DNA from: Hoeflea sp.
GTDB taxonomy: Bacteria; Pseudomonadota; Alphaproteobacteria; Rhizobiales; Rhizobiaceae
DNA length: 62,853 bases
Direction: 5' to 3'
Assembly: GCF_030682515.1 (NCBI RefSeq)
Contig: NZ_JAUXOD010000026.1
Span: 1-62,853 of the forward strand
Shown here piece after piece: positions 1 through 62,853 of the stretch. The translations under genes and the position numbers were made by a program. The number at the start of each line of letters is the position of its first letter. Position 1 is the first letter of the stretch. The notes beneath the pieces were generated by a model that was not told the origin of the DNA, searched no databases, and was given only the letters and a program-made list of their open reading frames with translations.

Positions 1-450
<450 letters not shown>

Positions 451-464
<14 letters not shown>

Positions 465-1215
465 AACCACGATTGTTCCCTTCAAACAGATAGTTTTCGA
501 ATTTTTCCAGAAGGTTCAGGAAGAGAACCGCCAGCAGGATGATCGAAAAGATGGCCGCATACATGCTCGGATAATCGGCGATCGATCGGCTGTAACTGAT
601 GACATCTCCAACACCGGTCGGCGTGATCTTCAACTCCGCAAGGATTGCGCCGATGAAGCCCGCCGAGATGCCCAGCCGCAAACCCGAGAAGATCACCGGC
701 GAAGCAGCCGGAATGACGACCTTGAGCAGCGTATCGCGGTCATTGGCGAGGAATGAACGAGCCATCTCCTTGAGGGAAACCGGTGTATTGCGCACGGCGC
801 TGCTGGTATTGAGCACAATCACCGGCATCGCCATGATGCAGACCACAAACACTTTGGATGTCAGCCCGATGCCATAGGCCATGACCAGAAGCGGGATGAG
901 GGCCGCCAGCGGTGCTGCCTGCATGACGATGAAGATCGGTGAAAACAGCCAGTCAAAGCGTGCGCTCAAACCGATCCAGAGACCGAGGCCGATGCCGAGC
1001 ACGGCGGAGATGGCGACGCCGGTGACCAGCGGCTTGAGGGTCTCCGCATAGGCCTTGATCATGGTGCCATCCAGCGTGAGTCTGAAAAGCGCTTCCATGG
1101 ATTCGAGAAAGGTCGGAAACGCATAGCTCACCGGCACACGCCCGGCAATTTCCCACGCCCCGAAAACGAGGAACGCGGACAGCAGCTTGAGAATGAGCGG
1201 ACGGTATTGCATCAC
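451..1215 (-). CDS. ABC transporter permease, nitrate/sulfonate/taurine type
   Basis: Inner-membrane permease of 254 residues, the normal size for the SsuC/TauC family, with about six hydrophobic segments. The cytoplasmic EAA loop that contacts the ATPase is visible near residues 140-175 (EMARSFLANDRDTLL, then a VIPAASPVIFSGLRLG stretch). It overlaps the downstream ATPase gene and follows the binding-protein gene after about 70 bases that contain a terminator-like hairpin. The substrate is unknown. Family assignment is firm. Confidence 0.92.
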
Positions 1216-1232
1216 GGTTAGCCAGGGGTTGG

Positions 1233-1273
1233 AAAAAACAGGTGCGCCCGCCAGATCAGGGACCGGCGGGCGC
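1233..1273 (-). terminator. Hairpin plus T-run between binding-protein and permease genes
   Basis: Read on the minus strand, a 9-bp perfect GC stem (arms at 1265-1273 and 1244-1252, GCGCCCGCC against GGCGGGCGC, 12-base loop) is followed within about five bases by a run of six T (1233-1238). It lies 11 bases after the binding-protein stop. This has the form of an intrinsic terminator and probably lets only part of transcription continue into the permease and ATPase genes, keeping the binding protein in excess. Confidence 0.7.
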
Positions 1274-1283
1274 GGATCCGGTC

Positions 1284-2258
1284 TTACTTCATGGCCGCGT
1301 CAAGCGGCGCGAGGTACCAGAAGTCTTCGATATTGAGCGAGGCCGGATCGCCGTCCAGCTGACCTGCCGCCGCATACCACTCCATATCGGCCTTGGCTGC
1401 CTTGCGGCCACCGCCGTTGGGGTCATAGAGCCCGCCCTCGACAGCATCCTTGTAGAAGCCGTCCAGCTCGGCAAGAATCTCCTTCGGCAACTGGCCGATC
1501 GGACCATCCGGATCGGTTTCGCGGCCGATGATGGTCGGATCCTTGGTCATGTCCTGCCAGACGCTGACCAGCGCCTTGACCAGGATATCGACCTGCTCCG
1601 AGTTTGCCTGGATCCAGTCGAGATTGGCAAACAGGGCCTCGTCGCTGGCATCCACATCGAACATCGGAAGCACGTTGAAGCGGTCGCTCCCTTCCTTCAT
1701 GATCTTGTTCTTGTTGGACAGGTCGAGAATGGTTGCATTTGCCTGGCCCGCCATCATCGCAACCACGCGGTTGGCCGAACCTGGAACATAGGACCGGTCG
1801 CCGAGCTTGATGCCCACGCGTTCCTCGATGACATTGGCGATGGAATCCGTTCCACCCCCACGCGAATGCAGCATGATCGGCTTGCCATCAAGATCCTCGA
1901 GCGTCGTGAACTCCTTGGTGGTGACCGGGAAGAACTTCAGCTTGGAGAGCTGGAAAATGATCCTGAGAGGAGCCTTCGATCGCTGCATGGCGGCATAGGG
2001 CGTGCCGAAGCCGATGTTCATCTGACCGCTGAGAACCGACTGGATGGCAAGCTCTTCGTCGGCGAAGGCTGTCCACTCATAATCGAGACCATTGGCCTTG
2101 GCGCGATCAAGCGCAAGGAAAAAGGCCGCCATTTCGTCTGACGGCGTCTCGGCGAGTGCAATCCTCAGCGTTTCGGCATGGGCAGTCGAAAAAGCCAGTC
2201 CGAAAACGACCGGAATGGCAGCCGCGAAGCCTGCGATTTTCTTAATGACCTGTAACAT
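1284..2258 (-). CDS. ABC transporter substrate-binding protein, NMT1/SsuA/TauA-like
   Basis: Periplasmic binding protein of 324 residues. The N-terminus is a signal peptide (MLQVIKKIAGFAAAIP, cleavage likely after AHA near residue 28), followed by ETLRIALAETPSDE and the two-lobe fold typical of nitrate/sulfonate/thiamin-precursor binding proteins. The open frame extends further upstream, but the ATG at 2258 has a good GGAGGAG ribosome site and directly begins the signal peptide. First gene of the importer operon and downstream of the GntR gene in the same direction. The ligand is not identifiable; sulfonates, aromatic acids and pyrimidine precursors are all possible. Confidence 0.88.
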   Translation of the reverse strand: MLQVIKKIAGFAAAIPVVFGLAFSTAHAETLRIALAETPSDEMAAFFLALDRAKANGLDYEWTAFADEELAIQSVLSGQMNIGFGTPYAAMQRSKAPLRIIFQLSKLKFFPVTTKEFTTLEDLDGKPIMLHSRGGGTDSIANVIEERVGIKLGDRSYVPGSANRVVAMMAGQANATILDLSNKNKIMKEGSDRFNVLPMFDVDASDEALFANLDWIQANSEQVDILVKALVSVWQDMTKDPTIIGRETDPDGPIGQLPKEILAELDGFYKDAVEGGLYDPNGGGRKAAKADMEWYAAAGQLDGDPASLNIEDFWYLAPLDAAMK

Positions 2259-2364
2259 GGTTCTCCTCCCAGAGTGCTTGTTGTTACGTTTCCATCTGAA
2301 GAACCGGCTGACGCCATAGCCCCTCAATCCTGCTCCCGGATCCTGTGCAGTTGGCCGTTTCCTC

Positions 2365-3060
2365 CTACCCCTCTCCGAACAGACGCGCAGAGACCGACCG
2401 CAAATGATTGCGCATCGCCTCATAGGATGCATGCGGATCGCGCTGTGAAATGGCGGTCGCGATCACTTCGTGTTCACCGAAACTTGGATGGTCGGCGCCG
2501 GGCCGGGCAGAGCGGCGCACGACGTTGCCCAACGCCACGGCGCGGCGAACCTGATTGAGTTGGTCGAACTGCGCGACGAGCAGAGCGTTGTCCGTGGCTT
2601 CCGCTATGGCCCGGTGAAAATTGTCGTCCTGTGTTTCGTAGTCCTGCCAGTTGCTGACGGCATGGGCGCGCTCCATGGCGAGGTTCATCTGGGTCAGCGC
2701 CGCATTTGATGCGTTGATGGCCGCTTCGCGGCAGATGGCCGGTTCAATCGCCAGGCGCGCGCGCATCATCTTGATGGGGGTGAGTTGCCGCCCCAGCTCG
2801 GCCAGCGAACCACGCGGCTGCGCCGGACCCGCCTCCATGGTGGAGATGAACGTACCCTTGCCGACATGACGCCAGATCGCACCTTCCCTCTCGAGCGCAT
2901 CAAGCGCCTTGCGCAACGTGCTGCGGGTGACGCCCAGTTCATCGGTCAGCTCGCGCTCCGGCGGTAACCTCGATCCAGGGCTGTAATCGCCGTTGGCAAT
3001 GAAGCCGCGAAGCCGCGATACCGGATCATCAACGTTGGTCGCATCAAGATGCACGAGCAC
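2365..3060 (-). CDS. GntR-family (FadR/FCD subgroup) transcriptional regulator
   Basis: DNA-binding repressor or activator of 231 residues. A winged-helix GntR domain covers about residues 10-75 (SRLPPERELTDELGVTRSTLRKALDALEREGAI). It is followed by an all-helical FCD effector domain that keeps the metal-binding signature (D and H in DDNFHRAI, then H in GEHEVIATAI and H in MRNHL). The start is GTG at 3060; a second GTG lies at 3054. A perfect TTGGT/ACCAA palindrome sits 12 bases upstream of the start, suggesting autoregulation and control of the divergent hydrolase gene. It is codirectional with the importer operon and likely senses the imported acid or a pathway intermediate. Confidence 0.92.
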   Translation of the reverse strand: MLVHLDATNVDDPVSRLRGFIANGDYSPGSRLPPERELTDELGVTRSTLRKALDALEREGAIWRHVGKGTFISTMEAGPAQPRGSLAELGRQLTPIKMMRARLAIEPAICREAAINASNAALTQMNLAMERAHAVSNWQDYETQDDNFHRAIAEATDNALLVAQFDQLNQVRRAVALGNVVRRSARPGADHPSFGEHEVIATAISQRDPHASYEAMRNHLRSVSARLFGEG

Positions 3061-3071
3061 TTCTCACTTCG

Positions 3072-3085
3072 ATTGGTTGACCAAT
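3072..3085. promoter_or_regulatory. Perfect GntR/FadR-type operator
   Basis: ATTGGTTGACCAAT is a 14-bp perfect inverted repeat (ATTGGT, two-base centre, ACCAAT). FadR-subfamily regulators are known to bind TGGT-N2/3-ACCA palindromes, so this is the expected site for the regulator that starts 12 bases away. It lies in the 174-bp divergent region between that gene and the fumarylpyruvate-hydrolase-like gene. Confidence 0.75.
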
Positions 3086-3234
3086 TTTCTGAACATCAGG
3101 ATAATTTTCCTGAATATACCCGTTTTTATTCGATATGCACGCGAAAAATTTAGCGTTTCAATATTGGTTGCGATTGATCTTAGCACGAAAACCGCCTATG
3201 ACAACCCCTAAGCGAGCAAGCAGAAAGGCGCCCG

Positions 3235-3918
3235 ATGTCCAGCTATGTGATTCCAACCCCACCCGTTGTTTCAATTCCGGTCGACGGAGGCGGCGAGTTT
3301 CCCGTTCGCCGGATCTATTGCATCGGGCGAAACTATGCCGCTCATGCAATCGAGATGGGGCATGACCCGAACCGCGAGTCACCCTTCTTTTTCCAGAAGA
3401 ATCCGGACAATCTCGACGGCTCGGGCGAGTTTCCGTACCCGCCGCATTCGTCCGACGTGCATCATGAGGTCGAACTCGTTGTGGCATTGAAGACGGGTGG
3501 CACGAACATCCCGGTTGAAAGTGCGCTGGACCACGTGTTCGGCTATGCTGTCTCGCTTGATATGACCCGTCGAGATCTGCAGGGCGAAGCCAAGAAGGCC
3601 GGACGCCCGTGGGAAATCGGCAAGGCATTCGAACGCTCCGCACCGGTCGGCCCGCTCAAGCCGGTTTCCGCGGTGGGTCATCCGGATCACGGACGCATAG
3701 AGCTCAAGGTCAATGGCAATGTCGCCCAGGAAGGCGACATGAACCAGATGATCTGGAAAGTGCCTGAAATGATTTCCTACCTTTCGGAGTATTTCGAGCT
3801 GGCTCCTGGCGACATCATCATGTCGGGCACGCCATCGGGAGTCGGCCCGGTCAACCGTGGCGACAAGATGGAAGCCTCTATCGAAGGTCTCGGCAGCCTG
3901 TCAGTCACCGTGATCTAG
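3235..3918 (+). CDS. Fumarylacetoacetate hydrolase family protein, fumarylpyruvate-hydrolase-like
   Basis: Divalent-metal-dependent C-C hydrolase of 227 residues. Family members of this size (NagK-type) cleave fumarylpyruvate to fumarate and pyruvate at the end of the gentisate pathway. The start of the domain IYCIGRNYAAHAIEMGHD and FFFQKNPDNL match this subgroup. The metal-binding acids are visible in HHEVELVVAL and in the aspartate of VSLDMTRRDLQ, and GTPSGVGPV closes the active site. It is divergent from the GntR gene with a plausible AGAAAGG ribosome site. No gentisate dioxygenase lies in the window, so the exact substrate is open; acylpyruvate or other beta-diketo acids are alternatives. 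Confidence 0.88.
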   Translation: MSSYVIPTPPVVSIPVDGGGEFPVRRIYCIGRNYAAHAIEMGHDPNRESPFFFQKNPDNLDGSGEFPYPPHSSDVHHEVELVVALKTGGTNIPVESALDHVFGYAVSLDMTRRDLQGEAKKAGRPWEIGKAFERSAPVGPLKPVSAVGHPDHGRIELKVNGNVAQEGDMNQMIWKVPEMISYLSEYFELAPGDIIMSGTPSGVGPVNRGDKMEASIEGLGSLSVTVI

Positions 3919-4014
3919 ACACGAGCAGGTAGAGGTGGTTCGGGACAGCTACACGGCAGGGATAAATGGAATTTCTGCCTGAGCCTGGCTTAGATGCCAG
4001 AAACAGGAGATACC

Positions 4015-4085
4015 ATGGCAAGACGACCGCGCCGGAACCACACCCGGCTTTCAAGGCGAAGCTGGCGCTTGCCGCCATCCGTGGT
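4015..4085 (+). pseudogene. IS3-family OrfA N-terminal remnant (frameshifted)
   Basis: The ATG at 4015 begins MARRPRRNHT, and after loss of one C near 4043-4045 the next frame continues PAFKAKLALAAIRG, which is the classic start of IS3-family OrfA. Homology stops there. About 100 bases upstream contain spacing and a ribosome-site region like those at the left end of such elements. A dead fragment. Confidence 0.65.
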
Positions 4086-4151
4086 CGTCCATCCCGTCGA
4101 TCCGGGTTTGGCCCTTCTTCACCAGTTCCGGCTCGAGACTGCCGTCCCGGT

Positions 4152-4325
4152 CGCCTGAAGCACGGCGTCTTTCATTCGGTCGTCGATCTGCAGGCGGCAA
4201 TCAACCGCTTCATCGCTGAGCACAACGAGACCGACGCAAAGCCCTTCGTCCGGCGCGCCGAACCGGAAGCCATCATCGCCAGCCGCAATCAAGGCCTCCA
4301 GGCCCTGGAGGCGACCGGCGGGTGA
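4152..4325 (+). pseudogene. IS630-family transposase C-terminal remnant
   Basis: The frame reads RLKHGVFHSVVDLQAAINRF and continues with IAEHNETDAKPF and EPEAIIASRNQGLQALE, the typical C-terminal tail of IS630-family transposases. It is in the same open frame as the IS3 OrfA scrap just upstream, giving a 119-codon chimeric open frame (3966-4325) that is not a real gene. The rest of 4326-4561 shows no recognisable coding sequence. Marks a recombination junction between the GntR/importer module and the LysR/TRAP module. Confidence 0.7.
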
Positions 4326-4561
4326 TGGTCAAGCTACGCTTTTTGGGTTGCCAGTCGGGGCACGGTTCGTGGCAGCTTCGAGACCTTCGGCCTTTCGGGT
4401 CGACCGTCACCAACGGCCCTTTCCAGACGGTCGCCCTGTCGCGCAAGGTTCGCCGAAGCGGCCATTCAAGCCCGGCGCAACATATTAACGCAGGCAGCTT
4501 CCTTGCGAAAACAGCACCTCAGCGTCCTAATTTTCGCTGACTCTGCTGCAACAGTGTCGGC

Positions 4562-5464
4562 CTATTTCGTAGCGGTATACATGTCGCGAATTCGTTGCCA
4601 GACATCGCTCACAAGCGGTGAACCGGTATCATTCAGGCGCGCGGCAATTAAGGTCATCGATATCGACGGTAGTGTCGTGCTGAGGTCAACCAGACAACCC
4701 GCGGTGACGTCGGCCCTTGCCAGTGGTTCCGGTATCCATGCGATAGCAAATCCGGTGCGCGCGAATTCCAGTGCCGCCAGCGTAAGCGCTGTTTCCAGCC
4801 GTGGTCTGACACGCCCCACGCGGGTCAGACGCGGAAAGATCACCCTGCGCTGCACCTGTCCCAAGAACACATCGGCAGGATACGCGATCACCGGCAACTC
4901 GCCGCGTGCATAGGATTGGTTCAGTGTTTCCAGATGGTCGCGCGCATAAACAGGGATCAGTGCCTCTGAACCAAGGTGCAGGATGTCCATGAATTCCGCA
5001 CCTGGAATTTCCTGCGCACCCGCGACATCATGAATGAACGCGATATCCGCACGCCGCGTCATGACCTGCGCCAGACAATCATCGCGGTTGGCCGATCTGA
5101 GCCGTGTGTCTATATCCAGATCTGCGAAGCGCCCAATGATCAAGGGCGTCGTTGTGGCCGCAATCGCATGTTGCGAGGCGATGACAATGCGCCGCCGTCT
5201 GGTCCCTTCCACATCGCGCAAAGCAGCGGTCAGGTCGCGCAGCCCCGCTGACAGATCGCGCATCCGGTCAAGCTGATCCTTCACATGCGGAGACACCCGT
5301 GCGGGGCGCGCGGTGCGGTCGAACAAGCTGACACCCAACACCTCTTCAATCTGGCGAATGCGCCGAGAGAAGGCAGGTTGCGAAATGTTGCGTTTCTCGC
5401 ATGCGGCCTGAAACGAACCATGCTCTGCAACCGCCAGAATATCTTCGATCCATTCAAGCCGCAT
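4562..5464 (-). CDS. LysR-family transcriptional regulator
   Basis: Regulator of 300 residues. The N-terminal helix-turn-helix covers about residues 1-60 ([41 protein letters not shown] split over the motif), followed by the two-lobe co-inducer domain. The ATG at 5464 is preferred over one at 5479 because AAGGAG lies seven bases upstream of it and the earlier ATG lies inside a perfect operator palindrome. It is divergent from the PLP lyase and TRAP genes and presumably controls them in response to the substrate or a product. The co-inducer is unknown. Confidence 0.93.
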
Positions 5465-5477
5465 GATCGCTCCTTCC

Positions 5478-5492
5478 ATGCAATTATTGCAT
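5478..5492. promoter_or_regulatory. LysR-type T-N11-A operator palindrome
   Basis: ATGCAATTATTGCAT is a perfect 7+1+7 inverted repeat that contains the LysR-family box T-N11-A (5479-5491). It lies 14 bases upstream of the regulator start and 81 bases upstream of the lyase start, a usual place for the recognition half-site region. A looser repeat, ATGC and GCAT around 5497-5513, could be the activation site. The assignment to this regulator is inferred from position. Confidence 0.7.
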
Positions 5493-5572
5493 ATTAATGC
5501 GAGTTATTGGCATTTGAACACAGATAAAATCGGTGTTCTACATATTTCACTGGAATAGTTAGGAAGAACAGA

Positions 5573-6583
5573 ATGCATCTCGCGCGATTTCCAAGATATC
5601 GGCTTGGCCATTTCCCCACGCCGCTTGAACGCCTTGAACGACTTAGCGCAGAGCTTGGCGGACCAGAGATTTGGATCAAGCGAGACGATTGCACGGGGCT
5701 TGCTTCGGGTGGCAACAAAACACGGAAACTGGAATTTCTGTTGGCGGATGCACTTGCCAAGGGGGCCGATACACTGATCACCCAAGGTGCCACGCAATCC
5801 AATCATGTGCGCCAGACCGCTGCTGCCGCGTGCCGCGCGGGCCTTGCCTGTCACGCTTTGCTGGAACGGCGAGTCACCAATCAGGGTGCTGATTACGAGG
5901 CGGCGGGGAATGTACTGCTGGATGAAATGCTGGATTGCAGTTTCGATTTCCGCCCCGAGGGGCTAGACATGAATGCCGAGGCCGAGGCGCTGGCGGAAAC
6001 GCTGCGCGCGCAGGGCCGCAAGCCCTATGTCATCCCCGGTGGTGGGTCTAATCCGGTGGGTGCGCTGGGCTACGCAGCTTGTGCGGAAGAATTGGTGGCC
6101 CAAGCCGACGCGGAAGGGCTGCGGATTGATCATATCGTCCATGCCACTGGCAGTGCGGGCACACAAGCCGGACTTCTGGCAGGGCTGTTCGCCCTGAATG
6201 CGCCGATTCAAGTGACCGGCTATTCGGTCCGCGCCCCGCGCCAGAAACAGATCGACAATGTGCATGCGCTGGCCGTGCGCACAGCAGAACTGATCGGCGC
6301 GCGCGGTGAACTCCCGCGCGACATGGTCGTGGCGTTCGATGAACAGGTTGGCCAGGGCTATGGTCAGCCGACCGAGGAAATGGTCGATGCGATCCTGTTG
6401 CTGGCGCGGATGGAAGGCATCCTGCTGGACCCCGTCTATTCGGGCAAGGGCTTTGCCGGACTTGTCTCCATGATCCGTCAGGGTGCGTTCAGCAAAACCG
6501 ATCGCGTGGTCTTTCTGCACACAGGCGGGTCGGTCGCGCTGTTCGCCTATGGCCATCTTTTCAATACCCAGAAGGCTGCCTGA
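5573..6583 (+). CDS. D-cysteine desulfhydrase / L-cysteate sulfo-lyase family PLP enzyme
   Basis: PLP-dependent fold-type II lyase of 336 residues. Family members release pyruvate and ammonia from D-cysteine (plus sulfide) or from L-cysteate (plus sulfite), or deaminate 1-aminocyclopropane carboxylate. The start [18 protein letters not shown] and the Schiff-base lysine K49 in [10 protein letters not shown] are clear, as are [12 protein letters not shown] and the phosphate-binding TGSAGTQAG. The sequence style is close to CuyA and DcyD, which cannot be told apart by eye. The gene directly precedes a complete TRAP importer, which fits uptake of a small anionic amino or sulfonic acid; this favours but does not prove a cysteate role. 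No sulfite exporter gene is nearby. Confidence 0.85.
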
Positions 6584-6632
6584 GCAGCCCGCCTTCGCTG
6601 ATCCCAAGACCGTTCAACAATGGAGATGTCTG

Positions 6633-7616
6633 ATGAAATCCCCCACCAAGCTGCTTGCTCTGTCCTTGTCTGCGGCCCTGCTTGCCACTACTGCGCAAGC
6701 CGAAACCATCCGTCTGTCAACCTATGTAAATGAAACCGACATCCGCTATCAGGGGTTCGTGAAATTCGCGGAACTTGTATCGGAAAAGACCGCAGGCCGC
6801 ATCACGGTCGATATTTTCCCCTCCTCGACGCTGCATGGCTGGTCGGATGGCGTGGATGCCCTGCAGGGCGGTGTAGCGGATATCAGTTGGATATCCGCAG
6901 ATACGCGTCTGCCCTGCTACCGCGTGACATCGCTTTATCCGGCGGCGATTGATCTGACCGATCAAGTGGGGCTGGATGCCGCTTATGCCGAACTGATTGC
7001 ACCGGAAGCGGCGCAAGTCGGCCTGATCCCCGTCATCAACTCGAACTATTCCTACGATCAGGAATGGTGGTTTCAGGGTCCGGTTGAAGCACTGAACAAA
7101 CTGGATGGCAAACTTGTGCGCTCGATCGGCCCGCTGGTCAGCATGATGATCGAAAGCTGGGGCGGACAGCCCGTCTTTATCGCGCCGGGTGAAGTGTTCC
7201 AATCGGCCGAACGCGGTGTGGTCAACGGTATCAATATGGGTGTTGCGACCTATAGTTCCTGGCAGTTGTGGAATGTCATGCCCTATATGGTGAATGCCAA
7301 TCTGTTCTATGGCAATATCCAATATATGATGAACCTCGACCGCTTCAACAGCCTGTCCGAGGAAGATCAGACCGCCCTGATGGAAGCGGGTGCGGAAACC
7401 GAACTTTGGCTGCAGCCGCGCTATGAGGGCTGGATCGATGCGCAGGTCGGCAATGCCGTGATGAAGGGCGGCGGTGCGGCGGTATCGATCTCGACGGACG
7501 AGCGCAATGCGATGATTTCAGACATCGTCGCAAAATGGACTGGCGAAGTTGACGCTGCTTGCGGGCCGGAACTGGCCAACCAGATCCGATCATTGTTTGC
7601 ACAGCACAAACTGTAA
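6633..7616 (+). CDS. dctP: TRAP transporter substrate-binding protein DctP
   Basis: Periplasmic solute receptor of 327 residues for a sodium-driven TRAP transporter. The signal peptide (MKSPTKLLALSLSAALLATT, cleavage after AQA) is followed by ETIRLSTYVNETD and the DctP fold. The conserved arginine that binds the carboxylate or sulfonate group is likely in KLVRSIGPL near residue 170. ATG 6633 is used because it starts the signal peptide; the open frame runs further upstream into the lyase gene. Located 49 bases after the lyase and followed by DctQ and DctM, so one operon is likely. Confidence 0.92.
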   Translation: MKSPTKLLALSLSAALLATTAQAETIRLSTYVNETDIRYQGFVKFAELVSEKTAGRITVDIFPSSTLHGWSDGVDALQGGVADISWISADTRLPCYRVTSLYPAAIDLTDQVGLDAAYAELIAPEAAQVGLIPVINSNYSYDQEWWFQGPVEALNKLDGKLVRSIGPLVSMMIESWGGQPVFIAPGEVFQSAERGVVNGINMGVATYSSWQLWNVMPYMVNANLFYGNIQYMMNLDRFNSLSEEDQTALMEAGAETELWLQPRYEGWIDAQVGNAVMKGGGAAVSISTDERNAMISDIVAKWTGEVDAACGPELANQIRSLFAQHKL

Positions 7617-7667
7617 GGCAGGACAAAGGTTGCGGCAGGCCATTCACCCCAGCGACAGAGGTGTCTT

Positions 7668-8189
7668 ATGCTCAGACTGATAGACAGGGCAACGAAGATC
7701 TTCGACTGGCTGGTGGTGGGGCTTGCCGCCATTGGCGCGCTCATCATCGTGGTGCAGATGTTCTGGATCAGTTATGGCGTGTTCATGCGCTATGCGATTG
7801 GCCGGCCCGACCGCATGGTGACCGAGGCCACTGCGCTTTTGCTGTTTCCGGTGGCCCTGCTGGGGTTGGCCTATGCAATGCGCGAAGATTCCTATCCGCG
7901 CGTCACCCTACTGACCGATGCGTTAAACCCGACCCTGCAAAAACTAGTCGCGCTGATGAATGGCGCGATCATGGCAATGATCGGCGTGTTCTTTTCCATC
8001 ACCACAATCAACGCCACGATCCGCGCGTTCAATTCCGGGGCTTCCTCGGAAATTCTGAACTGGCCGCGCTACCTGTTTTGGGGCGTGGCAGCCACATCGC
8101 TGACCGTCTTTACGATCTATGCCTGCTTGCGGCTGGCGCAGATCGCGCTGCGTGCAGGCCCTACGCCAGATCCGAAATCCGACCGCTAA
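7668..8189 (+). CDS. dctQ: TRAP transporter small permease DctQ
   Basis: Small membrane subunit of 173 residues with four hydrophobic segments (for example LVVGLAAIGALIIVVQMFW and LLLFPVALLGLAYAM). The size and the RYAIGRPDRMVTEATAL segment fit the DctQ family. It sits between the receptor and the large permease, the usual gene order. It forms the integral-membrane complex together with DctM. Confidence 0.92.
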   Translation: MLRLIDRATKIFDWLVVGLAAIGALIIVVQMFWISYGVFMRYAIGRPDRMVTEATALLLFPVALLGLAYAMREDSYPRVTLLTDALNPTLQKLVALMNGAIMAMIGVFFSITTINATIRAFNSGASSEILNWPRYLFWGVAATSLTVFTIYACLRLAQIALRAGPTPDPKSDR

Positions 8190-8202
8190 AAGGAAGTGCG
8201 CG

Positions 8203-9504
8203 ATGGAATGGTATGAAGTCGCCCTTGGGCTGATGGGCCTGCTGATCCTGCTGATCGCATTTGGCCTGCCAATCCCTTTCGCTCTAGCCGTGGCCTCGTT
8301 GCCCTTTCTGTGGCAAATCCAGAGCTTTAACAGCTCGCTCATGTCGGCACAGTTGAAGCTTTGGGGGGTATGGATCAACTATATCCTGCTCGCCGTGCCT
8401 TTATTTGTCTTTCTTGGCGAATTGATCAGCCGCTCCAATATCGGCGCAAATCTATATATGTTCCTGCATCGCGGCGTGCCAATCCGCGGCTCGGCGGCCT
8501 ATGGGTCTATCGGGGCCTGCGCGGGGTTCGGGGCGGTGTCGGGGTCATCCATGGTGGGATCGCTGACCATCGGCGGCGTGGCGCTACCAGAAATGCTGCG
8601 CCTTGGCTATGACCGGCGGCTGGCCAGCGGCGTTCTGGCGGCGGGTGGCACGCTTAGTGTGTTGCTGCCGCCCAGTCTGATCTTGCTGTTTTACGGTATC
8701 GTCACCGACCAATCCATCGGGCGATTGTTCATGGCGGGGGTCATTCCGGGACTGATGCTGGCATCGTTGTTCGTGGTGGTGGTGCTGATCTGGGCACGAG
8801 TGTACCCCGATCATGTTCCAGACCGCGACTCCGGTCCACGCCTGCGCCATATCCAGATCGCCGTTTCCCTTGGTCCGATCATCGTCATCGGCGGCGTGAT
8901 CACCGTGGCCATCTATGGCGGCATCGCCACCCCGACCGAGGCGGCGGCGATTGCGGCCCTTGTCACGGTCATTCTGGCGGTCGGCGTGGGCGGGCTGCGA
9001 TGGCAGGGCTTCTGGGACGCGCTGATGGCCACGATGCGCACGATGGGCTATCTGGGGCTGCTGCTGTCGGCAGGCGTTCTGTTCGGCTTCGTGCTGAACT
9101 ACTACCGCGTGCCGCAGCAATTCACCTCCTTCTTCCTGACGTTCGAGTTGTCACCCTACATGGTGCTCGCGATGGTCATCCTGTTCTACATCGCGCTGGG
9201 CATGTTCCTTGAACCTGTGTCGATGACCTTTATCACCCTGCCCGTGATTATCCCGCTGATCCTTGCTGCCGGCTTCGACCTGATCTGGTTCGGCATAATC
9301 TATACCATCACGATGGAGATTGCGGTGCTAACGCCCCCTGTCGGGTTAAACCTGTATGTGATTTCAGGGATAAGTCGGGGCAAGGTGTCGGTGCCGGACG
9401 TGATTGTCGGATCCTTGCCCTTTATCGGGGCGCTGATAATCCTTGTGGGCGTGATGATCGTCTTTCCTCAAGCCGCCCTCTGGCTACCGCAACAGGTGCG
9501 CTGA
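8203..9504 (+). CDS. dctM: TRAP transporter large permease DctM
   Basis: Large sodium-coupled permease of 433 residues with about twelve hydrophobic segments. Family signatures visible are LFVFLGELISRSNIG, the glycine/serine-rich GACAGFGAVSGSSMVGSLTIGG region split across the first helical hairpin, LLPPSLILLFYGIVT and EPVSMTFITLPVIIP. The ATG at 8203 follows AGGAAG and lies 13 bases after the dctQ stop. An earlier in-frame start inside dctQ was rejected. Works with DctP and DctQ to import the substrate of the adjacent lyase or hydrolase. Confidence 0.93.
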   Translation: MEWYEVALGLMGLLILLIAFGLPIPFALAVASLPFLWQIQSFNSSLMSAQLKLWGVWINYILLAVPLFVFLGELISRSNIGANLYMFLHRGVPIRGSAAYGSIGACAGFGAVSGSSMVGSLTIGGVALPEMLRLGYDRRLASGVLAAGGTLSVLLPPSLILLFYGIVTDQSIGRLFMAGVIPGLMLASLFVVVVLIWARVYPDHVPDRDSGPRLRHIQIAVSLGPIIVIGGVITVAIYGGIATPTEAAAIAALVTVILAVGVGGLRWQGFWDALMATMRTMGYLGLLLSAGVLFGFVLNYYRVPQQFTSFFLTFELSPYMVLAMVILFYIALGMFLEPVSMTFITLPVIIPLILAAGFDLIWFGIIYTITMEIAVLTPPVGLNLYVISGISRGKVSVPDVIVGSLPFIGALIILVGVMIVFPQAALWLPQQVR

Positions 9505-9506
9505 AC

Positions 9507-10262
9507 ATGACTTTGCCTTACCTTCGCGGGGGCTTTGGAAAACCGCTGGTGCTGGTCCATGGCTATCTGGGCGGCAGTGCGCAGTGGCAGGAACAGATTT
9601 ACGCCTTCGGCGCGACACATGACGTGATAGCCCCCAACCTGCCCGGTTTCGGACAGGCCGCGCATCTGCCGGGACCTGCCCGCATCGAGGATTTCGCCGA
9701 CGCCGTGATGGACTGCCTGGAGGCGCTGGGCATCGCGCGTTTCACGCTTCTTGGCCATAGCATGGGCGGCATGATCGTGCAGGATGTTGCCAAACGCCAC
9801 GCGGACCGGCTGGAGGGGCTGCTGCTGTACGGCACAGGCCCACTGGGCCTGATGCCCGACCGGTTCGAGCCGATCGAAACCTCGATGGCGCGGCTGGAAC
9901 GCGATGGCCTTCAGGCGACCGCAGACAGAATCAGCGCCACATGGTTTCGGGATGGGATGGCCGCTTCAGGGTATGCAGCGACGCGCGACATTGCGCGGCT
10001 GGCCCATCCGCAGGCCGCTCGGAGCGCGCTGATGGCAATGAGGGACTGGGACGGGCGGGCGGCGCTTGCGCATATCGATGTGCCGTGCCGCATCATCTGG
10101 GGCGATCAGGATCGCTCTTACCGTTGGCCGCAGGTCAACGCATTATGGACGGGTATTCCCAAGGCTGGACTTGCGACGATTGCAGGTGCAAGCCATGCCG
10201 CGCATGCTGAAAAACCCATGCTGTTCAACGCCATCGTGCAGGATTTCTTGCACGCGTCCTGA
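9507..10262 (+). CDS. Alpha/beta hydrolase
   Basis: Cytoplasmic hydrolase of 251 residues. The oxyanion motif HGYLGG is at residues 19-24, the nucleophile elbow GHSMGG places the catalytic serine at residue 85, the acid is probably the aspartate of WGDQDRSY, and the histidine lies in GASHAAHAEKP. It begins two bases after dctM and so is the last gene of the lyase-TRAP operon. The fold is shared by esterases, amidases, lactonases and C-C hydrolases. Its place suggests that the imported compound is an ester or amide conjugate, or that it acts on a downstream product; the substrate is not known. Confidence 0.85.
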   Translation: MTLPYLRGGFGKPLVLVHGYLGGSAQWQEQIYAFGATHDVIAPNLPGFGQAAHLPGPARIEDFADAVMDCLEALGIARFTLLGHSMGGMIVQDVAKRHADRLEGLLLYGTGPLGLMPDRFEPIETSMARLERDGLQATADRISATWFRDGMAASGYAATRDIARLAHPQAARSALMAMRDWDGRAALAHIDVPCRIIWGDQDRSYRWPQVNALWTGIPKAGLATIAGASHAAHAEKPMLFNAIVQDFLHAS

Positions 10263-10597
10263 ACTTTCGTAGCCATGAACCGGCATTGGCAAAATGCCGA
10301 TACGGAAATTCCGACAAAAGTCAGGCTTCAAGCCTCACGCGAACGACACGCCCTGGAAGAGCTCACAACATTCATGAGTTGCCAGCACGCAATGTTCGGC
10401 GACGCCAGGTTCGAAACTCCTCCTTCAAGCTGGCTGTTACCCGTCAGCGTCGACACAGTGATTGGCCGCTTTCGCAGCTTGCCGCGGCTGCAATGCTGCA
10501 ACGTCACAGTCGGCTTTCCGCCCAGAACTGCCAATGCGAACCTATTGGTGCTGAGGGAGTGGATAACGGAACGAGGTGGGCCCGAGCGCGCTGGGTA

Positions 10598-10879
10598 TTA
10601 AAGGGAGTACCCCCTGGAAAACCAGGACAACAAGCTCCAACAGCACGACGGCGGCTGGGCCAGAGGCGGCCATGGCATAGGCCCAGGAATTGAAACGACG
10701 TTGATCCTCATCGCAACGGACCAGCCGGGACGCACGGCGAGGGTGAGATCGCTCCGCGCTATGCGGCCAAGACCGCGCACACCATTGTCGACCCTCATCG
10801 AGTGGGGATAGCCAATCGTCCGGCATGCCCGCTCCAGGGTCTGCACCACATTCTCAGCGGCTCGGATCGAGGGCTGCAA
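10598..10879 (-). pseudogene. IS3-like transposase (OrfB) remnant
   Basis: On the minus strand the frame reads RAAENVVQTLERACRTIGYPHSMRVDNG, matching the integrase core of IS3-family OrfB around its second catalytic aspartate (R-x-DNG). After DNG the frame decays, and a NSWAYAMA scrap matching the following LWAYA segment appears in another frame. The rest of 10263-10920 contains no gene that I can recognise. It forms the border between the TRAP module and the large sugar-type operon. Confidence 0.6.
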
Positions 10880-10920
10880 ATCCCTCAGGTCAGTATCAAC
10901 CGTCTACCCTTCCAACGCCA

Positions 10921-12177
10921 TCAAGCCGAAGCCAACACCAAAATGGCGCGAAAATCGTTCACATTGGTCAAGGTTGGACCGGAGACGACCTGCGCGCCGA
11001 TGGCCGCGAAAAAGCTGTGTGCGTCATTGCGCGCAAGGCTTTCAACAGCGTTCACGCCAAGCGCTTGGGCATTGGCCAAGCTGGCGGGGGAGATGATTGC
11101 GCCTGCCACCTCGGCTGCGCCATCTACCCCGTCAGTGTCACAGGCAAGGGCATGGATCAGCGGATGACCGTTCAGTTCCAGCGCCAGCGCAAGGCAGAAT
11201 TCCGCGTTCGGTCCGCCAATTCCGTCACCCCGGCGGGTGACTGTCAACTCGCCGCCAGACAGCAGCAGCACGGGGCGGTCCGCCGGGCGAAGACCTGCAG
11301 CTATGGCTTTGGCCAGGCGCGCCTGATCGGCGGCGACTGCGCGTGCCTCGCCTTCAAGTGCGTCGCCCAGCAGGCGGACATCGCAGCCTCGCGCCAGCTC
11401 TGCCGCAGCCGCGAGCGACTGCCCCGGGGCCGCATAGATCAGGTTTTCCACCCGGGACAGCCTAGGATCGCCTGGAGGGATCACGCGTGAGGGGCGGCTC
11501 AGCGCCAGCGTCACACTGGCAGGCACCACGATCTTCCAACGTTCCAGCGCAGCCAGGGCTTCAGCGGGGGTCGACGCATCCCCAACGGTCGGTCCTGAGC
11601 CGATGAAGGCCGGATCGTCGCCCGGCACGTCGGAAATCATCAGGCACAGCATCCGCGCCGGATGGGCCGCCGCCGCAAGTTGCCCGCCTTTTACCCGGCT
11701 GAGGTGCTTGCGTACCGTGTTCATCCGGTCGATCGGCGCGCCAGAGGCCAAGAGGGCCGAATTGACCTGCATCTTGTCTTCCAATGTCACCCCGTCGACA
11801 GGCGCCACCAGAAGCGCCGACGCCCCGCCCGAAATCAGCGCCAGAACGAAGTCGTCCGGTCCGAGCCCCGAAACCAGATCCAGCATCCGCAAGGTCGCCC
11901 GCGCCCCCGCCTCATCCGGCACGGGATGGGAGGCCTCCACGATTTCGATGCCTTGGCACGGCCTGCCGTAGCCATAGCGGGTGATCACCAGCCCGTCGCA
12001 AGGGCCCCAAGCTGCCTCGACCGCCTCGGCCATCCGGGCACTGGCCTTGCCCGCGCCGATCACGACCACGCGCCCGGCGGGTTTGGCAGGCAGGTAGCGG
12101 GCTAGCGAGCGCATCGGGTCGGCGACTTCGACGGCACGATCGAACAGCGCGCGAAGGAAGGTGGCGGGGTCCTGCAT
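10921..12177 (-). CDS. Glycerate kinase (GckA/TtuD, MOFRL-type)
   Basis: Class of ATP-dependent glycerate 2-kinases, 418 residues. The N-terminal Rossmann-like domain starts near VVVIGAGKASARMAEAVE and the C-terminal MOFRL domain carries the conserved LACDTDGVDGAAEVAGA region. It would turn glycerate into 2-phosphoglycerate and so feed lower glycolysis. The last gene of the long minus-strand operon, it starts 7 bases after the LacI stop. A GTG at 12183 is an alternative start. Older annotations call this family hydroxypyruvate reductase (TtuD); the kinase role is better supported. Its presence suggests that the operon's substrate yields glycerate or hydroxypyruvate. Confidence 0.88.
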   Translation of the reverse strand: MQDPATFLRALFDRAVEVADPMRSLARYLPAKPAGRVVVIGAGKASARMAEAVEAAWGPCDGLVITRYGYGRPCQGIEIVEASHPVPDEAGARATLRMLDLVSGLGPDDFVLALISGGASALLVAPVDGVTLEDKMQVNSALLASGAPIDRMNTVRKHLSRVKGGQLAAAAHPARMLCLMISDVPGDDPAFIGSGPTVGDASTPAEALAALERWKIVVPASVTLALSRPSRVIPPGDPRLSRVENLIYAAPGQSLAAAAELARGCDVRLLGDALEGEARAVAADQARLAKAIAAGLRPADRPVLLLSGGELTVTRRGDGIGGPNAEFCLALALELNGHPLIHALACDTDGVDGAAEVAGAIISPASLANAQALGVNAVESLARNDAHSFFAAIGAQVVSGPTLTNVNDFRAILVLASA

Positions 12178-12184
12178 CTGCACA

Positions 12185-13186
12185 TCAGTCCCTGGTTGAG
12201 GCACGGCGGATCAATTCCACAGGCGAGAGGGTTTCTGGCGGCGGCACTTTGCCGTCTTCTAGCCAGGCCAAAACTGTTTCCGCACAGGTCTGGCCGAATC
12301 CGGCGATCCCGCAACTGACCGAGGTCAGCGCCGGCCAGACCTGCGCGCAATCCTCGATATCGTCGAAGCCGACAACCATCAGATCAAAGCCGACCCGGCG
12401 CCCGATCTCGGCGCAGCCGGACAGCAGGCCAAGCGCCACCAGATCGTTAAAGCAGATCACCGCATCGACCTCGGGGAACTCCCCGGCCAGTTGCCGTGCC
12501 ACCTCGCGCCCGAAGACACGTCCCGGGCGGCCGGGAAGCACCAGTGGGGACAACCCCGCTTCTGCCAGCACCGCAAGATAGCCCGACATACGCCGCTGGG
12601 TCACCGACCGGCCTTCCAGCCCGCCGACAAAGGCGATCCGCCGCGCGCCCTGCACCAGCAAGTGCTCGGTCGCCAGACGGCTGCCGCTTTCATAATCCGG
12701 TGCAGCGAAGGGGAAGCGATCGGCCGGCACCACCTGACGCAGCACCTGCATGGCCGGAATTCCCGCACGTGAAATCGCCCCGAAGGTCGCCTGCTCATCT
12801 CCATAGGCGGGCGACAGGATCAATGCCGCCACGCCATGCTCGATCATGGCCGAGGTGACCTGCGCCTGCAGCACCGGGCTTTCGTCTGTGTTGGCCAGCA
12901 CGGTCGCATAGCCGCGGGCCGACAGCGCCATCTGCACCGAGGTGGCGAATTCGGTAAAGAACGGGTTGCGCAGATCGTTGATCACCAGCCCGATGAGGCC
13001 CGCGTTTGACGACCGCAGATTGGCAGCCGAGCGGTTGTAGACATAGCCAAGGTCGGCCATGGCCCGGCGCACATCCTCGCGCGTTTCAGCCTTCACCAGC
13101 GGGCTGTTCTGCAAGACAAGGCTGACTGTCGACTTGGACACGCCTGCATGCTTTGCCACGTCAATGATTGTTGGCCTGCGATCCAT
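12185..13186 (-). CDS. LacI-family transcriptional regulator
   Basis: Repressor of 333 residues. The LacI helix-turn-helix and hinge are at about residues 1-60 (RRPTIIDVAKHAGVSKSTVSLVLQNSP, then NRSAANLRSSNAGLIGLVINDLRNPF). The rest is the periplasmic-binding-protein-like effector domain. The ATG at 13186 has AGGACAAGG in front; a TTG at 13201 overlapping the preceding gene was not chosen. It is embedded in the operon it most likely controls. The two GGAACGTTCC palindromes at 27698-27735, ahead of the first gene, have the even, CG-centred symmetry of LacI-family operators. The ligand is probably the sugar-like substrate. Confidence 0.93.
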   Translation of the reverse strand: MDRRPTIIDVAKHAGVSKSTVSLVLQNSPLVKAETREDVRRAMADLGYVYNRSAANLRSSNAGLIGLVINDLRNPFFTEFATSVQMALSARGYATVLANTDESPVLQAQVTSAMIEHGVAALILSPAYGDEQATFGAISRAGIPAMQVLRQVVPADRFPFAAPDYESGSRLATEHLLVQGARRIAFVGGLEGRSVTQRRMSGYLAVLAEAGLSPLVLPGRPGRVFGREVARQLAGEFPEVDAVICFNDLVALGLLSGCAEIGRRVGFDLMVVGFDDIEDCAQVWPALTSVSCGIAGFGQTCAETVLAWLEDGKVPPPETLSPVELIRRASTRD

Positions 13187-13197
13187 GCCTTGTCCTG

Positions 13198-14358
13198 TCA
13201 AATCCCGTGCAGCGCCAGAAGCAGCTTCATCCGGGCCTTTGCCAGATCCGGCCGCGACAGGAGCCGCGCCTGATCCGCCAACCGGAAGACTTCGGCATAG
13301 TGGACGATATCGCGACTAGATTGAAAGCCCGCAGGCATGATGAAGTGGGATTGATGGCCATTGAGCCACGCAAGAAAGGCGATACCCGCCTTGTAGAACC
13401 GTGTCGGGGCACGGAAAATCTCTCGCGACAGCGGCACGGTCGGGGCAAGCAGGCTGTCGTAGGTGGCCCGATCGCCCAAGGCCAGCGCCTCCAGCGCCTG
13501 CGCCGCCGCCGGGGCAATGGCGGCGAAGATGCCCAGAAGCGCATGGGAATGATGGCTGCCGTCCCCGGCGATCAGCGGGGCATAGTTGAAGTCGTCGCCG
13601 GTATAGAGCCGCACACCGGATGGCAGCCGCGCCCGGAACGCCTCTTCATGGGCCTGGTCCAGAAGCGAGATCTTGATCCCGTCCACCTTGGCCGGGTTCT
13701 CGGCGATGAGCGAGAGAACGAAATCCGAGGCCTGTTCCACGTCCTCCGATCCCCAATAACCTTTGAGTGCCGGATCGAACATGTCGCCCAGCCAGTGCAG
13801 GATCACCGGCTCGGTCGCGCCGTCGATCAGGCGGCGATAGACACTGCGGTAGATTTCAGGACCCGCGCCAATGGCCGGAAAGGCGCGGCTCGCCATCAGG
13901 ATCAATTGCCCGCCTGCGGCCTCGATTGCCTCGGCCTGATGTTCATAGGCCGCAAGGATTGTTGGCGCGTCCGTCAGGGCCGACAGCGGTTGATGGTCCG
14001 TCCCCGCCCCGCAGGCCACGCGGGGGAGCATCGGATGGACCTTGGCCGCAATCATGGTGCGCTGGATCAGTTCCAGCGCCGTGGGCCAGTCCACTCCCAT
14101 GCCGCGCTGCGCGGTGTCCATCGCTTCGGCCAAGCCAAGGCCCTGATCCCAAAGCTGGGTCCGGAAGCCGAGTGTCGCGTCCCAGTCAACGGCAGGCCGG
14201 GTTTCCCAGGGGTTGCGTTCGCGCAGCGGGTCGCTGACCACATGGGCGGCGGCAAAGGCGGTGCGGGTGAGCGCAACCCTTGGCGCGCGCGCAACCAGCG
14301 GCTCGCCGTTCAGGCGGTAGGGTTCAAGCCGGTTCGCAGGCGTTGGCAGGATCAGCAT
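13198..14358 (-). CDS. DUF993 family protein (dihydrodipicolinate-synthase-like TIM barrel)
   Basis: A 386-residue protein of the DUF993 family, related in fold to the dihydrodipicolinate synthase/N-acetylneuraminate lyase aldolases. Recognised from its overall sequence (MLILPTPANRLEPYRL, HQPLSALTDAPTILAAYEHQAE split over the region, VDGIKISLLDQAHE, VRLYTGDDFNYAPLIAGDGSHHSHALLGIF). The lysine in VDGIKISLLD lies where class I aldolases of this superfamily keep their Schiff-base lysine, which is suggestive only. The ATG at 14358 is 10 bases after the Dabb gene. It may perform a retro-aldol cleavage in this pathway, giving a three-carbon product for the glycerate kinase. Function is not established. 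Confidence 0.78.
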   Translation of the reverse strand: MLILPTPANRLEPYRLNGEPLVARAPRVALTRTAFAAAHVVSDPLRERNPWETRPAVDWDATLGFRTQLWDQGLGLAEAMDTAQRGMGVDWPTALELIQRTMIAAKVHPMLPRVACGAGTDHQPLSALTDAPTILAAYEHQAEAIEAAGGQLILMASRAFPAIGAGPEIYRSVYRRLIDGATEPVILHWLGDMFDPALKGYWGSEDVEQASDFVLSLIAENPAKVDGIKISLLDQAHEEAFRARLPSGVRLYTGDDFNYAPLIAGDGSHHSHALLGIFAAIAPAAAQALEALALGDRATYDSLLAPTVPLSREIFRAPTRFYKAGIAFLAWLNGHQSHFIMPAGFQSSRDIVHYAEVFRLADQARLLSRPDLAKARMKLLLALHGI

Positions 14359-14368
14359 GGGATGGTCC

Positions 14369-14677
14369 TCAGCAAGGAAGATCAAAGACAAGGATGCCGT
14401 CGATGCCGCCTTGCGCATGGGCGACAAGGGCGGAACCGACACGCTGGTGATCGGCATGCGCCTGATAGGCGGCAAGTGCCGCCCAATCGGTGAAATCGAT
14501 GGTGAAGCCGTGCAGGTAGCCACGTTCGATCTGCTCGGGGCTTTCGCTGCGTCCGGCGCAGATGGCCGAGAGGCCTGCAACCTTGCCATCAATGGACCGT
14601 AGATCGTCAAAGATCGCGGCGATCTGGGCTTCAGTCACCTCCGCGCGAAAGCGGATCAGGACAATATGACGGATCAT
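14369..14677 (-). CDS. Dabb-domain protein (stress-responsive alpha/beta barrel, DUF-like)
   Basis: Small protein of 102 residues with one dimeric alpha/beta-barrel (Dabb) domain: MIRHIVLIRFRAEVTEAQIAAI at the start, GLSAICAGRSES and the conserved GYLHGFTIDFTDWAALAAYQ, HADHQRV. Dabb proteins dimerise; a few are known cyclases or isomerases, most are uncharacterised. The ATG overlaps the stop of the GMC gene (ATGA), so translation is coupled. It sits next to the DUF993 gene, suggesting that the two act on the same intermediate. Confidence 0.85.
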   Translation of the reverse strand: MIRHIVLIRFRAEVTEAQIAAIFDDLRSIDGKVAGLSAICAGRSESPEQIERGYLHGFTIDFTDWAALAAYQAHADHQRVGSALVAHAQGGIDGILVFDLPC

Positions 14678-16257
14678 TTGAGCCCCCATGCGGCCTTGAT
14701 CATGTCGGCTCCCTTTTCGCCAATCATGATGGCGGTTGCGTTGGTGTTGGATGAGACGAGCGATGGCATGATCGAGGCGTCGATCACCCGGAGCCGCTCG
14801 ATGCCGTTGAAGCGCAGTTCCGGGTCGACCACGGCGCCTGCGTCGACCCCCATGCGGCAGGTGCCAGCGGGGTGATGGTCGGTCTTGGCGTGGCGGCAGG
14901 CGTAGCGGAAATAATCTTCATCGGTGCGCACCTCGGGCCCCGGCAGCCGTTCCGCCTTGACGAAGGGGCGCAGCGCCTCCTGCCGCATGATGTCTTGCGC
15001 CAGCTTCAGCCCGCGGATCGACATTTCGCGATCATAAGGATCTTCCCAATAATTCGGGTCGATCAGGGGAGCCGCCAGCGGGTCGGCCGAGGCGAGCCGC
15101 ACCGTTCCGCGCGACCGGGGCCGCAAAAAGGCGGAATTGAGCGTGACACCGCCCTGCGGCATGGCCGCAACCCCGGCCTCAATGCCCGATCCAAGACCCA
15201 GGTGCAACTGAATGTCAGGCGAACGCGCCGAAGGTTCGGCATACCAGAAGCCGCCGGTCTCAAACAGCGAGGAGGCCACCGGACCGCTGCGCGTCAGCAG
15301 GTATTGCAGCCCCGCGACTGCGGACCAGTGAGGCTTGGCATAGCGGTCATAGGTGTGCGGGCCGGTGCATTCGGCGATCACGAACAGATCGAGGTGATCC
15401 TGCAGGTTGGCGCCCACCTGCGGTTGGTCCAGCACCACGGGAATGCCAAGCCTAGCCAGATGGTCAGCCGGACCTATGCCCGAAAGCTGCAACAGACGCG
15501 GCGAGCCGATGGAGCCCGACGACACGATCACCTCGCCCTCGGCCCGGATCACTCCACTGTCCGTCTCGACCCCCACCGCGCGGCCATTCTCCACGACAAT
15601 CCGCAGGACCTGGACATCGGTACGGATCGTCAGGTTCTTGCGCCCCCGATTGGGGTTCAGATAGGCGATCGAGGCAGATGACCGCCGGGCATTTCGTTGG
15701 GTCAGCTGATAGTATCCCACGCCGTCCTGACGTTCGCCCGCCATATCCGGGTTGAACGGGATACCGAGCTCGCCTGCCGCCTTGAAATAGGCCTCGCAGA
15801 TCGGCAGGGGCGCTGCGGGTTTGGACACGCCCAGAGGACCGCCCCTGCCGTGATAGCGGTTGTCAAAACTGTCATTGTCCTCGGCTTTGCGGAACCAGGG
15901 CAGAACATCGTCATAGCCCCAGCCGGCACAGCCCGCCTGCCGCCAGTCATCGTAGTCCTGCGCCGCGCCGCGGGTGTAGATCTGGGCATTGATCGACGAG
16001 CCGCCGCCGATCACTTTTGCCTGGGTATAGCGGATTTCCATGCCGTCCATGTGCCGCTGCGGCACGGTGGTCCAGCCCCAGGACCCGATTCCCTTGGTCA
16101 TCTTGGCAAAGCCCGCGGGCAGATGGAAGAACGGATGCCGATCCCTCCCCCCGGCCTCCAGCAGCAACACCCTTGTGGCGGGATTTTCCGACAGCCGTGC
16201 CGCCAGGACCGACCCGGACGACCCGCCGCCAACGATGATGAAATCGAACTCATTCAT
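14674..16257 (-). CDS. GMC-family FAD oxidoreductase (choline-dehydrogenase-like)
   Basis: FAD-dependent alcohol dehydrogenase of 527 residues. The dinucleotide-binding motif FIIVGGGSSGSVLAARLSE is at residues 5-23. The GMC signatures GGSSINAQIYTRG and SSGSIGSPRLLQLSGIGP are present. The C-terminal active-site pair is visible as the histidine of HHPAGTCRMG and the asparagine of SSNTNATAI. No signal peptide is seen, so it is probably cytoplasmic or membrane-peripheral. Oxidises a primary or secondary alcohol of the operon's substrate. Starts 3 bases after the SDR gene. One of two unrelated GMC enzymes in this operon. Confidence 0.92.
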   Translation of the reverse strand: MNEFDFIIVGGGSSGSVLAARLSENPATRVLLLEAGGRDRHPFFHLPAGFAKMTKGIGSWGWTTVPQRHMDGMEIRYTQAKVIGGGSSINAQIYTRGAAQDYDDWRQAGCAGWGYDDVLPWFRKAEDNDSFDNRYHGRGGPLGVSKPAAPLPICEAYFKAAGELGIPFNPDMAGERQDGVGYYQLTQRNARRSSASIAYLNPNRGRKNLTIRTDVQVLRIVVENGRAVGVETDSGVIRAEGEVIVSSGSIGSPRLLQLSGIGPADHLARLGIPVVLDQPQVGANLQDHLDLFVIAECTGPHTYDRYAKPHWSAVAGLQYLLTRSGPVASSLFETGGFWYAEPSARSPDIQLHLGLGSGIEAGVAAMPQGGVTLNSAFLRPRSRGTVRLASADPLAAPLIDPNYWEDPYDREMSIRGLKLAQDIMRQEALRPFVKAERLPGPEVRTDEDYFRYACRHAKTDHHPAGTCRMGVDAGAVVDPELRFNGIERLRVIDASIMPSLVSSNTNATAIMIGEKGADMIKAAWGLK

Positions 16258-16260
16258 GGA

Positions 16261-17019
16261 TCAAAGCCTTTGCACCGAAAGTCCGCCATCAACCGGTATC
16301 ACCGCACCGGTGGCAAAGGCCATCTGCCCGGTCGCGATCGGCACCACCACCGACCCTATATCGGCCGGCTGGCCCCATCGGACGGCGGGCACAAGGCCGC
16401 CTTCGATCCGCGCGGTGTATGTGTCCTTCACCCCGGACGTCATCTCGGTATCGATGATACCGGGGCGGAGTTCGAACACTCCGATGCCGTGGGGTGCAAG
16501 GCGCAGGGCCAGCGCCTGCGACGCCATCGCCGCCCCGGCCTTGGAGATGCAGTAGTCGGCGCGTTCGACGCTGGCCATCCGGGCCGAGACCGAGGTGATG
16601 AAGATGATCGACCGATACGGCCCCTCCCCCCGCTCCAGCATCCGCCTTGCCACCGCTTGCGCCAGGAAAAACGCCCCGCGCAAATTGATGCCGGTGACGA
16701 AATCGAAATTCTCGGGCGTGATCTCCAGCATGTCGCCACGCACCCTTGCAGCGACGCCCGCATTCTGCACCATCGTCGAGATCGGCCCCATCGATGCCTC
16801 GATCCGGTCAATCAGGCCGGGCGCCGCCTCGACTTGCGCCAGATCATGCTGGAAATACCGGGTTGAGGGGCCAAGCAGCTCCAGCGCCGCCAGAACCTGC
16901 GGGCTGTCGGGGCCAGGCAGCGATGCAAGTGCTATCCGGAATCCCGCATCCGACAGCGCCTTGGCTATGCCAAGGCCGATGCCCTGCTGGCCGCCGGTGA
17001 CAAGGGCGAGTGGCGTCAT
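16261..17019 (-). CDS. SDR family oxidoreductase (3-ketoacyl-ACP reductase-like)
   Basis: NAD(P)-dependent classical short-chain dehydrogenase of 252 residues. The cofactor motif LALVTGGQQGIGLGIAKAL is at residues 4-22, the catalytic serine lies in FITSVSARM and the YxxxK pair in DYCISKAGAA. The C-terminus reads GAVIPVDGGLSVQRL. The ATG overlaps the stop of the upstream GMC gene by four bases (ATGA). Would oxidise or reduce a hydroxy/keto group, perhaps a partner to the two GMC enzymes. The substrate is unknown. Confidence 0.92.
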   Translation of the reverse strand: MTPLALVTGGQQGIGLGIAKALSDAGFRIALASLPGPDSPQVLAALELLGPSTRYFQHDLAQVEAAPGLIDRIEASMGPISTMVQNAGVAARVRGDMLEITPENFDFVTGINLRGAFFLAQAVARRMLERGEGPYRSIIFITSVSARMASVERADYCISKAGAAMASQALALRLAPHGIGVFELRPGIIDTEMTSGVKDTYTARIEGGLVPAVRWGQPADIGSVVVPIATGQMAFATGAVIPVDGGLSVQRL

Positions 17020-18509
17020 GACGGGCTTCCCCTGGACTGGATGTGGTCCGCCGCCCGCAGGGCAAGCGCCGCGATCGTCAGCGACGGGTTGACGGCCGCC
17101 GATGTCGGCAGCACCGAGGCATCGACGATGTAGAGATTTTCGAGGTCATGGGCGCACAGGTTCACATCGACCACCGATGTCGCAGGGTCCGCCCCCATCC
17201 GCGCCGTGCCGCACTGGTGGCTGGGCTTGGATTTCGGAAAGCCGCGCGACAGCACGATCGGCCAGCCCGCCCGCCGCATCGCGGTCCCCAGCCTTTTCAC
17301 CAGCAGGTCATGGGCGGCAACATTGGTGCGGCGCCAGTCCAGCACCACGCCGCCGTTCCGCCAGAAGACCCGTGAGTCCGGATCGGGCAGGTCTTCCGAC
17401 ATCGCCATGATGTGGATCGACCGGTCGGCCACATGGCCCGCGAGCCAAAGCGGCATCCCCGACTCCCCTGCCAGGATCGGCCCGGTGATCCGGCCCAGCA
17501 TCTGCACATTGCCCAAAGGCTCGCCCTTCGGCCCGCCGGTCAGATACCAGTCGTTGAACTGGATCGTCTTTTCATAGACCGAACGGTTCCGCCGGAAGGG
17601 ATTGTAGGCCACGACCCCCGTAAGATTGTGGTTCATGAAATTCCGTCCGACCTGATCCGATCCGTTGGCCAGCCCTGCGGGATGGTCGTCATTGGCCGAG
17701 GCAAGCAGCAGGGCCGCCGACATCACGGCGCCTGCGCACACGCAGATCACGGGCGCTGCGATCACGTCACGCTGTCCATCGCGTTCAATCTCGACACCTG
17801 TCACGCGCCGGCCCTCCGCTCTCAGGCGCATCACTCTCGCTCCGGTCATCAGCGTGACGTTGGGGTGGCGCAGCGCCTCGGCCAGGCCGCAATTTTCGGC
17901 ATCCGACTTCGCTCCCGTCGTATCGGGGAACGCGTCCCAGGCGGTTGGAGCGCGGGCCAGCCATCGGTCGAGATCCACGCCAAGGGGCAGCGATGAAACA
18001 TGCAGGCCCTGCGCCACAAATGCCTGCCTCAGGACGGCGATGTCAGGCTCATCCGGCACCGGCGGGAATGGATAGGGGGTTGAATGTGGCGGCTCGGTCG
18101 GGTCGGCGCCGGCATCGCCCCGAACACGGTACAGCGCCTCCGCGCGGCCATAGAACGGCTCGAGATCGCCATAGGCGATCGGCCAGCCGGGGGTGGTCCC
18201 CTCCATATGGCGCACGGGGCCGAAATCGGCCTCTCGGTAGCGCAGAAGCACCCCGCCGTAGAACTTGGTATTGCCCCCCACGAATGCATAATTGCCGGGA
18301 CTGAAGGGATCTCCCTGGACATCGTGCCAAATTTCGGCCGGCTTGAAATGGCCGCGCCGGAAGATCGCGGCCGGATCGCGCGCCTCGGGGCTGTCGACCA
18401 GCCGCTCGCCCCGTTCGAGGATCAGCACGCGCCGGCCTGAGGCCGCAAGCCCCGCCGCCAGCGTAGCCCCGCCCATGCCGGAGCCGATGATGATGATATC
18501 CGGTTGCAT
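17016..18509 (-). CDS. GMC-family FAD oxidoreductase (second, glucose/gluconate-dehydrogenase-like)
   Basis: FAD enzyme of 497 residues, only distantly like the other GMC protein of the operon. The FAD motif IIIGSGMGGATLAAGLAASG is at about residues 5-24. GGNTKFYGGVLLRYRE and the C-terminal HQCGTARMG plus VNPSLTIAALALR carry the GMC histidine and asparagine. This branch includes large subunits of sugar and glycoside dehydrogenases, which usually need a small Tat-exported subunit and a cytochrome; neither is nearby. The start codon shares one base with the stop of the ABC ATPase gene (TAATG). Confidence 0.88.
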   Translation of the reverse strand: MQPDIIIIGSGMGGATLAAGLAASGRRVLILERGERLVDSPEARDPAAIFRRGHFKPAEIWHDVQGDPFSPGNYAFVGGNTKFYGGVLLRYREADFGPVRHMEGTTPGWPIAYGDLEPFYGRAEALYRVRGDAGADPTEPPHSTPYPFPPVPDEPDIAVLRQAFVAQGLHVSSLPLGVDLDRWLARAPTAWDAFPDTTGAKSDAENCGLAEALRHPNVTLMTGARVMRLRAEGRRVTGVEIERDGQRDVIAAPVICVCAGAVMSAALLLASANDDHPAGLANGSDQVGRNFMNHNLTGVVAYNPFRRNRSVYEKTIQFNDWYLTGGPKGEPLGNVQMLGRITGPILAGESGMPLWLAGHVADRSIHIMAMSEDLPDPDSRVFWRNGGVVLDWRRTNVAAHDLLVKRLGTAMRRAGWPIVLSRGFPKSKPSHQCGTARMGADPATSVVDVNLCAHDLENLYIVDASVLPTSAAVNPSLTIAALALRAADHIQSRGSPS

Positions 18510-19621
18510 TACGGCTTGATCCGTTCCTCGGTCTTCGGATCGAAGGCCACGGCCTTTTCCATGTTCACGGCGAAGTTGAAAACCTCTCCCGGCGCGACAC
18601 TGGCATCGGCGCGCATGCGCGCGATCACATCCTTGCCCGACAGCGTCATGGTGACATAGGTGTCGGACCCCGCCGGTTCCGTCACGCCGACCTCATTGGC
18701 AAGGGCAACGATATTGGTGGATTTGCGGTCGGCGCCTTCGGGATCGGTGATCGCCTCGGGACGGATGCCGAGCAGGATCTCGCGCCCTTCCCATTCGGCA
18801 AGGTTGGATTGCGAGAACGGCAGCAGACGCTCCGTTCCTTCGGCATCGGTGATCCGCGCCTGCGGCCGGCCGTCCGCCATCGCGACGCGGGCGGGCAAAA
18901 TGTTCATCGCCGGGCTCCCCATGAAGGTCGCCACGAAGATATTGGCCGGCGTGTCGTAGATCTCTTTCGGCGTGCCAAGCTGCTGGACATAGCCCTTGTT
19001 CATCACCGCAATCCGGGTCGACAGCGTCATCGCCTCGATCTGGTCATGCGTGACATAGACGATGGTGGTGCGCAGCTTCTGGTGCAGCTTCTTGATCTCG
19101 GTGCGCATGTCGACGCGCAGCTTGGCGTCAAGGTTGGACAAGGGTTCGTCAAACAGGAAGACATCCGGATTGCGCACCAGCGCCCGGCCCATGGCAACGC
19201 GCTGGCGCTGCCCGCCGGACAATTGCCCCGGCTTGCGGTCGACCAGATGGTCGATCTGCAACAGCTTCGCCACATCTGCCAGCGCGCGGTCGCGCTCCGG
19301 CTTGGGCACACCGTGCATTTCCAGGCCGAAGGTCATGTTCTGGCCCACGGTCATGTTGGGGTAAAGCGCATAGGACTGGAACACCATGGCGATGTTGCGC
19401 TTGGACGAATGCACCTTGTTGACCACGCGCCCCTTGATGGCAATCTCGCCACCCGTGATGCTTTCCAGCCCCGCAATCATGTTCAACAGCGTGGACTTGC
19501 CGCATCCGGAGGGACCGACAAGCACCAGGAACTCGCTTTCCTCAACCGTGATATCCACGTGATGGAGGACTTCGACATTCCCGTAGGCCTTGGTGACATT
19601 GCGGATTTCAAGAAATCCCAT
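18509..19621 (-). CDS. ugpC: Sugar-type ABC transporter ATP-binding protein (UgpC/MalK family)
   Basis: ATPase of 370 residues, full length for the UgpC/MalK group. Walker A GPSGCGKSTLL is at about residues 37-47, Q-loop VFQSYALYPNMTV, signature LSGGQRQRVAMGRALVR, Walker B DVFLFDEPLSNLD and switch histidine YVTHDQIEAM. A C-terminal TOBE/OB regulatory domain follows from about residue 240. It energises the two permeases upstream. In this family one ATPase can serve several importers. Confidence 0.95.
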   Translation of the reverse strand: MGFLEIRNVTKAYGNVEVLHHVDITVEESEFLVLVGPSGCGKSTLLNMIAGLESITGGEIAIKGRVVNKVHSSKRNIAMVFQSYALYPNMTVGQNMTFGLEMHGVPKPERDRALADVAKLLQIDHLVDRKPGQLSGGQRQRVAMGRALVRNPDVFLFDEPLSNLDAKLRVDMRTEIKKLHQKLRTTIVYVTHDQIEAMTLSTRIAVMNKGYVQQLGTPKEIYDTPANIFVATFMGSPAMNILPARVAMADGRPQARITDAEGTERLLPFSQSNLAEWEGREILLGIRPEAITDPEGADRKSTNIVALANEVGVTEPAGSDTYVTMTLSGKDVIARMRADASVAPGEVFNFAVNMEKAVAFDPKTEERIKP

Positions 19622-19660
19622 GGGTTCGCTCCGGGTCTGAGTGTTCGGTCATTGGACGGC

Positions 19661-20542
19661 CTACCCCTTCACCGATCCCGCCATGAGCCCGCGCACGAAA
19701 TAGCGGCCTGCGACGATGTAGACAAAGAGGGTGGGAAGAGCTGCAAGGATCGCGCCGGCGAAATGGACATTGTATTCCTTCACCCCGGTCGAGGACTGGA
19801 CGAGGTTGTTCAATGCCACCGTCATCGGTTGCGACGTGCCGCCGAAGGAGACGCCGAACAGAAAATCGTTCCAGATATTGGTGAACTGCCAGATCACCGA
19901 GACAACCGCGATGGGTCCGGACACCGGCAGCAGGATACGCCAGAAGATGCGGAAGAACCCGGCGCCGTCGATCTGCGCGGCGCGGATCAGTTCCGTCGGA
20001 AAGGCCGCATAGTAGTTGCGGAAATAAAGCGTGGTAAAGCCGATCCCGTAGACGACATGGACGAGAATCAGCCCCGACACCGTACCCGCCAGCCCCAGTT
20101 TACCCAGCACCACTGCCATGGGGATCAGCACGATCTGGAACGGGATGAAGCAGGAAAACAGCATCAGCCCGAAGACCCAGGTATCGCCGCGGAACCGCCA
20201 TTTCGTCAGGATGTAGCCGTTCAGCGCCCCCACGACGGTTGAAATCGCAACCGCAGGCACGACCATCAAGATCGAGTTGAGGAAATAGGGCTTGAGGCCG
20301 GTAGGCTCGACCCCGATCTGCGCGGTGGACCAGGCAGACCGCCAGGGGGCGAGCGTCCAAATCTGCGGCAGCGCCATCATGTTGCCGCCGGTGATTTCCG
20401 ACAGCGGTTTCACCGAATTCACGCCCATGACATAGAGCGGCAGCAGGTAGAACAGCGCGAACAGGATCAGTACGAGGTAGAGGAAGGTGCGCGTCACCCG
20501 CCCGGTGGAGACGGCGGTATCCTGCGAAGCGGCGGACATCAC
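19661..20542 (-). CDS. Carbohydrate ABC transporter permease (MalG/UgpE type)
   Basis: Inner-membrane permease of 293 residues with six hydrophobic segments. The EAA loop is at AAFPTELIRAAQIDGAGFFRIFWRILLP in the second half (described here in pieces: ELIRAAQIDGAG and RILLPVSGP). The ATG overlaps the stop of the partner permease by four bases (ATGA), the typical arrangement for the two half-permeases. Forms the channel with the other permease. Confidence 0.94.
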   Translation of the reverse strand: MMSAASQDTAVSTGRVTRTFLYLVLILFALFYLLPLYVMGVNSVKPLSEITGGNMMALPQIWTLAPWRSAWSTAQIGVEPTGLKPYFLNSILMVVPAVAISTVVGALNGYILTKWRFRGDTWVFGLMLFSCFIPFQIVLIPMAVVLGKLGLAGTVSGLILVHVVYGIGFTTLYFRNYYAAFPTELIRAAQIDGAGFFRIFWRILLPVSGPIAVVSVIWQFTNIWNDFLFGVSFGGTSQPMTVALNNLVQSSTGVKEYNVHFAGAILAALPTLFVYIVAGRYFVRGLMAGSVKG

Positions 20543-21432
20543 TTCTTCTCCTTCAGCTCGGCGTAGAGATAGGGAACCATGATGGCCGCAATCGTCATCA
20601 GCATGATCACGGCGGACGAGGCTCCGATGCCCATCTGGTTGCGCGTGAAGGTGTAGGAATACATGAAGGTTGCCGGCATCTCGGTGGCGCGGCCAGGCCC
20701 GCCGCCGGTCAGGGCGACAACAAGGTCATAGGACTTGATCGCCAGGTGCGACAGGATCACGAAGGCCGACAGGAAGGCCGGGCGCAGCAGCGGAATAACG
20801 ATGCGGCGGTAGAGCTGCCAGTTTGACGCCCCGTCGATTTGCGCAGCCTTCAGGATTTCATTGTCGATGCCGCGCAGGCCCGCAAGGAACATGGCCATCA
20901 CGAAGCCCGAGGTCTGCCACACAGCGGCAAGCACGATGGTGTAGATCGCCATCTCGCTATCCTTGATCCAGGTGAAGGTGAAACTTTCCCATCCCCATTG
21001 CCGCATCACGTTCTGCAACCCGATGCCGGGATCGAGAAACCACTTCCATGCGGTGCCGGTGACGATGAACGACAGCGCCATGGGGTAAAGATAGATCGGC
21101 CGCAGCATCCCCTCGCCCCGGATCTTCTGGTCGAGGAAAATCGCCAGCATCAGCCCGATGGCGGTGCAGATGACGATGTAGAGGCTGGCGAATATCGCGA
21201 TATTGGCAATCGCCGTATGCCAGGCGGGCAGCGCGAACAGCTTTTCGTAATTCTCGAAGCCGACCCAGGTGAACCGCGGCAGCATCTTTGATCCGGTAAA
21301 GGACAACACGATAGTGAACAGGATGAAGCCGTAGACAAACAGCAGCGTCACCGCCAGCGATGGGGCCAGCACCAGCTTTGGCAGCCAGTCCTGCAATTGT
21401 GTGCGGAAATCGGCGGTTCCAGGCGCGGCCAT
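20539..21432 (-). CDS. Carbohydrate ABC transporter permease (MalF/UgpA type)
   Basis: Inner-membrane permease of 297 residues with six hydrophobic segments (LVLAPSLAVTLLFVYGFILF first). The EAA loop appears as NEILKAAQIDGASNWQLYRR and VIPLLRPAF. The ATG at 21432 is chosen because GGAGG lies seven bases upstream; the frame stays open for 26 more codons with no support. It follows the binding-protein gene after 87 bases that contain a strong hairpin. Confidence 0.93.
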   Translation of the reverse strand: MAAPGTADFRTQLQDWLPKLVLAPSLAVTLLFVYGFILFTIVLSFTGSKMLPRFTWVGFENYEKLFALPAWHTAIANIAIFASLYIVICTAIGLMLAIFLDQKIRGEGMLRPIYLYPMALSFIVTGTAWKWFLDPGIGLQNVMRQWGWESFTFTWIKDSEMAIYTIVLAAVWQTSGFVMAMFLAGLRGIDNEILKAAQIDGASNWQLYRRIVIPLLRPAFLSAFVILSHLAIKSYDLVVALTGGGPGRATEMPATFMYSYTFTRNQMGIGASSAVIMLMTIAAIMVPYLYAELKEKK

Positions 21433-21487
21433 CGGTGGTCCTCCATCCACGCCTCTGGCGCGGCAGAATTCTTGTGAAGGAATGGTA

Positions 21488-21508
21488 GGGGCGGCCGGTG
21501 GCCGCCCC
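21488..21508 (-). terminator. Intercistronic hairpin after the sugar-binding-protein gene
   Basis: Perfect 9-bp stem (GGGGCGGCC against GGCCGCCCC) with a three-base loop, 11 bases after the binding-protein stop and 55 bases before the first permease start. No T-run follows, so it is more likely an RNA-stabilising or attenuating stem than a full terminator. It would favour a higher level of binding protein than of permease. Confidence 0.6.
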
Positions 21509-21519
21509 ATTTCAGGTAT

Positions 21520-22773
21520 TTACTGCGCGGCAGCAACTGCCGTGGCGAGCGCTGCGGCAGCGGCGGCGCCATCCACATACGAGCCGTTGAAGGCCGCAGT
21601 CACCACGTCATAGACGGCATTCTTCACCGAAGCGGGCGCCGCATGGCCATGGGCCATCGAGCCGAACAGGCTGTTGCTGTCATTGGCCGTCGCCAGGTCG
21701 GCCATGGCCTTCTTGCCGCAATCGTCGAAAGCGTCGTTCGGCACGTCTGTCCGCGCCGGAGCCGAGCCCTTGACCACGTTGAACGCCGACTGGAACGTCG
21801 GGTTCATGATGGCGCTGGCCATGGCGCCCTGTGCGGCCTTGGCACCGTCACTTTCGACCCCGAACATCGCGAACTGGTCGGAGTTGAAGGTCACCGACCC
21901 TTGGGTTCCGGGAAAGCGGATGCAGACGAAGTCGGTGCCAGGCACCTTGCCCGCCTTGACGAACTCGCCCTTGGCCCAGTCGCCCATCATCTGCATGCCC
22001 GCCTCGCCATTGATCACCATGGCGGAGGCAAGGTTCCAGTCGCGGCCCGAGAAGTTCGCATCCACATAGGTGCTCAGCTTGATCAGGCGGTTGAAGGCCT
22101 CGGCCATCTGGTCGCCGCCCAGGACTGCCGGATCGAGGTCGATGAAGGCGGCCTTGTAGAAATCATTGCCAAGGCCAAGCACCACCCCGTCAAAGACGGT
22201 GGCGTCCTGCCAGGCCTGCCCGCCATGGGCCAGCGGCGTGATGCCGTTGGCCTTCATCGCGTCCAGCACGGCGACCAGCTCCTCCCAGGTTTCCGGCGCC
22301 TTGCCGCCGGCTGCATCGAGCGCCGCCTTGTTCATCCAGACCCAGTTGGTCGAATGCACGTTGACCGGCGCCGCAATCCACTTGCCGTCATGCTTGGAAA
22401 AGCCCTGCAACGCCGCAGGCACCACCGCATCCCAGCCTTCGGCCGCAGCAACCGTGGTCAGATCGCCGAGCGCATCCTCGGCCGCCCAATCCAGGATGTC
22501 GAAGCCCAGCATCTGCACGGCGGTGGGCGGATTGCCTGCCGTTACCCGGGCGCGCAGCGCGGTCATGGCCGCCTCGCCGCCGCCGCCGGCCACCGGCATG
22601 TCCACCCAGCCGATCGACTTGGTGGCCAGATCTTCCTTCAGCACGTTCAGCGCTGCCGCCTCGCCGCCGGATGTCCACCAGTGCAGCACTTCCACATCCT
22701 CGGCCACAGCCATGGTCGTGGAGGCCAGAAGGGCTGCTGCCACCGTCAATTTCAGTCCAAAGAATCCACGCAT
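21520..22773 (-). CDS. Extracellular sugar-binding protein of ABC transporter (COG1653 type)
   Basis: Periplasmic solute-binding protein of 417 residues. The signal peptide [20 protein letters not shown] ends after AVA near residue 24, and the mature start [18 protein letters not shown] is typical of glucose/mannose and related binding proteins. GAPTWEEL-like and GDWAKGEF segments fit the family. GGAGGATG ribosome site upstream of 22773. It gives the importer its specificity: likely a sugar, polyol or glycoside. First of the transport genes inside the operon, after the four upstream enzyme genes. Confidence 0.92.
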
Positions 22774-22822
22774 AGGTCATCCTCCCGATGTTTGCGTTGT
22801 GCGTTCCTTCCCTGACAACCCG

Positions 22823-24346
22823 TCAGGGGCTGTTCACCCAAGGTGCGCGTGTGCGGCCTATCCGCATCACCAGCGATTTCACCTCAAGGAATTCCTCCAT
22901 CCCATAGCGGCCAATTTCACGCCCCTGACCGGATTGCTTCATCCCGCCAAAGGTAATTTCGGGGAAACCGTCCATCCAGGTGTTGGTCCAGACCGTTCCG
23001 GCTTGCGCTGCCCGGGCAAAGGCCAGGCAGGTATGGATGTTCTCGCTCCACACGCCGGCGCTCAGGCCATAGCTGGCGTCATTGGCAAGCGCGATCGCCT
23101 CGTCCAGCGTGCGGAACGTCAAAACCGCAAGCACCGGGCCGAACACTTCGTCCCGCGCGATCTCCATTTCCGGCGTGACGCCCCGGATCACGGTCGGCTG
23201 GTAGAACTGCAGCCCAAGGCCGGGGACGGCCAGCGCGGCTCCGCCCAGCACGACCTCGGCTCCCGCGGCCACGGCGGCCTTCACTGCGGCGTCGATCCTG
23301 GCTGCGTGCTCGGGCGTGACGATGGCGCCCACTTGGGTTTTCGAATCCAGCGGGTCGCCAAAGGCCACCCGGCGCGACAGGGCCACGACACGGGCCACGA
23401 AATCCTCGGCGATGTCTTCATGCACGATGATCCGGCTGCTGGAATTGCAGCACTGGCCGACATTGAAATAGACCCCGAAGGTGACCGCATCGGCGGCGCT
23501 GTCGAGATCGGCATCCGGGAAAATCACCTGCGGGTTCTTGCCGCCCAATTCCAGCGCCACCTTCTTCAGCGTCTCGCCCGCCGTCTTGGTGATCAGCTTG
23601 CCAACGGCGGTCGAGCCGGTGAAGGTGACCATGTCCACTCCTGGATGCGCCGTCATCACTTCGCCCACCGGCTGACCAAAGCCCAGCACGACATTGACCA
23701 CGCCCGACGGCAGCCCCGCTTCCACCAGCAATTCGCACAGCATGACGGTGGTAGATGGCGTCATTTCCGACGGCTTGATCACGCAGGTGCAGCCTGCGGC
23801 CAAAGCGAATGGCAGCTTTTGGCTCAGAATCCAGAACGGAAAGTTCCATGGTGTGATGATCGACACGACGCCAATCGGCTCCTTGAGAACCACCGCCAGC
23901 ATGTCTTCGCCCAGCACATTGTGGCTGTCGCCCTGCACGGTGCGGGCAAGCGCTGCCGCATAGCGCCACAGGTCGGCAGCTCCCGCGATTTCGCCTTGCG
24001 ACTGGGTGATCGGCTTGCCGCTTTCCAGCGTCTCGATCAGGGCAAAGCGCTCCACATTCGCCTCGATCAGATCGGCCACCTTCAACAGAATGGCGGCGCG
24101 GGCCTTGCCTGAAAGCCGGCTCCATCTGCCATCGTCAAAGGCCGTGCGCGCGGCAGCAATGGCGGTCTCGGCTTCAGCCGCGGTGCCTTTTGCAGATTGG
24201 CTGACAACGACGCCATGCGCCGGCGACAGGCGGTCAGAGCAGTCGCCGGTTTGGCTGTCTACCCACGCGCCGCCAATGAAATGGCGGTTCTTGCGAGGGG
24301 CCGGAAGGGCCTTGCCGGCTGCCGGGATGATGGTCAGGTCAGACAT
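22823..24346 (-). CDS. NAD-dependent aldehyde dehydrogenase
   Basis: Aldehyde dehydrogenase of 507 residues, close to betaine-aldehyde/aminoaldehyde-type enzymes in style. The catalytic glutamate is in ALELGGKNPQVIF and the catalytic cysteine is the second one of NVGQCCNSSSR. The cofactor-binding ITPWNFPFWILSQK and FTGSTAVGK are present. It starts 3 bases after the enoyl-CoA hydratase gene. It would oxidise an aldehyde formed by the GMC or SDR enzymes to an acid that the adjacent CoA-transferase could activate. The exact aldehyde is unknown. Confidence 0.93.
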   Translation of the reverse strand: MSDLTIIPAAGKALPAPRKNRHFIGGAWVDSQTGDCSDRLSPAHGVVVSQSAKGTAAEAETAIAAARTAFDDGRWSRLSGKARAAILLKVADLIEANVERFALIETLESGKPITQSQGEIAGAADLWRYAAALARTVQGDSHNVLGEDMLAVVLKEPIGVVSIITPWNFPFWILSQKLPFALAAGCTCVIKPSEMTPSTTVMLCELLVEAGLPSGVVNVVLGFGQPVGEVMTAHPGVDMVTFTGSTAVGKLITKTAGETLKKVALELGGKNPQVIFPDADLDSAADAVTFGVYFNVGQCCNSSSRIIVHEDIAEDFVARVVALSRRVAFGDPLDSKTQVGAIVTPEHAARIDAAVKAAVAAGAEVVLGGAALAVPGLGLQFYQPTVIRGVTPEMEIARDEVFGPVLAVLTFRTLDEAIALANDASYGLSAGVWSENIHTCLAFARAAQAGTVWTNTWMDGFPEITFGGMKQSGQGREIGRYGMEEFLEVKSLVMRIGRTRAPWVNSP

Positions 24347-24349
24347 GGT

Positions 24350-25117
24350 TCAGGTTCCCGAAAATTCTGGTCTGCGCTTGTCGCGAAAGGCGCCGACGCC
24401 TTCGGCCCGGTCGGCGCTTGCGGCCACGGCGGCGCTGCCCAGCGCCTCGATCATCGCGCCGGCATCTTCGTTGACGGCAGCGTGGATCATCGACTTTGCC
24501 GTCTCGACGGCGCGAGGCGAAAGGGCTGAGGCCCGTGCGGCCATCTCGTCGGCGGCGGCGCGCGGGGAGTCCGACACATCTGCGGCAAAACCCAGGGCCA
24601 GGCAGCGCTCGGCGCTGATCCGGCGGCCAAAAAGAGCCATTTCCTTCAGCACCGGCTCGGGGAGGAGCCGGGCCAGGCGCTGGGTGCCCGACCAGCCGGG
24701 AACAATGCCGATACCCGTTTCGGGCAGGCCAATCGTCGCCTTGACGCCCATCACCCTGAGATCGCAGGCGGCTGCAAACTCCAGCCCGCCGCCAAGCGCA
24801 TGGGCTTCCAGCACCGCAATCGTGGGCCGCGCCAGCCGCGCCAGCCGGTCAAAGACGCGATGCCCGCCCCGCACCCAGTCCCGGGCAAATTCGGCGGGTG
24901 TCAGATCGCCCCAGCCTTCGATATCCGCGCCCGAACAAAAGGCGCGCGCCGGTTCGGCAGTGACCAGGACGCAGGCGATGTCCGGGGTCTTTTCGATCCT
25001 GTCCAGATGCTCGGCCAACTGGCTCAGCATGGTGACCGTGAAGGCGTTCAACCGGTCCGGATTGTCGAGCCGCAATTCGGCGACCCGCCCCGCAATCTGC
25101 AGATGCACGCGGCTCAT
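24350..25117 (-). CDS. Enoyl-CoA hydratase/isomerase family protein (crotonase), catalytic residues intact
   Basis: Crotonase-fold protein of 255 residues. The oxyanion-hole region is FCSGADIEGWG and GGGLEFAAACD, and both canonical glutamates are kept: in ALGGGLEFA and in GLPETGIGIVPGW. It should therefore be able to hydrate an enoyl-CoA. The ATG overlaps the stop of the CoA-transferase gene (ATGA). Together with that gene it shows that part of this sugar-type operon works on CoA thioesters. Confidence 0.9.
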   Translation of the reverse strand: MSRVHLQIAGRVAELRLDNPDRLNAFTVTMLSQLAEHLDRIEKTPDIACVLVTAEPARAFCSGADIEGWGDLTPAEFARDWVRGGHRVFDRLARLARPTIAVLEAHALGGGLEFAAACDLRVMGVKATIGLPETGIGIVPGWSGTQRLARLLPEPVLKEMALFGRRISAERCLALGFAADVSDSPRAAADEMAARASALSPRAVETAKSMIHAAVNEDAGAMIEALGSAAVAASADRAEGVGAFRDKRRPEFSGT

Positions 25118-26685
25118 GGCTGCCACCCCATCGGTTCGGTGGACAGCAGCGACAGCGGCATGACTGTCGCGTCCGCCGCCACCCGCACCCGGCCCTTACT
25201 GGCGGCGACAATATCCCGATCAGGCACGATGCCCGGCATGATCTCGGTCGCGACCAGCCCGTCTTCGGTCAGCCGCATCACGCAGCGTTCGGTGATGTAG
25301 AGCACGTCCTGCCCCTGCGCCCGGGCGCGATTGCCCGAAAAGGTGACGTGTTCCACCTGTTCAACCATCTTCGTGAACTTGCCCGGCGCTTCCACCGTGA
25401 TGCCTGCCTCGGTCAGGGCGATCTGTGCGCCCGCCTCGAACCAGCCGGCAAAGACGATCTTTTTCGCATGCGAGGTGATGTCGACAAACCCGCCGCAGCC
25501 CGCCGTCAGATAGGGCTTTTTGCCGAGTTTCGAGACATTGACATTGCCCTCAACGTCAACCTCCAGGAAGGACAGGAAGGACACGTCGAACCCCGCGCCC
25601 TGGAAATAGATGAACTGTTGCGGCGACGGGATGTAACCCCAGGCATTGGAGGCACAGCCAAAGGCAAAGCCGGTCAGCGGCATGCCGCCGACGGCGCCCT
25701 GCTCGATGGCCCATGTCACTGCCTCGGGGTGGCCTTCCTCGAGCAGGATGCGCGGCACCATGGCGGAAATGCCGAAGCCGAGATTGGCGGTCATCCCGCC
25801 CTTCAGCTCCATGGCCGCGCGGCGGGCGATCACCTTTTCCACCCCGTGTTCGGCGCGGGAGAAGCTGGACCAGGGCCGGATGATCTGACCCGAGATCGCC
25901 GGGTCGTAAGGGGTTTCGCAGGTCTGCTTCTGGTCGGGATCAATCACGATCAGATCCACCAGATGCCCCGGCACCCGCACGTCATGCGGCCGCAGCGTGC
26001 CAGCCGCTGTCACCCGCGACACCTGCGCGATGACAAGGCCGCCGTGGTTGCGGACGCAGATCGCCTGCTCGAGCCCGCCCAGATAGGCGCCCTCATGCTC
26101 ATAGGTCAGGTTGCCGCGTTCATCCGCCGTGGTGGCGCGCAGGATGCAGACATCCGGCACGATGTTGGGAAAGTGCAGCCAGGTCTCGCCGTCGAACTCC
26201 ACCCGCTTGACGATCGGCGCGGCCTTCGCCCGCTCATTCATCGCACAGCCTTCGCGGATCGGGTCGGCGAAGGTTTCCATGCCGACCTTGGTCAGCACGC
26301 CCGGCCGTCGCGCCGCCGCCTCGCGGTGCATGTCGAACAGGATCCCGGAGGGCACATTCCAGGCCGCCACCCGATCTTCGACGATCATCCGCCAGATTTC
26401 CGGCATCGGCAGGCTGGAGGGACCCGAAGGGTACGAACCGGCAAGGACGCGCGCCAAAAGACCGTCCTGGGCCAGATGGTCCATGCCCGGCACGCCATAC
26501 ATGTCACCTGCCGCTATCGGGTGCAGCGCCGTGATCCTGCGCGGGTGACCCTCAGTTCGGAACCGCGCACCCAGGGCCTTCAGCACCAGATCGGGACAGC
26601 CCAGCGATGAGGACGATGAAACCGTGACCACTGCATCATCAGCGATGCGCGCGACTGCCTCGGCGGGCGTGACAACCTTGCTCAT
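25114..26685 (-). CDS. Acyl-CoA:carboxylate CoA-transferase (family I, propionate CoA-transferase-like)
   Basis: CoA-transferase of 523 residues that contains both the alpha and beta halves in one chain, the usual size for YdiF/Pct enzymes. It moves CoA between acids through a glutamyl-CoA intermediate. The catalytic glutamate is probably that of AIEQGAVGGMPLTG; the second half continues GFAFGCASNAWGYIPSPQQF. ATG 26685 overlaps the stop of the Gfo/Idh gene (ATGA); an upstream in-frame extension of 31 codons inside that gene was rejected. It likely activates the acid made by the neighbouring aldehyde dehydrogenase. Donor and acceptor acids are unknown. Confidence 0.9.
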   Translation of the reverse strand: MSKVVTPAEAVARIADDAVVTVSSSSSLGCPDLVLKALGARFRTEGHPRRITALHPIAAGDMYGVPGMDHLAQDGLLARVLAGSYPSGPSSLPMPEIWRMIVEDRVAAWNVPSGILFDMHREAAARRPGVLTKVGMETFADPIREGCAMNERAKAAPIVKRVEFDGETWLHFPNIVPDVCILRATTADERGNLTYEHEGAYLGGLEQAICVRNHGGLVIAQVSRVTAAGTLRPHDVRVPGHLVDLIVIDPDQKQTCETPYDPAISGQIIRPWSSFSRAEHGVEKVIARRAAMELKGGMTANLGFGISAMVPRILLEEGHPEAVTWAIEQGAVGGMPLTGFAFGCASNAWGYIPSPQQFIYFQGAGFDVSFLSFLEVDVEGNVNVSKLGKKPYLTAGCGGFVDITSHAKKIVFAGWFEAGAQIALTEAGITVEAPGKFTKMVEQVEHVTFSGNRARAQGQDVLYITERCVMRLTEDGLVATEIMPGIVPDRDIVAASKGRVRVAADATVMPLSLLSTEPMGWQP

Positions 26686-27686
26686 TCCGCAGCCCCATAG
26701 CTGACGGTCTGGCGAACGCCTGTCCGGGCGGCCTCGCGCACGGCGAGCGCAACAGCCAGCGAGGCCACTCCATCCCATCCATTGGCGGCAGAGCGGCCAT
26801 TCCCCGCTGTTGCCGCGACAAACTCGCTTACGCCTTGCACATAGAGATTGTGATCGGAGAATGGCACGGCCACACGCCCGGCTGCGGTCACCAGTGCGAT
26901 CTCGCCAACAGGCTGCTGTGTCATGACACCTGTCGCTAAGATCGAACCTTCGGTCCCGTGAACTTCAAGGCCCGAACCGGCGAAGGGATGGGTGAAGCTT
27001 TCATGGCTCATCACCATTGCCCCCGAGGGCATGGTCCAGACCGACATGGCGCTGTCTTCAACCCCCTGGCCAAGCCCCGAAGCGCACATCTGTGCAACGA
27101 CCGTCTGCGGCTCCTCGCCCAGAAGAAAGCGCGCCACGTCCGCGTCATGCACGGTGATGTCGGGAATCACGCCGCCGCCCGCTCCCGGATCGGTGATGCG
27201 CCAGCCGCGCAGCGAGTCTGGCAGGTGCACCGCGTGGAACAGCCGCAGGGACAACACGCGCCCGATCCGTCCCGCCGCGATGAGATCGCGGATTGTCCGG
27301 TGACTGCCCGAGCAGCGCAGGTGATGGTTTGTGGCGAACGTCACCCCCGCTCCCTCGGCGGCGCGGACCATTTCCACAGCTTCGGCCAGCGTCATGGCCA
27401 GCGGCTTTTCACACAGGACGTGCTTTCCGGCCGCGATCGCCGCCATGGCTTGGGCAAAGTGCTTTTCATTGGTGGAGGAGATGTAGACGGCATCAATCCC
27501 GGCGTCGGAAACAGCCGCGCCTATATCGGTGGTTGCTCGAGGTATGTGATTGGCGCGTGCAAAGGCGGCTGCCCGCTCCGGGTTCGAGCTTGCGACCAAG
27601 CGGATGTCGCCGCCTAATTCTCGCATCGCGCCGATCACATGATTTTCGGCAATCGAGCTTGCTCCGATAAGTCCCCAGCGCATCAT
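26682..27686 (-). CDS. Gfo/Idh/MocA family oxidoreductase
   Basis: NAD(P)-dependent dehydrogenase of 334 residues for sugars, cyclitols or glycosides. The N-terminal Rossmann fold starts WGLIGASSIAENHVIGAM, the EKP motif appears as CEKPLAMTLAEAVEM, and GGGVIPDITVHDADVARFL is the conserved catalytic-face segment. It is the first gene of the 15-gene operon and lies directly behind the double palindromic operator. It fits a first or second oxidation of an imported sugar-like compound. Confidence 0.93.
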   Translation of the reverse strand: MMRWGLIGASSIAENHVIGAMRELGGDIRLVASSNPERAAAFARANHIPRATTDIGAAVSDAGIDAVYISSTNEKHFAQAMAAIAAGKHVLCEKPLAMTLAEAVEMVRAAEGAGVTFATNHHLRCSGSHRTIRDLIAAGRIGRVLSLRLFHAVHLPDSLRGWRITDPGAGGGVIPDITVHDADVARFLLGEEPQTVVAQMCASGLGQGVEDSAMSVWTMPSGAMVMSHESFTHPFAGSGLEVHGTEGSILATGVMTQQPVGEIALVTAAGRVAVPFSDHNLYVQGVSEFVAATAGNGRSAANGWDGVASLAVALAVREAARTGVRQTVSYGAAE

Positions 27687-27697
27687 TCACCTTCTTT

Positions 27698-27745
27698 TGG
27701 AACGTTCCTATTTTCTTTTATTGGAACGTTCCATGCAGTGTCAAT
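27698..27745 (-). promoter_or_regulatory. Promoter with two LacI-type operators for the 15-gene operon
   Basis: On the minus strand TTGACA (27740-27745) is followed after 16 bases by AATAAA (27718-27723), a reasonable -35/-10 pair. Two identical 10-bp palindromes GGAACGTTCC lie at 27724-27733, filling the spacer, and at 27700-27709, just downstream of the -10; their centres are 24 bp apart. CG-centred palindromes of this kind are typical LacI-family operators, and the only LacI gene in the window is in this operon. The first start codon is 12 bases beyond the second site. Confidence 0.75.
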
Positions 27746-27907
27746 AGCGTTTCCTTTTGGGGAGACATTTCCTGGGTTCGTCAGATGCAGGACCTCGAAG
27801 CCCTTGGCTCCATCGGATCGTTTCTTCGCAAGGCCGTGAAACCTGGCTCTTGGAGGTGCCCGACATGCCCCTCTCGGCGATTGCAGGCAATCGCCTGCCG
27901 GGTAAGA

Positions 27908-27976
27908 CATCGCCCTGACCAAGTCATCGACAGTGCGGGTCGAGGTGCCTTGGATGTAGGCTTCCTGGATCACCGT
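27908..27976 (-). pseudogene. IS256-family transposase fragment
   Basis: The minus-strand peptide TVIQEAYIQGTSTRTVDD followed by LVRAM is the conserved core of IS256-family transposases (EAYIxGxSTRxVDDLVxAM). Sequence on both sides does not continue the protein. It abuts an IS66 fragment in the opposite orientation. Confidence 0.75.
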
Positions 27977-27992
27977 GCCGATCTTGCCCATT

Positions 27993-28100
27993 GCACTGGA
28001 GGCCGTGAAGCGGATTGATAGGTTGTTCGATGTCGAGCGCGATCTCAATGGTATGTCTGTCGACGAACGTCTGGAAAAGCGTCAGCAGGAAAGCCGCCCC
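27993..28100 (+). pseudogene. IS66-family transposase (TnpC) fragment
   Basis: The plus-strand peptide ALEAVKRIDRLFDVERDL, continuing NGMSVDERLEKRQQESRP, matches the characteristic IS66 transposase segment (RIDALFDIEREINGLSAEERLAVRQERSRP in intact relatives, quoted from memory of the family). It ends abruptly at both sides. The remaining 28101-28340 and 27746-27907 hold no gene that I can recognise. Confidence 0.75.
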
Positions 28101-28340
28101 TGGGTCAACTTTCCGCGCCGATTGACAGACTGCACCACATCCAGGCGGAAAGCTGTCCTTGCTTCGGAGCACAGGTTCACAGCGTACGCCCCTCCACCAA
28201 GGTAGCAGCCGGAGGAGCCAGTTTGCTGGCCGGCCGGACTTGTCGGCGAAATCATGCGGGTGCGGTCCAGCCAACGCGCGCTTCCGGTCCATGGTCAGAC
28301 CCGGTTTCGCCGGCCCGGACCCTAGTGAAGCACGGCCGTT

Positions 28341-28895
28341 TCAGCGACGGCGATGGGTCGCCGCCACACGTGACACCTCCTCGTAGATACCGGAGAGCAG
28401 ATTGAGCGTCTGTGTTGCCGCGCGCAACCGTTCGGCCAGGTCAGGAACATCGGCGACGGCCGCAATCAGCAGACGCCGGCGCAGGTCGCCATAGGCCTCG
28501 GTGACAGCGCGGCCCCTGTCCGTGACCTGATAAGTCACACCCGAGCGGCCGGATCCTTCACGGTGAACCAGTTCAGCGCCGATCAGCTTTCGCAGACTGT
28601 ACTGGATGTTGGGGACATCATCGCGGTTGGTCAGCCGCGCCAGGTCCTTGATGGTTTTCGGGCGCTCATTCATGCGGATGATGTGCAGCAGCGCGTTTTC
28701 AGGGCCCGAGGCAGCGACATCGACCACGCCCGCCAGGCATTCCGATTGCCAGCGCCCGAAACCCTCGAATGTGCGCATCAGCGCAAACTCCAGTTCCGTG
28801 GTGCTGACCTCGACATCGCTCCTGGCCAGATGCCAGCGATAATCCAGTTCGCCAGGTGCGGGCGGGTCTGCGGGCGGCGTTGGGCCGTTTTTCAT
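28341..28895 (-). CDS. MarR-like winged-helix regulator
   Basis: Predicted transcription factor of 184 residues. A winged helix lies at about residues 60-135 (ALLHIIRMNERPKTIKDLARLTNRDD, then SLRKLIGAELVHREGSGRSGVTYQVTDRG read as helix-turn-helix and wing). It resembles the MarR-type regulators often found beside degradation genes. The ATG at 28895 is preferred because AGGAGC precedes it; one at 28916 has no ribosome site. It is divergent from the monooxygenase gene, with a 15-bp inverted repeat between them. Confidence 0.8.
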   Translation of the reverse strand: MKNGPTPPADPPAPGELDYRWHLARSDVEVSTTELEFALMRTFEGFGRWQSECLAGVVDVAASGPENALLHIIRMNERPKTIKDLARLTNRDDVPNIQYSLRKLIGAELVHREGSGRSGVTYQVTDRGRAVTEAYGDLRRRLLIAAVADVPDLAERLRAATQTLNLLSGIYEEVSRVAATHRRR

Positions 28896-28938
28896 GGGAT
28901 GCTCCTGACTCTCCATTAAATTTTACGCCTAAAGCATA

Positions 28939-28973
28939 TTGACGCAATCGGATTTTTAGATAGACTTTCTATC
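28939..28973 (+). promoter_or_regulatory. Promoter with overlapping inverted repeat ahead of the monooxygenase gene
   Basis: TTGACG (28939-28944) and TAGACT (28961-28966) are spaced by 16 bases. A perfect inverted repeat of GATAGA and TCTATC around CTT (28959-28973) covers the -10. This is the best candidate site for the divergent MarR-like regulator, which would then repress by blocking RNA polymerase. Confidence 0.55.
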
Positions 28974-29004
28974 ATAAATTAAAACCAATAAAGGAACAGC
29001 GACT

Positions 29005-30096
29005 ATGACAAGGAACATGATGCTGGTGGATGACCGCTTCCTGCTCGGGACTTTCTCGTCGAACTGCTCATCGGGGATGAGCGTGACCAAGGTTGAGGAA
29101 CGCTGGGACAATTCCTGGGAAAACAATCTTGCCCTCGGCCAATTGCTTGACGACGCCGGGATTGATTTCATGCTGCCGATCGCGCGCTGGATCGGCTATG
29201 GCGGCGAGACCGATTTTCATGGCGGCGTTCTTGAAACCATGACCTGGGCTGCCGGATTGCTGGCGTCCACAAAGAACATCTCGGTTTTCGCCACCATCCA
29301 CACAGCGGCAAATCACCCCGTGGTGGTGGCCAAGCAGATCGCCACGATTGACCATATCGGCAACGGCCGTGCCGGACTGAACATCGTCGCGGGCTGGAAC
29401 AAGCCCGAATACGAGGCGCTTGGCCTCAACCTGCCCGACGATCACGAAACCCGCTACGGCTATGCACAGGAATGGTTTGATGTTGTTCGCAAGCTCTGGG
29501 CGTCGAAAGACTATTTCGATTGGGACGGCGCGTACTTCAAGCTCAAGGGCGTTCATGGAGATCCGCTTCCGGTGCGGGGCTCCGTGCCGATCATCAACGC
29601 CGCCGGTTCTCCGCAGGGACGGGAATTCGCCACCGACAACGCCAACTTCCTGTTCACCCCGGCGATCGACCTGGCTCGATCGACCGAGGAGATCAAAGAA
29701 CTCAAGGACCAGGCAAAGTCGAAGAGCCGCAAGGTCGACGTGCTGACATTCTCGCATGTCATCTGCCGTCCGACCGAGGAGGAGGCGCTTAATTATCTCG
29801 AGCACACGGCCAAGGCCAATGCCGACTGGGAGGCTGTCGACAATCTCGTGCGCCTGCAGTTCGCCCACGCGCACAGCTTCCCGCACGATCTGCTGGCGCT
29901 GATCCGCGACCGGTTCGCCATGGGTCATGGCGGCTTCCCCTTGATCGGCACGCCGGACCAGGTGGCCGAAGGCATTCTGTCGTTGCATCGCGCCGGGTTC
30001 GCCGGGACCACGCTGTCCTTTGTCGATTATGTGAAGGAATTTCCCTATTTCCGCGACACTGTTCTGCCCAAGCTCGATGCAGCCGGGATCCGCTGA
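29005..30096 (+). CDS. LLM-class flavin-dependent monooxygenase (RutA/SfnG-like)
   Basis: Bacterial-luciferase-fold monooxygenase of 363 residues that uses reduced FMN and oxygen. The conserved segment RAGLNIVAGWNKPEYEALGL matches the GWxKPEY region of RutA and sulfone/sulfonate monooxygenases, and NAAGSPQGREFATDNANFLF is the usual flavin-phosphate region. It is followed, with a 20-base overlap, by a flavin reductase that would supply FMNH2. RutA attacks uracil; SfnG-type enzymes attack sulfones. No other rut gene is present, so the substrate is left open. Confidence 0.88.
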   Translation: MTRNMMLVDDRFLLGTFSSNCSSGMSVTKVEERWDNSWENNLALGQLLDDAGIDFMLPIARWIGYGGETDFHGGVLETMTWAAGLLASTKNISVFATIHTAANHPVVVAKQIATIDHIGNGRAGLNIVAGWNKPEYEALGLNLPDDHETRYGYAQEWFDVVRKLWASKDYFDWDGAYFKLKGVHGDPLPVRGSVPIINAAGSPQGREFATDNANFLFTPAIDLARSTEEIKELKDQAKSKSRKVDVLTFSHVICRPTEEEALNYLEHTAKANADWEAVDNLVRLQFAHAHSFPHDLLALIRDRFAMGHGGFPLIGTPDQVAEGILSLHRAGFAGTTLSFVDYVKEFPYFRDTVLPKLDAAGIR

Positions 30097-30616
30097 GCGC
30101 GCGGGAGACGCGGACGCCGTCATCGAGCGTCCGCCCTCTGCAGGCGAATTCCGTGATGCCATGCGGAATTTTGTCGGCAATGTCAGCGTGCTGACGGCCG
30201 GCCAGGGCGACGACCGGTCCGGACTGGTGGTGACATCGGCCATCTCGCTGTCGGCGGATCCGCCGCTGCTGCTGGCTTGCGTCAATCGCGCCTCGTCGAC
30301 CTGGCCGCTGATCGAGCGATATGGCTGCTTTGGCTGGTCGGCGCTCGGCGCGGGCCATCAGGCGGTCGCCGAGCGCTTCACCGGCTTCGGTGGCGCCAAG
30401 GGGCCCGAGCGCTATGCCGGGGCGTCCTGGCTCGCGGCCAGGACCGGGGCGCTGCTGCTTGAAGACGCGGTCGTGGGCATCGATTGCACAGTCGAGGAAA
30501 TGATCGATCGCGCCACCCATTCGATCATCATCGGTCGGGTACAGGAGATTCGAACCCGTCCCGGCCAGGGAGCGATGATCTACTGGAACGGCGCATTCCG
30601 CGGACTGTCGGAGTGA
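30077..30616 (+). CDS. Flavin reductase family protein (RutF/HpaC-like)
   Basis: FMN-binding reductase of 179 residues that would feed reduced flavin to the monooxygenase. The split-barrel signature is visible as FRDAMRNFVGNVSVLTAG, LVVTSAISLSADPPLLLACVN (given in part) and the C-terminal YWNGAFRGL. The ATG at 30077 overlaps the end of the monooxygenase gene by 20 bases, a translational coupling common in two-component monooxygenases. Confidence 0.88.
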   Translation: MQPGSAERAGDADAVIERPPSAGEFRDAMRNFVGNVSVLTAGQGDDRSGLVVTSAISLSADPPLLLACVNRASSTWPLIERYGCFGWSALGAGHQAVAERFTGFGGAKGPERYAGASWLAARTGALLLEDAVVGIDCTVEEMIDRATHSIIIGRVQEIRTRPGQGAMIYWNGAFRGLSE

Positions 30617-30718
30617 CAATGCGGGACCGTCGGTGCGCAGATGCCCGCCGGTTCCGCCCAGATGTACAAGAACCTTCAATGGATCGGGAACCCGGTTCAG
30701 GCCATTGGGCGCGCGATC

Positions 30719-30841
30719 TCACTCTCCGGCCTGAAACACCGCCCGTCCGCCGCAGATCGTGGTCGTGACCGCCACATCCGTGATCTCGTCGTGATCCGCG
30801 ACCGCCGTGAGATCCCGGCCGAGGTTCACTGGATCCGCCAC
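30719..30841 (-). pseudogene. Amidohydrolase C-terminal remnant
   Basis: The minus-strand frame ends with VADPVNLGRDLTAVADHDE and VAVTTTICGGRAVFQAGE plus a stop, which is how amidohydrolases of the TIM-barrel metal-dependent superfamily end (K-x-ADxVxL...TxxGGxxV). The preceding residues are out of family, so only about 40 codons survive. The stretch from 30842 to 31062 contains no recognisable gene. Confidence 0.6.
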
Positions 30842-31062
30842 CTTGCCAGTTTCCAATGAGCCCTTACAGCAATCGCTTCGCCCCACAAAGGCGGCTCCGG
30901 CCGACAATCCTACGAGACTGAGGGATTACTGCCAAACGCGAGTAGTCGCGCCCTCCAACCGAGTTCGCGCTCAAAATGCAGGCTACTTTCCCTCGATATC
31001 AGTCCCACGACGACGTTCGACAATGTCATTGCCTACGTATGGAAAGCTTCTGCGAGTTTGAT

Positions 31063-31995
31063 ATGCTGACGCTGACTGACGACACCACCCGGCAGGGCGC
31101 ACTGCGGTTCTGTGATGGTAAGGGGAGGATCATCACAGGTGAGGGCACGACGCCAGTTCCGCAACTGATCAATCTCGAAGAGTTGCAAGATATCGCTTCC
31201 AGCATTGAACGGGGCGGCGAGGTTTCGAATGAGGCTTTGCGTCAGATGGCCGGAGCCGGAGGTTCGATCGGGGGTGCAAGGCCAAAGGCCAATGTATTGG
31301 ACGATGACCAGCTCTGGATTGCCAAATTCTCATCCGCAGGCGATGCCAGTCCCGTCGAACGGATCGAAGTCGCTACATTGAAGCTCGCTCGTGAAGTTGG
31401 CCTGAACGCCCCCGAAGTCCGCCTGGTTCTGGAACGAACCAGGAGTCCGATTGCCCTCATTCGGCGCTTTGACCGCGAGAGCACAGCGCGCATCCCGTAC
31501 ATCTCAGCCCGGACTGCGATCGAACGCCACGGCGCCGAACAGGGCGCCTACACGGACCTCGCTCAGTTCATCCGGCAACACAGCGACAATCCGCGTGCAG
31601 ATCTGCACGAACTCTGGTCGCGGATCGTGTACACGATTTTGGTCTCAAACACAGACGACCATCTCAAGAACCATGGATTTGTCTATGCCGGCGATTTCCG
31701 CTGGAGCCTTTCGCAGCTTTTTGATGTCAATCCGCAGCCCGAGCGCCACCGCTTTCTCAAGACAGCTATCATCGAAGGTGAGCCGTTTGCCGCTTCGCTG
31801 GAGCTCGCGCTTGAGGCTGCCGTGTTCTTCAACCTCGCCGCAGACGAAGCCAAAAAGATGGCGCGTATCATGGCGCGGCAGATTAACGGAACTTGGAGGG
31901 ACATCATGCGGAATCATGGTGTGACCGGCGCAGACCTTCGCGGCCTGGAACCCGCCTTCGAACATCAGGAAATGGAACGGGCACTTAGTCTGTAG
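31063..31995 (+). pseudogene. hipA: HipA-family Ser/Thr kinase, 5'-truncated
   Basis: HipA kinases are toxins of type II toxin-antitoxin pairs and usually have about 400-440 residues. Here homology begins only at FDMLTLTDDTTRQGALRF, which corresponds to about residue 110-120 of intact proteins, so the N-terminal subdomain is gone. The kinase core is kept: GGARPKANVL, LWIAKFSS with the ATP-site lysine, the catalytic-loop signature SNTDDHLKNHGF (coded about 31645-31680) and SQLFDVNPQPE with the metal-binding aspartate. The first methionine that could be used is at 31063, without a good ribosome site; the open frame extends upstream to 30976 with unrelated residues. No HipB antitoxin gene is adjacent. 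Either a dead remnant or a minimal kinase. Confidence 0.75.
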
Positions 31996-32542
31996 CTTGA
32001 ACCTGGATGGACACATTTGGCATATTGTAGGTCATTATATGACTTATCTGGCATATTTTGATATCCGACAGTCCCCTGATTTGGCGGCCCGTACCGAACT
32101 GTATCTATAGATGACCCACAGGACGTCGCCGATTTTTCCGGTCGATCCAAATCCGAAGGACGGCAGAGATAAGGATTTTGAATTTCCGTCAATTGGCTGC
32201 CACAAAGCAAATATTGCATAAGCTTTATTATGAAACTGAGGGGCACTGGACATTGCAGCTTTCTACTGAGAACGGCGGCAAGGGTCTCGGCAAAGCGGCA
32301 TGGCAATCTGCTATGAGGAAATCAGCCGGTTTTTTCGGATTATCATCTCGGTCGTGAGGAGCTAGGCCCAACAGCCGGAACGGTTATGGTTGCAAACACC
32401 TTCTTCAAAGCAGTTGGGTCTACGAACGCCGCTGCGATCGATGGTCGCTCGAAAGAATCAAACCATAAAACCCCATAGGTCAGAGTGTGCGGACCGCGGG
32501 TTCCTGCCTGAGAGGACTACATGTCGATACGATGCGCAGCTT
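31996..32542. other. 547-base stretch without a recognisable gene
   Basis: This gap between the truncated hipA and livF has noticeably more A+T in its first half than the neighbouring genes. Short open frames on both strands (up to 113 codons) show no family features, no ribosome sites and no operon context. It may be decayed mobile DNA. No inverted-repeat ends could be assigned by eye. Confidence 0.4.
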
Positions 32543-33256
32543 CTATTGTCGAATTCCCAAGTAACTTTCGATCAGCCGCCTGTCATTGATCAATTCACCC
32601 GCTGGACCATGCGTTGTGATTTCCCCCAGTTCCATGACGTAGCCCGCAGACGCCACTTCAAGCGCGGCGCGTGCATTCTGCTCGATCAACAAGATGGCAA
32701 TTCCTGAGTCCTTAAGGTCGGTCACGATGCGAAAGATGTCGCGCACGATCAAGGGAGCCAGTCCCAGGCTCGGTTCGTCCAACATCAGCAATCGCGGGCG
32801 CGCCATCAGTGCGCGGCCCATCGCCAACATCTGTCGTTCTCCGCCGGACAACGTTGCCGCAAGCTGGTGGCGGCGTTCCTTCAGCCGCGGAAAACGCCCG
32901 AAGACCTCCTCCAGCGCCTCGCCGCCATGGGACCGATTGCGCCGATAACAGCCAAGACGCAGGTTGTCCTCCACGGACATGCTCGAAAACAAGTCCCGCT
33001 TTTCCGACACCAGCGAGATGCCCATTTCCACGCGCTCCTCCACCGGGGACCTGGTAATGTCGATGCCATCGAACATCACCTTCCCCTTTGCGGGCAAAAC
33101 ACCCATGAGCGACAGCAGGGTCGTGGATTTGCCGGCGCCGTTGGCGCCAATGAGCGTCACAATTCCGGAGCCGGGCAGCTCGATCGCAATGTTGTGAACC
33201 GCAACAACCTTGCCGTAGCTGACCGAGAGGTCTGTCGCGGTTAGGAGCACACTCAT
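32543..33256 (-). CDS. livF: Branched-chain amino acid-type ABC transporter ATPase LivF
   Basis: ATPase of 237 residues, typical LivF length. Walker [16 protein letters not shown], signature TLSGGERQMLAMGRALM, Walker B LLMLDEPSLGLAP and switch region ILLIEQNARAAL are all present. The ATG overlaps the stop of the upstream livM-livG fusion (ATGA). Last gene of the operon. Liv-type importers next to CoA ligases commonly import aromatic acids rather than leucine. Confidence 0.94.
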   Translation of the reverse strand: MSVLLTATDLSVSYGKVVAVHNIAIELPGSGIVTLIGANGAGKSTTLLSLMGVLPAKGKVMFDGIDITRSPVEERVEMGISLVSEKRDLFSSMSVEDNLRLGCYRRNRSHGGEALEEVFGRFPRLKERRHQLAATLSGGERQMLAMGRALMARPRLLMLDEPSLGLAPLIVRDIFRIVTDLKDSGIAILLIEQNARAALEVASAGYVMELGEITTHGPAGELINDRRLIESYLGIRQ

Positions 33257-35016
33257 TGCAAGCCTCCCAAATAGGCTTCCTGAACAGCCGGATTCCGCTG
33301 GATTTCCGTTGGGGTGCCTTCGGCGATGCGTGTGCCGAAATCCAGCACAACAATGCGATCCGTCAGTCCCATGACAAACTCCATATCGTGTTCAACCAGC
33401 AGGATGCCCATGCCGTCGGCCCGCAGGCTGCTCAAAAGCTTCGCCAGTTCTTCCTTTTCAAATCGCCGCAGGCCCGCCGCAGGTTCATCGAGAAGCAATA
33501 GACTGGGCGCGAGACAGAGCGCCCGGGCGATCTCCGCCATGCGCGATGCGCCAAGCGACAGATTGCCTGCCAGCTGGAAGGCGTCGTCTGCAAGCCCGGT
33601 GCGCTCCAGATTCCGCATCGCTTCCGCAAAGATGCGTTCTTCCTCTTCGCGATCCAGGCGCAGCATGCCCCGCACGAAGCCGGCATGGCCGCGCAGATGC
33701 GCACCAAGCGCCACATTTTCGAGCACAGTCATTTCGGGCGCCAGCTTGACGTGCTGAAAGGTGCGCGCGACCCCTCGGGCTGCGATCTCTTCGGGCAGCA
33801 TGCCGTCGACCCGCACGCCGTCGATCCAGATTTTTCCCTCCGTCAGCGGTATCACACCGGTGAGGAGGTTGAAGGTCGTGCTCTTTCCAGCACCGTTTGG
33901 TCCGAGAAGCCCCAGAATTTCACCGGGCTTCAGTTTGAAACCAACGTCATTCACCGCAGCCAAGCCGCCAAATCGCTTTGTCAGGCCTTCGACCGTCAAC
34001 AGCGCGGCGTCGCCCTGTCTGGCCGGCGCAGTCTCAAGCGGCCTTGCATCGCGATTGATGTGGCGTTGACGATTGGAGAAGCGCTGGTCGATCGCCGCCC
34101 AGATGCCGTCGCGCGCATAAATGAGGGCAAGGATCAGCAGCGCGCCAAAGGCAATGGATTCAAAATTGCCGCCTTGCCCGAAGATCACCGGCAAGATGTC
34201 CTGCAACTGGTTCTTGAGCAAAACCACGACAGCCGCGCCAACGATCGCGCCGTAAACATGGCCAGCGCCGCCCACCACCGCCATGAGCAGATATTCGATC
34301 CCCGCATTGATGCCGAATGCGCTTGGGGTGACCGCCCTCTGAATATGCGCGAACAGCCACCCGGCCAGACCGGCAAGGACGCCCGCATAGACGAACACAA
34401 TCAACTTGGTGCGCGTGGTGTTCACACCAAAGGCCTCAGCCGAGGTTTTGCCGGAGCGCAGGGCGCTCATGGCCCGGCCAGTTCGCGAATCCAGCAGGTT
34501 TCTTGTCATGAACACCGAGACCGTGACAAACAGCCAAACCACTGGATAGACCTGCCGGCCCTCTATCAGTTCGATGCCGCCGATTGACAGCGGCGGCACG
34601 CCGGAAATGCCGTTGTAGCGACCCAGATATTCCAGATTTCCGAACAGATAGGATATGGCGATGCCCCAGGCTATGGTTCCCAGCGGCAGATAATGCCCGG
34701 ACAGCCGAACCGTCATCAGCCCGATGAGGAACGCCGAAAGCGTGGTCAACAGTATCGAGACGGGGAGCGTCAGCCACGGCGAGATGCCATACTTCACCGA
34801 CAAGACCGCAGTCGTATAGGCGCTGATCCCGACGAAGGCCGCCTGTCCGAATGACGTCATGCCACCAACACCGGTCAACACGACCAACCCAAGCGTCACA
34901 AGCGCGGCAAGGCCAATGTAATTCAGCAGGGAAACCCAGAACAGCGGCACACCCGGGATGTAGGGGGCCAGCAATGCCGCGAGAGCTATCAGGAGCGGGA
35001 TGCTTCTATTGTTCAT
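33253..35016 (-). CDS. livMG: Fused ABC permease-ATPase (LivM-LivG)
   Basis: A 587-residue fusion. The N-terminal half (about residues 1-310) is a LivM permease with many hydrophobic segments ([33 protein letters not shown]). The C-terminal half (about 345-587) is a LivG ATPase with Walker [19 protein letters not shown], signature [15 protein letters not shown] (LSLGA rather than LSGGQ, normal in LivG) and Walker [12 protein letters not shown]. The ATG at 35016 lies 4 bases after the livH stop; an in-frame ATG at 35034 would overlap livH. Such fusions are known in Rhizobiales; this one is intact. Confidence 0.9.
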
Positions 35017-35020
35017 GAGC

Positions 35021-36055
35021 TCAATCTTCTTCATGGTGCGGCGCACGAATGGACCGCCAGATGAGAACCGGGAGAATAAGGCTGAAGACAATGACTTCCT
35101 TGAAGGCGCTCGCAAAGAAGGCGGAAACTGCCTCCGCAATGCCAATGGCAATCGCGCCGGCCACGGCGAGCGGAAAGCTTGCGAAACCCGCGACAATGGC
35201 GGCGACAAAGCCCTTGAGCCCAATCAGAAAGCCGCTGTCGTAATAAAGCGTGGTCAGCGGCGAAATGAGAATGCCGGAAATCGCTCCAACAAATGCGGCC
35301 ATCAGGAACGCGGTACGACCGGAGAAGGACGGTGAAATGCCGACCAGACTCGCCCCACGCGCATTCACGGCGGCAGCCATCAAGGCCTTGCCAGCCAGGG
35401 TACGACCAAAGAACAGGTAGAATCCGACCAGCAGGGCCAAAGTTGCACCCATCACCAGCAGGCTTTGAGCCGACACCAGCACTGGCCCGACAACGAAGTT
35501 GGCGCCAAACATTGGCGCGGCCCGATATCCCTCGGCACCGAAGAAAAGCAGGCCAAGTCCAATCATCAGCCAGTGGACTCCAACCGAGCCGATGAGGAGG
35601 ACAAGCACCGATGCGTTGGCCATTGGTCGAAAGCAGATTCTGTAGATGTATGGTCCCATGGGAACCACGAGCGCAAGCGCAAGTGCCATGTCAAAGAGAT
35701 ACGGCATGTCATATGGCGCAACCAGGATCACAACACCGACCAGGGCCAGCGGGGCAATGAAATCCCCTGCCAGGATTCCAAGGATCCTGGGTCTGGTCAA
35801 TGTGTGCCGCTCACGCAGGAACTCCAGAATTCCTGCAATTACTCCAAGACCCGCCAGCAGCCAGATGGAGCCCGGCACACTGCCCTGCTGCAATGCAGCG
35901 AAGGTGAGCCCTCCATAGGCAACGAAATCTCCCTGAGCAACAAAGATGATCCTGGTAACCGCAAAGAGCAAAACGAAGGCGACTGCCAGCAATGCATAGA
36001 TCGAGCCATTTATCAGCCCGTCCTGCACCAAGAATAGAGTGATCGTTGAATCCAT
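35021..36055 (-). CDS. livH: Branched-chain amino acid-type ABC permease LivH
   Basis: Inner-membrane permease of 344 residues, longer than the usual 290-300. The N-terminus LFLVQDGLINGSIYALLAVA, FAVTRIIFVAQGDFVAYGG and the late GAISGILISPLTTLYYDSGF, GLKGFVAAIVAGFASFPLAV match LivH. The extra length comes from an insertion after about residue 70 (GVIAGILEFLRERHTLTRPR and following) that adds one or two hydrophobic segments. The ATG at 36055 was chosen at the start of the conserved domain. It follows livK after 94 bases that hold a stem-loop. Confidence 0.9.
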   Translation of the reverse strand: MDSTITLFLVQDGLINGSIYALLAVAFVLLFAVTRIIFVAQGDFVAYGGLTFAALQQGSVPGSIWLLAGLGVIAGILEFLRERHTLTRPRILGILAGDFIAPLALVGVVILVAPYDMPYLFDMALALALVVPMGPYIYRICFRPMANASVLVLLIGSVGVHWLMIGLGLLFFGAEGYRAAPMFGANFVVGPVLVSAQSLLVMGATLALLVGFYLFFGRTLAGKALMAAAVNARGASLVGISPSFSGRTAFLMAAFVGAISGILISPLTTLYYDSGFLIGLKGFVAAIVAGFASFPLAVAGAIAIGIAEAVSAFFASAFKEVIVFSLILPVLIWRSIRAPHHEED

Positions 36056-36101
36056 CGTGTCGATGTTCCGGTTGTGCGCGCTTGTCTGTAAATCGGTCGT
36101 G

Positions 36102-36123
36102 CCCCGGCGCAAACGCCGGGGCT
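36102..36123 (-). terminator. Stem-loop between livK and livH
   Basis: Perfect 9-bp GC stem (GCCCCGGCG at 36102-36110 against CGCCGGGGC at 36115-36123) with the loop CAAA. It lies 26 bases after the livK stop and 46 bases before the livH start. There is no T-run after it on the minus strand, so it is more likely an attenuating or RNA-stabilising element that keeps livK transcript high. Confidence 0.65.
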
Positions 36124-36149
36124 GGCTTCAGTTCATCTCAGAGGATGGG

Positions 36150-37289
36150 TTAGTCGACAGGGAGGTATTCGAACTTGCCGTCCCTGACCTGGATCAGGAC
36201 GCGGCTCCGCTCGTCATGGCCGTAGTGGTCATCGGGGCTGGTATTGTAGACACCGTTCACCGAGACCAGTTCGCGTACATTCTCAAGTGCATCGCGCAGC
36301 GCCTTGCGGAACTCCGTGGTACCGGGCTGCGCAGTCTTCAAGGCTTCCACAGAGGCATGCGCAACCAGCTGACCTGCGTCGAACATCATTCCACTGAATG
36401 CCGAAACGCTGCCTTCACCGTGAACGGCGTTGTATTTCGTGGCGAAATCGACGGCAATTGCCTTGGAGGGATGGCTGTCGGGCAATTGCCCCGCAACAGC
36501 AACCGGGCCAACAGGCAGAATCGAGCCTTCAGCCGCGGCGCCTGCAACGCTGATATAGGTCGGGCTTACAGAACCGTGCGTCATGTAAATCTGGCCCTTG
36601 TAGCCGCGCTCACGCAACGCCGTGGGAGGCAGGGCGGAGGGTGTTCCCGATGCGACGACCATGACAGCGTCGGGATTGGCGAGACCAATTTTCAGCGCCT
36701 GGCCCGTGACCGAGGTGTCTGAGCGTGCAAAGCGCTCCACTGGATCCATTGTGATGCCGGTGTCTTTCAGAAGCTCCTCAAGGGCTGCGATCCAGTCATC
36801 GCCAAACGCGTCGGCGAACCCAATGAAACCAAGTGTTTTGACATTGTTGGCGACCATGTGCTCCACGAGCGCGCTCGCCATCATCTTGTTGGTTTGCACA
36901 GCGCGGAAGGTCCATACGTTCACATCATCCTTCACGGATACAGGCGCAAGCGCGATCACAGGCGTTTGTGCTTCAAAGGCGACGCTGGCGACCGAGGCTG
37001 AAGTCGGTGCGGTCGAGGAGCCGATAATGACGTCGGCACGGTCATCCTCGGTGCATTTGCGCGCGTTCCGGGTCGCCGCCGTCGGATCGGTGGCATCATC
37101 GTATGTGATGTAATTGATCTTTGTGTCACCGGCCATGGTCGGCAGGAATTGCACGGCGTTCTGTTCCGGGATGCCGAGCGATGCAGCCGGGCCGGTCGCA
37201 GATACGCTGATGCAAACTGTGATGTCGGCCAGCGCAGGTGAAGTCACGGCGGCAAGAGCCACCGAAGCCAGCATGAGAATTCGCTTCAT
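36150..37289 (-). CDS. ABC transporter substrate-binding protein (LivK-like)
   Basis: Periplasmic ligand-binding protein of 379 residues. The signal peptide MKRILMLASVALAAVTSPAL ends after ALA at about residue 21, followed by DITVCISVSATGPAASLGIPEQ, the normal start of the leucine-binding-protein family. CTGGAGGAAACG ribosome site; the 22-codon upstream extension is not used. Decides specificity of the adjacent importer. By its context with a feruloyl-CoA-synthetase-like ligase, the ligand may be a phenylpropenoic or other aromatic acid. Confidence 0.9.
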   Translation of the reverse strand: MKRILMLASVALAAVTSPALADITVCISVSATGPAASLGIPEQNAVQFLPTMAGDTKINYITYDDATDPTAATRNARKCTEDDRADVIIGSSTAPTSASVASVAFEAQTPVIALAPVSVKDDVNVWTFRAVQTNKMMASALVEHMVANNVKTLGFIGFADAFGDDWIAALEELLKDTGITMDPVERFARSDTSVTGQALKIGLANPDAVMVVASGTPSALPPTALRERGYKGQIYMTHGSVSPTYISVAGAAAEGSILPVGPVAVAGQLPDSHPSKAIAVDFATKYNAVHGEGSVSAFSGMMFDAGQLVAHASVEALKTAQPGTTEFRKALRDALENVRELVSVNGVYNTSPDDHYGHDERSRVLIQVRDGKFEYLPVD

Positions 37290-37351
37290 AGTCGTTTCCT
37301 CCAGTTGTTTTTGATCTCTCCCAATTGCTTCCCCCGGCTGAGATTTTCGCC

Positions 37352-39151
37352 TCACCCATCGAAAGCATTCGATCCCCTGGCGCGAACGCCAACGGGCTTG
37401 TCGAATTCATGAAACACGCCCGCAAGGGACTGCCTGCCGGCCGAAATCATCGCCAGAAGGGCGCCGGTCTGGGGCAGGAGCTGAAGAGCGAAAAAGACAA
37501 AATTCTCACGCAGCCTGGCGCGCAAGGGATGCCCCGGGGGGCACGTGTCGAGAATGGCGGCAAGATAACTTGCGCCTGCGACCAAGCCCACGATTTCGAG
37601 GAGCGGCGTCGCACCCGCAAGCGCCGCGTGCCTGTCGGTTTTCAATGTAGCCTGGCTCACCTCGACCGCGGCGCTCAGGTCGGCGCACGCATCTGACAGG
37701 ACCTGCCCGAGATGACTTAAATCCTGCTCGGGATTGTTCGCCAAACGACTGGCGATCGTGACGAACTCTTCCTGAAGAGCATTGAAGCGCGCACTGTTCC
37801 GGCCGGCGATCCCGCGGGTTAACAGGTCTATCGCGTGGATTGCATTGGTGCCTTCGTAGATTGTTGTGACACGTGCATCACGCCAAAGCTGCGGCACGCC
37901 CGACTCCTCTACATATCCGGCACCACCATGAACCTGGATGGCAAGATCGGCCGCATCCACGCCGGCCTGCGTGCAGAACCCCTTCGCAACGGGCGTGAGG
38001 ATATCGGCCAAGGCCTGATTGTCGGTGCGCTCGGTTTGAGTGTCGGCTCCGCGCGCGGCATCAATTGCATCAGCCGCCGCCAGCATCAGACAACGTCCCG
38101 CTGCCGCAAGAGTGCGCATCTTCATCAAACTGCGCTTTACGTCCGCGTGGCGGATGAGTGGGACTTGCTGCTGATCCTCGGTATTGATGCGCCCCTGAAG
38201 GCGGGCCGCGGCATACTCATAGGACATCTGGAAGGCGCGCTCGGCGATGCCGACCCCTTGGGTTGCAACAGCCAACCGGGCGCGATTCATCATCACGAAC
38301 ATGCATGCCAAGCCGCGATTTGGGGCACCGATCATCCAGCCCGTGGCCGCTTCGCCGGCGCCGAAAGCCATGGTGCAGGTCGGTGAGCCGTGCAGCCCGA
38401 TCTTGGTCTCTATACCAAGGCATTGCACATCATTGGGTTGAAGGCTCCCATCTGCCTGCGGCACCATTTTGGGCACCAGAAACAGCGACAAACCGCCGGT
38501 TCCTTCCGGGGCATCGTCATGGCGCGCAAGCACCAGATGCACAATGTTCTCGGTCAGGTCATGTTCGCCGTAGGAGATGAAGATCTTGGTGCCCGATATG
38601 GCATAGCTGCCATCAGCGCGTTCGACCGCACGGGTGCGTATTTCGGACAGATCGGACCCCGAATTTGGCTCGGTGATCGCCATCGTCGCGCCCCAGCGAC
38701 CTGTTGCGATGTTTTCAAGATAGGTCTGTTGCAGCGCCGCAGTTCCATGCGCATGCAAGGTCTCCGCTGCCGCCATGTTCAGCAGCAGGCCCATCGTGAA
38801 CCCGATAGATCCCGCATGCCACATTTCCAAACACGCGGCATTCAGCGCCAACGGCAAATCCTGGCCGCCAAACTGGCTGGGCAGGGACAGAGCTGACCAA
38901 CCGCCACCAATGAATTGATCATAGGCGGCGCGATGCCCGGCCGCCGTCGTCACTTTCCCGAGTGAATAGGTTGCGCCGGATCGATCAAGGATCTTGTCGA
39001 GCGGCAGCAGTACATCGGAAGCGACGCTTCCTGCCTGTTCGAGAATGGCTGCCAACAGGTCTTCATCAAGCGCTCCGCCGCCACGCGTCACAGCGCTGGT
39101 GCCCTGCAGCAAGCTGAACTGCAACTCGGCAATCGGGGGGGAATAGGCCAT
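37352..39151 (-). CDS. Acyl-CoA dehydrogenase (long, about 600-residue type)
   Basis: FAD enzyme of 599 residues that introduces the alpha-beta double bond into acyl-CoAs. WGATMAITEPNSGSDLSEIRT (shown partly: MAITEPNSGSDLSEI) is the FAD/substrate-binding motif and GTKIFISYGEHDL a family hallmark. The catalytic base is the glutamate at about residue 433 in RVTTIYEGTNAIHAIDL. A C-terminal extension of some 150 residues is typical of this subgroup, which often acts on aromatic or dicarboxylic acyl-CoAs. It starts 16 bases after the FadB-like gene. A 77-codon upstream in-frame extension overlaps that gene and was rejected. Confidence 0.93.
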   Translation of the reverse strand: MAYSPPIAELQFSLLQGTSAVTRGGGALDEDLLAAILEQAGSVASDVLLPLDKILDRSGATYSLGKVTTAAGHRAAYDQFIGGGWSALSLPSQFGGQDLPLALNAACLEMWHAGSIGFTMGLLLNMAAAETLHAHGTAALQQTYLENIATGRWGATMAITEPNSGSDLSEIRTRAVERADGSYAISGTKIFISYGEHDLTENIVHLVLARHDDAPEGTGGLSLFLVPKMVPQADGSLQPNDVQCLGIETKIGLHGSPTCTMAFGAGEAATGWMIGAPNRGLACMFVMMNRARLAVATQGVGIAERAFQMSYEYAAARLQGRINTEDQQQVPLIRHADVKRSLMKMRTLAAAGRCLMLAAADAIDAARGADTQTERTDNQALADILTPVAKGFCTQAGVDAADLAIQVHGGAGYVEESGVPQLWRDARVTTIYEGTNAIHAIDLLTRGIAGRNSARFNALQEEFVTIASRLANNPEQDLSHLGQVLSDACADLSAAVEVSQATLKTDRHAALAGATPLLEIVGLVAGASYLAAILDTCPPGHPLRARLRENFVFFALQLLPQTGALLAMISAGRQSLAGVFHEFDKPVGVRARGSNAFDG

Positions 39152-39167
39152 GATGCGCACCAGCCCC

Positions 39168-41549
39168 CTAGTTCGCCAGTGGACGGTTGGTGTTGCGCAG
39201 ATGCACAAGCCGATCAAACGTGGTTTGGCGACCGGCGAGTTCGCGAACGCCGTCGCGCTCCAATTGCGCGAATTGCTCTTCGCTGAGTGGTGAACCCGCC
39301 TCTGCCACACCGCCGCAGACAATCCGCGCAATTTCGCGACAGATGCCCACATCGGTAGGCGTGAACCCGCTGTCATCGACAAGCCGGGAAATCTGTTCTT
39401 CGAGGCATGCCATCAGCGGCGCGCCGCCCGCCGAGATGGACGCCCGGGCGGGAGCTATGTAGTTTTCGGCCCGCGCCAGAGCTTCCTTCTTGGCGACGGC
39501 AAGCAGCCGGTCCCTGCTGAGAACGACCAGATCGCCGTCGCGCAAAAACGCATTGTCCGCGGCCTGATAGGCCGATCCCGAGACATCGCCGATGGCAATT
39601 GTCGCAAATGCCGCCTGCCCCGCGCGCAGCAGATCCGCGTGCCGCGCCTGCTGCCGCAACACAAGCTGCGTCACGCCGCCCCATCCCGGCAAAATGCCGA
39701 CTTTTCGCTCTGGCAAGCCGGCACTCAGTTCCGCGGATGCGACAACCTGGTCGGCATGCAGCATCAATTCGCATCCGCCGCCGAGCGCAAGACCCGAAGG
39801 CGCGGCGATGACCGGGAAAGGAGCGTATTTGAGGCCAAGCCAAGCCGCCTGCCCGGACGCGACAAACGCATCGAGCCCAGCCCAGTCCTTTTTCTTTACC
39901 AGATCAATGAAGACATCCAGACTTGCGCCGGCCGAGAAGGTGCGGCGGTTGTCTGATCCTATCACAAGCGCTTGAAATCCATGGGATTTCAGCTCCAGCG
40001 CACGGGTTGCCATGGCAACGACATCAGCGTCGCAGACATTCATTTTGGTATGAATTTCGAAACCGGCGACGCCGTCGCCAATGTCCCAGATGGACGCCGA
40101 GTTGTTGCTCGCAACGGCTATTCCGTTGCGCTGTATGCTCGCGAAACTAAGGACGCCCGCGACAGGCTCAGGCCGTAGGACGCGTCCATCGGTGGCCAAC
40201 ACCTCGTCGGCTGAGGGATAGAAGCCCGCACCCTTGGCAGCCGTTTCCAGCAGTGGCGGAACCGCCCGGCCCTCGTCGCGCAATTTCTCGACAATCCAAG
40301 CCGCCCCAACCCGGTCGGCAATCTGGAACGGGCCTTCCTTCCAGTTGTAACCGAGGCGAACCGCCGTATCGATCGCGGCAACATCGTCGGCAATTTCCGG
40401 CGCGATTCCGGCGGCGTAGACGATGAGATTGGACAGGACTGCCCAGGCATATTGGCCACCCTTGTCGTCCGCCGCACAGACATCACGCAGGCTTTTCGCA
40501 CTCAAGCTCTTCAATTCGGGTTGAACGCGCGGCCGGTAGTGACCCGACGCCAAATCAATGACCTCGTCAACACGCTCGCCATCGGCATTTTTCCGGCGAT
40601 AGAAGCCTCCGTCACCGGCACGCCCGATACGTCCGCGCGCCAACATGTCCGAAAAAAAGGCGCTTTGCGTGGGGTCATGCCGGCGGTGTGCGTCGTCATC
40701 CGCCAATGTTCTCATGAAGCTGCCCCAAACCAATGGGATCAGGTTGATGCCGACGAAGTCAAACAGACCGAAGATACCGGTGCGTGGAATGCCAAAGGGC
40801 GCGCTCATCACCGCATCGGCTTCTTCAACACTCAGCCCCAATTCCATCGCCTCGAGGGACGCGACGGACATCCAGTAATTTCCCACTCGATTGGCGATGA
40901 AGCCGGGGGTATCGCGGCAGGTAACGACCGATTTGCCGAGCACCTCATCCCCGATGCGCCGCGCGCGTTCAACAAGCTCCGGCTTGGTTCGCGGACCCGA
41001 TACCAACTCGAGAAGCTGCATGATCCGTGGGGGATTGAAGAAATGGGTGATGACGAAATCACCGGCAAAGCGGGAACCGAGACCTTCGATTAGTTGATGC
41101 AAGGGTATGGTTGACGTGTTCGAAGAGACGATGGAGCCGTCCTGGCGCACGTCTTCGATGCGCGCATAGAGATCCTGCTTGACCTTCAAGTCCTCGAATA
41201 CCGCCTCGATGATCCAATCCACATCCGAGAGCCGTTGCAGATCGTCTTCGACATTGCCCACTTCCACGAGGGAAACGAGATCGGGATGCATGAAGCCGTT
41301 GTTCTTGATCTGCCGTTCGACGCCCTTTCTCGCCAACGCATCGCGGTCAGTCGCCCCTGCCGGAACAATGTCGAGGAGAAGCACCGGGATGCCAGCGTTG
41401 GCGATCAGTGCCGCAATACCGGACCCCATCGATCCAGCGCCGATGACAGCAGCCTTGAGCAGCGGCTGGCGCAGGGCGCCATCGGCCAGACGTTCGGCTG
41501 GCGCACGGTGGATCTTCACAAGGGAGACTGGAGATATCGGCTTGTTCAT
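39168..41549 (-). CDS. Bifunctional 3-hydroxyacyl-CoA dehydrogenase/enoyl-CoA hydratase (dehydrogenase-first type)
   Basis: Two-domain beta-oxidation enzyme of 793 residues. The 3-hydroxyacyl-CoA dehydrogenase comes first (NAD motif KAAVIGAGSMGSGIAALIANAG from about residue 32, catalytic histidine in ITHFFNPPRIMQLLELV). The crotonase domain starts near residue 490, with both catalytic glutamates in LGGGCELMLHAD and LPERKVGILPGWG. The reverse domain order compared with E. coli FadB is normal for this subgroup. Located between the thiolase and the acyl-CoA dehydrogenase, so all steps of one beta-oxidation round are encoded in order. Confidence 0.95.
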   Translation of the reverse strand: MNKPISPVSLVKIHRAPAERLADGALRQPLLKAAVIGAGSMGSGIAALIANAGIPVLLLDIVPAGATDRDALARKGVERQIKNNGFMHPDLVSLVEVGNVEDDLQRLSDVDWIIEAVFEDLKVKQDLYARIEDVRQDGSIVSSNTSTIPLHQLIEGLGSRFAGDFVITHFFNPPRIMQLLELVSGPRTKPELVERARRIGDEVLGKSVVTCRDTPGFIANRVGNYWMSVASLEAMELGLSVEEADAVMSAPFGIPRTGIFGLFDFVGINLIPLVWGSFMRTLADDDAHRRHDPTQSAFFSDMLARGRIGRAGDGGFYRRKNADGERVDEVIDLASGHYRPRVQPELKSLSAKSLRDVCAADDKGGQYAWAVLSNLIVYAAGIAPEIADDVAAIDTAVRLGYNWKEGPFQIADRVGAAWIVEKLRDEGRAVPPLLETAAKGAGFYPSADEVLATDGRVLRPEPVAGVLSFASIQRNGIAVASNNSASIWDIGDGVAGFEIHTKMNVCDADVVAMATRALELKSHGFQALVIGSDNRRTFSAGASLDVFIDLVKKKDWAGLDAFVASGQAAWLGLKYAPFPVIAAPSGLALGGGCELMLHADQVVASAELSAGLPERKVGILPGWGGVTQLVLRQQARHADLLRAGQAAFATIAIGDVSGSAYQAADNAFLRDGDLVVLSRDRLLAVAKKEALARAENYIAPARASISAGGAPLMACLEEQISRLVDDSGFTPTDVGICREIARIVCGGVAEAGSPLSEEQFAQLERDGVRELAGRQTTFDRLVHLRNTNRPLAN

Positions 41550-41596
41550 GAATACTTACTCGGATCTGAACTGGGACAAGGGGCTGCTGAGGCGGC

Positions 41597-42781
41597 CTAT
41601 TGAAGGTTTTCAATGACCAGGGCGATACCCTGACCACCGCCTATGCACATGGTGACAACGCCGTACTTGCCTTTGATGCGCTTCAATTCATTGAGGGCCT
41701 TGACCGTCAAAATGGCGCCGGTCGCGCCAAGCGGATGACCCAGCGCCACGGCGCCGCCATTGGGGTTGACCCTGTCAGTCGGCAGGCCGAGAGCATCGTT
41801 CACGGCAATGGCCTGCGCGGCAAACGCCTCATTGGATTCGAAGATGTCGATATCTTCCAGTTTGAGGCCCGCACGCTGCATCGCCAACGGCACCGCGCGC
41901 ACGGGACCAATGCCCATGATTTCCGGCGGCACGCCGGCGATGCCCCAGGAAACAAGACGCCCGATCGGGTTGAGCTTGCGCTGTGTGACTTCATCGGCAT
42001 GGGCCAGGACCAGGGCGGCCGCCCCGTCATTGATGCCCGAGGCATTGCCGGCCGTAACCGTGCCGTCTTTGCGAAAAGCCGGCCGCAGCGCAGCCAGCGC
42101 GTCAAGTGTTGTGCCCGCGCGGGGATGCTCGTCCGTGTCAAAGAGCACTGTTGCGTTTTTAGTCTTGAGTTCTATTGGCGCAATCTGGTCGTTGAAACGC
42201 CCCTCCGCGATTGCCCGCGCCGCGCGGTCCTGGCTTTCCAGCGCAAATGCGTCCTGGCGATCACGTGTGATATTGTACTTCTGAGCCACATTTTCGGCGG
42301 TATCGCCCATTCCTCCGTGCCCGAAGGGATCGGCCAGGGTATTGCTCAACCAATCGTACAACACGCCGTTGCCCATCTTCCGGCCATAGCGCATGCCCTC
42401 GACGGAGAAGGGCGCGCGGCTCATCGCTTCAGCGCCACCCGCGAGCGCAATCCGTGAATCCCCGGACTTGATCATCATTGCGGCGGTAACGATGGCTTGA
42501 GCGCCGGACCCACAAAGCCGGTTGAGTGTCAGCCCGCCTGACCCGATTGGGAGGCCGGAGTTCATACCGACGGTGCGACCGAGAAACAGATCCGCCGCTT
42601 CCGTGGGAATAACTGTTCCAAAAACAGCGTGATCAAGATCAGCGGCCTGCAAGCCGGAACGCTCAATGGCAGCCTTGCCAGCGACCGTACCGAGCTCGGT
42701 TGGCGACATGCCTTTCAGACTGCCGCCAAACGTGCCGATGGCGGTGCGTGCGCCTGAAAGAAAGAAAACTTCATCGTTCAT
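41597..42781 (-). CDS. Acetyl-CoA acyltransferase (thiolase)
   Basis: Thiolase of 394 residues that cleaves 3-ketoacyl-CoA with CoA. Catalytic residues are in place: C90 in LNRLCGSGAQ, H349 in ALGHPLGATGA and C379 in VTMCIGGGQG. The ATG at 42781 begins the conserved MNDEVFFLSGARTAIG segment and lies 13 bases after the ligase stop. Completes the beta-oxidation set with the two following genes. Confidence 0.95.
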   Translation of the reverse strand: MNDEVFFLSGARTAIGTFGGSLKGMSPTELGTVAGKAAIERSGLQAADLDHAVFGTVIPTEAADLFLGRTVGMNSGLPIGSGGLTLNRLCGSGAQAIVTAAMMIKSGDSRIALAGGAEAMSRAPFSVEGMRYGRKMGNGVLYDWLSNTLADPFGHGGMGDTAENVAQKYNITRDRQDAFALESQDRAARAIAEGRFNDQIAPIELKTKNATVLFDTDEHPRAGTTLDALAALRPAFRKDGTVTAGNASGINDGAAALVLAHADEVTQRKLNPIGRLVSWGIAGVPPEIMGIGPVRAVPLAMQRAGLKLEDIDIFESNEAFAAQAIAVNDALGLPTDRVNPNGGAVALGHPLGATGAILTVKALNELKRIKGKYGVVTMCIGGGQGIALVIENLQ

Positions 42782-42794
42782 TTCAAATGACCTT

Positions 42795-44627
42795 TCAATT
42801 CGTTCCGCCGCGCTCATCAAGCACTAGCGGCCGCAAAATCACATCAGTTTCAATAGGTTCCGCGAACAGGCGCTCCACCAGATCGGCACGCGACCGCAAT
42901 ACCGCACGTTGATTGAGATAGCCTTTGTCGGTCATTTCACCGACTTCAAAGGAAGGCGCATCAGGCAGAATGATTGCCCGTCCAATGCGCGTGGACGACC
43001 CCGTCTCGCCCGACCGGAGCATCGATTTGGCTACTGCGTCGCGCACCTTGGGATTCTGGCTCAATTCCGCCAGATCAGCCTCTGGCAATCCCGCCAGCTT
43101 TCGCGCGGCAATGAGATTGAGGAACACCAGCAACCCAATTTCCTTGCGGTCCTGCCCGGCGACCGCGACATCCTGGATGAGGCCCTCGCCCGCCGTCACC
43201 GCGTCAAGGCGCAAGGCGCCCACCTGGACCCACGTTCCGGTTGCCAGCTTGAAATTTTCCGCCGTGCGTCCGTCAAACAAAATGCCCTTGGATGGGTCAT
43301 GAGGGTCCAGAAGCTTGCCAGCGTCACCGATCCGGTAGAAACCTTCCTCGTCGAATGCCTGGGCGCTGAGCTCCGGCGCTCGCCAATATCCCGGCATCAC
43401 CATTGGCCCGCGCACGCGCAGCTCAAGCTTTTCTTCGTTCGGGACCATCTTGATTTCCGCACCGGGGAGCGGAACGCCGATATTGTTGGAGACCGTGTTT
43501 GATGCCGGCGACATGGTTGCCACCGGCGACGTTTCGGTGGCCCCCCAGGCCACATGGATCTGCAGATCCGCCCGGCCATATTGTTCTGCCAAGCGACGGT
43601 AGGTGTCCCAGGAGTCCGCCGACAAGGCGGCGCCGGCGGTAAACATGTATCGCAAGCGGCTGAAATATCTCTGCGCGAACGCAGCATCCGTCCGCAGCAC
43701 ATTGATCAGCTCGTCGAAACCGCGCGGGACACCAAAGTGTATCGTCGGCGGATTTTCCGAAAGGTTTCGCACCGTTTCCGCGAACAGTCCGGGCATCGGC
43801 CGGCCATTGTCGATCACCAGCATGCCGGCGTTGTGGATGGCGCAATTGAACACGAGATTGCCACCGAAAGTGTGGTTCCACGCCAGCCAGTCCACGATCA
43901 CCGGAGGCTCTGATTGAACCGCGGGCCAGAGTTCCGCCATTGCCGCTTGATTCGAGCAAATCATGCGGTGAGTGACGATCACCCCCTTGGGCTCACCGGT
44001 GGACCCCGATGTAAAGAGCACTTTCGCGACCGAGTTCGGGGCAATTTCCGCTCCGCCGGATGCGCCAGCCGTCGACCCCGAAAGCAGCGAATCCAGGGAA
44101 TGATCGACCTCCGGAAGATCAACATTGGTGGTGGCAGCGGTTGGTATGCCAAGGCTTTGAGCCAGTTTCAGCCCGCGGCCAAAGGCTGCGCCATCTTCAG
44201 CAAACACCAAACCGGGGCCGAGAAACGCCAAGACCTGGCGCAACCGCGTCATATCCGAAATCTGGGAATAGGGAACCGAGATCGGCGCGACCGGAACGCC
44301 GGCCAACAGCGCACCCATTGCCACAATCGCGTGGGTGATCGAATTTTGTGACAGGATTGCCAGGGGCCGGTCCTGAGACAATCCGAATGACAGCAGTGCG
44401 TCCGCACAGGCCTCGGAACGCTGAAGGGCTTGCGCGTAGGAGACCGTTTCAACCACCTCGCCGGTGCGGTGAACAAACGCGATCGCAGCAGGCGCACGCT
44501 TCGCACTCGCGCGCAGCATGTGCCCGAATGTCGGGTAACCCGCGAATACTGGCTTCGGTCCGGCGACAACGATCGCGGTTCCGACCGAGCCGGCGGCAAC
44601 GGAAATCGGCACTCTATCAGCAGTCAA
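42795..44627 (-). CDS. Feruloyl-CoA synthetase-like AMP-dependent acid-CoA ligase
   Basis: Adenylate-forming ligase of 610 residues. The P-loop VLFTSGSTGEPKGVIVTHRM is at about residues 210-229, the ATP motif HVAWGATETSPVATMS follows, and the C-terminal catalytic lysine is in GEMTDKGYLNQRAVL, a form typical of feruloyl-CoA synthetases. It would make a CoA thioester of a hydroxycinnamic, phenylpropanoid or related acid. No hydroxycinnamoyl-CoA hydratase-lyase gene is present, while a full beta-oxidation set is, suggesting chain shortening by thiolysis rather than aldol cleavage. First gene of the operon, divergent from marR. The exact acid remains unknown. Confidence 0.85.
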   Translation of the reverse strand: MTADRVPISVAAGSVGTAIVVAGPKPVFAGYPTFGHMLRASAKRAPAAIAFVHRTGEVVETVSYAQALQRSEACADALLSFGLSQDRPLAILSQNSITHAIVAMGALLAGVPVAPISVPYSQISDMTRLRQVLAFLGPGLVFAEDGAAFGRGLKLAQSLGIPTAATTNVDLPEVDHSLDSLLSGSTAGASGGAEIAPNSVAKVLFTSGSTGEPKGVIVTHRMICSNQAAMAELWPAVQSEPPVIVDWLAWNHTFGGNLVFNCAIHNAGMLVIDNGRPMPGLFAETVRNLSENPPTIHFGVPRGFDELINVLRTDAAFAQRYFSRLRYMFTAGAALSADSWDTYRRLAEQYGRADLQIHVAWGATETSPVATMSPASNTVSNNIGVPLPGAEIKMVPNEEKLELRVRGPMVMPGYWRAPELSAQAFDEEGFYRIGDAGKLLDPHDPSKGILFDGRTAENFKLATGTWVQVGALRLDAVTAGEGLIQDVAVAGQDRKEIGLLVFLNLIAARKLAGLPEADLAELSQNPKVRDAVAKSMLRSGETGSSTRIGRAIILPDAPSFEVGEMTDKGYLNQRAVLRSRADLVERLFAEPIETDVILRPLVLDERGGTN

Positions 44628-44675
44628 AGAAGCCTCCCTAGCATCGCTCCGGCCCAGGGTCCAAGCGACGATTAT

Positions 44676-44704
44676 TAGATAATGAAGTTATCTATTAATG
44701 TCAA
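44676..44704 (-). promoter_or_regulatory. MarR-type operator overlapping the ligase promoter
   Basis: TAGATAA and TTATCTA form a perfect 7-bp inverted repeat around a 5-base centre (44676-44694). On the minus strand TTGACA (44699-44704) is followed after 17 bases by TATCTA (44676-44681), so the repeat covers spacer and -10. The size and symmetry fit MarR-family sites such as those used by CouR/FerR-type regulators of hydroxycinnamate genes; the regulator gene starts 113 bases away. Confidence 0.72.
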
Positions 44705-44806
44705 TAATCATTACAGGCCTTGCCTAGACGGCGTCGGATGTGAAAAGACAAGCCGAACAAGCGAATCCGGTGTGGATGGCGCCTGATCCAAGCGTCGAGG
44801 AATCAA

Positions 44807-45367
44807 ATGAAAAAAGACTCAGCTGGCGCAGCCGCCCGGCATGACGCAGGCGACAATCCTCCCGATGAGAAGTCCCGGCAGCCCAAGGCCAAGGCAGTCA
44901 GTTCGACAAGTGCAAAATTGGAAAACACGGGCGTGCCCCTGGATGTCTCCTATCTCGAGGGCACGATCGGCTACTCAATTCGCCGCGCGGAAATGACTGT
45001 TTTTCAGGACATTTATCGCGCCTTTGACAAGATGAACGTGACGACTGCGCAGTTTTCGGTCATGGCGGTTGTTGCTGACAATCCCGGCGCCAACCAAGCC
45101 GACCTGGCTGCCGCGCTCGGCGTCGAACGCCCTCGCATGGTGCCGCTCATCGACGCCCTTGAGGCCCGCGGCTGGGCCACGCGCACGCCTGATCCGACCG
45201 ATCGACGGAACCGCCATATTTTCCTTACCGAGGCGGGCGCTGAAGCCCTGGCGGAGTTGAAGCGGCGGTTTGCCAAGCATCAAAAGAACATGTTGAAGCG
45301 GTTGGGCACCGATGATCCTTCCACGATCCTGACCATGTTGTGGAGATTGGCCAGAGCAAGCAAGTGA
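44807..45367 (+). CDS. MarR-family transcriptional regulator
   Basis: Repressor of 186 residues. About 45 polar, low-complexity N-terminal residues precede the MarR core (YLEGTIGYSIRRAEMTVFQD). The winged helix is clear in QADLAAALGVERPRMVPLID and ALEARGWATRTPDPTDRRNR. Regulators of this kind (CouR, FerC, BadR types) release DNA on binding an aromatic acyl-CoA, which here would be the product of the divergent ligase. Controls the ligase-thiolase-FadB-ACAD-liv operon by inference from the intergenic palindrome. Confidence 0.9.
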   Translation: MKKDSAGAAARHDAGDNPPDEKSRQPKAKAVSSTSAKLENTGVPLDVSYLEGTIGYSIRRAEMTVFQDIYRAFDKMNVTTAQFSVMAVVADNPGANQADLAAALGVERPRMVPLIDALEARGWATRTPDPTDRRNRHIFLTEAGAEALAELKRRFAKHQKNMLKRLGTDDPSTILTMLWRLARASK

Positions 45368-45396
45368 TCCGGCATTGATTGCCGCAGGGGGGCGTG

Positions 45397-45432
45397 GCCG
45401 GCAAAGGGCGGTGCGGCCGCGCCTTTGTCGGC
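45397..45432 (+). terminator. Hairpin after marR
   Basis: GCCGGCAAAGG (45397-45407) pairs with CCTTTGTCGGC (45422-45432), 11 pairs including one G-T, around a GC-rich loop that can pair further. It lies 30 bases after the marR stop and has no T-run, so a terminator role is possible but not certain. The rest of 45368-45555 shows nothing else. Confidence 0.4.
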
Positions 45433-45555
45433 GTTCGGGAAGACAATGTCGAGGGTTGGGAATACCTTCTTACCGGGAACCGGGCGCCGAGGCTTTGCCA
45501 AATGGCTTCCGGTGCCTAATATGGGAGTCGCAATCCAGAGCTGGACCCGCCAAAA

Positions 45556-46533
45556 ATGTGTGCCTCCGAACCGTCAGCCCTTGAGGCACAAAAGTCCGTT
45601 CCGTTGCAGGAGCGTCATTGCTCGGTTCGCGATACTGTCGAGATAGTCCTCGACAGCTGGAGCTTCCTGATCATCCGCGAAGCGTTCTTCGGCGTGCGTC
45701 GTTTCGACCTGTTTCAGGAGCGCCTGGGAATTCCGCGCCAAACGCTCTCCAATCGGCTGGCGGCCCTGCTGGACAACAACATTTTTGTCACGGGCCGGCA
45801 CTCGCGCGAATCCGGAAACCAGTATTTTCTCACCGAGCGCGGCAAGGATTTGTTTCCGACCATGCTGTCGTTGATGGAGTTCGGCGACAAGTGGCTGACC
45901 GGCGACGAACCCCCACCCCTGCAGCTCATCCACACCGGTTGCGGCAAGAAATGCCATCCGGAGACGGTCTGTTCCGAATGCACAAAGCCGGTTTCCGCAC
46001 GTGATGTGCACTTCCGCGACGGTCCGGGCGCGGGCTTTTCGCATGTCGAACGTCGTTCAAAGACACGGCGCAGCTCCGACCCTGATCTCTTGCAGCGGAT
46101 CCGGCCGTGCTCGGTGGCCAGAAGCCTTGCCATCATAGGGGATCGCTGGAGCTTTCTGGTGCTGCGCGAGGCCTGGTTCGGCGTCCGCCGCTATGACGAG
46201 ATGCGGGAGAAGCTCGGCATCGCCAGCAATGTGCTGGCCGACCGGCTGGCGCGTCTGGTCGAGGCGCGCGTGCTCAAGAAGGAAACCTACGGCAATTTCG
46301 GCAACCGCTTCGAGTACCGGTTCACCGAGATGGGGCACGATCTGTACAAGCCGATGATTGTCATGATGGCATGGGGCGATCATTGGCTTCGCGACGATCA
46401 GGCGCCGCTGAGGTTGCGCCATCGGCTCTGCGGTCAGGATTTCGTGCCGAAAGTCGTATGCTCCCATTGCCGTCAGCCGCTTTTGGCCAACCAGACCGAT
46501 TACATCCTCAACTACACACTGCCGACGCCATGA
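45556..46533 (+). CDS. Tandem HxlR-family regulator with cysteine-rich tails
   Basis: A 325-residue protein with two complete HxlR winged-helix domains (about residues 20-120 and 183-285). Each starts with the HxlR-typical cysteine (C22, C185), then SWSFLIIREAFFGVRRFDLF or RWSFLVLREAWFGVRRYDEM. Each is followed by a cysteine cluster: C129, C133, C139, C142 after the first and C292, C302, C305 after the second, in the pattern H-x2-CG...VC-x2-C-x2-P. HxlR proteins are normally single-domain dimers, so this is a covalent dimer. The start codon has only a weak ribosome site. Likely controls the neighbouring livGFHM/livK-cox genes; the cysteines may bind zinc or sense a reactive aldehyde. Function inferred from position only. 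Confidence 0.85.
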   Translation: MCASEPSALEAQKSVPLQERHCSVRDTVEIVLDSWSFLIIREAFFGVRRFDLFQERLGIPRQTLSNRLAALLDNNIFVTGRHSRESGNQYFLTERGKDLFPTMLSLMEFGDKWLTGDEPPPLQLIHTGCGKKCHPETVCSECTKPVSARDVHFRDGPGAGFSHVERRSKTRRSSDPDLLQRIRPCSVARSLAIIGDRWSFLVLREAWFGVRRYDEMREKLGIASNVLADRLARLVEARVLKKETYGNFGNRFEYRFTEMGHDLYKPMIVMMAWGDHWLRDDQAPLRLRHRLCGQDFVPKVVCSHCRQPLLANQTDYILNYTLPTP

Positions 46534-46536
46534 TCA

Positions 46537-46574
46537 GCATCCGGGCGGAGTGGAAAACCACTTCGCCCGGATGC
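46537..46574. terminator. Bidirectional terminator between convergent hxlR-like and livM genes
   Basis: A 17-bp stem (arms 46537-46553 and 46558-46574, starting GCATCCGGGCG and ending CGCCCGGATGC, one G-T pair) closes on an AAAA loop (46554-46557). It begins three bases after the regulator stop and lies 52 bases after the livM stop on the other strand. Being symmetric, it can serve both convergent transcripts. No long T-run is present. Confidence 0.7.
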
Positions 46575-46625
46575 CCAGCCTGGGAGGCTTGACTGGCAAA
46601 CACAATCCGCATTCGGTCGGCGGGA

Positions 46626-47606
46626 TCAGTCGTGACCGCGATCGAGCACGACCTTCAACCGAGCAACGGTCTCGCCATAGAAGCCGCGGCGGAACAGCAT
46701 GACACAAGCCATGAAAATCACGCCGATGACCAGAGCGATCGGCAAGCCGCTGGTCGCGAGCATGTGTTCGAGCGTCACCACGAAGGTGGCGCCGATGATG
46801 GGGCCGGCAAAGGTTCCCATGCCGCCGATCAGCGTCATGAGGACCACCTCGCCGGACAGATGCCAGGACACGTTGTTGAGTGAAGCAAGCTGGAACGCGA
46901 TCACCTTCAACGATCCCGCCAGGCCTGACAGCGTCGCCGAAAGCACGAAGGCAATGAGCTTGTAATACGCCACGTCGAGACCGAGCGAGACCGCCCGCGG
47001 CTCGTTCTCCCGGATCGCCGCAAGGATATGGCCGAAGGGCGAATGCAGCGTGCGCCAGAGGACCATCAGCCCTATGACGACTGCGCCCAACACGACGTAG
47101 TACATCGCATTGATGTCACCCAGATCGACCAGGCCAAGAAACATCCCGCGCGGAACGGACTGGATCCCGTCCTCGCCGCCGGTGAACGGCATCTGGACAG
47201 CGATAAAGTACAGCATTTGCGCCAGTGCCAGCGTGATCATGGCAAAATAGATGCCATAGCGGCGAATGCCGATCAGCCCGAAGACGAGACCCAGCACTGC
47301 CGCGAACAGTGTGCCCAGAAGCACCGAAGCCTCGAACGGCAGACCCCAGGTCTTGGCGGCATGCGCCGTCACATAGGCGGCGCCGCCGAAAAACGCAGCA
47401 TGTCCCAGGGACAGCAGCCCGGCATAGCCCAGCACCAGATTGAGCGCCGAGGCGAAGAGCACGAAGCACAAGATATTGATCAGCAATAAGGGATAGACCA
47501 TCGCCGGCGCAAGCAACAGCGTGGCGGCAAGCACAAACGCCCCGATCCACCAGATCCATTTGTATTTGACGGTGAATCCCGCCAGGCCCTTTATCAACAT
47601 GGACAT
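46626..47606 (-). CDS. livM: Branched-chain amino acid-type ABC permease LivM
   Basis: Inner-membrane permease of 326 residues. Family segments include LLINILCFVLFASALNLVLG, YAGLLSLGHAAFFGGAAYVT and GGMGTFAGPIIGATFVVTLE. It begins one base before the livH stop region (livH ends at 47608), so it is coupled with livH. Last gene of the livGFHM unit. The fused livM-livG gene elsewhere in the window is a separate, non-identical system. Confidence 0.94.
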   Translation of the reverse strand: MSMLIKGLAGFTVKYKWIWWIGAFVLAATLLLAPAMVYPLLLINILCFVLFASALNLVLGYAGLLSLGHAAFFGGAAYVTAHAAKTWGLPFEASVLLGTLFAAVLGLVFGLIGIRRYGIYFAMITLALAQMLYFIAVQMPFTGGEDGIQSVPRGMFLGLVDLGDINAMYYVVLGAVVIGLMVLWRTLHSPFGHILAAIRENEPRAVSLGLDVAYYKLIAFVLSATLSGLAGSLKVIAFQLASLNNVSWHLSGEVVLMTLIGGMGTFAGPIIGATFVVTLEHMLATSGLPIALVIGVIFMACVMLFRRGFYGETVARLKVVLDRGHD

Positions 47607-47607
47607 C

Positions 47608-48495
47608 TCAGTTCTCCCTTCCGAACAGGCCAGCGGGACGCAGGATCAGCACGAGCACCATGACCACGAAGATCACGATAGCCGACGCAGAAGGGTAGAA
47701 AACCTTGGTCAGTCCTTCGATGACGCCGAGGCTCAAGCCCGTCAGGATGGCGCCGCCGATGGAGCCGAGCCCGCCGATCACGACGACGGCGAACACGATG
47801 ACGATCAGGCTGGAGCCCATGGCGGGACTGACCTGATAGATCGGCGCCGCCAAGACGCCCGCGAACCCTGCCAGTCCGACACAGAAGCCGTAGGTCAATG
47901 TCAGCATCAGCGGCACATTGATGCCGAAGGCGGTGACCAGCGAAGGATTCTCCGTCGCCGCACGCAGCCAGGCGCCGAGCCGGGTCTTCTCCATCACCAG
48001 CCAGACCAGAAGACAGACAAGAACCGAGGCGAGGATCACCCAGGCCCGGTAGACCGGCAGAACCATGAAGCCGAGCCGGAACACGCCGGTCAGAGTCTCC
48101 GGAACCGGATAGGGCTTGCCGGCCGCCCCGAACAGGTAGCGGAACAGCCCTTCCATCGCCAAGGCCAGCCCAAAGGTGAAGAGAAGGCTGTAGAGATGAT
48201 CGATCCGGTAAAGGCGGCGCAGGAACAGGCGCTCCACGACAGCTCCAAACACGCCGACCACGATCGGCACCACCACCAGGGCGGCCCAGTAGTTGAGGCC
48301 GAGCTGCGTCAGGCAGAGCCAGGTTACGAATGCACCCAGCATATAGAACGCGCCGTGAGCAAAGTTGATCACGTTGAGCATGCCGAAAATGATCGCAAGA
48401 CCCAGGCTGAGCATGGCATAGAACGAACCGTTGATCAGACCGAGCAGAACCTGGCCCAGCAGAACCGCGGCCGGTACGCCGAAAATATCTGGCAT
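47608..48495 (-). CDS. livH: Branched-chain amino acid-type ABC permease LivH
   Basis: Permease of 295 residues, standard length. LLGLINGSFYAMLSLGLAII, FGMLNVINFAHGAFYMLGAF and IVIVFAVVVIGGLGSIGGAI are typical LivH segments. The ATG at 48495 follows GGAGGAG. The gene starts 14 bases after the livF stop. Confidence 0.95.
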   Translation of the reverse strand: MPDIFGVPAAVLLGQVLLGLINGSFYAMLSLGLAIIFGMLNVINFAHGAFYMLGAFVTWLCLTQLGLNYWAALVVVPIVVGVFGAVVERLFLRRLYRIDHLYSLLFTFGLALAMEGLFRYLFGAAGKPYPVPETLTGVFRLGFMVLPVYRAWVILASVLVCLLVWLVMEKTRLGAWLRAATENPSLVTAFGINVPLMLTLTYGFCVGLAGFAGVLAAPIYQVSPAMGSSLIVIVFAVVVIGGLGSIGGAILTGLSLGVIEGLTKVFYPSASAIVIFVVMVLVLILRPAGLFGREN

Positions 48496-48509
48496 TATGA
48501 CTCCTCCAC

Positions 48510-49220
48510 TCAAACGCCAAGATAGGCGTTGATCTTCGCCATGTTGGATTGAAGTGCCTCGTTGCTGAATTCATCAACCACCCGCCCCTGCTCCATGACG
48601 TAGTGCCTGTCGGCATTGGCCATGGCGAAACGGATGTTCTGCTCCACCAGAATGATCGTCAGGCCCAGGGCCTTGAGCTCCCCGAGCGCCCGGGAAATGT
48701 CCTCGACAATGACCGGCGCAAGACCCTCGGTCGGTTCATCAAGCAGGATGAAGTCGGCGCCGGTGCGAAGGATCCGCGCAATGGCCAGCATCTGCTGTTC
48801 GCCACCCGACAGCCGTGTCCCGATTGTCGTATCGCGCCCCTGAAGGTTCGGAAACAGCGTGTAGATCTGCTCAAGCGCCATCCCACTCGGTCGGAAGGCA
48901 GGCGGAAGAAGCAAGTTTTCCAGAACGTTGAGTGACGAGAAAATCCCGCGCTCCTCCGGCACAAATCCAAGGCCCAGCCGGGCGACATGATGGGCAGGCA
49001 TGGCCAGAAGGTCCTGTCCGTCCAGCACGGCCCTGCCCTTTCGCTGCTGGACAATCCCCATCAGCGTGCGCATCATGGTTGTCTTGCCGGCGCCATTGCG
49101 ACCGAGCAGCGTGACGATTTCACCCTGGTTCACGTGCAGCGACGCGCCGTGCAGGATGTGGCTTTCGCCGTACCAGCTGTGCAGGTCCTCAACCTCAAGA
49201 CGACGAACAGGATGATGCAT
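48510..49220 (-). CDS. livF: Branched-chain amino acid-type ABC ATPase LivF
   Basis: ATPase of 236 residues. Walker A LLGRNGAGKTTMMRTL, signature RLSGGEQQMLAIARIL, Walker B FILLDEPTEGLAP and the switch segment IILVEQNIRFAMA are seen. The ATG at 49220 begins MHHPVRRLEVEDLHSWYG and overlaps the livG gene by 26 bases; a longer in-frame version further upstream was rejected. Pairs with LivG to drive LivHM. Confidence 0.93.
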   Translation of the reverse strand: MHHPVRRLEVEDLHSWYGESHILHGASLHVNQGEIVTLLGRNGAGKTTMMRTLMGIVQQRKGRAVLDGQDLLAMPAHHVARLGLGFVPEERGIFSSLNVLENLLLPPAFRPSGMALEQIYTLFPNLQGRDTTIGTRLSGGEQQMLAIARILRTGADFILLDEPTEGLAPVIVEDISRALGELKALGLTIILVEQNIRFAMANADRHYVMEQGRVVDEFSNEALQSNMAKINAYLGV

Positions 49221-49968
49221 GGCCGCCCCCCATATAGGCTTGCTGGACTTCACGGTTGGATGAAACCTCGGCGTAATTTCCTTCGGCAATGATCTCGCCG
49301 CGGCGAAGCACGGTGATGCAGTCGGAGATGTCGGCGACGACGGAGAGATTATGCTCGACCATGACGATGGTGCGATTCTTGCCGACGCGGCTGATCAGCC
49401 GTGAGGTGCGTTCGATGTCCTCCTGGCCCATGCCTGCCATCGGTTCGTCGAGCAGGATGATTTCCGGGTTCATCGCCAGCGTGGTGGCGAGCTCCAGTGC
49501 CCGCTTGCGGCCATAGGAGAGCTCAACGGCCACCCGGTCCGCATAGGGTTCGAGTCCGACATCGGCAAGCAGCTCCATCACGGCGTCATTGTGCTGGTCG
49601 AGAACCTTGTCCGACCGCCAGAAAGCAAAGGTCTGACGGTGTTTCGACTGCAGCGCGATGCGGATGTTTTCGCGCGCAGTCAGATGGGGAAACACCGACG
49701 AAATCTGGAATGACCGCACGAGCCCCTTGCGGGCGATCTTGGCCGGGGGAACTTTGCTGATCTCTTCCCCTTTCAAGTAGATGGTTCCGCTGCTGGGCGA
49801 CAGGCTCCGGGTCAGCAGATTGAACAGCGTGCTCTTGCCGGCCCCGTTGGGTCCGATCAGCGCATGCAACGATCCGGCGCGGACCTTGAAGTCGACATTG
49901 CTCACGGCAACAAATCCACGAAACTCGCGCGTCAGGCCTCGTGTCTCCAGTATTGGCGGCGGCTCCAT
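49195..49968 (-). CDS. livG: Branched-chain amino acid-type ABC ATPase LivG
   Basis: ATPase of 257 residues. Walker [19 protein letters not shown], signature ELSYGRKRALELATTLAMNP (LSYG, a common LivG variant), Walker B IILLDEPMAGMG. The ATG at 49968 has CAGGGAGGG just ahead. It is the first gene of livGFHM and is divergent from livK. The C-terminus is unusually serine/cysteine-rich (HASSCSSS). Confidence 0.93.
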   Translation of the reverse strand: MEPPPILETRGLTREFRGFVAVSNVDFKVRAGSLHALIGPNGAGKSTLFNLLTRSLSPSSGTIYLKGEEISKVPPAKIARKGLVRSFQISSVFPHLTARENIRIALQSKHRQTFAFWRSDKVLDQHNDAVMELLADVGLEPYADRVAVELSYGRKRALELATTLAMNPEIILLDEPMAGMGQEDIERTSRLISRVGKNRTIVMVEHNLSVVADISDCITVLRRGEIIAEGNYAEVSSNREVQQAYMGGGHASSCSSS

Positions 49969-50070
49969 TTTCCCTCCCTGTGGCTGCGGACAGAGCGTCT
50001 CCTCGATCCCGACCCTCAGCCAAAACACTGCCCGCTTCTCAAATGGGCTTGACTCAACATTGCAGATAAA

Positions 50071-50192
50071 GTCTATTAGTGCAAGTCATAAGATGGCGGC
50101 GAAGATCCGGAATTTCCGAAATGACCACATTTAATGGGCACATATAGGGGTATTTCGCGAGATCCGCAGAGTAGAATAGTCTACTAATGCAA
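50071..50192. promoter_or_regulatory. Divergent regulatory region between livG and livK with direct repeats
   Basis: The 265-bp region between livG (start 49968) and livK (start 50234) holds two copies of GTCTAyTArTGCAA, at 50071-50084 and 50179-50192 (12 of 14 identical), each close to one of the two genes. The second copy overlaps a perfect inverted repeat AGTAGA/TCTACT (50170-50185). GATAAT at 50196-50201 could be the livK -10. A small palindrome CGGAATTTCCG lies at 50108-50118. These are candidate sites for the nearby tandem HxlR regulator; this link is inference. Confidence 0.55.
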
Positions 50193-50233
50193 TTAGATAA
50201 TTCTGTCTGACTGCATCAACGGGAGGAAGTGCA

Positions 50234-51445
50234 ATGAAAATAGGCAAGGCATTCCGCGTCGGCATGGCCGCGTTTTTCGGGTCGGTGGTCGCGTCCAGCG
50301 CGCTGGCGGCGGACGACCAGGCAAAGATCGGTGTCCTCACGGACATGAGCGGTCAATTCAGCCATGAATCGGGCAAGGGCGCCGTGACTGCCGTTCAGAT
50401 GGCTGTCGAGGATTTTGGGGGCACGGTGCTTGGCAAGCCGATTGAGGTCATCGTGGCTGATCATCAGAACAAGCCGGAAATAGCGGCTGCCACCGCGCAG
50501 GAGTGGTATGAAAGCAAGGGCGTGACCCTGATTTCCAACCTTATCAATTCGGGCATCGCGCTGTCCGTGGCGCAGATTGCCGCGGAGAAAAACGGCATCG
50601 CCATCGTCACCGGTTCCGGCTCGTCTCGGATTACCGGCGCTGGCTGCACGCCGAACTCGATCCATTATGCCTACGACACCTACGCGCTGGCCAACGGCAC
50701 CGCAAACCAGCTTGTCGGTCAGGGCCTGAAGAAGTGGTACTTCCTGACCGCCGATTACGCTTTCGGGCATGCGCTTGAAGCCGACGCGTCAGCGATTGTC
50801 GCCAAGGCCGGCGGCGAAATCGTCGGCAAAGTGCTCTATCCCATCGAGACTTCGGATCATTCGGCCTTCATGCTGCAGGCGCAATCTTCGCCTGCCGATG
50901 TCGTCGCAATCGCCGGATCGGGAACCACATTCATCAATGCGGTCAAATCGGCCCGCGAATTCGGCCTTGCCGATTCAGGCAAGCTGACCGCCGGCCTGCT
51001 GGTCTGGCTCACCGACGTGAAGGCGCTCGGCCTTGAAACCGCCCAGGGCATGATCCTGACCAATGGGTTCTACTGGGACCGTGACGATGACACCCGCGCC
51101 TTTGCCAGCCGATTCATGGAGCGCATGGGCGTGATGCCGCACATGGGCGACGCGGGTGATTACTCCTCTACCATGCATTACCTCAAGGCCGTCGAGGCGG
51201 CAGGGACCACCGACGCGCAGACGGTCATGGCGAAAATGCGCGAAATGCCGATCAACGACTTCTTCGCCCAAGATGGCAAGATTCGCGAAGACGGCCGCAT
51301 GGTGCACGACATGTATGTCTACCAGGTCAAGACGCCGGCCGAATCCACCGGCGAATGGGACCTCTACAAGCTCATCAACACGATCCCCGGCGACGAGGCC
51401 TTCCGGCCGCTCGCCGAGAGCGAATGCCCGCTCGTCAAGAACTGA
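50234..51445 (+). CDS. ABC transporter substrate-binding protein (LivK-like)
   Basis: Periplasmic binding protein of 403 residues. The signal peptide (MKIGKAFRVGMAAFFGSVVA, cleavage after ALA at about residue 27) is followed by ADDQAKIGVLTDMSGQFSHE and the two-lobe LivK fold. The ribosome site GGGAGGAAG is strong. It belongs with livGFHM on the other strand but leads the catabolic operon, so import specificity and catabolism are co-expressed. This subgroup is common next to aromatic and heterocyclic acid degradation genes; the ligand is unknown. Confidence 0.92.
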   Translation: MKIGKAFRVGMAAFFGSVVASSALAADDQAKIGVLTDMSGQFSHESGKGAVTAVQMAVEDFGGTVLGKPIEVIVADHQNKPEIAAATAQEWYESKGVTLISNLINSGIALSVAQIAAEKNGIAIVTGSGSSRITGAGCTPNSIHYAYDTYALANGTANQLVGQGLKKWYFLTADYAFGHALEADASAIVAKAGGEIVGKVLYPIETSDHSAFMLQAQSSPADVVAIAGSGTTFINAVKSAREFGLADSGKLTAGLLVWLTDVKALGLETAQGMILTNGFYWDRDDDTRAFASRFMERMGVMPHMGDAGDYSSTMHYLKAVEAAGTTDAQTVMAKMREMPINDFFAQDGKIREDGRMVHDMYVYQVKTPAESTGEWDLYKLINTIPGDEAFRPLAESECPLVKN

Positions 51446-51457
51446 AGACTGCACTTC

Positions 51458-51489
51458 GCGGTCGGGATGGACCTCATCCGCCCGGCCGC
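51458..51489 (+). terminator. Stem-loop between livK and coxG
   Basis: GCGGTCGGG (51458-51466) can pair with CCCGGCCGC (51481-51489) with one T-G pair; the loop contains a further GGATG/CATCC possibility. It starts 13 bases after the livK stop and ends 29 bases before coxG. No T-run. Probably an attenuating or 3'-protecting hairpin, as found after the other binding-protein genes in this window. Confidence 0.5.
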
Positions 51490-51518
51490 GCCCTTCCCTC
51501 GTCCTGAATGGCGCCATC

Positions 51519-51980
51519 ATGAACCTGCATGACTCTGTCACCATCCCTTGCGATCGCGCCACTGTATGGGCAGCGTTGAACGACCAGGAAATCCTGCGCC
51601 AGTGCATACCCGGCTGCGAGGAACTCGCCCAGACCACGCCCGTGCACATGACCGCGAAAGTCACGCTCAAGATAGGCCCGGTGAAAGCCACTTTCGCGGG
51701 CGAAGTTGAGCTCAGCGAGATGAACCCGCCCGAGAGCTATGTCATTTCCGGAGAGGGCAAGGGCGGAATCGCCGGGTTTGCCAAGGGATCGGCGCGCGTG
51801 CGCCTGGAGGCTGTCGGGCCTTCACAGACCATTCTCCACTATGATGCCAGCGCCGATGTCGGCGGCAAGATTGCCCAACTCGGAGCCCGCCTTCTCGATT
51901 CCACCGCCAAGAAGCTTGCACGCAAGTTCTTCGATGACTTCCAGGCCGCGGTCGTGAGCGCGGAAGCAGGCCGCCGATGA
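51519..51980 (+). CDS. coxG: CoxG family protein (SRPBCC fold, carbon monoxide dehydrogenase subunit G-like)
   Basis: A 153-residue START/SRPBCC-type protein: VTIPCDRATVWAALNDQEIL, then RQCIPGCEELAQ, KIGPVKATFAGEVELSEM and SADVGGKIAQLGARLLDSTA. CoxG-like proteins accompany molybdenum hydroxylases of the CoxMSL type and are thought to help place or mature the enzyme at the membrane. It lacks a long hydrophobic C-terminal anchor. The ATG at 51519 is chosen because the homology starts there; the frame runs open much further upstream. The stop overlaps the next start (ATGA). Confidence 0.9.
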   Translation: MNLHDSVTIPCDRATVWAALNDQEILRQCIPGCEELAQTTPVHMTAKVTLKIGPVKATFAGEVELSEMNPPESYVISGEGKGGIAGFAKGSARVRLEAVGPSQTILHYDASADVGGKIAQLGARLLDSTAKKLARKFFDDFQAAVVSAEAGRR

Positions 51981-52744
51981 CCGACATCCTGACAAGCATT
52001 CAAGACGGTGTCGCCACCGTCACCATCAATCGTCCGGAGCGCCGCAATTCGGTCACCCTCGCCATGTGGAGGAGTTTCGGCGACATCTTTGCCGGGCTCT
52101 CCGCGGATCGCGCGGTTCGCGCCATCATCCTGACCGGCGCCGGAGCCGACTTTTCCGCCGGCGCAGACATCCCCGAATTCGAGACGGTGCGCGGCGACGC
52201 GGACAAATCCCGCGCTTACGAAGTTGCGGTCGATTACGGCTGCGCCGGCATCGCCAATGCGTCAAAGCCGGTCATCACCGTCAATCGCGGTTACACGCTC
52301 GGGGGCGCCGCCCATCTGTCCATGTCCGCGGATTTCCGCTTTGCCCATACCGGTTCGGTTTTCGGCATCCCTGCCGCCCGCCTGTCGATCGTCTATGGCG
52401 TCCAGGCAACGCGCAAGCTGCTGGCTCTGGTCGGCGTCGCCAACGCCAAGCGCATTCTCTATTCCGCCGAACGTTTCGACAGCCGCAAGGCTCTGGAAAT
52501 CGGATTTGTCGACGCCGTCAGCGAGGACCCGATGGCCGATGCGCTGGCCTTCGCCAGGTCGCTTTCGGAAAACGCCCCTTTGTCGATCGCTGGCGCCAAG
52601 TACATGCTCAACGGGCTGACCCTCAGTACGTTCGATGCCGCCGAGGCGCAGCGCCTGATCGACGAGGCATCTGCAAGCCACGATTATTCCGAGGGCCGCG
52701 ACGCTTTTGCGGCAAAGCGCCCACCAAAATTCGAAGGCCGTTGA
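51977..52744 (+). CDS. Crotonase-fold protein lacking both canonical catalytic glutamates
   Basis: Enoyl-CoA hydratase/isomerase superfamily member of 255 residues. The oxyanion region is intact (FSAGADIPEF, residues 59-68; GYTLGG, 105-110). In the usual GGGxEL motif it has GGAAHL (109-114), placing H113 where hydratases have the first catalytic Glu. In the usual LPExKLG motif it has IPAARLS (131-137), placing A133 where the second Glu belongs. A simple hydratase function is therefore unlikely. It may be a thioester or ring-opening hydrolase, a decarboxylase or an isomerase, all of which occur on this fold. The gene is coupled on both sides (ATGA with coxG; start of coxM two bases after its stop). 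Confidence 0.85.
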   Translation: MTDILTSIQDGVATVTINRPERRNSVTLAMWRSFGDIFAGLSADRAVRAIILTGAGADFSAGADIPEFETVRGDADKSRAYEVAVDYGCAGIANASKPVITVNRGYTLGGAAHLSMSADFRFAHTGSVFGIPAARLSIVYGVQATRKLLALVGVANAKRILYSAERFDSRKALEIGFVDAVSEDPMADALAFARSLSENAPLSIAGAKYMLNGLTLSTFDAAEAQRLIDEASASHDYSEGRDAFAAKRPPKFEGR

Positions 52745-52745
52745 G

Positions 52746-53606
52746 ATGAAGCCATCATCCTTCGAGTATTGCCTGCCAAAGACGATCGAGGAAGCTTTCG
52801 CGGCGCTCGATCACGACGACGCCAAGATCATTGCCGGCGGACAGAGCCTGGTTCCGATGATGAATTTCCGGCTGGTTCAGCCCGGGCGGCTGGTCGACAT
52901 CAACTCGCTCCCCGGCTTGGGCGAGATCGTGCTGGATGGCGGGACAATGCGCATCGGTTCGCTGGTCCGTCATGCCGAAGCCGCGCGCCACGACCTGGTG
53001 AGGAACCACCTGCCGGTCATCGCCGAAGCCATGGCTCATGTTGCCCATGTCGCCATCCGCAACCGGGGCACGATCGGCGGCAGCCTTGTCCATGCCGATC
53101 CCTCGGCCGAGTGGCCGCTGCTCGTCACGCTGCTCGATGGCCAGATCGAGATTGCCGGACCTGAGGGCCTGCGCCACGCCGCGCCGCAGGAGTTCTTTGT
53201 CGCGCCCCTGGTCACCACCATCGAGGACGACGAGATCCTGGTTGCAGTCCGCCTGCCGATCCTGTCCCCCGGCACCGGGATGGCTTTCACCGAAATAGCT
53301 CAAAGGGCCGGAGATTTCGCGGTGGTTGCCGCAGCCGCCACGGTGCTGATGGACCGCGGCGTCATCTCCGACGTTCGCCTGGCCCTCGGCGGCGCGGGCG
53401 ACGTGCCTGTCCGGCTCTTTGAGGTCGAGGCGGCTCTGGCCGGCCTGCGACCGGACGCCATCGACGCCATCACGCGCGGCTGCGCGGACGGGCTCGAGCC
53501 CAACGAGGACATGCACGCGACAGCCGAGTACCGGAGATCCCTGATCCCTGTCCTGGCCAGACGCGCGCTCGAGGCAGCGGTTCAGCGTGCGGGAGCAATG
53601 CGATGA
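52746..53606 (+). CDS. coxM: Molybdenum hydroxylase FAD-binding subunit (CoxM type)
   Basis: Medium subunit of 286 residues of a xanthine-dehydrogenase-family enzyme. The two FAD motifs are AGGQSLVPMMNFRL (about residues 32-45) and TIGGSLVHADPSAEWPLL (about 110-127). A C-terminal CO-dehydrogenase flavoprotein domain follows. It passes electrons from the iron-sulfur subunit to the final acceptor. Starts right after the crotonase and overlaps coxS (ATGA). Confidence 0.93.
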   Translation: MKPSSFEYCLPKTIEEAFAALDHDDAKIIAGGQSLVPMMNFRLVQPGRLVDINSLPGLGEIVLDGGTMRIGSLVRHAEAARHDLVRNHLPVIAEAMAHVAHVAIRNRGTIGGSLVHADPSAEWPLLVTLLDGQIEIAGPEGLRHAAPQEFFVAPLVTTIEDDEILVAVRLPILSPGTGMAFTEIAQRAGDFAVVAAAATVLMDRGVISDVRLALGGAGDVPVRLFEVEAALAGLRPDAIDAITRGCADGLEPNEDMHATAEYRRSLIPVLARRALEAAVQRAGAMR

Positions 53607-54088
53607 ATGCAAAGATCGACATTGCCCTGACGCTGAACGGCGAAGCGGTCACCGGGCGCGCCGAACCGCGGATGCTTGCCTCCGACTTCATCCGTGACGT
53701 GTTGCTGATGACCGGCACCCATGTCGGCTGCGAGCAAGGTGTATGCGGGGCGTGCACGATCCGGTTTAACGGCGTGGTGGCCCGATCCTGCCTGCTGTTC
53801 GCAGCCCAGCTCGACGGCGCCGTGGTCGAGACGGTTGAAAGCCTTGGCGCGCCGCATGACCTCAATGACATCCAGAAAGCTTTCCGGAAGCATCATGCCC
53901 TGCAGTGCGGCTTCTGCACGCCCGGCTTCCTCATGACCGTTTCGGAGATCCTTCAGACACTGCCGCTCTCCACCGATCATGAGATTCGCGACGCCCTGTC
54001 GGGCAATCTTTGCCGCTGCACCGGCTATGAGCACATCGTGCGCGCCGTTCGCGACCTGGTGAATCAAAGAGATGGAGTTCAGGCATGA
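53603..54088 (+). CDS. coxS: Molybdenum hydroxylase 2Fe-2S subunit (CoxS type)
   Basis: Small subunit of 161 residues with all eight cluster ligands. The plant-type ferredoxin cluster uses C43, C48, C51 and C63 (GCEQGVCGACTIRFNG); the second cluster uses C102, C105, C137 and C139 (QCGFCTPGF and LCRCTGYEH). The gene overlaps both coxM and the following metallo-hydrolase by four bases. Confidence 0.95.
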   Translation: MNAKIDIALTLNGEAVTGRAEPRMLASDFIRDVLLMTGTHVGCEQGVCGACTIRFNGVVARSCLLFAAQLDGAVVETVESLGAPHDLNDIQKAFRKHHALQCGFCTPGFLMTVSEILQTLPLSTDHEIRDALSGNLCRCTGYEHIVRAVRDLVNQRDGVQA

Positions 54089-54846
54089 AGATGCATATCC
54101 TCGACGGCGGCAGGCTGAGAATGCGGCGGCGCATCTATGTCCCGGACGCCGACAAGGCCGAGATGATCGAGTTGCCCGTGATTGCGGTCCTGTTCCGGCA
54201 TGAGAAGGGCAACATCCTCTATGACACCGGATGCCATCCATCGGTCTCGACCGCGGCCGAGACGCGCTGGGGCAAACTGGCAAGTGTCATGACGCCGATC
54301 GGCGACCATACGTCGAATGTGATAGACTCCTTGCGGGATCTGGGTCTGTCCCCCGACGACATCGACATCGTGGTCAATTCGCATTTTCATCCCGACCACT
54401 GCGGCTGCAACGAATTCTTCCGCAGCGCCCGCTTCATCTGCCACGAAGAGGAACTCAAGGTCGCCCGGGCGAGCGGCGCCGAGGCATTGGGGTATCTCGC
54501 CAGCGAATGGGACCACCCCATGGCGCTTGAGGCCGTCACCGACGGCCACGACGTGCTCGGCGATGACAAGCTCGTGGTGGTGGCCTTGCCCGGGCATACG
54601 CCGGGTCTCATCGGCCTGCATGCACGACTTGAGCGCACCGGCGCTGTTTTGCTGGTGTCTGACGCCGTCAGCCTGCGGCGCAACCTCGACCATGACGAAG
54701 TCCCGAAAAATGCGTGGAACTCCGAAGCGCTGCTGGCCAGCTACGTCCGGATCAGGACTTACGAGACGGAAGGCGCAATGATCGTCTGCGGCCACGACGA
54801 CGAACAGTGGCAAGCGCTGCGCAAGGGGGCGGACGCCTATGAATGA
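54085..54846 (+). CDS. Metallo-beta-lactamase-fold hydrolase (AHL-lactonase-like)
   Basis: Dinuclear-metal hydrolase of 253 residues of the N-acyl homoserine lactonase-like branch. The metal motif SHFHPDHCG gives H100, H102, D104 and H105; further ligands lie in LPGHTPGLIGL and LVSDAVSL, and ICGHDDEQW is the last histidine. No signal peptide. It is wedged between coxS and coxL, overlapping the first by 4 bases and the second by 8, so it is translated as part of the hydroxylase unit. A lactonase acting on the hydroxylation product is the simplest idea; quorum quenching is an alternative but is poorly supported by the context. Confidence 0.88.
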   Translation: MKMHILDGGRLRMRRRIYVPDADKAEMIELPVIAVLFRHEKGNILYDTGCHPSVSTAAETRWGKLASVMTPIGDHTSNVIDSLRDLGLSPDDIDIVVNSHFHPDHCGCNEFFRSARFICHEEELKVARASGAEALGYLASEWDHPMALEAVTDGHDVLGDDKLVVVALPGHTPGLIGLHARLERTGAVLLVSDAVSLRRNLDHDEVPKNAWNSEALLASYVRIRTYETEGAMIVCGHDDEQWQALRKGADAYE

Positions 54847-57250
54847 CGCCGCCATCCCCAAGGACACACGAAGCGCACCGGCACCCGAGACCTCACGCCC
54901 GAAATACATCGGCGAGCGGGTCCAGCGTCTTGAGGATCCGCGCCTGCTCACCGGCACCGGTCGATACACGGCCGATATCCGCTTCGAAAGAATGGCGCAC
55001 CTGGCCTTTGTCCGCTCCGATCAGGCCCATGCGCGGATACTGGGGATCGAAACAGACGATGCCGCGACCTTTCCCGGCGTGATCGCGGTGCTGACGGCGC
55101 AGGATTTCTCCGAGATCCCCGATCTCGTGGCGCCTTCGCGCATGAAGAACTATCATCCTACTCACTGCCCGGTTCTGGCACGCGACACCGTGCGCTATGT
55201 CGGTGAGCCGGTCGCGGTCGTGGTGGCGTCCGACCGATATCTCGCCGAAGACGCGGCCAATGCCATTGTTGTCGATTACGAGCCGCTCGGGGCCAGTTCC
55301 GACCCTGCAGCCGCACTGCTCGGCGACGCTGTGTTTTTGCATGACGAGGTGCCCGGCAACCTCGTTCTTGAACGGAGTTTCGCGACCGGCGACGCCGGCT
55401 CGGCCATCGCGGGCGCGGCCCATGTGGTCGAAGGCAGGTTCCGCCTGCGCCGGAAGTCGCCGATGGCGATGGAGCCCCGCGCCTATGTGGCTGACTATGA
55501 CCGCGGCCGTGACGCGCTGACGCTTTACGGAGCGACACAGATTCCCGGCGTGGTCCGGGACGAACTGGCGAAGCTTCTCAACATCGCCGGCAACCGCATT
55601 CGCGTGATCGCGCCCGATGTCGGCGGCGGATTTGGCGGCAAGGGGTCCTTGTATCCCGAAGAAATCATTGTTGCCGCCCTCGCGCGGCGCCTGGCCAGAC
55701 CCGTCAAATATGTCAGCGACCGGCTGGAGGATCTGACCTCCACCAGCCAGGGCTTCGATGAATATGTCGAAGCCAGGCTCGCTTTCGACGATGACGGCAT
55801 GTTCATTGCGCTCGACGCGGAGGTGATCGGCGACATCGGCGCCTATTCCATCTACCCTTGGACGGCGGCGCTGGAGCCGGTGCAGGTCGCAAGCTTCCTG
55901 CCCGGCCCCTACAAGACGCCGCATTACCGGGGACGGGTGCGCGGGGTCTGCACACCCAAGCCGCCGACCGGACCTTACCGCGGCGTGGGTCGGCCCATGG
56001 CGGTGTTCGCGCTCGAGCGCCTTGTCGACATGGCGGCGGAGACGCTCGACATGGACCGGGCCGAGATCCGCCGTCGCAATCTGGTGCAGCCCGACGAATT
56101 TCCCCATCGGATCGGGTCCGGCATCATCTGGAACCACTCCGGCTTCACCGAGTGTCTGGACGCCGCGGTCAAGGCGGTGGACTATTCCGGATTCAAAGAA
56201 CGTCAATTGCTGGCGCTTGAGCAAGGCCGCTGGATCGGCCTGGGCATCGGCTCCTATGCGGAACTGACCGGGATCGGCTCCCGCATTGCTGTCGCGCCGG
56301 GCATGCCGATCAACACCGGCAACGAAACCGCCACGGTCCGCATCGACGCCACCGGCGCGGTAATCGCCACCTTCGCCACGGCTTCGCACGGACAGAGCCT
56401 GGAAACGACCCTGGCGCAGATCGTTGCGGAAGAACTCGGCGTGCGGCCGCAGGACGTGCAGATCGTTCAGGGCGACACCGGCATGACCGCGCATGGGACC
56501 GGCACCTATGCCAGTCGCAGCGCGGTCATCGGCGGCGGCGCCGCGATCCTCACCACCCGCGCCCTGTTGAAGAAGGTCAAACGGGTGGCCGGCCGGCTGT
56601 TCGACGTCGACCCTGACCGCGTGGAAACCGGGGATGGCGAGATCTACGTGCCAGGCACCAACCATCGCATCGGATTCGACGAGCTGGCGCGTGCGGTCTA
56701 TTCCGATATGGCGACCCTGCCGCTGGCCGCCCGGGAGACCCTCGAATCTCAGGAAAATTATGATCCTGTTCTGGGAACAACCACCTCTTCGACGCACATC
56801 GCGGAAGTTGAGATCGATCCGGAAACATTGTCGATCCGTCTCACCCGCTTCGTCGTTGCGGAAGACTGCGGCAGGATGATCAACCCGCAGGTGGTGGATG
56901 GCCAGGTCCATGGCGGCGTCGTCCAGGGCATCGGCGTGGCGTTGCTGGAGGAGCTGGAATTCGACGCAACCGGGCAGTTGCTCTCGGCCAGCCTTGCCGA
57001 TTACCTGATCCCCACCTCAGCGGAATCGCCCCATATCGAGGTCATTCATCTCGAAACCGTGCTCCCGGACAATCCGGGCGGTTTTCGCGGCATGGGCGAA
57101 GGCGGCACCATCGGTGCGCCGGCGGCCATTGCCAATGCTGTCGCCGACGCACTGGCGCATCTTGGCATCGGGATATCGGAATTGCCGATCACACCCAGCA
57201 AGCTTCATAGGCTCATCGCCGCCAAAAATCTTACGAAGGATAGGGAATAA
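54839..57250 (+). CDS. coxL: Molybdenum hydroxylase large subunit (CoxL-like, xanthine dehydrogenase family)
   Basis: Molybdopterin-cytosine-dinucleotide-binding subunit of 803 residues. The N-terminal a/b hammerhead starts RPKYIGERVQRLEDPRLLTG. VGGGFGGKGSLYPEE is the cofactor-binding Q/K loop, and the catalytic glutamate is E754 in GMGEGGTIGAP. The active-site loop reads GPYRGVGRP (residues 378-386), like form II CoxL proteins (AYRGAGR), and not like the AYRCSFR loop with its copper-binding cysteine in true CO dehydrogenase. It should hydroxylate an aromatic, heterocyclic or aldehyde carbon with water as oxygen source. Confidence 0.93.
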   Translation: MNDAAIPKDTRSAPAPETSRPKYIGERVQRLEDPRLLTGTGRYTADIRFERMAHLAFVRSDQAHARILGIETDDAATFPGVIAVLTAQDFSEIPDLVAPSRMKNYHPTHCPVLARDTVRYVGEPVAVVVASDRYLAEDAANAIVVDYEPLGASSDPAAALLGDAVFLHDEVPGNLVLERSFATGDAGSAIAGAAHVVEGRFRLRRKSPMAMEPRAYVADYDRGRDALTLYGATQIPGVVRDELAKLLNIAGNRIRVIAPDVGGGFGGKGSLYPEEIIVAALARRLARPVKYVSDRLEDLTSTSQGFDEYVEARLAFDDDGMFIALDAEVIGDIGAYSIYPWTAALEPVQVASFLPGPYKTPHYRGRVRGVCTPKPPTGPYRGVGRPMAVFALERLVDMAAETLDMDRAEIRRRNLVQPDEFPHRIGSGIIWNHSGFTECLDAAVKAVDYSGFKERQLLALEQGRWIGLGIGSYAELTGIGSRIAVAPGMPINTGNETATVRIDATGAVIATFATASHGQSLETTLAQIVAEELGVRPQDVQIVQGDTGMTAHGTGTYASRSAVIGGGAAILTTRALLKKVKRVAGRLFDVDPDRVETGDGEIYVPGTNHRIGFDELARAVYSDMATLPLAARETLESQENYDPVLGTTTSSTHIAEVEIDPETLSIRLTRFVVAEDCGRMINPQVVDGQVHGGVVQGIGVALLEELEFDATGQLLSASLADYLIPTSAESPHIEVIHLETVLPDNPGGFRGMGEGGTIGAPAAIANAVADALAHLGIGISELPITPSKLHRLIAAKNLTKDRE

Positions 57251-57254
57251 CACC

Positions 57255-58010
57255 ATGGAATTCGGATTGAAGGACAAAGTCGCCCTCGTTACCGGCGGTG
57301 GACGCGACACCGGCGCCCACATCGCCAAGGCGCTGGCTGCCGAAGGCGCTGCCGTTGCCGTCAATTATCGCAGCTCAGCGGACGAGGCCGCCAAGCTGGT
57401 GGACGAGATCCTGGCAAGCGGCGGAAAGGCCAAAGCCTACAAGGCTGACATTGGCGACTACGAGCAGGTCAAGCGGATGGTCTCCGACCTGGTCGCGGAT
57501 TTTGGACGAATCGACATTCTCGTCAACAATGCCGGCTATGTGAAATACCAGCGTTTCGTCGAAAGCGGTCCCGCCGACTGGAAGGCGCAGATTGATACCT
57601 GTCTTTATGGCGCCCTGCACTGCTGCCACGCGGTCGCGCCTTACATGATCGAACAGAACGGCGGTCGCATCATCAGCCTCATCGGCGACAGCTCCCGCAT
57701 CGGGGAAGCCAATCTGGCATTGGCCGCCGCTGCACGGGCGGGCACCGTGGCTCTCGGCAAGTCGCTGGCGCGCGAACTGGGCCGCTCGAATGTCTGCGTC
57801 AACGCCGTCTCGCTCGGACTGGTGCAGACGGCCCACTCGGACGCGGATTTCCTCGCCAAGAACATGGAGAAGATCGTCAAGGCCTATCCGCTGCGCCGGA
57901 TCGGCACGCCTGACGACATCGCGCCTCTCGTGACATTCCTTGCATCCGAGCAAGCATCATGGATCACTGGCCAGGTGATCAGCGCCAACGGCGGCTTCAG
58001 CATGATCTGA
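57255..58010 (+). CDS. Atypical SDR-fold protein without the Ser-Tyr-Lys catalytic set
   Basis: A 251-residue short-chain dehydrogenase-fold protein. The cofactor site VALVTGGGRDTGAHIAKAL (residues 9-27) and NNAG (91-94) are normal. Aligning SLIGDSSRIGEANLALAAAARAGT (written in part) with classical SDRs puts G144, A157 and R161 where the catalytic Ser, Tyr and Lys belong. No tyrosine occurs nearby to replace it. The C-terminus (ITGQVISANGGFSMI) is standard. It could be a binding or scaffold protein, a lyase/isomerase, or use another mechanism. ATG 57255 begins the conserved domain 4 bases after coxL. Confidence 0.87.
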   Translation: MEFGLKDKVALVTGGGRDTGAHIAKALAAEGAAVAVNYRSSADEAAKLVDEILASGGKAKAYKADIGDYEQVKRMVSDLVADFGRIDILVNNAGYVKYQRFVESGPADWKAQIDTCLYGALHCCHAVAPYMIEQNGGRIISLIGDSSRIGEANLALAAAARAGTVALGKSLARELGRSNVCVNAVSLGLVQTAHSDADFLAKNMEKIVKAYPLRRIGTPDDIAPLVTFLASEQASWITGQVISANGGFSMI

Positions 58011-58034
58011 GCCAATGCTCAGGGAGGAGACAAT

Positions 58035-59576
58035 ATGATCCGGACCGATCTCATCGCACCGCTGGCCGAACTACTGCCACGCCAGGCCAGGGCTTTCGGC
58101 GCCAAGACGGCGTTTGAGGATGCCGCACGAAGCATCGACTACAGCCACTTGAACGACGAGGTCGCAGCTCTGGCCACACATTTCCGCGACCGCGGGATAG
58201 AGCCGGGCGGCACGGTCGGCATCTGGCTCCCGAACTCGGTCGACTGGGTGGTGGCGGCGCTCGCCGCCATCCGCGCGGGCGCGATCGCCGTGCCGATCGC
58301 CCATGACGCCAAGCACAATGAAATGGCCTACCGCGTTCGCGATGCAGCCATCAGCCTGATCGTCACAAGTGTCGGCAACAGCAAGGCGCTCGAGGCGCTC
58401 GGGGATGAGTGTCCAGATGCCATTATCTATGCCGACGGAGGCGACGAACCCGCCGCCTTCGCCACGCTGTGCGCCAGTCCGGCCAGGGGCGTCGAACTTG
58501 CGCAGGACGACATCGATGCGGTGTCAATGATCGTCTACACGTCGGGAACAACCGGACAGCCAAAAGGCGTCATGCTGACGACCAGATCGATGCTGTGGGT
58601 CAATGCCGCATGCTGGGCGCCGATATTCGGCCTGGGTCCGGACGACGTGGTGCTCTCGCCGCTACCGCTGTTCCATTCCTATGCCTTGAATTTCTGCGTG
58701 CTTTCGATCGTCGCCAACGGGGCAAGCGAATATGTCATGGAGCGCTTCTCGACCCAGGAGGCCTTGGCCCTTCTGGGCACCAACCGGTTCACCAAGATGC
58801 CGGGGGTGCCGACCATGTTCCACTACCTGATGCTGGCGGCCAAGGAGGCCGGGATTAACCCGTTTGAATCGGTCGATCGCTGCGTGTCAGCCGGCGCCAT
58901 CTTGCCCGCCGCGCTCAACAATCAGTTCGAGGACTATTTCGGCGTTGAACTGCTTGACGGCTACGGCATCACCGAAACATCGACCATGGTGACCATGAAC
59001 TGGCCTGGCCAAGGCCGCATCCCGGGCTCCTGCGGACTGCCCTTGCCCGGTCTTGCCGTCCGTATTGTCGATCCGGGCAGCGGCAAGGACGTGACCCAGG
59101 GCGGCGAAGGCGAACTGATCGTCCGAGGTCCCAATGTCATGAAGGGGTACCACGCCAAGCCCGATGCGACCGAAGCGGCGCTGCGGGACGGCTGGTACCA
59201 CACAGGCGATCTCGCACGCGCCAATCCCAGCGGTTTCCTCACCATTACCGGTCGGCTCAAGGAGTTGATCATCCGCGGCGGCCAGAATATCTCGCCTGCG
59301 GAAGTCGAGGAAACGGTTCAGAAAATGGAGGGCGTCATTGACTGCGCCATAGTGGGCGTCGCCCATGAGACCCTGGGCGAGGTGCCCGTGGCCTTCATCG
59401 TTGCGCGGGAAGCAATGCCTGAAATGCAGCAGGTCAAGGAGTTCTGCCTGCAAACCCTGTCCTCCTACAAGCTGCCGCATGATCTCGTCCGTATCGAGAC
59501 CATTCCGCGGACGGGATCGGGCAAGGTTCTGCGTTATCGTCTTCGCGAAATCTACGAACTCAATCAAAAGAACTAA
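58035..59576 (+). CDS. AMP-dependent acyl-CoA synthetase
   Basis: Adenylate-forming ligase of 513 residues. Key motifs: P-loop IVYTSGTTGQPKGVMLTTRS at about residues 170-189, LDGYGITETSTMVTMN, and the C-terminal lysine in IPRTGSGKVLRYRL. The ribosome site is GGGAGGAG. It would activate the carboxylic acid that the molybdenum hydroxylase then attacks as CoA thioester, as in furoyl-CoA or benzoyl-CoA-type routes. Substrate not readable from sequence. Confidence 0.92.
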   Translation: MIRTDLIAPLAELLPRQARAFGAKTAFEDAARSIDYSHLNDEVAALATHFRDRGIEPGGTVGIWLPNSVDWVVAALAAIRAGAIAVPIAHDAKHNEMAYRVRDAAISLIVTSVGNSKALEALGDECPDAIIYADGGDEPAAFATLCASPARGVELAQDDIDAVSMIVYTSGTTGQPKGVMLTTRSMLWVNAACWAPIFGLGPDDVVLSPLPLFHSYALNFCVLSIVANGASEYVMERFSTQEALALLGTNRFTKMPGVPTMFHYLMLAAKEAGINPFESVDRCVSAGAILPAALNNQFEDYFGVELLDGYGITETSTMVTMNWPGQGRIPGSCGLPLPGLAVRIVDPGSGKDVTQGGEGELIVRGPNVMKGYHAKPDATEAALRDGWYHTGDLARANPSGFLTITGRLKELIIRGGQNISPAEVEETVQKMEGVIDCAIVGVAHETLGEVPVAFIVAREAMPEMQQVKEFCLQTLSSYKLPHDLVRIETIPRTGSGKVLRYRLREIYELNQKN

Positions 59577-59588
59577 CGGGCGAGGCTG

Positions 59589-60749
59589 ATGCATCCCTTC
59601 ATTTTCAACACGACCAAATCCATTGTCCTCCGGCCCGGCGCCGCGACCGAACTCGCCGCGAGCGCGGCGGACCTCATCGGCACGCGCTGCCTGTTCATCA
59701 CCGATCCGGGCCTTCGCAGGCTCGGCCTCAGCGATGCGCCAATCGCTTCGCTGAAGACCGCGGGGATCGAGGTCACTGTCTTTGACACCGTGGAAGCAGA
59801 CCCTGGCCTGGCAACCCTTCTGGCTGCCGTGGGAGCGGGGCGTGAGGCTGATGTCACCGGCGTTGTCGGCTTCGGCGGCGGATCCTCTCTCGATGTGGCC
59901 AAGCTCGCCGCCCTGTTGCTGGGCTCCGGCGAGGACCTCGACCAGGCCTGGGGGGTCGGCAACGCCAAGGGGCCACGGCTGCCGCTCGTGCTGATTCCCA
60001 CGACGGCCGGCACCGGCTCGGAAGTCACACCGGTATCGATCATCACGGTCGGGGACGAGGAAAAGCGGGGCGTCTCCTCGCCTGTCATTCTCCCCGATAT
60101 CGCCATTCTCGATCCGAGCCTGACGCTCGGTCTGCCCGCCGACATCACCGCGGCCACCGGCGTCGACGCCATGGTGCACGCCATCGAGGCCTATGCTTCG
60201 AAAAACGCCAACAACAATCCGCTGTCGAGACTGCTGGCGCGCGAGGCGCTTCGTCTGATCGGCGCCAACATCGAGACCGCGGTGTTTGACGGCCGCAACG
60301 TCGAGGCGCGCGGCGCAATGCTGCTCGGCTCCATGCTCGCCGGACAGGCCTTCGCCAATTCGCCGGTAGCTGCCGTTCACGCGTTGGCCTATCCGATCGG
60401 CGGCACCTTCCACGTGCCACATGGTCTTTCAAACGCGCTGGTGCTGCCCCATGTGCTGCGCTTCAACGCGCCAAACGCCGGCGCGGTCTATGCGCAGATT
60501 GCGCACGACGCCTTCCCCCATCTTCCAAGGGACGCCGGGAGCCAGGCCATCTGCTCGGCCTTCATCGATGAACTCGCCGGCCTTGCCGTCAAGCTAGGCA
60601 TGAAGACACGGCTGCGCGATGTCGGCATTCCCGAAACCGCGCTCGCCAAGATGGCCTCCGACGCGATGGTGCAACAGCGTCTGCTGGTCAACAATCCACG
60701 CGAAGTCACCCAGACTGATGCGCTGGCAATTTACAGGGCGGCCTGGTGA
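59589..60749 (+). CDS. Iron-containing alcohol dehydrogenase
   Basis: Group III (Fe-dependent) alcohol dehydrogenase of 386 residues. The metal ligands are D193, H197 (GVDAMVHAIEAYAS), H264 and H278 (VHALAYPIGGTFHVPHG), and the cofactor region GGGSSLDVAKLAAL is present. Members oxidise alcohols such as 4-hydroxybutyrate, 1,3-propanediol or lactaldehyde-related compounds, or reduce maleylacetate. It lies 12 bases after the ligase, and the following thioesterase starts on its stop codon (TGATG). Confidence 0.92.
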   Translation: MHPFIFNTTKSIVLRPGAATELAASAADLIGTRCLFITDPGLRRLGLSDAPIASLKTAGIEVTVFDTVEADPGLATLLAAVGAGREADVTGVVGFGGGSSLDVAKLAALLLGSGEDLDQAWGVGNAKGPRLPLVLIPTTAGTGSEVTPVSIITVGDEEKRGVSSPVILPDIAILDPSLTLGLPADITAATGVDAMVHAIEAYASKNANNNPLSRLLAREALRLIGANIETAVFDGRNVEARGAMLLGSMLAGQAFANSPVAAVHALAYPIGGTFHVPHGLSNALVLPHVLRFNAPNAGAVYAQIAHDAFPHLPRDAGSQAICSAFIDELAGLAVKLGMKTRLRDVGIPETALAKMASDAMVQQRLLVNNPREVTQTDALAIYRAAW

Positions 60750-61189
60750 TGGCCGAGCGACAGAGCCCGTCGACGCGCCGTGATTATGCCGATTTCTATG
60801 TCATCCAGACCCGGTGGATGGACAATGATGTCTATGGCCACATGAACAATGTGGTGCATTACTCGCTGTTCGACACGGCCGTGAACGGCTGGCTGATCGA
60901 AAAAGGCCTGCTCGATCCGCGCAGAAGCGAAACCTTCGGCCTGGTGGTCGAAACCGGCTGCCGCTATTTCGCGGAGATGGCGTTCCCCGACCTGGTCACG
61001 GCCGGGATCAGAGTCACCAAGATCGGAACAAGCTCCATCCGCTACGAGGTTGGCCTCTTTGCCAATGAGGCCGAGAGCGCCGCCGCCGAGGGCTTTTTTG
61101 TCCATGTCTATGTCGACGCCACGACCCGGCGCCCGGTGCCGATCGACGCCATCCGCAGCGCCGCACTGCGGACGCTCCAAATCCGCTGA
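60749..61189 (+). CDS. Acyl-CoA thioesterase (4HBT hot-dog fold)
   Basis: Thioesterase of 146 residues. The active-site motif TRWMDNDVYGHMNNVVHYSL holds the D-x-D-x2-GHxNN pattern at residues 25-34, with the catalytic aspartate as in 4-hydroxybenzoyl-CoA thioesterase. It shares one base with the stop of the alcohol dehydrogenase gene. It would free CoA from an end product or from dead-end thioesters of the pathway. Confidence 0.9.
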   Translation: MAERQSPSTRRDYADFYVIQTRWMDNDVYGHMNNVVHYSLFDTAVNGWLIEKGLLDPRRSETFGLVVETGCRYFAEMAFPDLVTAGIRVTKIGTSSIRYEVGLFANEAESAAAEGFFVHVYVDATTRRPVPIDAIRSAALRTLQIR

Positions 61190-61204
61190 CCCGAAGGATT
61201 GCCC

Positions 61205-62671
61205 ATGTCTCTTACAAATCTCAGGAATCCCGCACTGTTTCGCCAGGTCTGTTTTGTCGGCGGCGAATGGAAAGCGGCTGCGAGCGGCAGGACGATTCCG
61301 GTTTCCAATCCCGCCACGGGCCAGCGCATCGCCAACGTGCCGGCATTCTCTGCAGCAGAAGTCGGTGATGCCGTGACAATCGCGCATCGGGCTCAGAACG
61401 ACTGGTCCGCGCGGACCGGCAAGGAGCGGGCCGCGATATTGAGGCGCTGGTTCGAACTCATCCGCGACAATCGTGAGGATCTCGGCGCCATTCTCACCTC
61501 CGAGCAGGGCAAGCCTCTTTCCGAGGCGATCGGCGAAATCGACTACGCCGCCAGCTTCATCGAATGGTTCGGCGAGGAGGCCAAGCGCGTCTACGGGGAC
61601 ACCATCCCCGGCCATCAGCGTGACAAGCGCATTGTCATACTCAAGCAGCCGATCGGGGTGTGCGCGGCCATCACCCCCTGGAACTTCCCAGCGGCCATGA
61701 TCACCCGCAAGGCCGGTCCAGCATTGGCAAGCGGTTGCACCATGATCATCAAGCCGGCCAGCCAGACGCCGCTGACGGCGCTGGCGCTGTGCGTATTGGC
61801 TGAAGCTGCCGGTGTGCCCGCGGGGGTCCTGTCCTGCGTCACCGGCTCGTCTTCGGAAATCGGTCCGGAGCTCACCTCCAACCCGATGATCCGCAAGGTG
61901 TCCTTCACCGGCTCCACCGACGTCGGAAAGGAACTCGTCCGCCAATGCGCGGGGACGATGAAACGCACATCCATGGAGTTGGGCGGCAATGCGCCATTCA
62001 TCGTTTTTAACGACGCGGATCTCGACGCAGCAGTCGAGGGAGCGATCGCGTCAAAATATCGCAATGCCGGCCAGACCTGCGTCTGCGCCAACCGACTGTT
62101 CGCGCAGGATAAAATCCATGACGCCTTCGTCGAAAAACTGTCCGCGCGGGTCCGGCAGTTGCACGTTTCCGATGGGTTCAGTGACGGCGCCCAGATCGGG
62201 CCGCTGATCGATCAGGCTGCGGTAGAAAAGGTCAATGCCTTGCTCGAAGATGCCGTCATGAAAGGCGCTCGGATTACTATCGGTGGCAAGTCGCACGCGC
62301 TTGGCGGGTCCTTTTATGAACCCACCATCGTCGTTGGCGTGACGCCCGCCATGGATATCTTTCGCGAGGAAATATTTGGCCCGGTAGCCCCGATCATCCG
62401 CTTCACCAGCGAGACCGAGGTTCTGGAGATGGCTAACGATACGCCTTTTGGCCTCGCCGCCTATTTCTTCGGTCGCGATATGAACCGTATCTGGCGGACA
62501 GCGGAAGCGCTCGACTTCGGCATTGTCGGCGCCAACACCGGAATGATATCAACCGAAGTCGCACCCTTTGGTGGCATGAAACAGAGCGGGCATGGCCGGG
62601 AAGGATCGTATCACGGCATCGAGGACTATCTGGAAACCAAGTATTTTTCCCTGAGCGTGGAATACTGTTAA
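61205..62671 (+). CDS. Aldehyde dehydrogenase, succinate-semialdehyde dehydrogenase (GabD)-like
   Basis: NAD(P)-dependent aldehyde dehydrogenase of 488 residues. Catalytic E258 (SMELGGNAPFIVF) and C292 (NAGQTCVCANR) are present. The segments EQGKPLSEAIGEI, YAASFIEWFGEEAKRVYGDT, PGHQRDKRI and EVAPFGGMKQSGHGREGSYH are hallmarks of GabD-type enzymes. It is the last gene of the operon, 15 bases after the thioesterase. With the iron alcohol dehydrogenase it could carry an alcohol to an acid in two steps, for instance 4-hydroxybutyrate to succinate; related aldehydes are possible. Confidence 0.92.
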   Translation: MSLTNLRNPALFRQVCFVGGEWKAAASGRTIPVSNPATGQRIANVPAFSAAEVGDAVTIAHRAQNDWSARTGKERAAILRRWFELIRDNREDLGAILTSEQGKPLSEAIGEIDYAASFIEWFGEEAKRVYGDTIPGHQRDKRIVILKQPIGVCAAITPWNFPAAMITRKAGPALASGCTMIIKPASQTPLTALALCVLAEAAGVPAGVLSCVTGSSSEIGPELTSNPMIRKVSFTGSTDVGKELVRQCAGTMKRTSMELGGNAPFIVFNDADLDAAVEGAIASKYRNAGQTCVCANRLFAQDKIHDAFVEKLSARVRQLHVSDGFSDGAQIGPLIDQAAVEKVNALLEDAVMKGARITIGGKSHALGGSFYEPTIVVGVTPAMDIFREEIFGPVAPIIRFTSETEVLEMANDTPFGLAAYFFGRDMNRIWRTAEALDFGIVGANTGMISTEVAPFGGMKQSGHGREGSYHGIEDYLETKYFSLSVEYC

Positions 62672-62767
62672 CACCGATAATGTTCCAGCGGATCGTTCTA
62701 CTTTCTGTCAATCGGGTTTCAACCGCGGGATACTTAGAGTCCGACTCAAAACTAATACGCATTGATT

Positions 62768-62853
62768 TCAAGCCCTTGCGATGAGCCTTGCGGTGCGTCG
62801 GATGGAGGCGATGAGCAACCATGCGTCGGAGGATGCGATGGTTGTCTCCCAGT
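62768..62853 (-). mobile_element. IS5-family transposase C-terminus (cut by window edge)
   Basis: The minus-strand frame entering from the right edge reads WETTIASSDAWLLIASIRRT followed by ARLIARA and a stop at 62768-62770. This is the typical end of rhizobial IS5-type transposases (ATIASAxAWLLIASIxLLxRRLA). The outer end of the element is probably in the A+T-rich sequence near 62735-62760. The catabolic operon ends 96 bases before it. Confidence 0.7.

Follow-up and report, generated by a model that had tools for sequence, protein, structure and literature searches.

The window, a stretch of 62,853 nucleotides from Hoeflea sp., carries a 17-gene system made up of a twelve-gene operon, the genes of a divergently transcribed Liv importer and a gene for a tandem-HxlR regulator (Table 1). 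We propose that this system may serve the regulated uptake and degradation of furan-3-carboxylate (3-furoate or a close analogue), a reading to which we give a probability slightly below one half (about 0.48).

Gene set, importer and regulator

The gene calls confirm the twelve plus-strand genes at 50234-62671 in the order and tight packing that the earlier note on this DNA had described, with overlaps of 1-8 bases at the CoxG/crotonase, CoxM/CoxS, CoxS/MBL, MBL/CoxL and Fe-ADH/thioesterase boundaries. The Pfam and NCBIfam families of the operon are Peripla_BP_6, CoxG, ECH, FAD_binding_5, Fer2_2, MBL fold, MoCoBD, SDR, AMP-binding, Fe-ADH, 4HBT thioesterase and SSADH, and the minus-strand LivMHFG block spans 46626-50028.

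Table 1 Features of the 17-gene system and of its divergent promoter region
Feature	Position	Strand	Basis or remark
Regulator, two HxlR domains, 325 aa	45556..46533	+	Pfam HxlR, 2 stretches, 117.5 bits
LivM-like permease	46626..47606	-	Profile match; conserved with cluster
LivH-like permease, TTG start	47608..48513	-	Profile match
LivF-like ATPase	48510..49289	-	Listed from TTG; true start probably nearer 49220
LivG-like ATPase	49195..50028	-	Listed from GTG; true start probably further inside
Operator-like site 1, GTCTATTAGTGCAA	50071..50084	+	Exact match to GTCTANTNNTGCAA
Operator-like site 2, GTCTACTAATGCAA	50179..50192	+	Exact match to GTCTANTNNTGCAA
LivK-type periplasmic binding protein	50234..51445	+	Peripla_BP_6, 345 bits
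CoxG, accessory protein of CoxLMS enzymes	51519..51980	+	PF06240, 111 bits
Crotonase-fold protein, predicted malonyl-type decarboxylase	51977..52744	+	Active-site residues
CoxM, FAD subunit of molybdenum hydroxylase	52746..53606	+	Profile matches
CoxS, 2Fe-2S subunit	53603..54088	+	Profile matches
AHL-lactonase-like MBL-fold hydrolase, predicted alpha-acyl-gamma-lactonase	54085..54846	+	AhlS/AttM models
CoxL-type large subunit	54839..57250	+	MoCoBD_1/2; QorL best match
SDR-fold protein, predicted ene-reductase of hydroxylated ring	57255..58010	+	Pfam 190 bits; fold match
AMP-forming acyl-CoA ligase, predicted ring-acid activation	58035..59576	+	PF00501, 303 bits
Iron-type alcohol dehydrogenase (Fe-ADH), predicted 4-hydroxybutyrate dehydrogenase	59589..60749	+	54% identical to BlcB
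4HBT-fold thioesterase, predicted 4-hydroxybutyryl-CoA hydrolase	60749..61189	+	PF13279
Succinate-semialdehyde dehydrogenase (SSADH)	61205..62671	+	TIGR01780 695 bits, cut-off 646; 64% identical to BlcA

The system occurs in many Alphaproteobacteria and a few Betaproteobacteria, several rhizobial plasmids being among the carriers. The search of other genomes for the gene order, which the earlier note had proposed, returned all 17 genes in unchanged order on two Aminobacter plasmids, and an Agrobacterium plasmid and a Rhizobium plasmid hold all 17 in rearranged order. Because the set recurs on plasmids of these three genera, its grouping is not due to chance. The comparison sample comprised 105 loci, in which stretches are often incomplete at their ends, so that gene absences are soft.

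The tandem-HxlR protein is probably a ligand-responsive transcription factor. It and the operator motif occur together in 48 of 68 loci, as against 5 of 37 loci without it in view. Of 46 divergent regions, that of the window included, 45 have the 14-base motif with no more than one mismatch. At locus L083 a copy of the motif precedes the 4-hydroxybutyryl-CoA dehydratase match by about 120 bases. The 4.67-Mb genome contains just two exact GTCTANTNNTGCAA matches, namely sites 1 and 2 of the operon promoter. Since a reversed control pattern gives 3 matches, this count is not unusual, and only place and conservation favour the motif.

Active sites and the probable 4-hydroxybutyrate tail

The MoCoBD domains, the conserved Glu and the FAD and 2Fe-2S subunits place the CoxLMS enzyme among the xanthine-oxidase-family molybdenum hydroxylases. 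Residue E754 of CoxL, which we take to be the catalytic Glu, is invariant in 13 sequences. The large subunit does not fall with aldehyde or purine hydroxylases, a grouping that would by the earlier note have refuted its reading; it scores best against QorL, at 573 bits, compared with at most 174 for aldehyde oxidoreductases and 164 for xanthine dehydrogenases. QorL (1t3q, 42% identity), the large subunit match from quinoline 2-oxidoreductase, is the closest solved relative. That enzyme acts on free quinoline, not on a CoA ester.

Enoyl-CoA hydratases use two catalytic glutamates. Across 53 relatives of the crotonase-fold protein, the first of these positions is His (49) or Asn (4) and the second Ala (51) or Ser (2), and with both glutamates lost in 53/53 the protein does not class as an enoyl-CoA hydratase. 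Its Tyr140, present in all 53, aligns with Tyr140 of E. coli YgfG/ScpB, a methylmalonyl-CoA decarboxylase of the same fold, in which Tyr140 and His66 are presumably functional active-site residues; the window protein differs from YgfG in having His for Glu113 and Ala for His66.

For the MBL-fold hydrolase the AhlS and AttM models score best, at 127 bits, which falls short of the cut-offs (475 and 390). Its HxHxDH motif, H171, D193 and H237 are invariant in 9 sequences. Of the 85 loci with this gene, 72 have it immediately upstream of CoxL; it is undetected in 20 of 105, soft absences given the incomplete stretches. The SDR gene, present in 94 loci, directly follows CoxL in 66 of them. Its product is modelled with a pLDDT of 89 and adopts the FabG fold, the eight best FabG matches giving TM 0.91-0.94, with about 40% identity to FabG and 41% to a BadH in the aligned parts. 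Unlike these enzymes it lacks the N-S-Y-K tetrad: in 77/77 relatives Asn is replaced by C/G/S/D, Ser by G, Tyr by A/V/T/G and Lys by R, so that none of the 77 keeps any tetrad residue, whereas three of three reference SDRs keep all four. By these residues it does not class as a classical SDR oxidoreductase. The family has new invariants (G144, D145, S146, R148, G150, E151, R161 and K169), retains the cofactor-type motifs TG...G and NNAG, and carries Asp as the middle glycine-motif residue in 72/77. From these sequence features the exact ene-reductase role can be assigned only tentatively; the protein might instead be an aldehyde reductase, a non-redox enzyme or inactive. The best NCBIfam models listed for the ligase all score below their cut-offs and give no substrate signal.

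The aldehyde dehydrogenase is a succinate-semialdehyde dehydrogenase, and the operon tail therefore has to be read differently from the alcohol-aldehyde-acid upper pathway suggested earlier. Both dehydrogenases are close homologues (64% and 54%) of BlcA and BlcB, the dehydrogenases of the Agrobacterium fabrum C58 pAt operon (in whose record blcR and attM are named), and would take 4-hydroxybutyrate through succinate semialdehyde to succinate. The Fe-ADH falls below the NCBIfam cut-offs, that of the 4-hydroxybutyrate dehydrogenase model included (229 of 500). Among core-complete loci, 7 of 47 show no tail genes, again a soft absence in often incomplete stretches.

A 4-hydroxybutyryl-CoA dehydratase lies inside the cluster in 7 of 105 loci, two of which (L039 and L161) are closely related. 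The L039 protein scores 797 bits against 6vjr and 574 against 1u8v, which we take to be the Clostridium enzyme. The Cys-Cys-His-Cys positions, presumably the Fe-S ligands of this dehydratase, are kept in 6/6 compared. One locus (L176) combines the dehydratase with the dehydrogenase tail, another (L171) combines it with the thioesterase, and six of the seven have no dehydrogenases in view. This replacement argues strongly that 4-hydroxybutyryl-CoA is very probably the pathway's product or an intermediate. Overall, gene content points to this compound rather than to 2-oxoglutarate as product.

Proposed pathway and alternatives

A pathway that uses every operon gene would, by our reasoning, start from furan-3-carboxylate: a 3-carboxylated furan that loses C2 as CO2 maps exactly, atom for atom, onto 4-hydroxybutyryl-CoA. 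The acid would be imported by LivKHMGF (step 1) and converted by the ligase to 3-furoyl-CoA (step 2), and CoxLMS would hydroxylate ring C2, the tautomer being 2-oxo-2,5-dihydrofuran-3-carbonyl-CoA (step 3). Hydride addition to the activated C=C by the SDR-fold protein would give 2-oxotetrahydrofuran-3-carbonyl-CoA (step 4); such an addition needs no carbonyl-activating Tyr/Lys and so would fit the loss of the tetrad. The MBL hydrolase would open this alpha-acyl-gamma-butyrolactone, whose ring resembles the one in acyl-homoserine lactones, and so form 2-(2-hydroxyethyl)malonyl-CoA (step 5), and the crotonase would decarboxylate it to 4-hydroxybutyryl-CoA (step 6). The thioesterase, Fe-ADH and SSADH would then yield succinate or, in some relatives, the dehydratase would yield crotonyl-CoA (step 7). 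Computation establishes the gene content, synteny, operator-like motif, homologies, residue losses and the variant with the dehydratase; 4-hydroxybutyryl-CoA as product is a strong inference, and steps 3 to 6 and the substrate have moderate confidence. A furan-3-carboxylate-type substrate has even odds in our estimate; the complete new pathway, in which a tetrad-less SDR reduces a furanone-CoA, an AHL-lactonase-type enzyme opens the ring and a glutamate-less crotonase decarboxylates to 4-hydroxybutyryl-CoA, is a more tentative proposal.

The lactonase-like MBL hydrolase and the hmf-type genes, which 8 of the 105 loci have within the flank retrieved, point to a furan as substrate and uphold that part of the first guess. 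Another five-membered 3-carboxylate ring (pyrrole-3-, thiophene-3- or dihydrofuran-3-) would give identical atom mapping, and with a dihydrofuran, which needs no reduction, the tetrad loss would fit a non-redox SDR; this is unlikely given the same hints at furans, and to our knowledge dihydrofuran-3-carboxylic acids are not common natural substrates. A change of order is also rather unlikely, in which the MBL hydrolase first opens 2-hydroxy-3-furoyl-CoA to 2-(2-oxoethyl)malonyl-CoA, the crotonase forms 4-oxobutyryl-CoA and the SDR-fold protein reduces the aldehyde. It leaves ring, gene set and product unchanged and would make use of the retained TG...G and NNAG motifs. However, aldehyde reduction by classical SDRs requires the Ser-Tyr-Lys that is missing in 77/77, and reduction followed by reoxidation would be wasteful in a tail with 4-hydroxybutyrate dehydrogenase.

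The reading closest to that of the earlier note is an Hmf-like route for 2-furoate, pyrrole-2- or thiophene-2-carboxylate ending in 2-oxoglutarate. Ligase, CoxLMS, crotonase and lactonase do occur together, the Fe-S subunit and the HmfC proxy share 56% identity, and Xanthobacter tagetidis, a thiophene-2-carboxylate user, has part of the set (CoxMSL, CoxG and a zinc-type ADH; L112). Nevertheless, HmfA, HmfB, HmfD and HmfE are only 35%, 38%, 30% and 30% identical, the proxies being from the hmf-ordered cluster of C. necator pENH92 and not from HMF14 itself, and in the large-subunit tree the HmfA proxies fall outside the support-100 node that holds the window CoxL. Furthermore, the tail and the dehydratase replacement require 4-hydroxybutyryl-CoA, which by our reasoning 2-carboxylates could not give without moving the CoA, and we regard this route as improbable. 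That the CoxLMS enzyme oxidises CO or aldehydes and has nothing to do with the neighbouring genes is extremely improbable: although the automatic label is aerobic carbon-monoxide dehydrogenase, CoxL scores below the model cut-offs (NF040766, 613 versus 950 bits; TIGR02416, 500 versus 991), its active-site loop PTGPYRGVGRP lacks the cysteine found in CO dehydrogenase 8uem (AYACSFR), and its ligase, crotonase and lactonase partners are conserved.

We know only of physiological descriptions of bacterial growth on furan-3-carboxylate, reportedly given for Paracoccus denitrificans MK33 in 1991, and no paper on bacterial genes for such growth was among the matches listed in the open literature. If true, the furan-3-carboxylate reading would provide this pathway with genes, an importer and an operator, enlarge two superfamilies by an SDR that lacks the tetrad and a crotonase that decarboxylates, and define a path by which a heteroaromatic ring is converted to 4-hydroxybutyryl-CoA, carried by rhizobial plasmids among others. 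Carriers of the gene set include nodule and root bacteria. Since many plant terpenoids contain beta-substituted furans, the system may be a niche trait for plant compounds.

Comparison with known systems

The tail resembles the blc (attKLM) gamma-butyrolactone operon of Agrobacterium fabrum C58 pAt (L192), whose end steps lead from 4-hydroxybutyrate to succinate. Besides the dehydrogenases, the MBL hydrolase is a distant relative (28% identical); the blc operon, however, has no Mo-hydroxylase, ligase or crotonase, and its BlcR is IclR-type, whereas the window regulator is HxlR.

The hmfABCDE 2-furoate pathway of Cupriavidus basilensis proceeds through a CoA ester, CoxLMS-type hydroxylation and a lactone tautomer and includes a crotonase-fold protein, and its description assigns no gene to lactone hydrolysis (PMC6678421). 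The pathway proposed here shares the CoA ester, the hydroxylation, the lactone tautomer and the crotonase fold and, if true, would offer a gene for a lactone-opening step akin to that one. The earlier note's logic of CoA activation, ring hydroxylation, lactone opening and CoA release is supported, while the Hmf-like resemblance does not extend to gene order, HmfA clade or HmfE-type active site, and membership in the Hmf system is rejected on these grounds. A Liv binding protein near the Cupriavidus hmf-type cluster is 46% identical to LivK; it sits among other catabolic genes and therefore does not help the furan reading. The hmf order is A-B-C-D-E, with the large subunit first and the crotonase last, in contrast to the window operon. 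The HmfA proxy has 1012 aa, its C-terminal part aligning with CoxG at 36%, and the HmfE proxy retains both hydratase glutamates that the window crotonase has lost. The window further differs from hmf in its own lactonase-like gene, its tetrad-less SDR, its decarboxylase-like crotonase and its 4-hydroxybutyrate tail.

Gene content, conservation and divergent promoter

The earlier note had described a tightly packed plus-strand run of twelve genes, and its gene order stands: LivK, CoxG, crotonase, CoxM, CoxS, a metallo-beta-lactamase-fold protein (MBL), CoxL, SDR, ligase, iron-type alcohol dehydrogenase (Fe-ADH), thioesterase and SSADH. The gene families were confirmed with NCBIfam and Pfam. The window is one entire contig of a 4.67-Mb genome, and its features are collected below with those of related loci.

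Features of the window and of mapped loci from related genomes and plasmids (L-numbers)
Feature	Sequence	Positions	Strand	Remarks
Twelve-gene run	window	50234-62671	plus	five stop/start overlaps
LivMHFG	window	46626-50028		divergent, upstream of the twelve-gene run
Regulator	window	45556-46533		325 residues, two HxlR domains; beyond LivMHFG
Second catabolic-looking operon	window	14674-26778	minus	two GMC oxidoreductases, SDR, sugar-type ABC importer, aldehyde dehydrogenase, crotonase, CoA transferase
CoxG and decarboxylase-like crotonase in one ORF	L115, Paucimonas lemoignei	6329-7801		490 residues
HpaB-type monooxygenase gene	L062	1823-3322		263 bits with 4-hydroxyphenylacetate 3-monooxygenase
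Second ligase and thiolase after the cluster	L056	13599-17696		also a 3-hydroxyacyl-CoA dehydrogenase-type gene
Second ligase and thiolase after the cluster	L121	13015-18389		also a 3-hydroxyacyl-CoA dehydrogenase-type gene
Second ligase and thiolase after the cluster	L098	18983-21989		

A species-genome scan found 244 relatives, of which the best 80 were taken as loci; among these 80 the closest named relative of the window's large subunit, CoxL, is Hoeflea alexandrii (98%). The large subunit was found at E 1e-200 or better in one of 17 other same-genus genomes searched, the window's own genome apart, and the trait is patchy within the genus. Two Aminobacter plasmids carry the same 17 genes in unchanged order, plasmids of Agrobacterium tumefaciens and Rhizobium etli carry them rearranged into blocks, and Sinorhizobium chiapasense has 16 of the 17 in the fetched stretch, which stops near the thioesterase gene. 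The 17-gene system is thus conserved as a unit. The best 80 of 244 also include Roseovarius, Xanthobacter, Afipia, Bosea, Novosphingobium, a Paracoccus bin, Neorhizobium and Bradyrhizobium and, from the Betaproteobacteria, Paucimonas and a Ramlibacter bin.

The mapping covered 123 loci altogether (12 from plasmids or genomes, the 80 named loci and 31 further genome stretches), and 105 were kept after removal of loci with identical CoxL stretches. Presence was called with identity thresholds that we set, and because many loci end within the cluster the counts are lower bounds: at least 100 of 105 loci each for CoxM and CoxS, at least 94 for the SDR, 85 for the MBL, 68 for the regulator, 66 for the crotonase and 61 for the ligase. 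Of the 85 loci with the MBL gene, 72 have it immediately upstream of CoxL, and of the 94 with the SDR gene, 66 have it immediately downstream. At eight loci (L045, L046, L047, L048, L054, L055, L116 and L129) another Liv-type importer replaces LivK, the L046 binding protein being about 20% identical to LivK, which suggests a different or broader ligand.

The divergent promoter of the window contains GTCTATTAGTGCAA and GTCTACTAATGCAA. These are the only two sites in the whole genome that match the pattern GTCTANTNNTGCAA; the reversed control pattern matches at three, so the count of two is ordinary in itself. The motif was first spotted by eye in the window, and the relaxed mask was chosen after the relatives had been seen. 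Among 46 divergent LivG-LivK regions (window included, partly related and with near-duplicates), 38 have the exact motif and 45 a version within one mismatch, compared with 0.4% of shuffles at the one-mismatch level. Across the 123 mapped loci, 63 hold 108 matches, 107 of them outside the mapped genes (a figure for the mapped genes, not for all genes), mainly at LivG/LivK (39), CoxG/CoxM (23), FeADH/LivM (10) and LivK/TE (8; TE, thioesterase). Loci with the regulator have the motif in 48 of 68 cases, against 5 of 37 without a regulator in view. In Afipia locus L083 a copy precedes the dehydratase match by about 120 bases.

The molybdenum enzyme and the comparison with Hmf

The large subunit scores best with quinoline 2-oxidoreductase (573 bits), followed by CO dehydrogenases (392-455), 6-hydroxypseudooxynicotine dehydrogenase (448) and 4-hydroxybenzoyl-CoA reductase (309); aldehyde and xanthine enzymes reach at most 174 bits. 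Its loop reads PTGPYRGVGRP, without the cysteine of the compared CO dehydrogenase loops; a CO dehydrogenase was rejected on this loop and on NCBIfam model scores below the cut-off. Glu754, which we take to be the catalytic residue, is invariant in 13 sequences. In both FastTree and IQ-TREE analyses the CoxL proteins of the system are not strictly monophyletic: nine long-branch Rhizobiales paralogues nest inside them, with supports of 0.83 (93 system sequences) and 79 (35 of those 93), a placement that we tentatively read as long-branch attraction.

Proxies for the 2-furoate pathway came from a plasmid of Cupriavidus necator, where genes stand in hmfABCDE order together with an MFS transporter, the arrangement described for hmf clusters in PMC6678421. 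The window proteins are 35% (large subunit), 38% (FAD subunit), 30% (ligase) and 30% (crotonase) identical to the proxies, the small Fe-S subunit reaching 56%. The HmfA proxies fall outside the 100-support node that holds the window large subunit, and the HmfE proxy's best match within the genome of the window is 34% identical. Judged by these sequence comparisons, the window system is not Hmf; an HmfE identity for the crotonase was likewise rejected on the 30% identity and an altered active site. A LivK-like protein near the Cupriavidus cluster was dropped, as it sits among other catabolic genes. Hmf-type genes, 44-78% identical to the Cupriavidus proxies, lie beside the system or in line with it in 8 of 105 loci (L045, L062, L065, L076, L085, L116, L129 and L188), and in L065 and L076 an hmfABCDE-ordered run leads directly into CoxM-CoxS-CoxL-SDR. 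It is mainly these eight loci that point to a furan-type substrate.

Altered active sites of the crotonase and SDR

Family alignments comprised 53 crotonases and 77 SDRs from 92 loci, selected by identity and coverage filters that we set and with near-duplicates included. In the crotonases, the first hydratase glutamate is replaced by His (49) or Asn (4) and the second by Ala (51) or Ser (2), and the tyrosine aligned with Tyr140 of YgfG is invariant. In the SDRs, the classical catalytic tetrad is altered throughout, with Asn replaced by Cys, Gly, Ser or Asp, Ser by Gly, Tyr by Ala, Val, Thr or Gly, and Lys by Arg; the reference SDRs BadH, FabG and one further SDR keep all four residues. Family invariants are G144, D145, S146, R148, G150, E151, R161 and K169. 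The AlphaFold model of the SDR (pLDDT 89 overall) has the FabG fold and is weaker at 141-150 (pLDDT 74), the site of some invariant residues, at 191-220 and at the C-terminus.

Of 116 records in the plasmid collection, 19 match the SDR at 60-80% identity, and among the 40 of 116 records listed identity drops from 62% to 43%; three lower-identity proteins that we checked have an ordinary tetrad. Eight loci (L065, L066, L076, L092, L106, L110, L120 and L124) have CoxM-CoxS-CoxL-SDR with no MBL gene detected, and even there the tetrad-less SDR type stays beside CoxL. The idea that an Asp in the SDR glycine motif bars NAD(P) was abandoned because pteridine reductases also deviate there. Titles and abstract openings in the literature yielded nothing useful on tetrad-less SDRs.

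Predicted product and proposed route

The last three genes were compared with the Agrobacterium blc operon of pAtC58, whose record names blcR and attM; the assignments of BlcA and BlcB are presumed. Sequence identity is 64% between the window SSADH and BlcA, 54% between the Fe-ADH and BlcB, and 28% between the MBL and AttM. From the identities to BlcA and BlcB, we read the thioesterase, Fe-ADH and SSADH as a predicted route from 4-hydroxybutyryl-CoA through 4-hydroxybutyrate and succinate semialdehyde to succinate. The earlier note had placed the alcohol and aldehyde dehydrogenases in an upper pathway leading to the acid, a reading rejected on their likeness to BlcB and BlcA.

Independent support for the product defined by these tail genes comes from relatives with a 4-hydroxybutyryl-CoA dehydratase, found in 7 of 105 loci (L039 and L161 being close relatives). 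The 30-kb stretch of a Bradyrhizobium elkanii plasmid has the dehydratase in the cluster and lacks genes for thioesterase, Fe-ADH and SSADH. At six of the seven loci the alcohol dehydrogenase and SSADH were not seen; L171 retains the thioesterase, and L176 carries the complete set. All six dehydratase sequences compared keep the Cys, Cys, His and Cys residues that we take to be the ligands. At 9 of 105 loci, including Xanthobacter and Novosphingobium, the cluster contains a zinc-type alcohol dehydrogenase, and none of the core-complete loci counted has both zinc and iron types. The extra ligase and thiolase genes listed in the table possibly serve a beta-oxidation that feeds in the ring acid or uses crotonyl-CoA.

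4-Hydroxybutyryl-CoA bears its thioester at C1 and its hydroxyl at C4, and a furan with the thioester on C3 and hydroxylated at C2 would map onto it, provided that C2 is lost as CO2 and C5 becomes CH2-O. As its 2(5H)-furanone tautomer, the hydroxylated ring would be an activated acceptor, reducible by hydride without carbonyl activation; reduction would give an alpha-acyl-gamma-butyrolactone, with a ring like that of AHLs, and hydrolysis of the lactone a malonyl thioester of the kind that a YgfG-like decarboxylase acts on. From homology and chemistry we infer this furan-3-carboxylate route, which would give every gene a place; 2-furoate and the like cannot reach 4-hydroxybutyryl-CoA by it. The ligase itself gives no reading of the substrate, as even its top-scoring models fall below their cut-offs. 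HpaB-type monooxygenase genes also occur near the system at L047, L104, L119, L166 and L173 and, more weakly, at L116 and L129; the HpaB-family neighbour of some loci, first considered as a dehydratase, scores best with 4-hydroxyphenylacetate monooxygenases.

Searches of titles and abstract openings, in a mainly open literature, yielded nothing useful on 3-furoate degradation or related terms, and among the papers listed none describes the gene set in its title or abstract opening. The parts belong to known families, and by analogy the logic of the system resembles that of Hmf and Blc combined.
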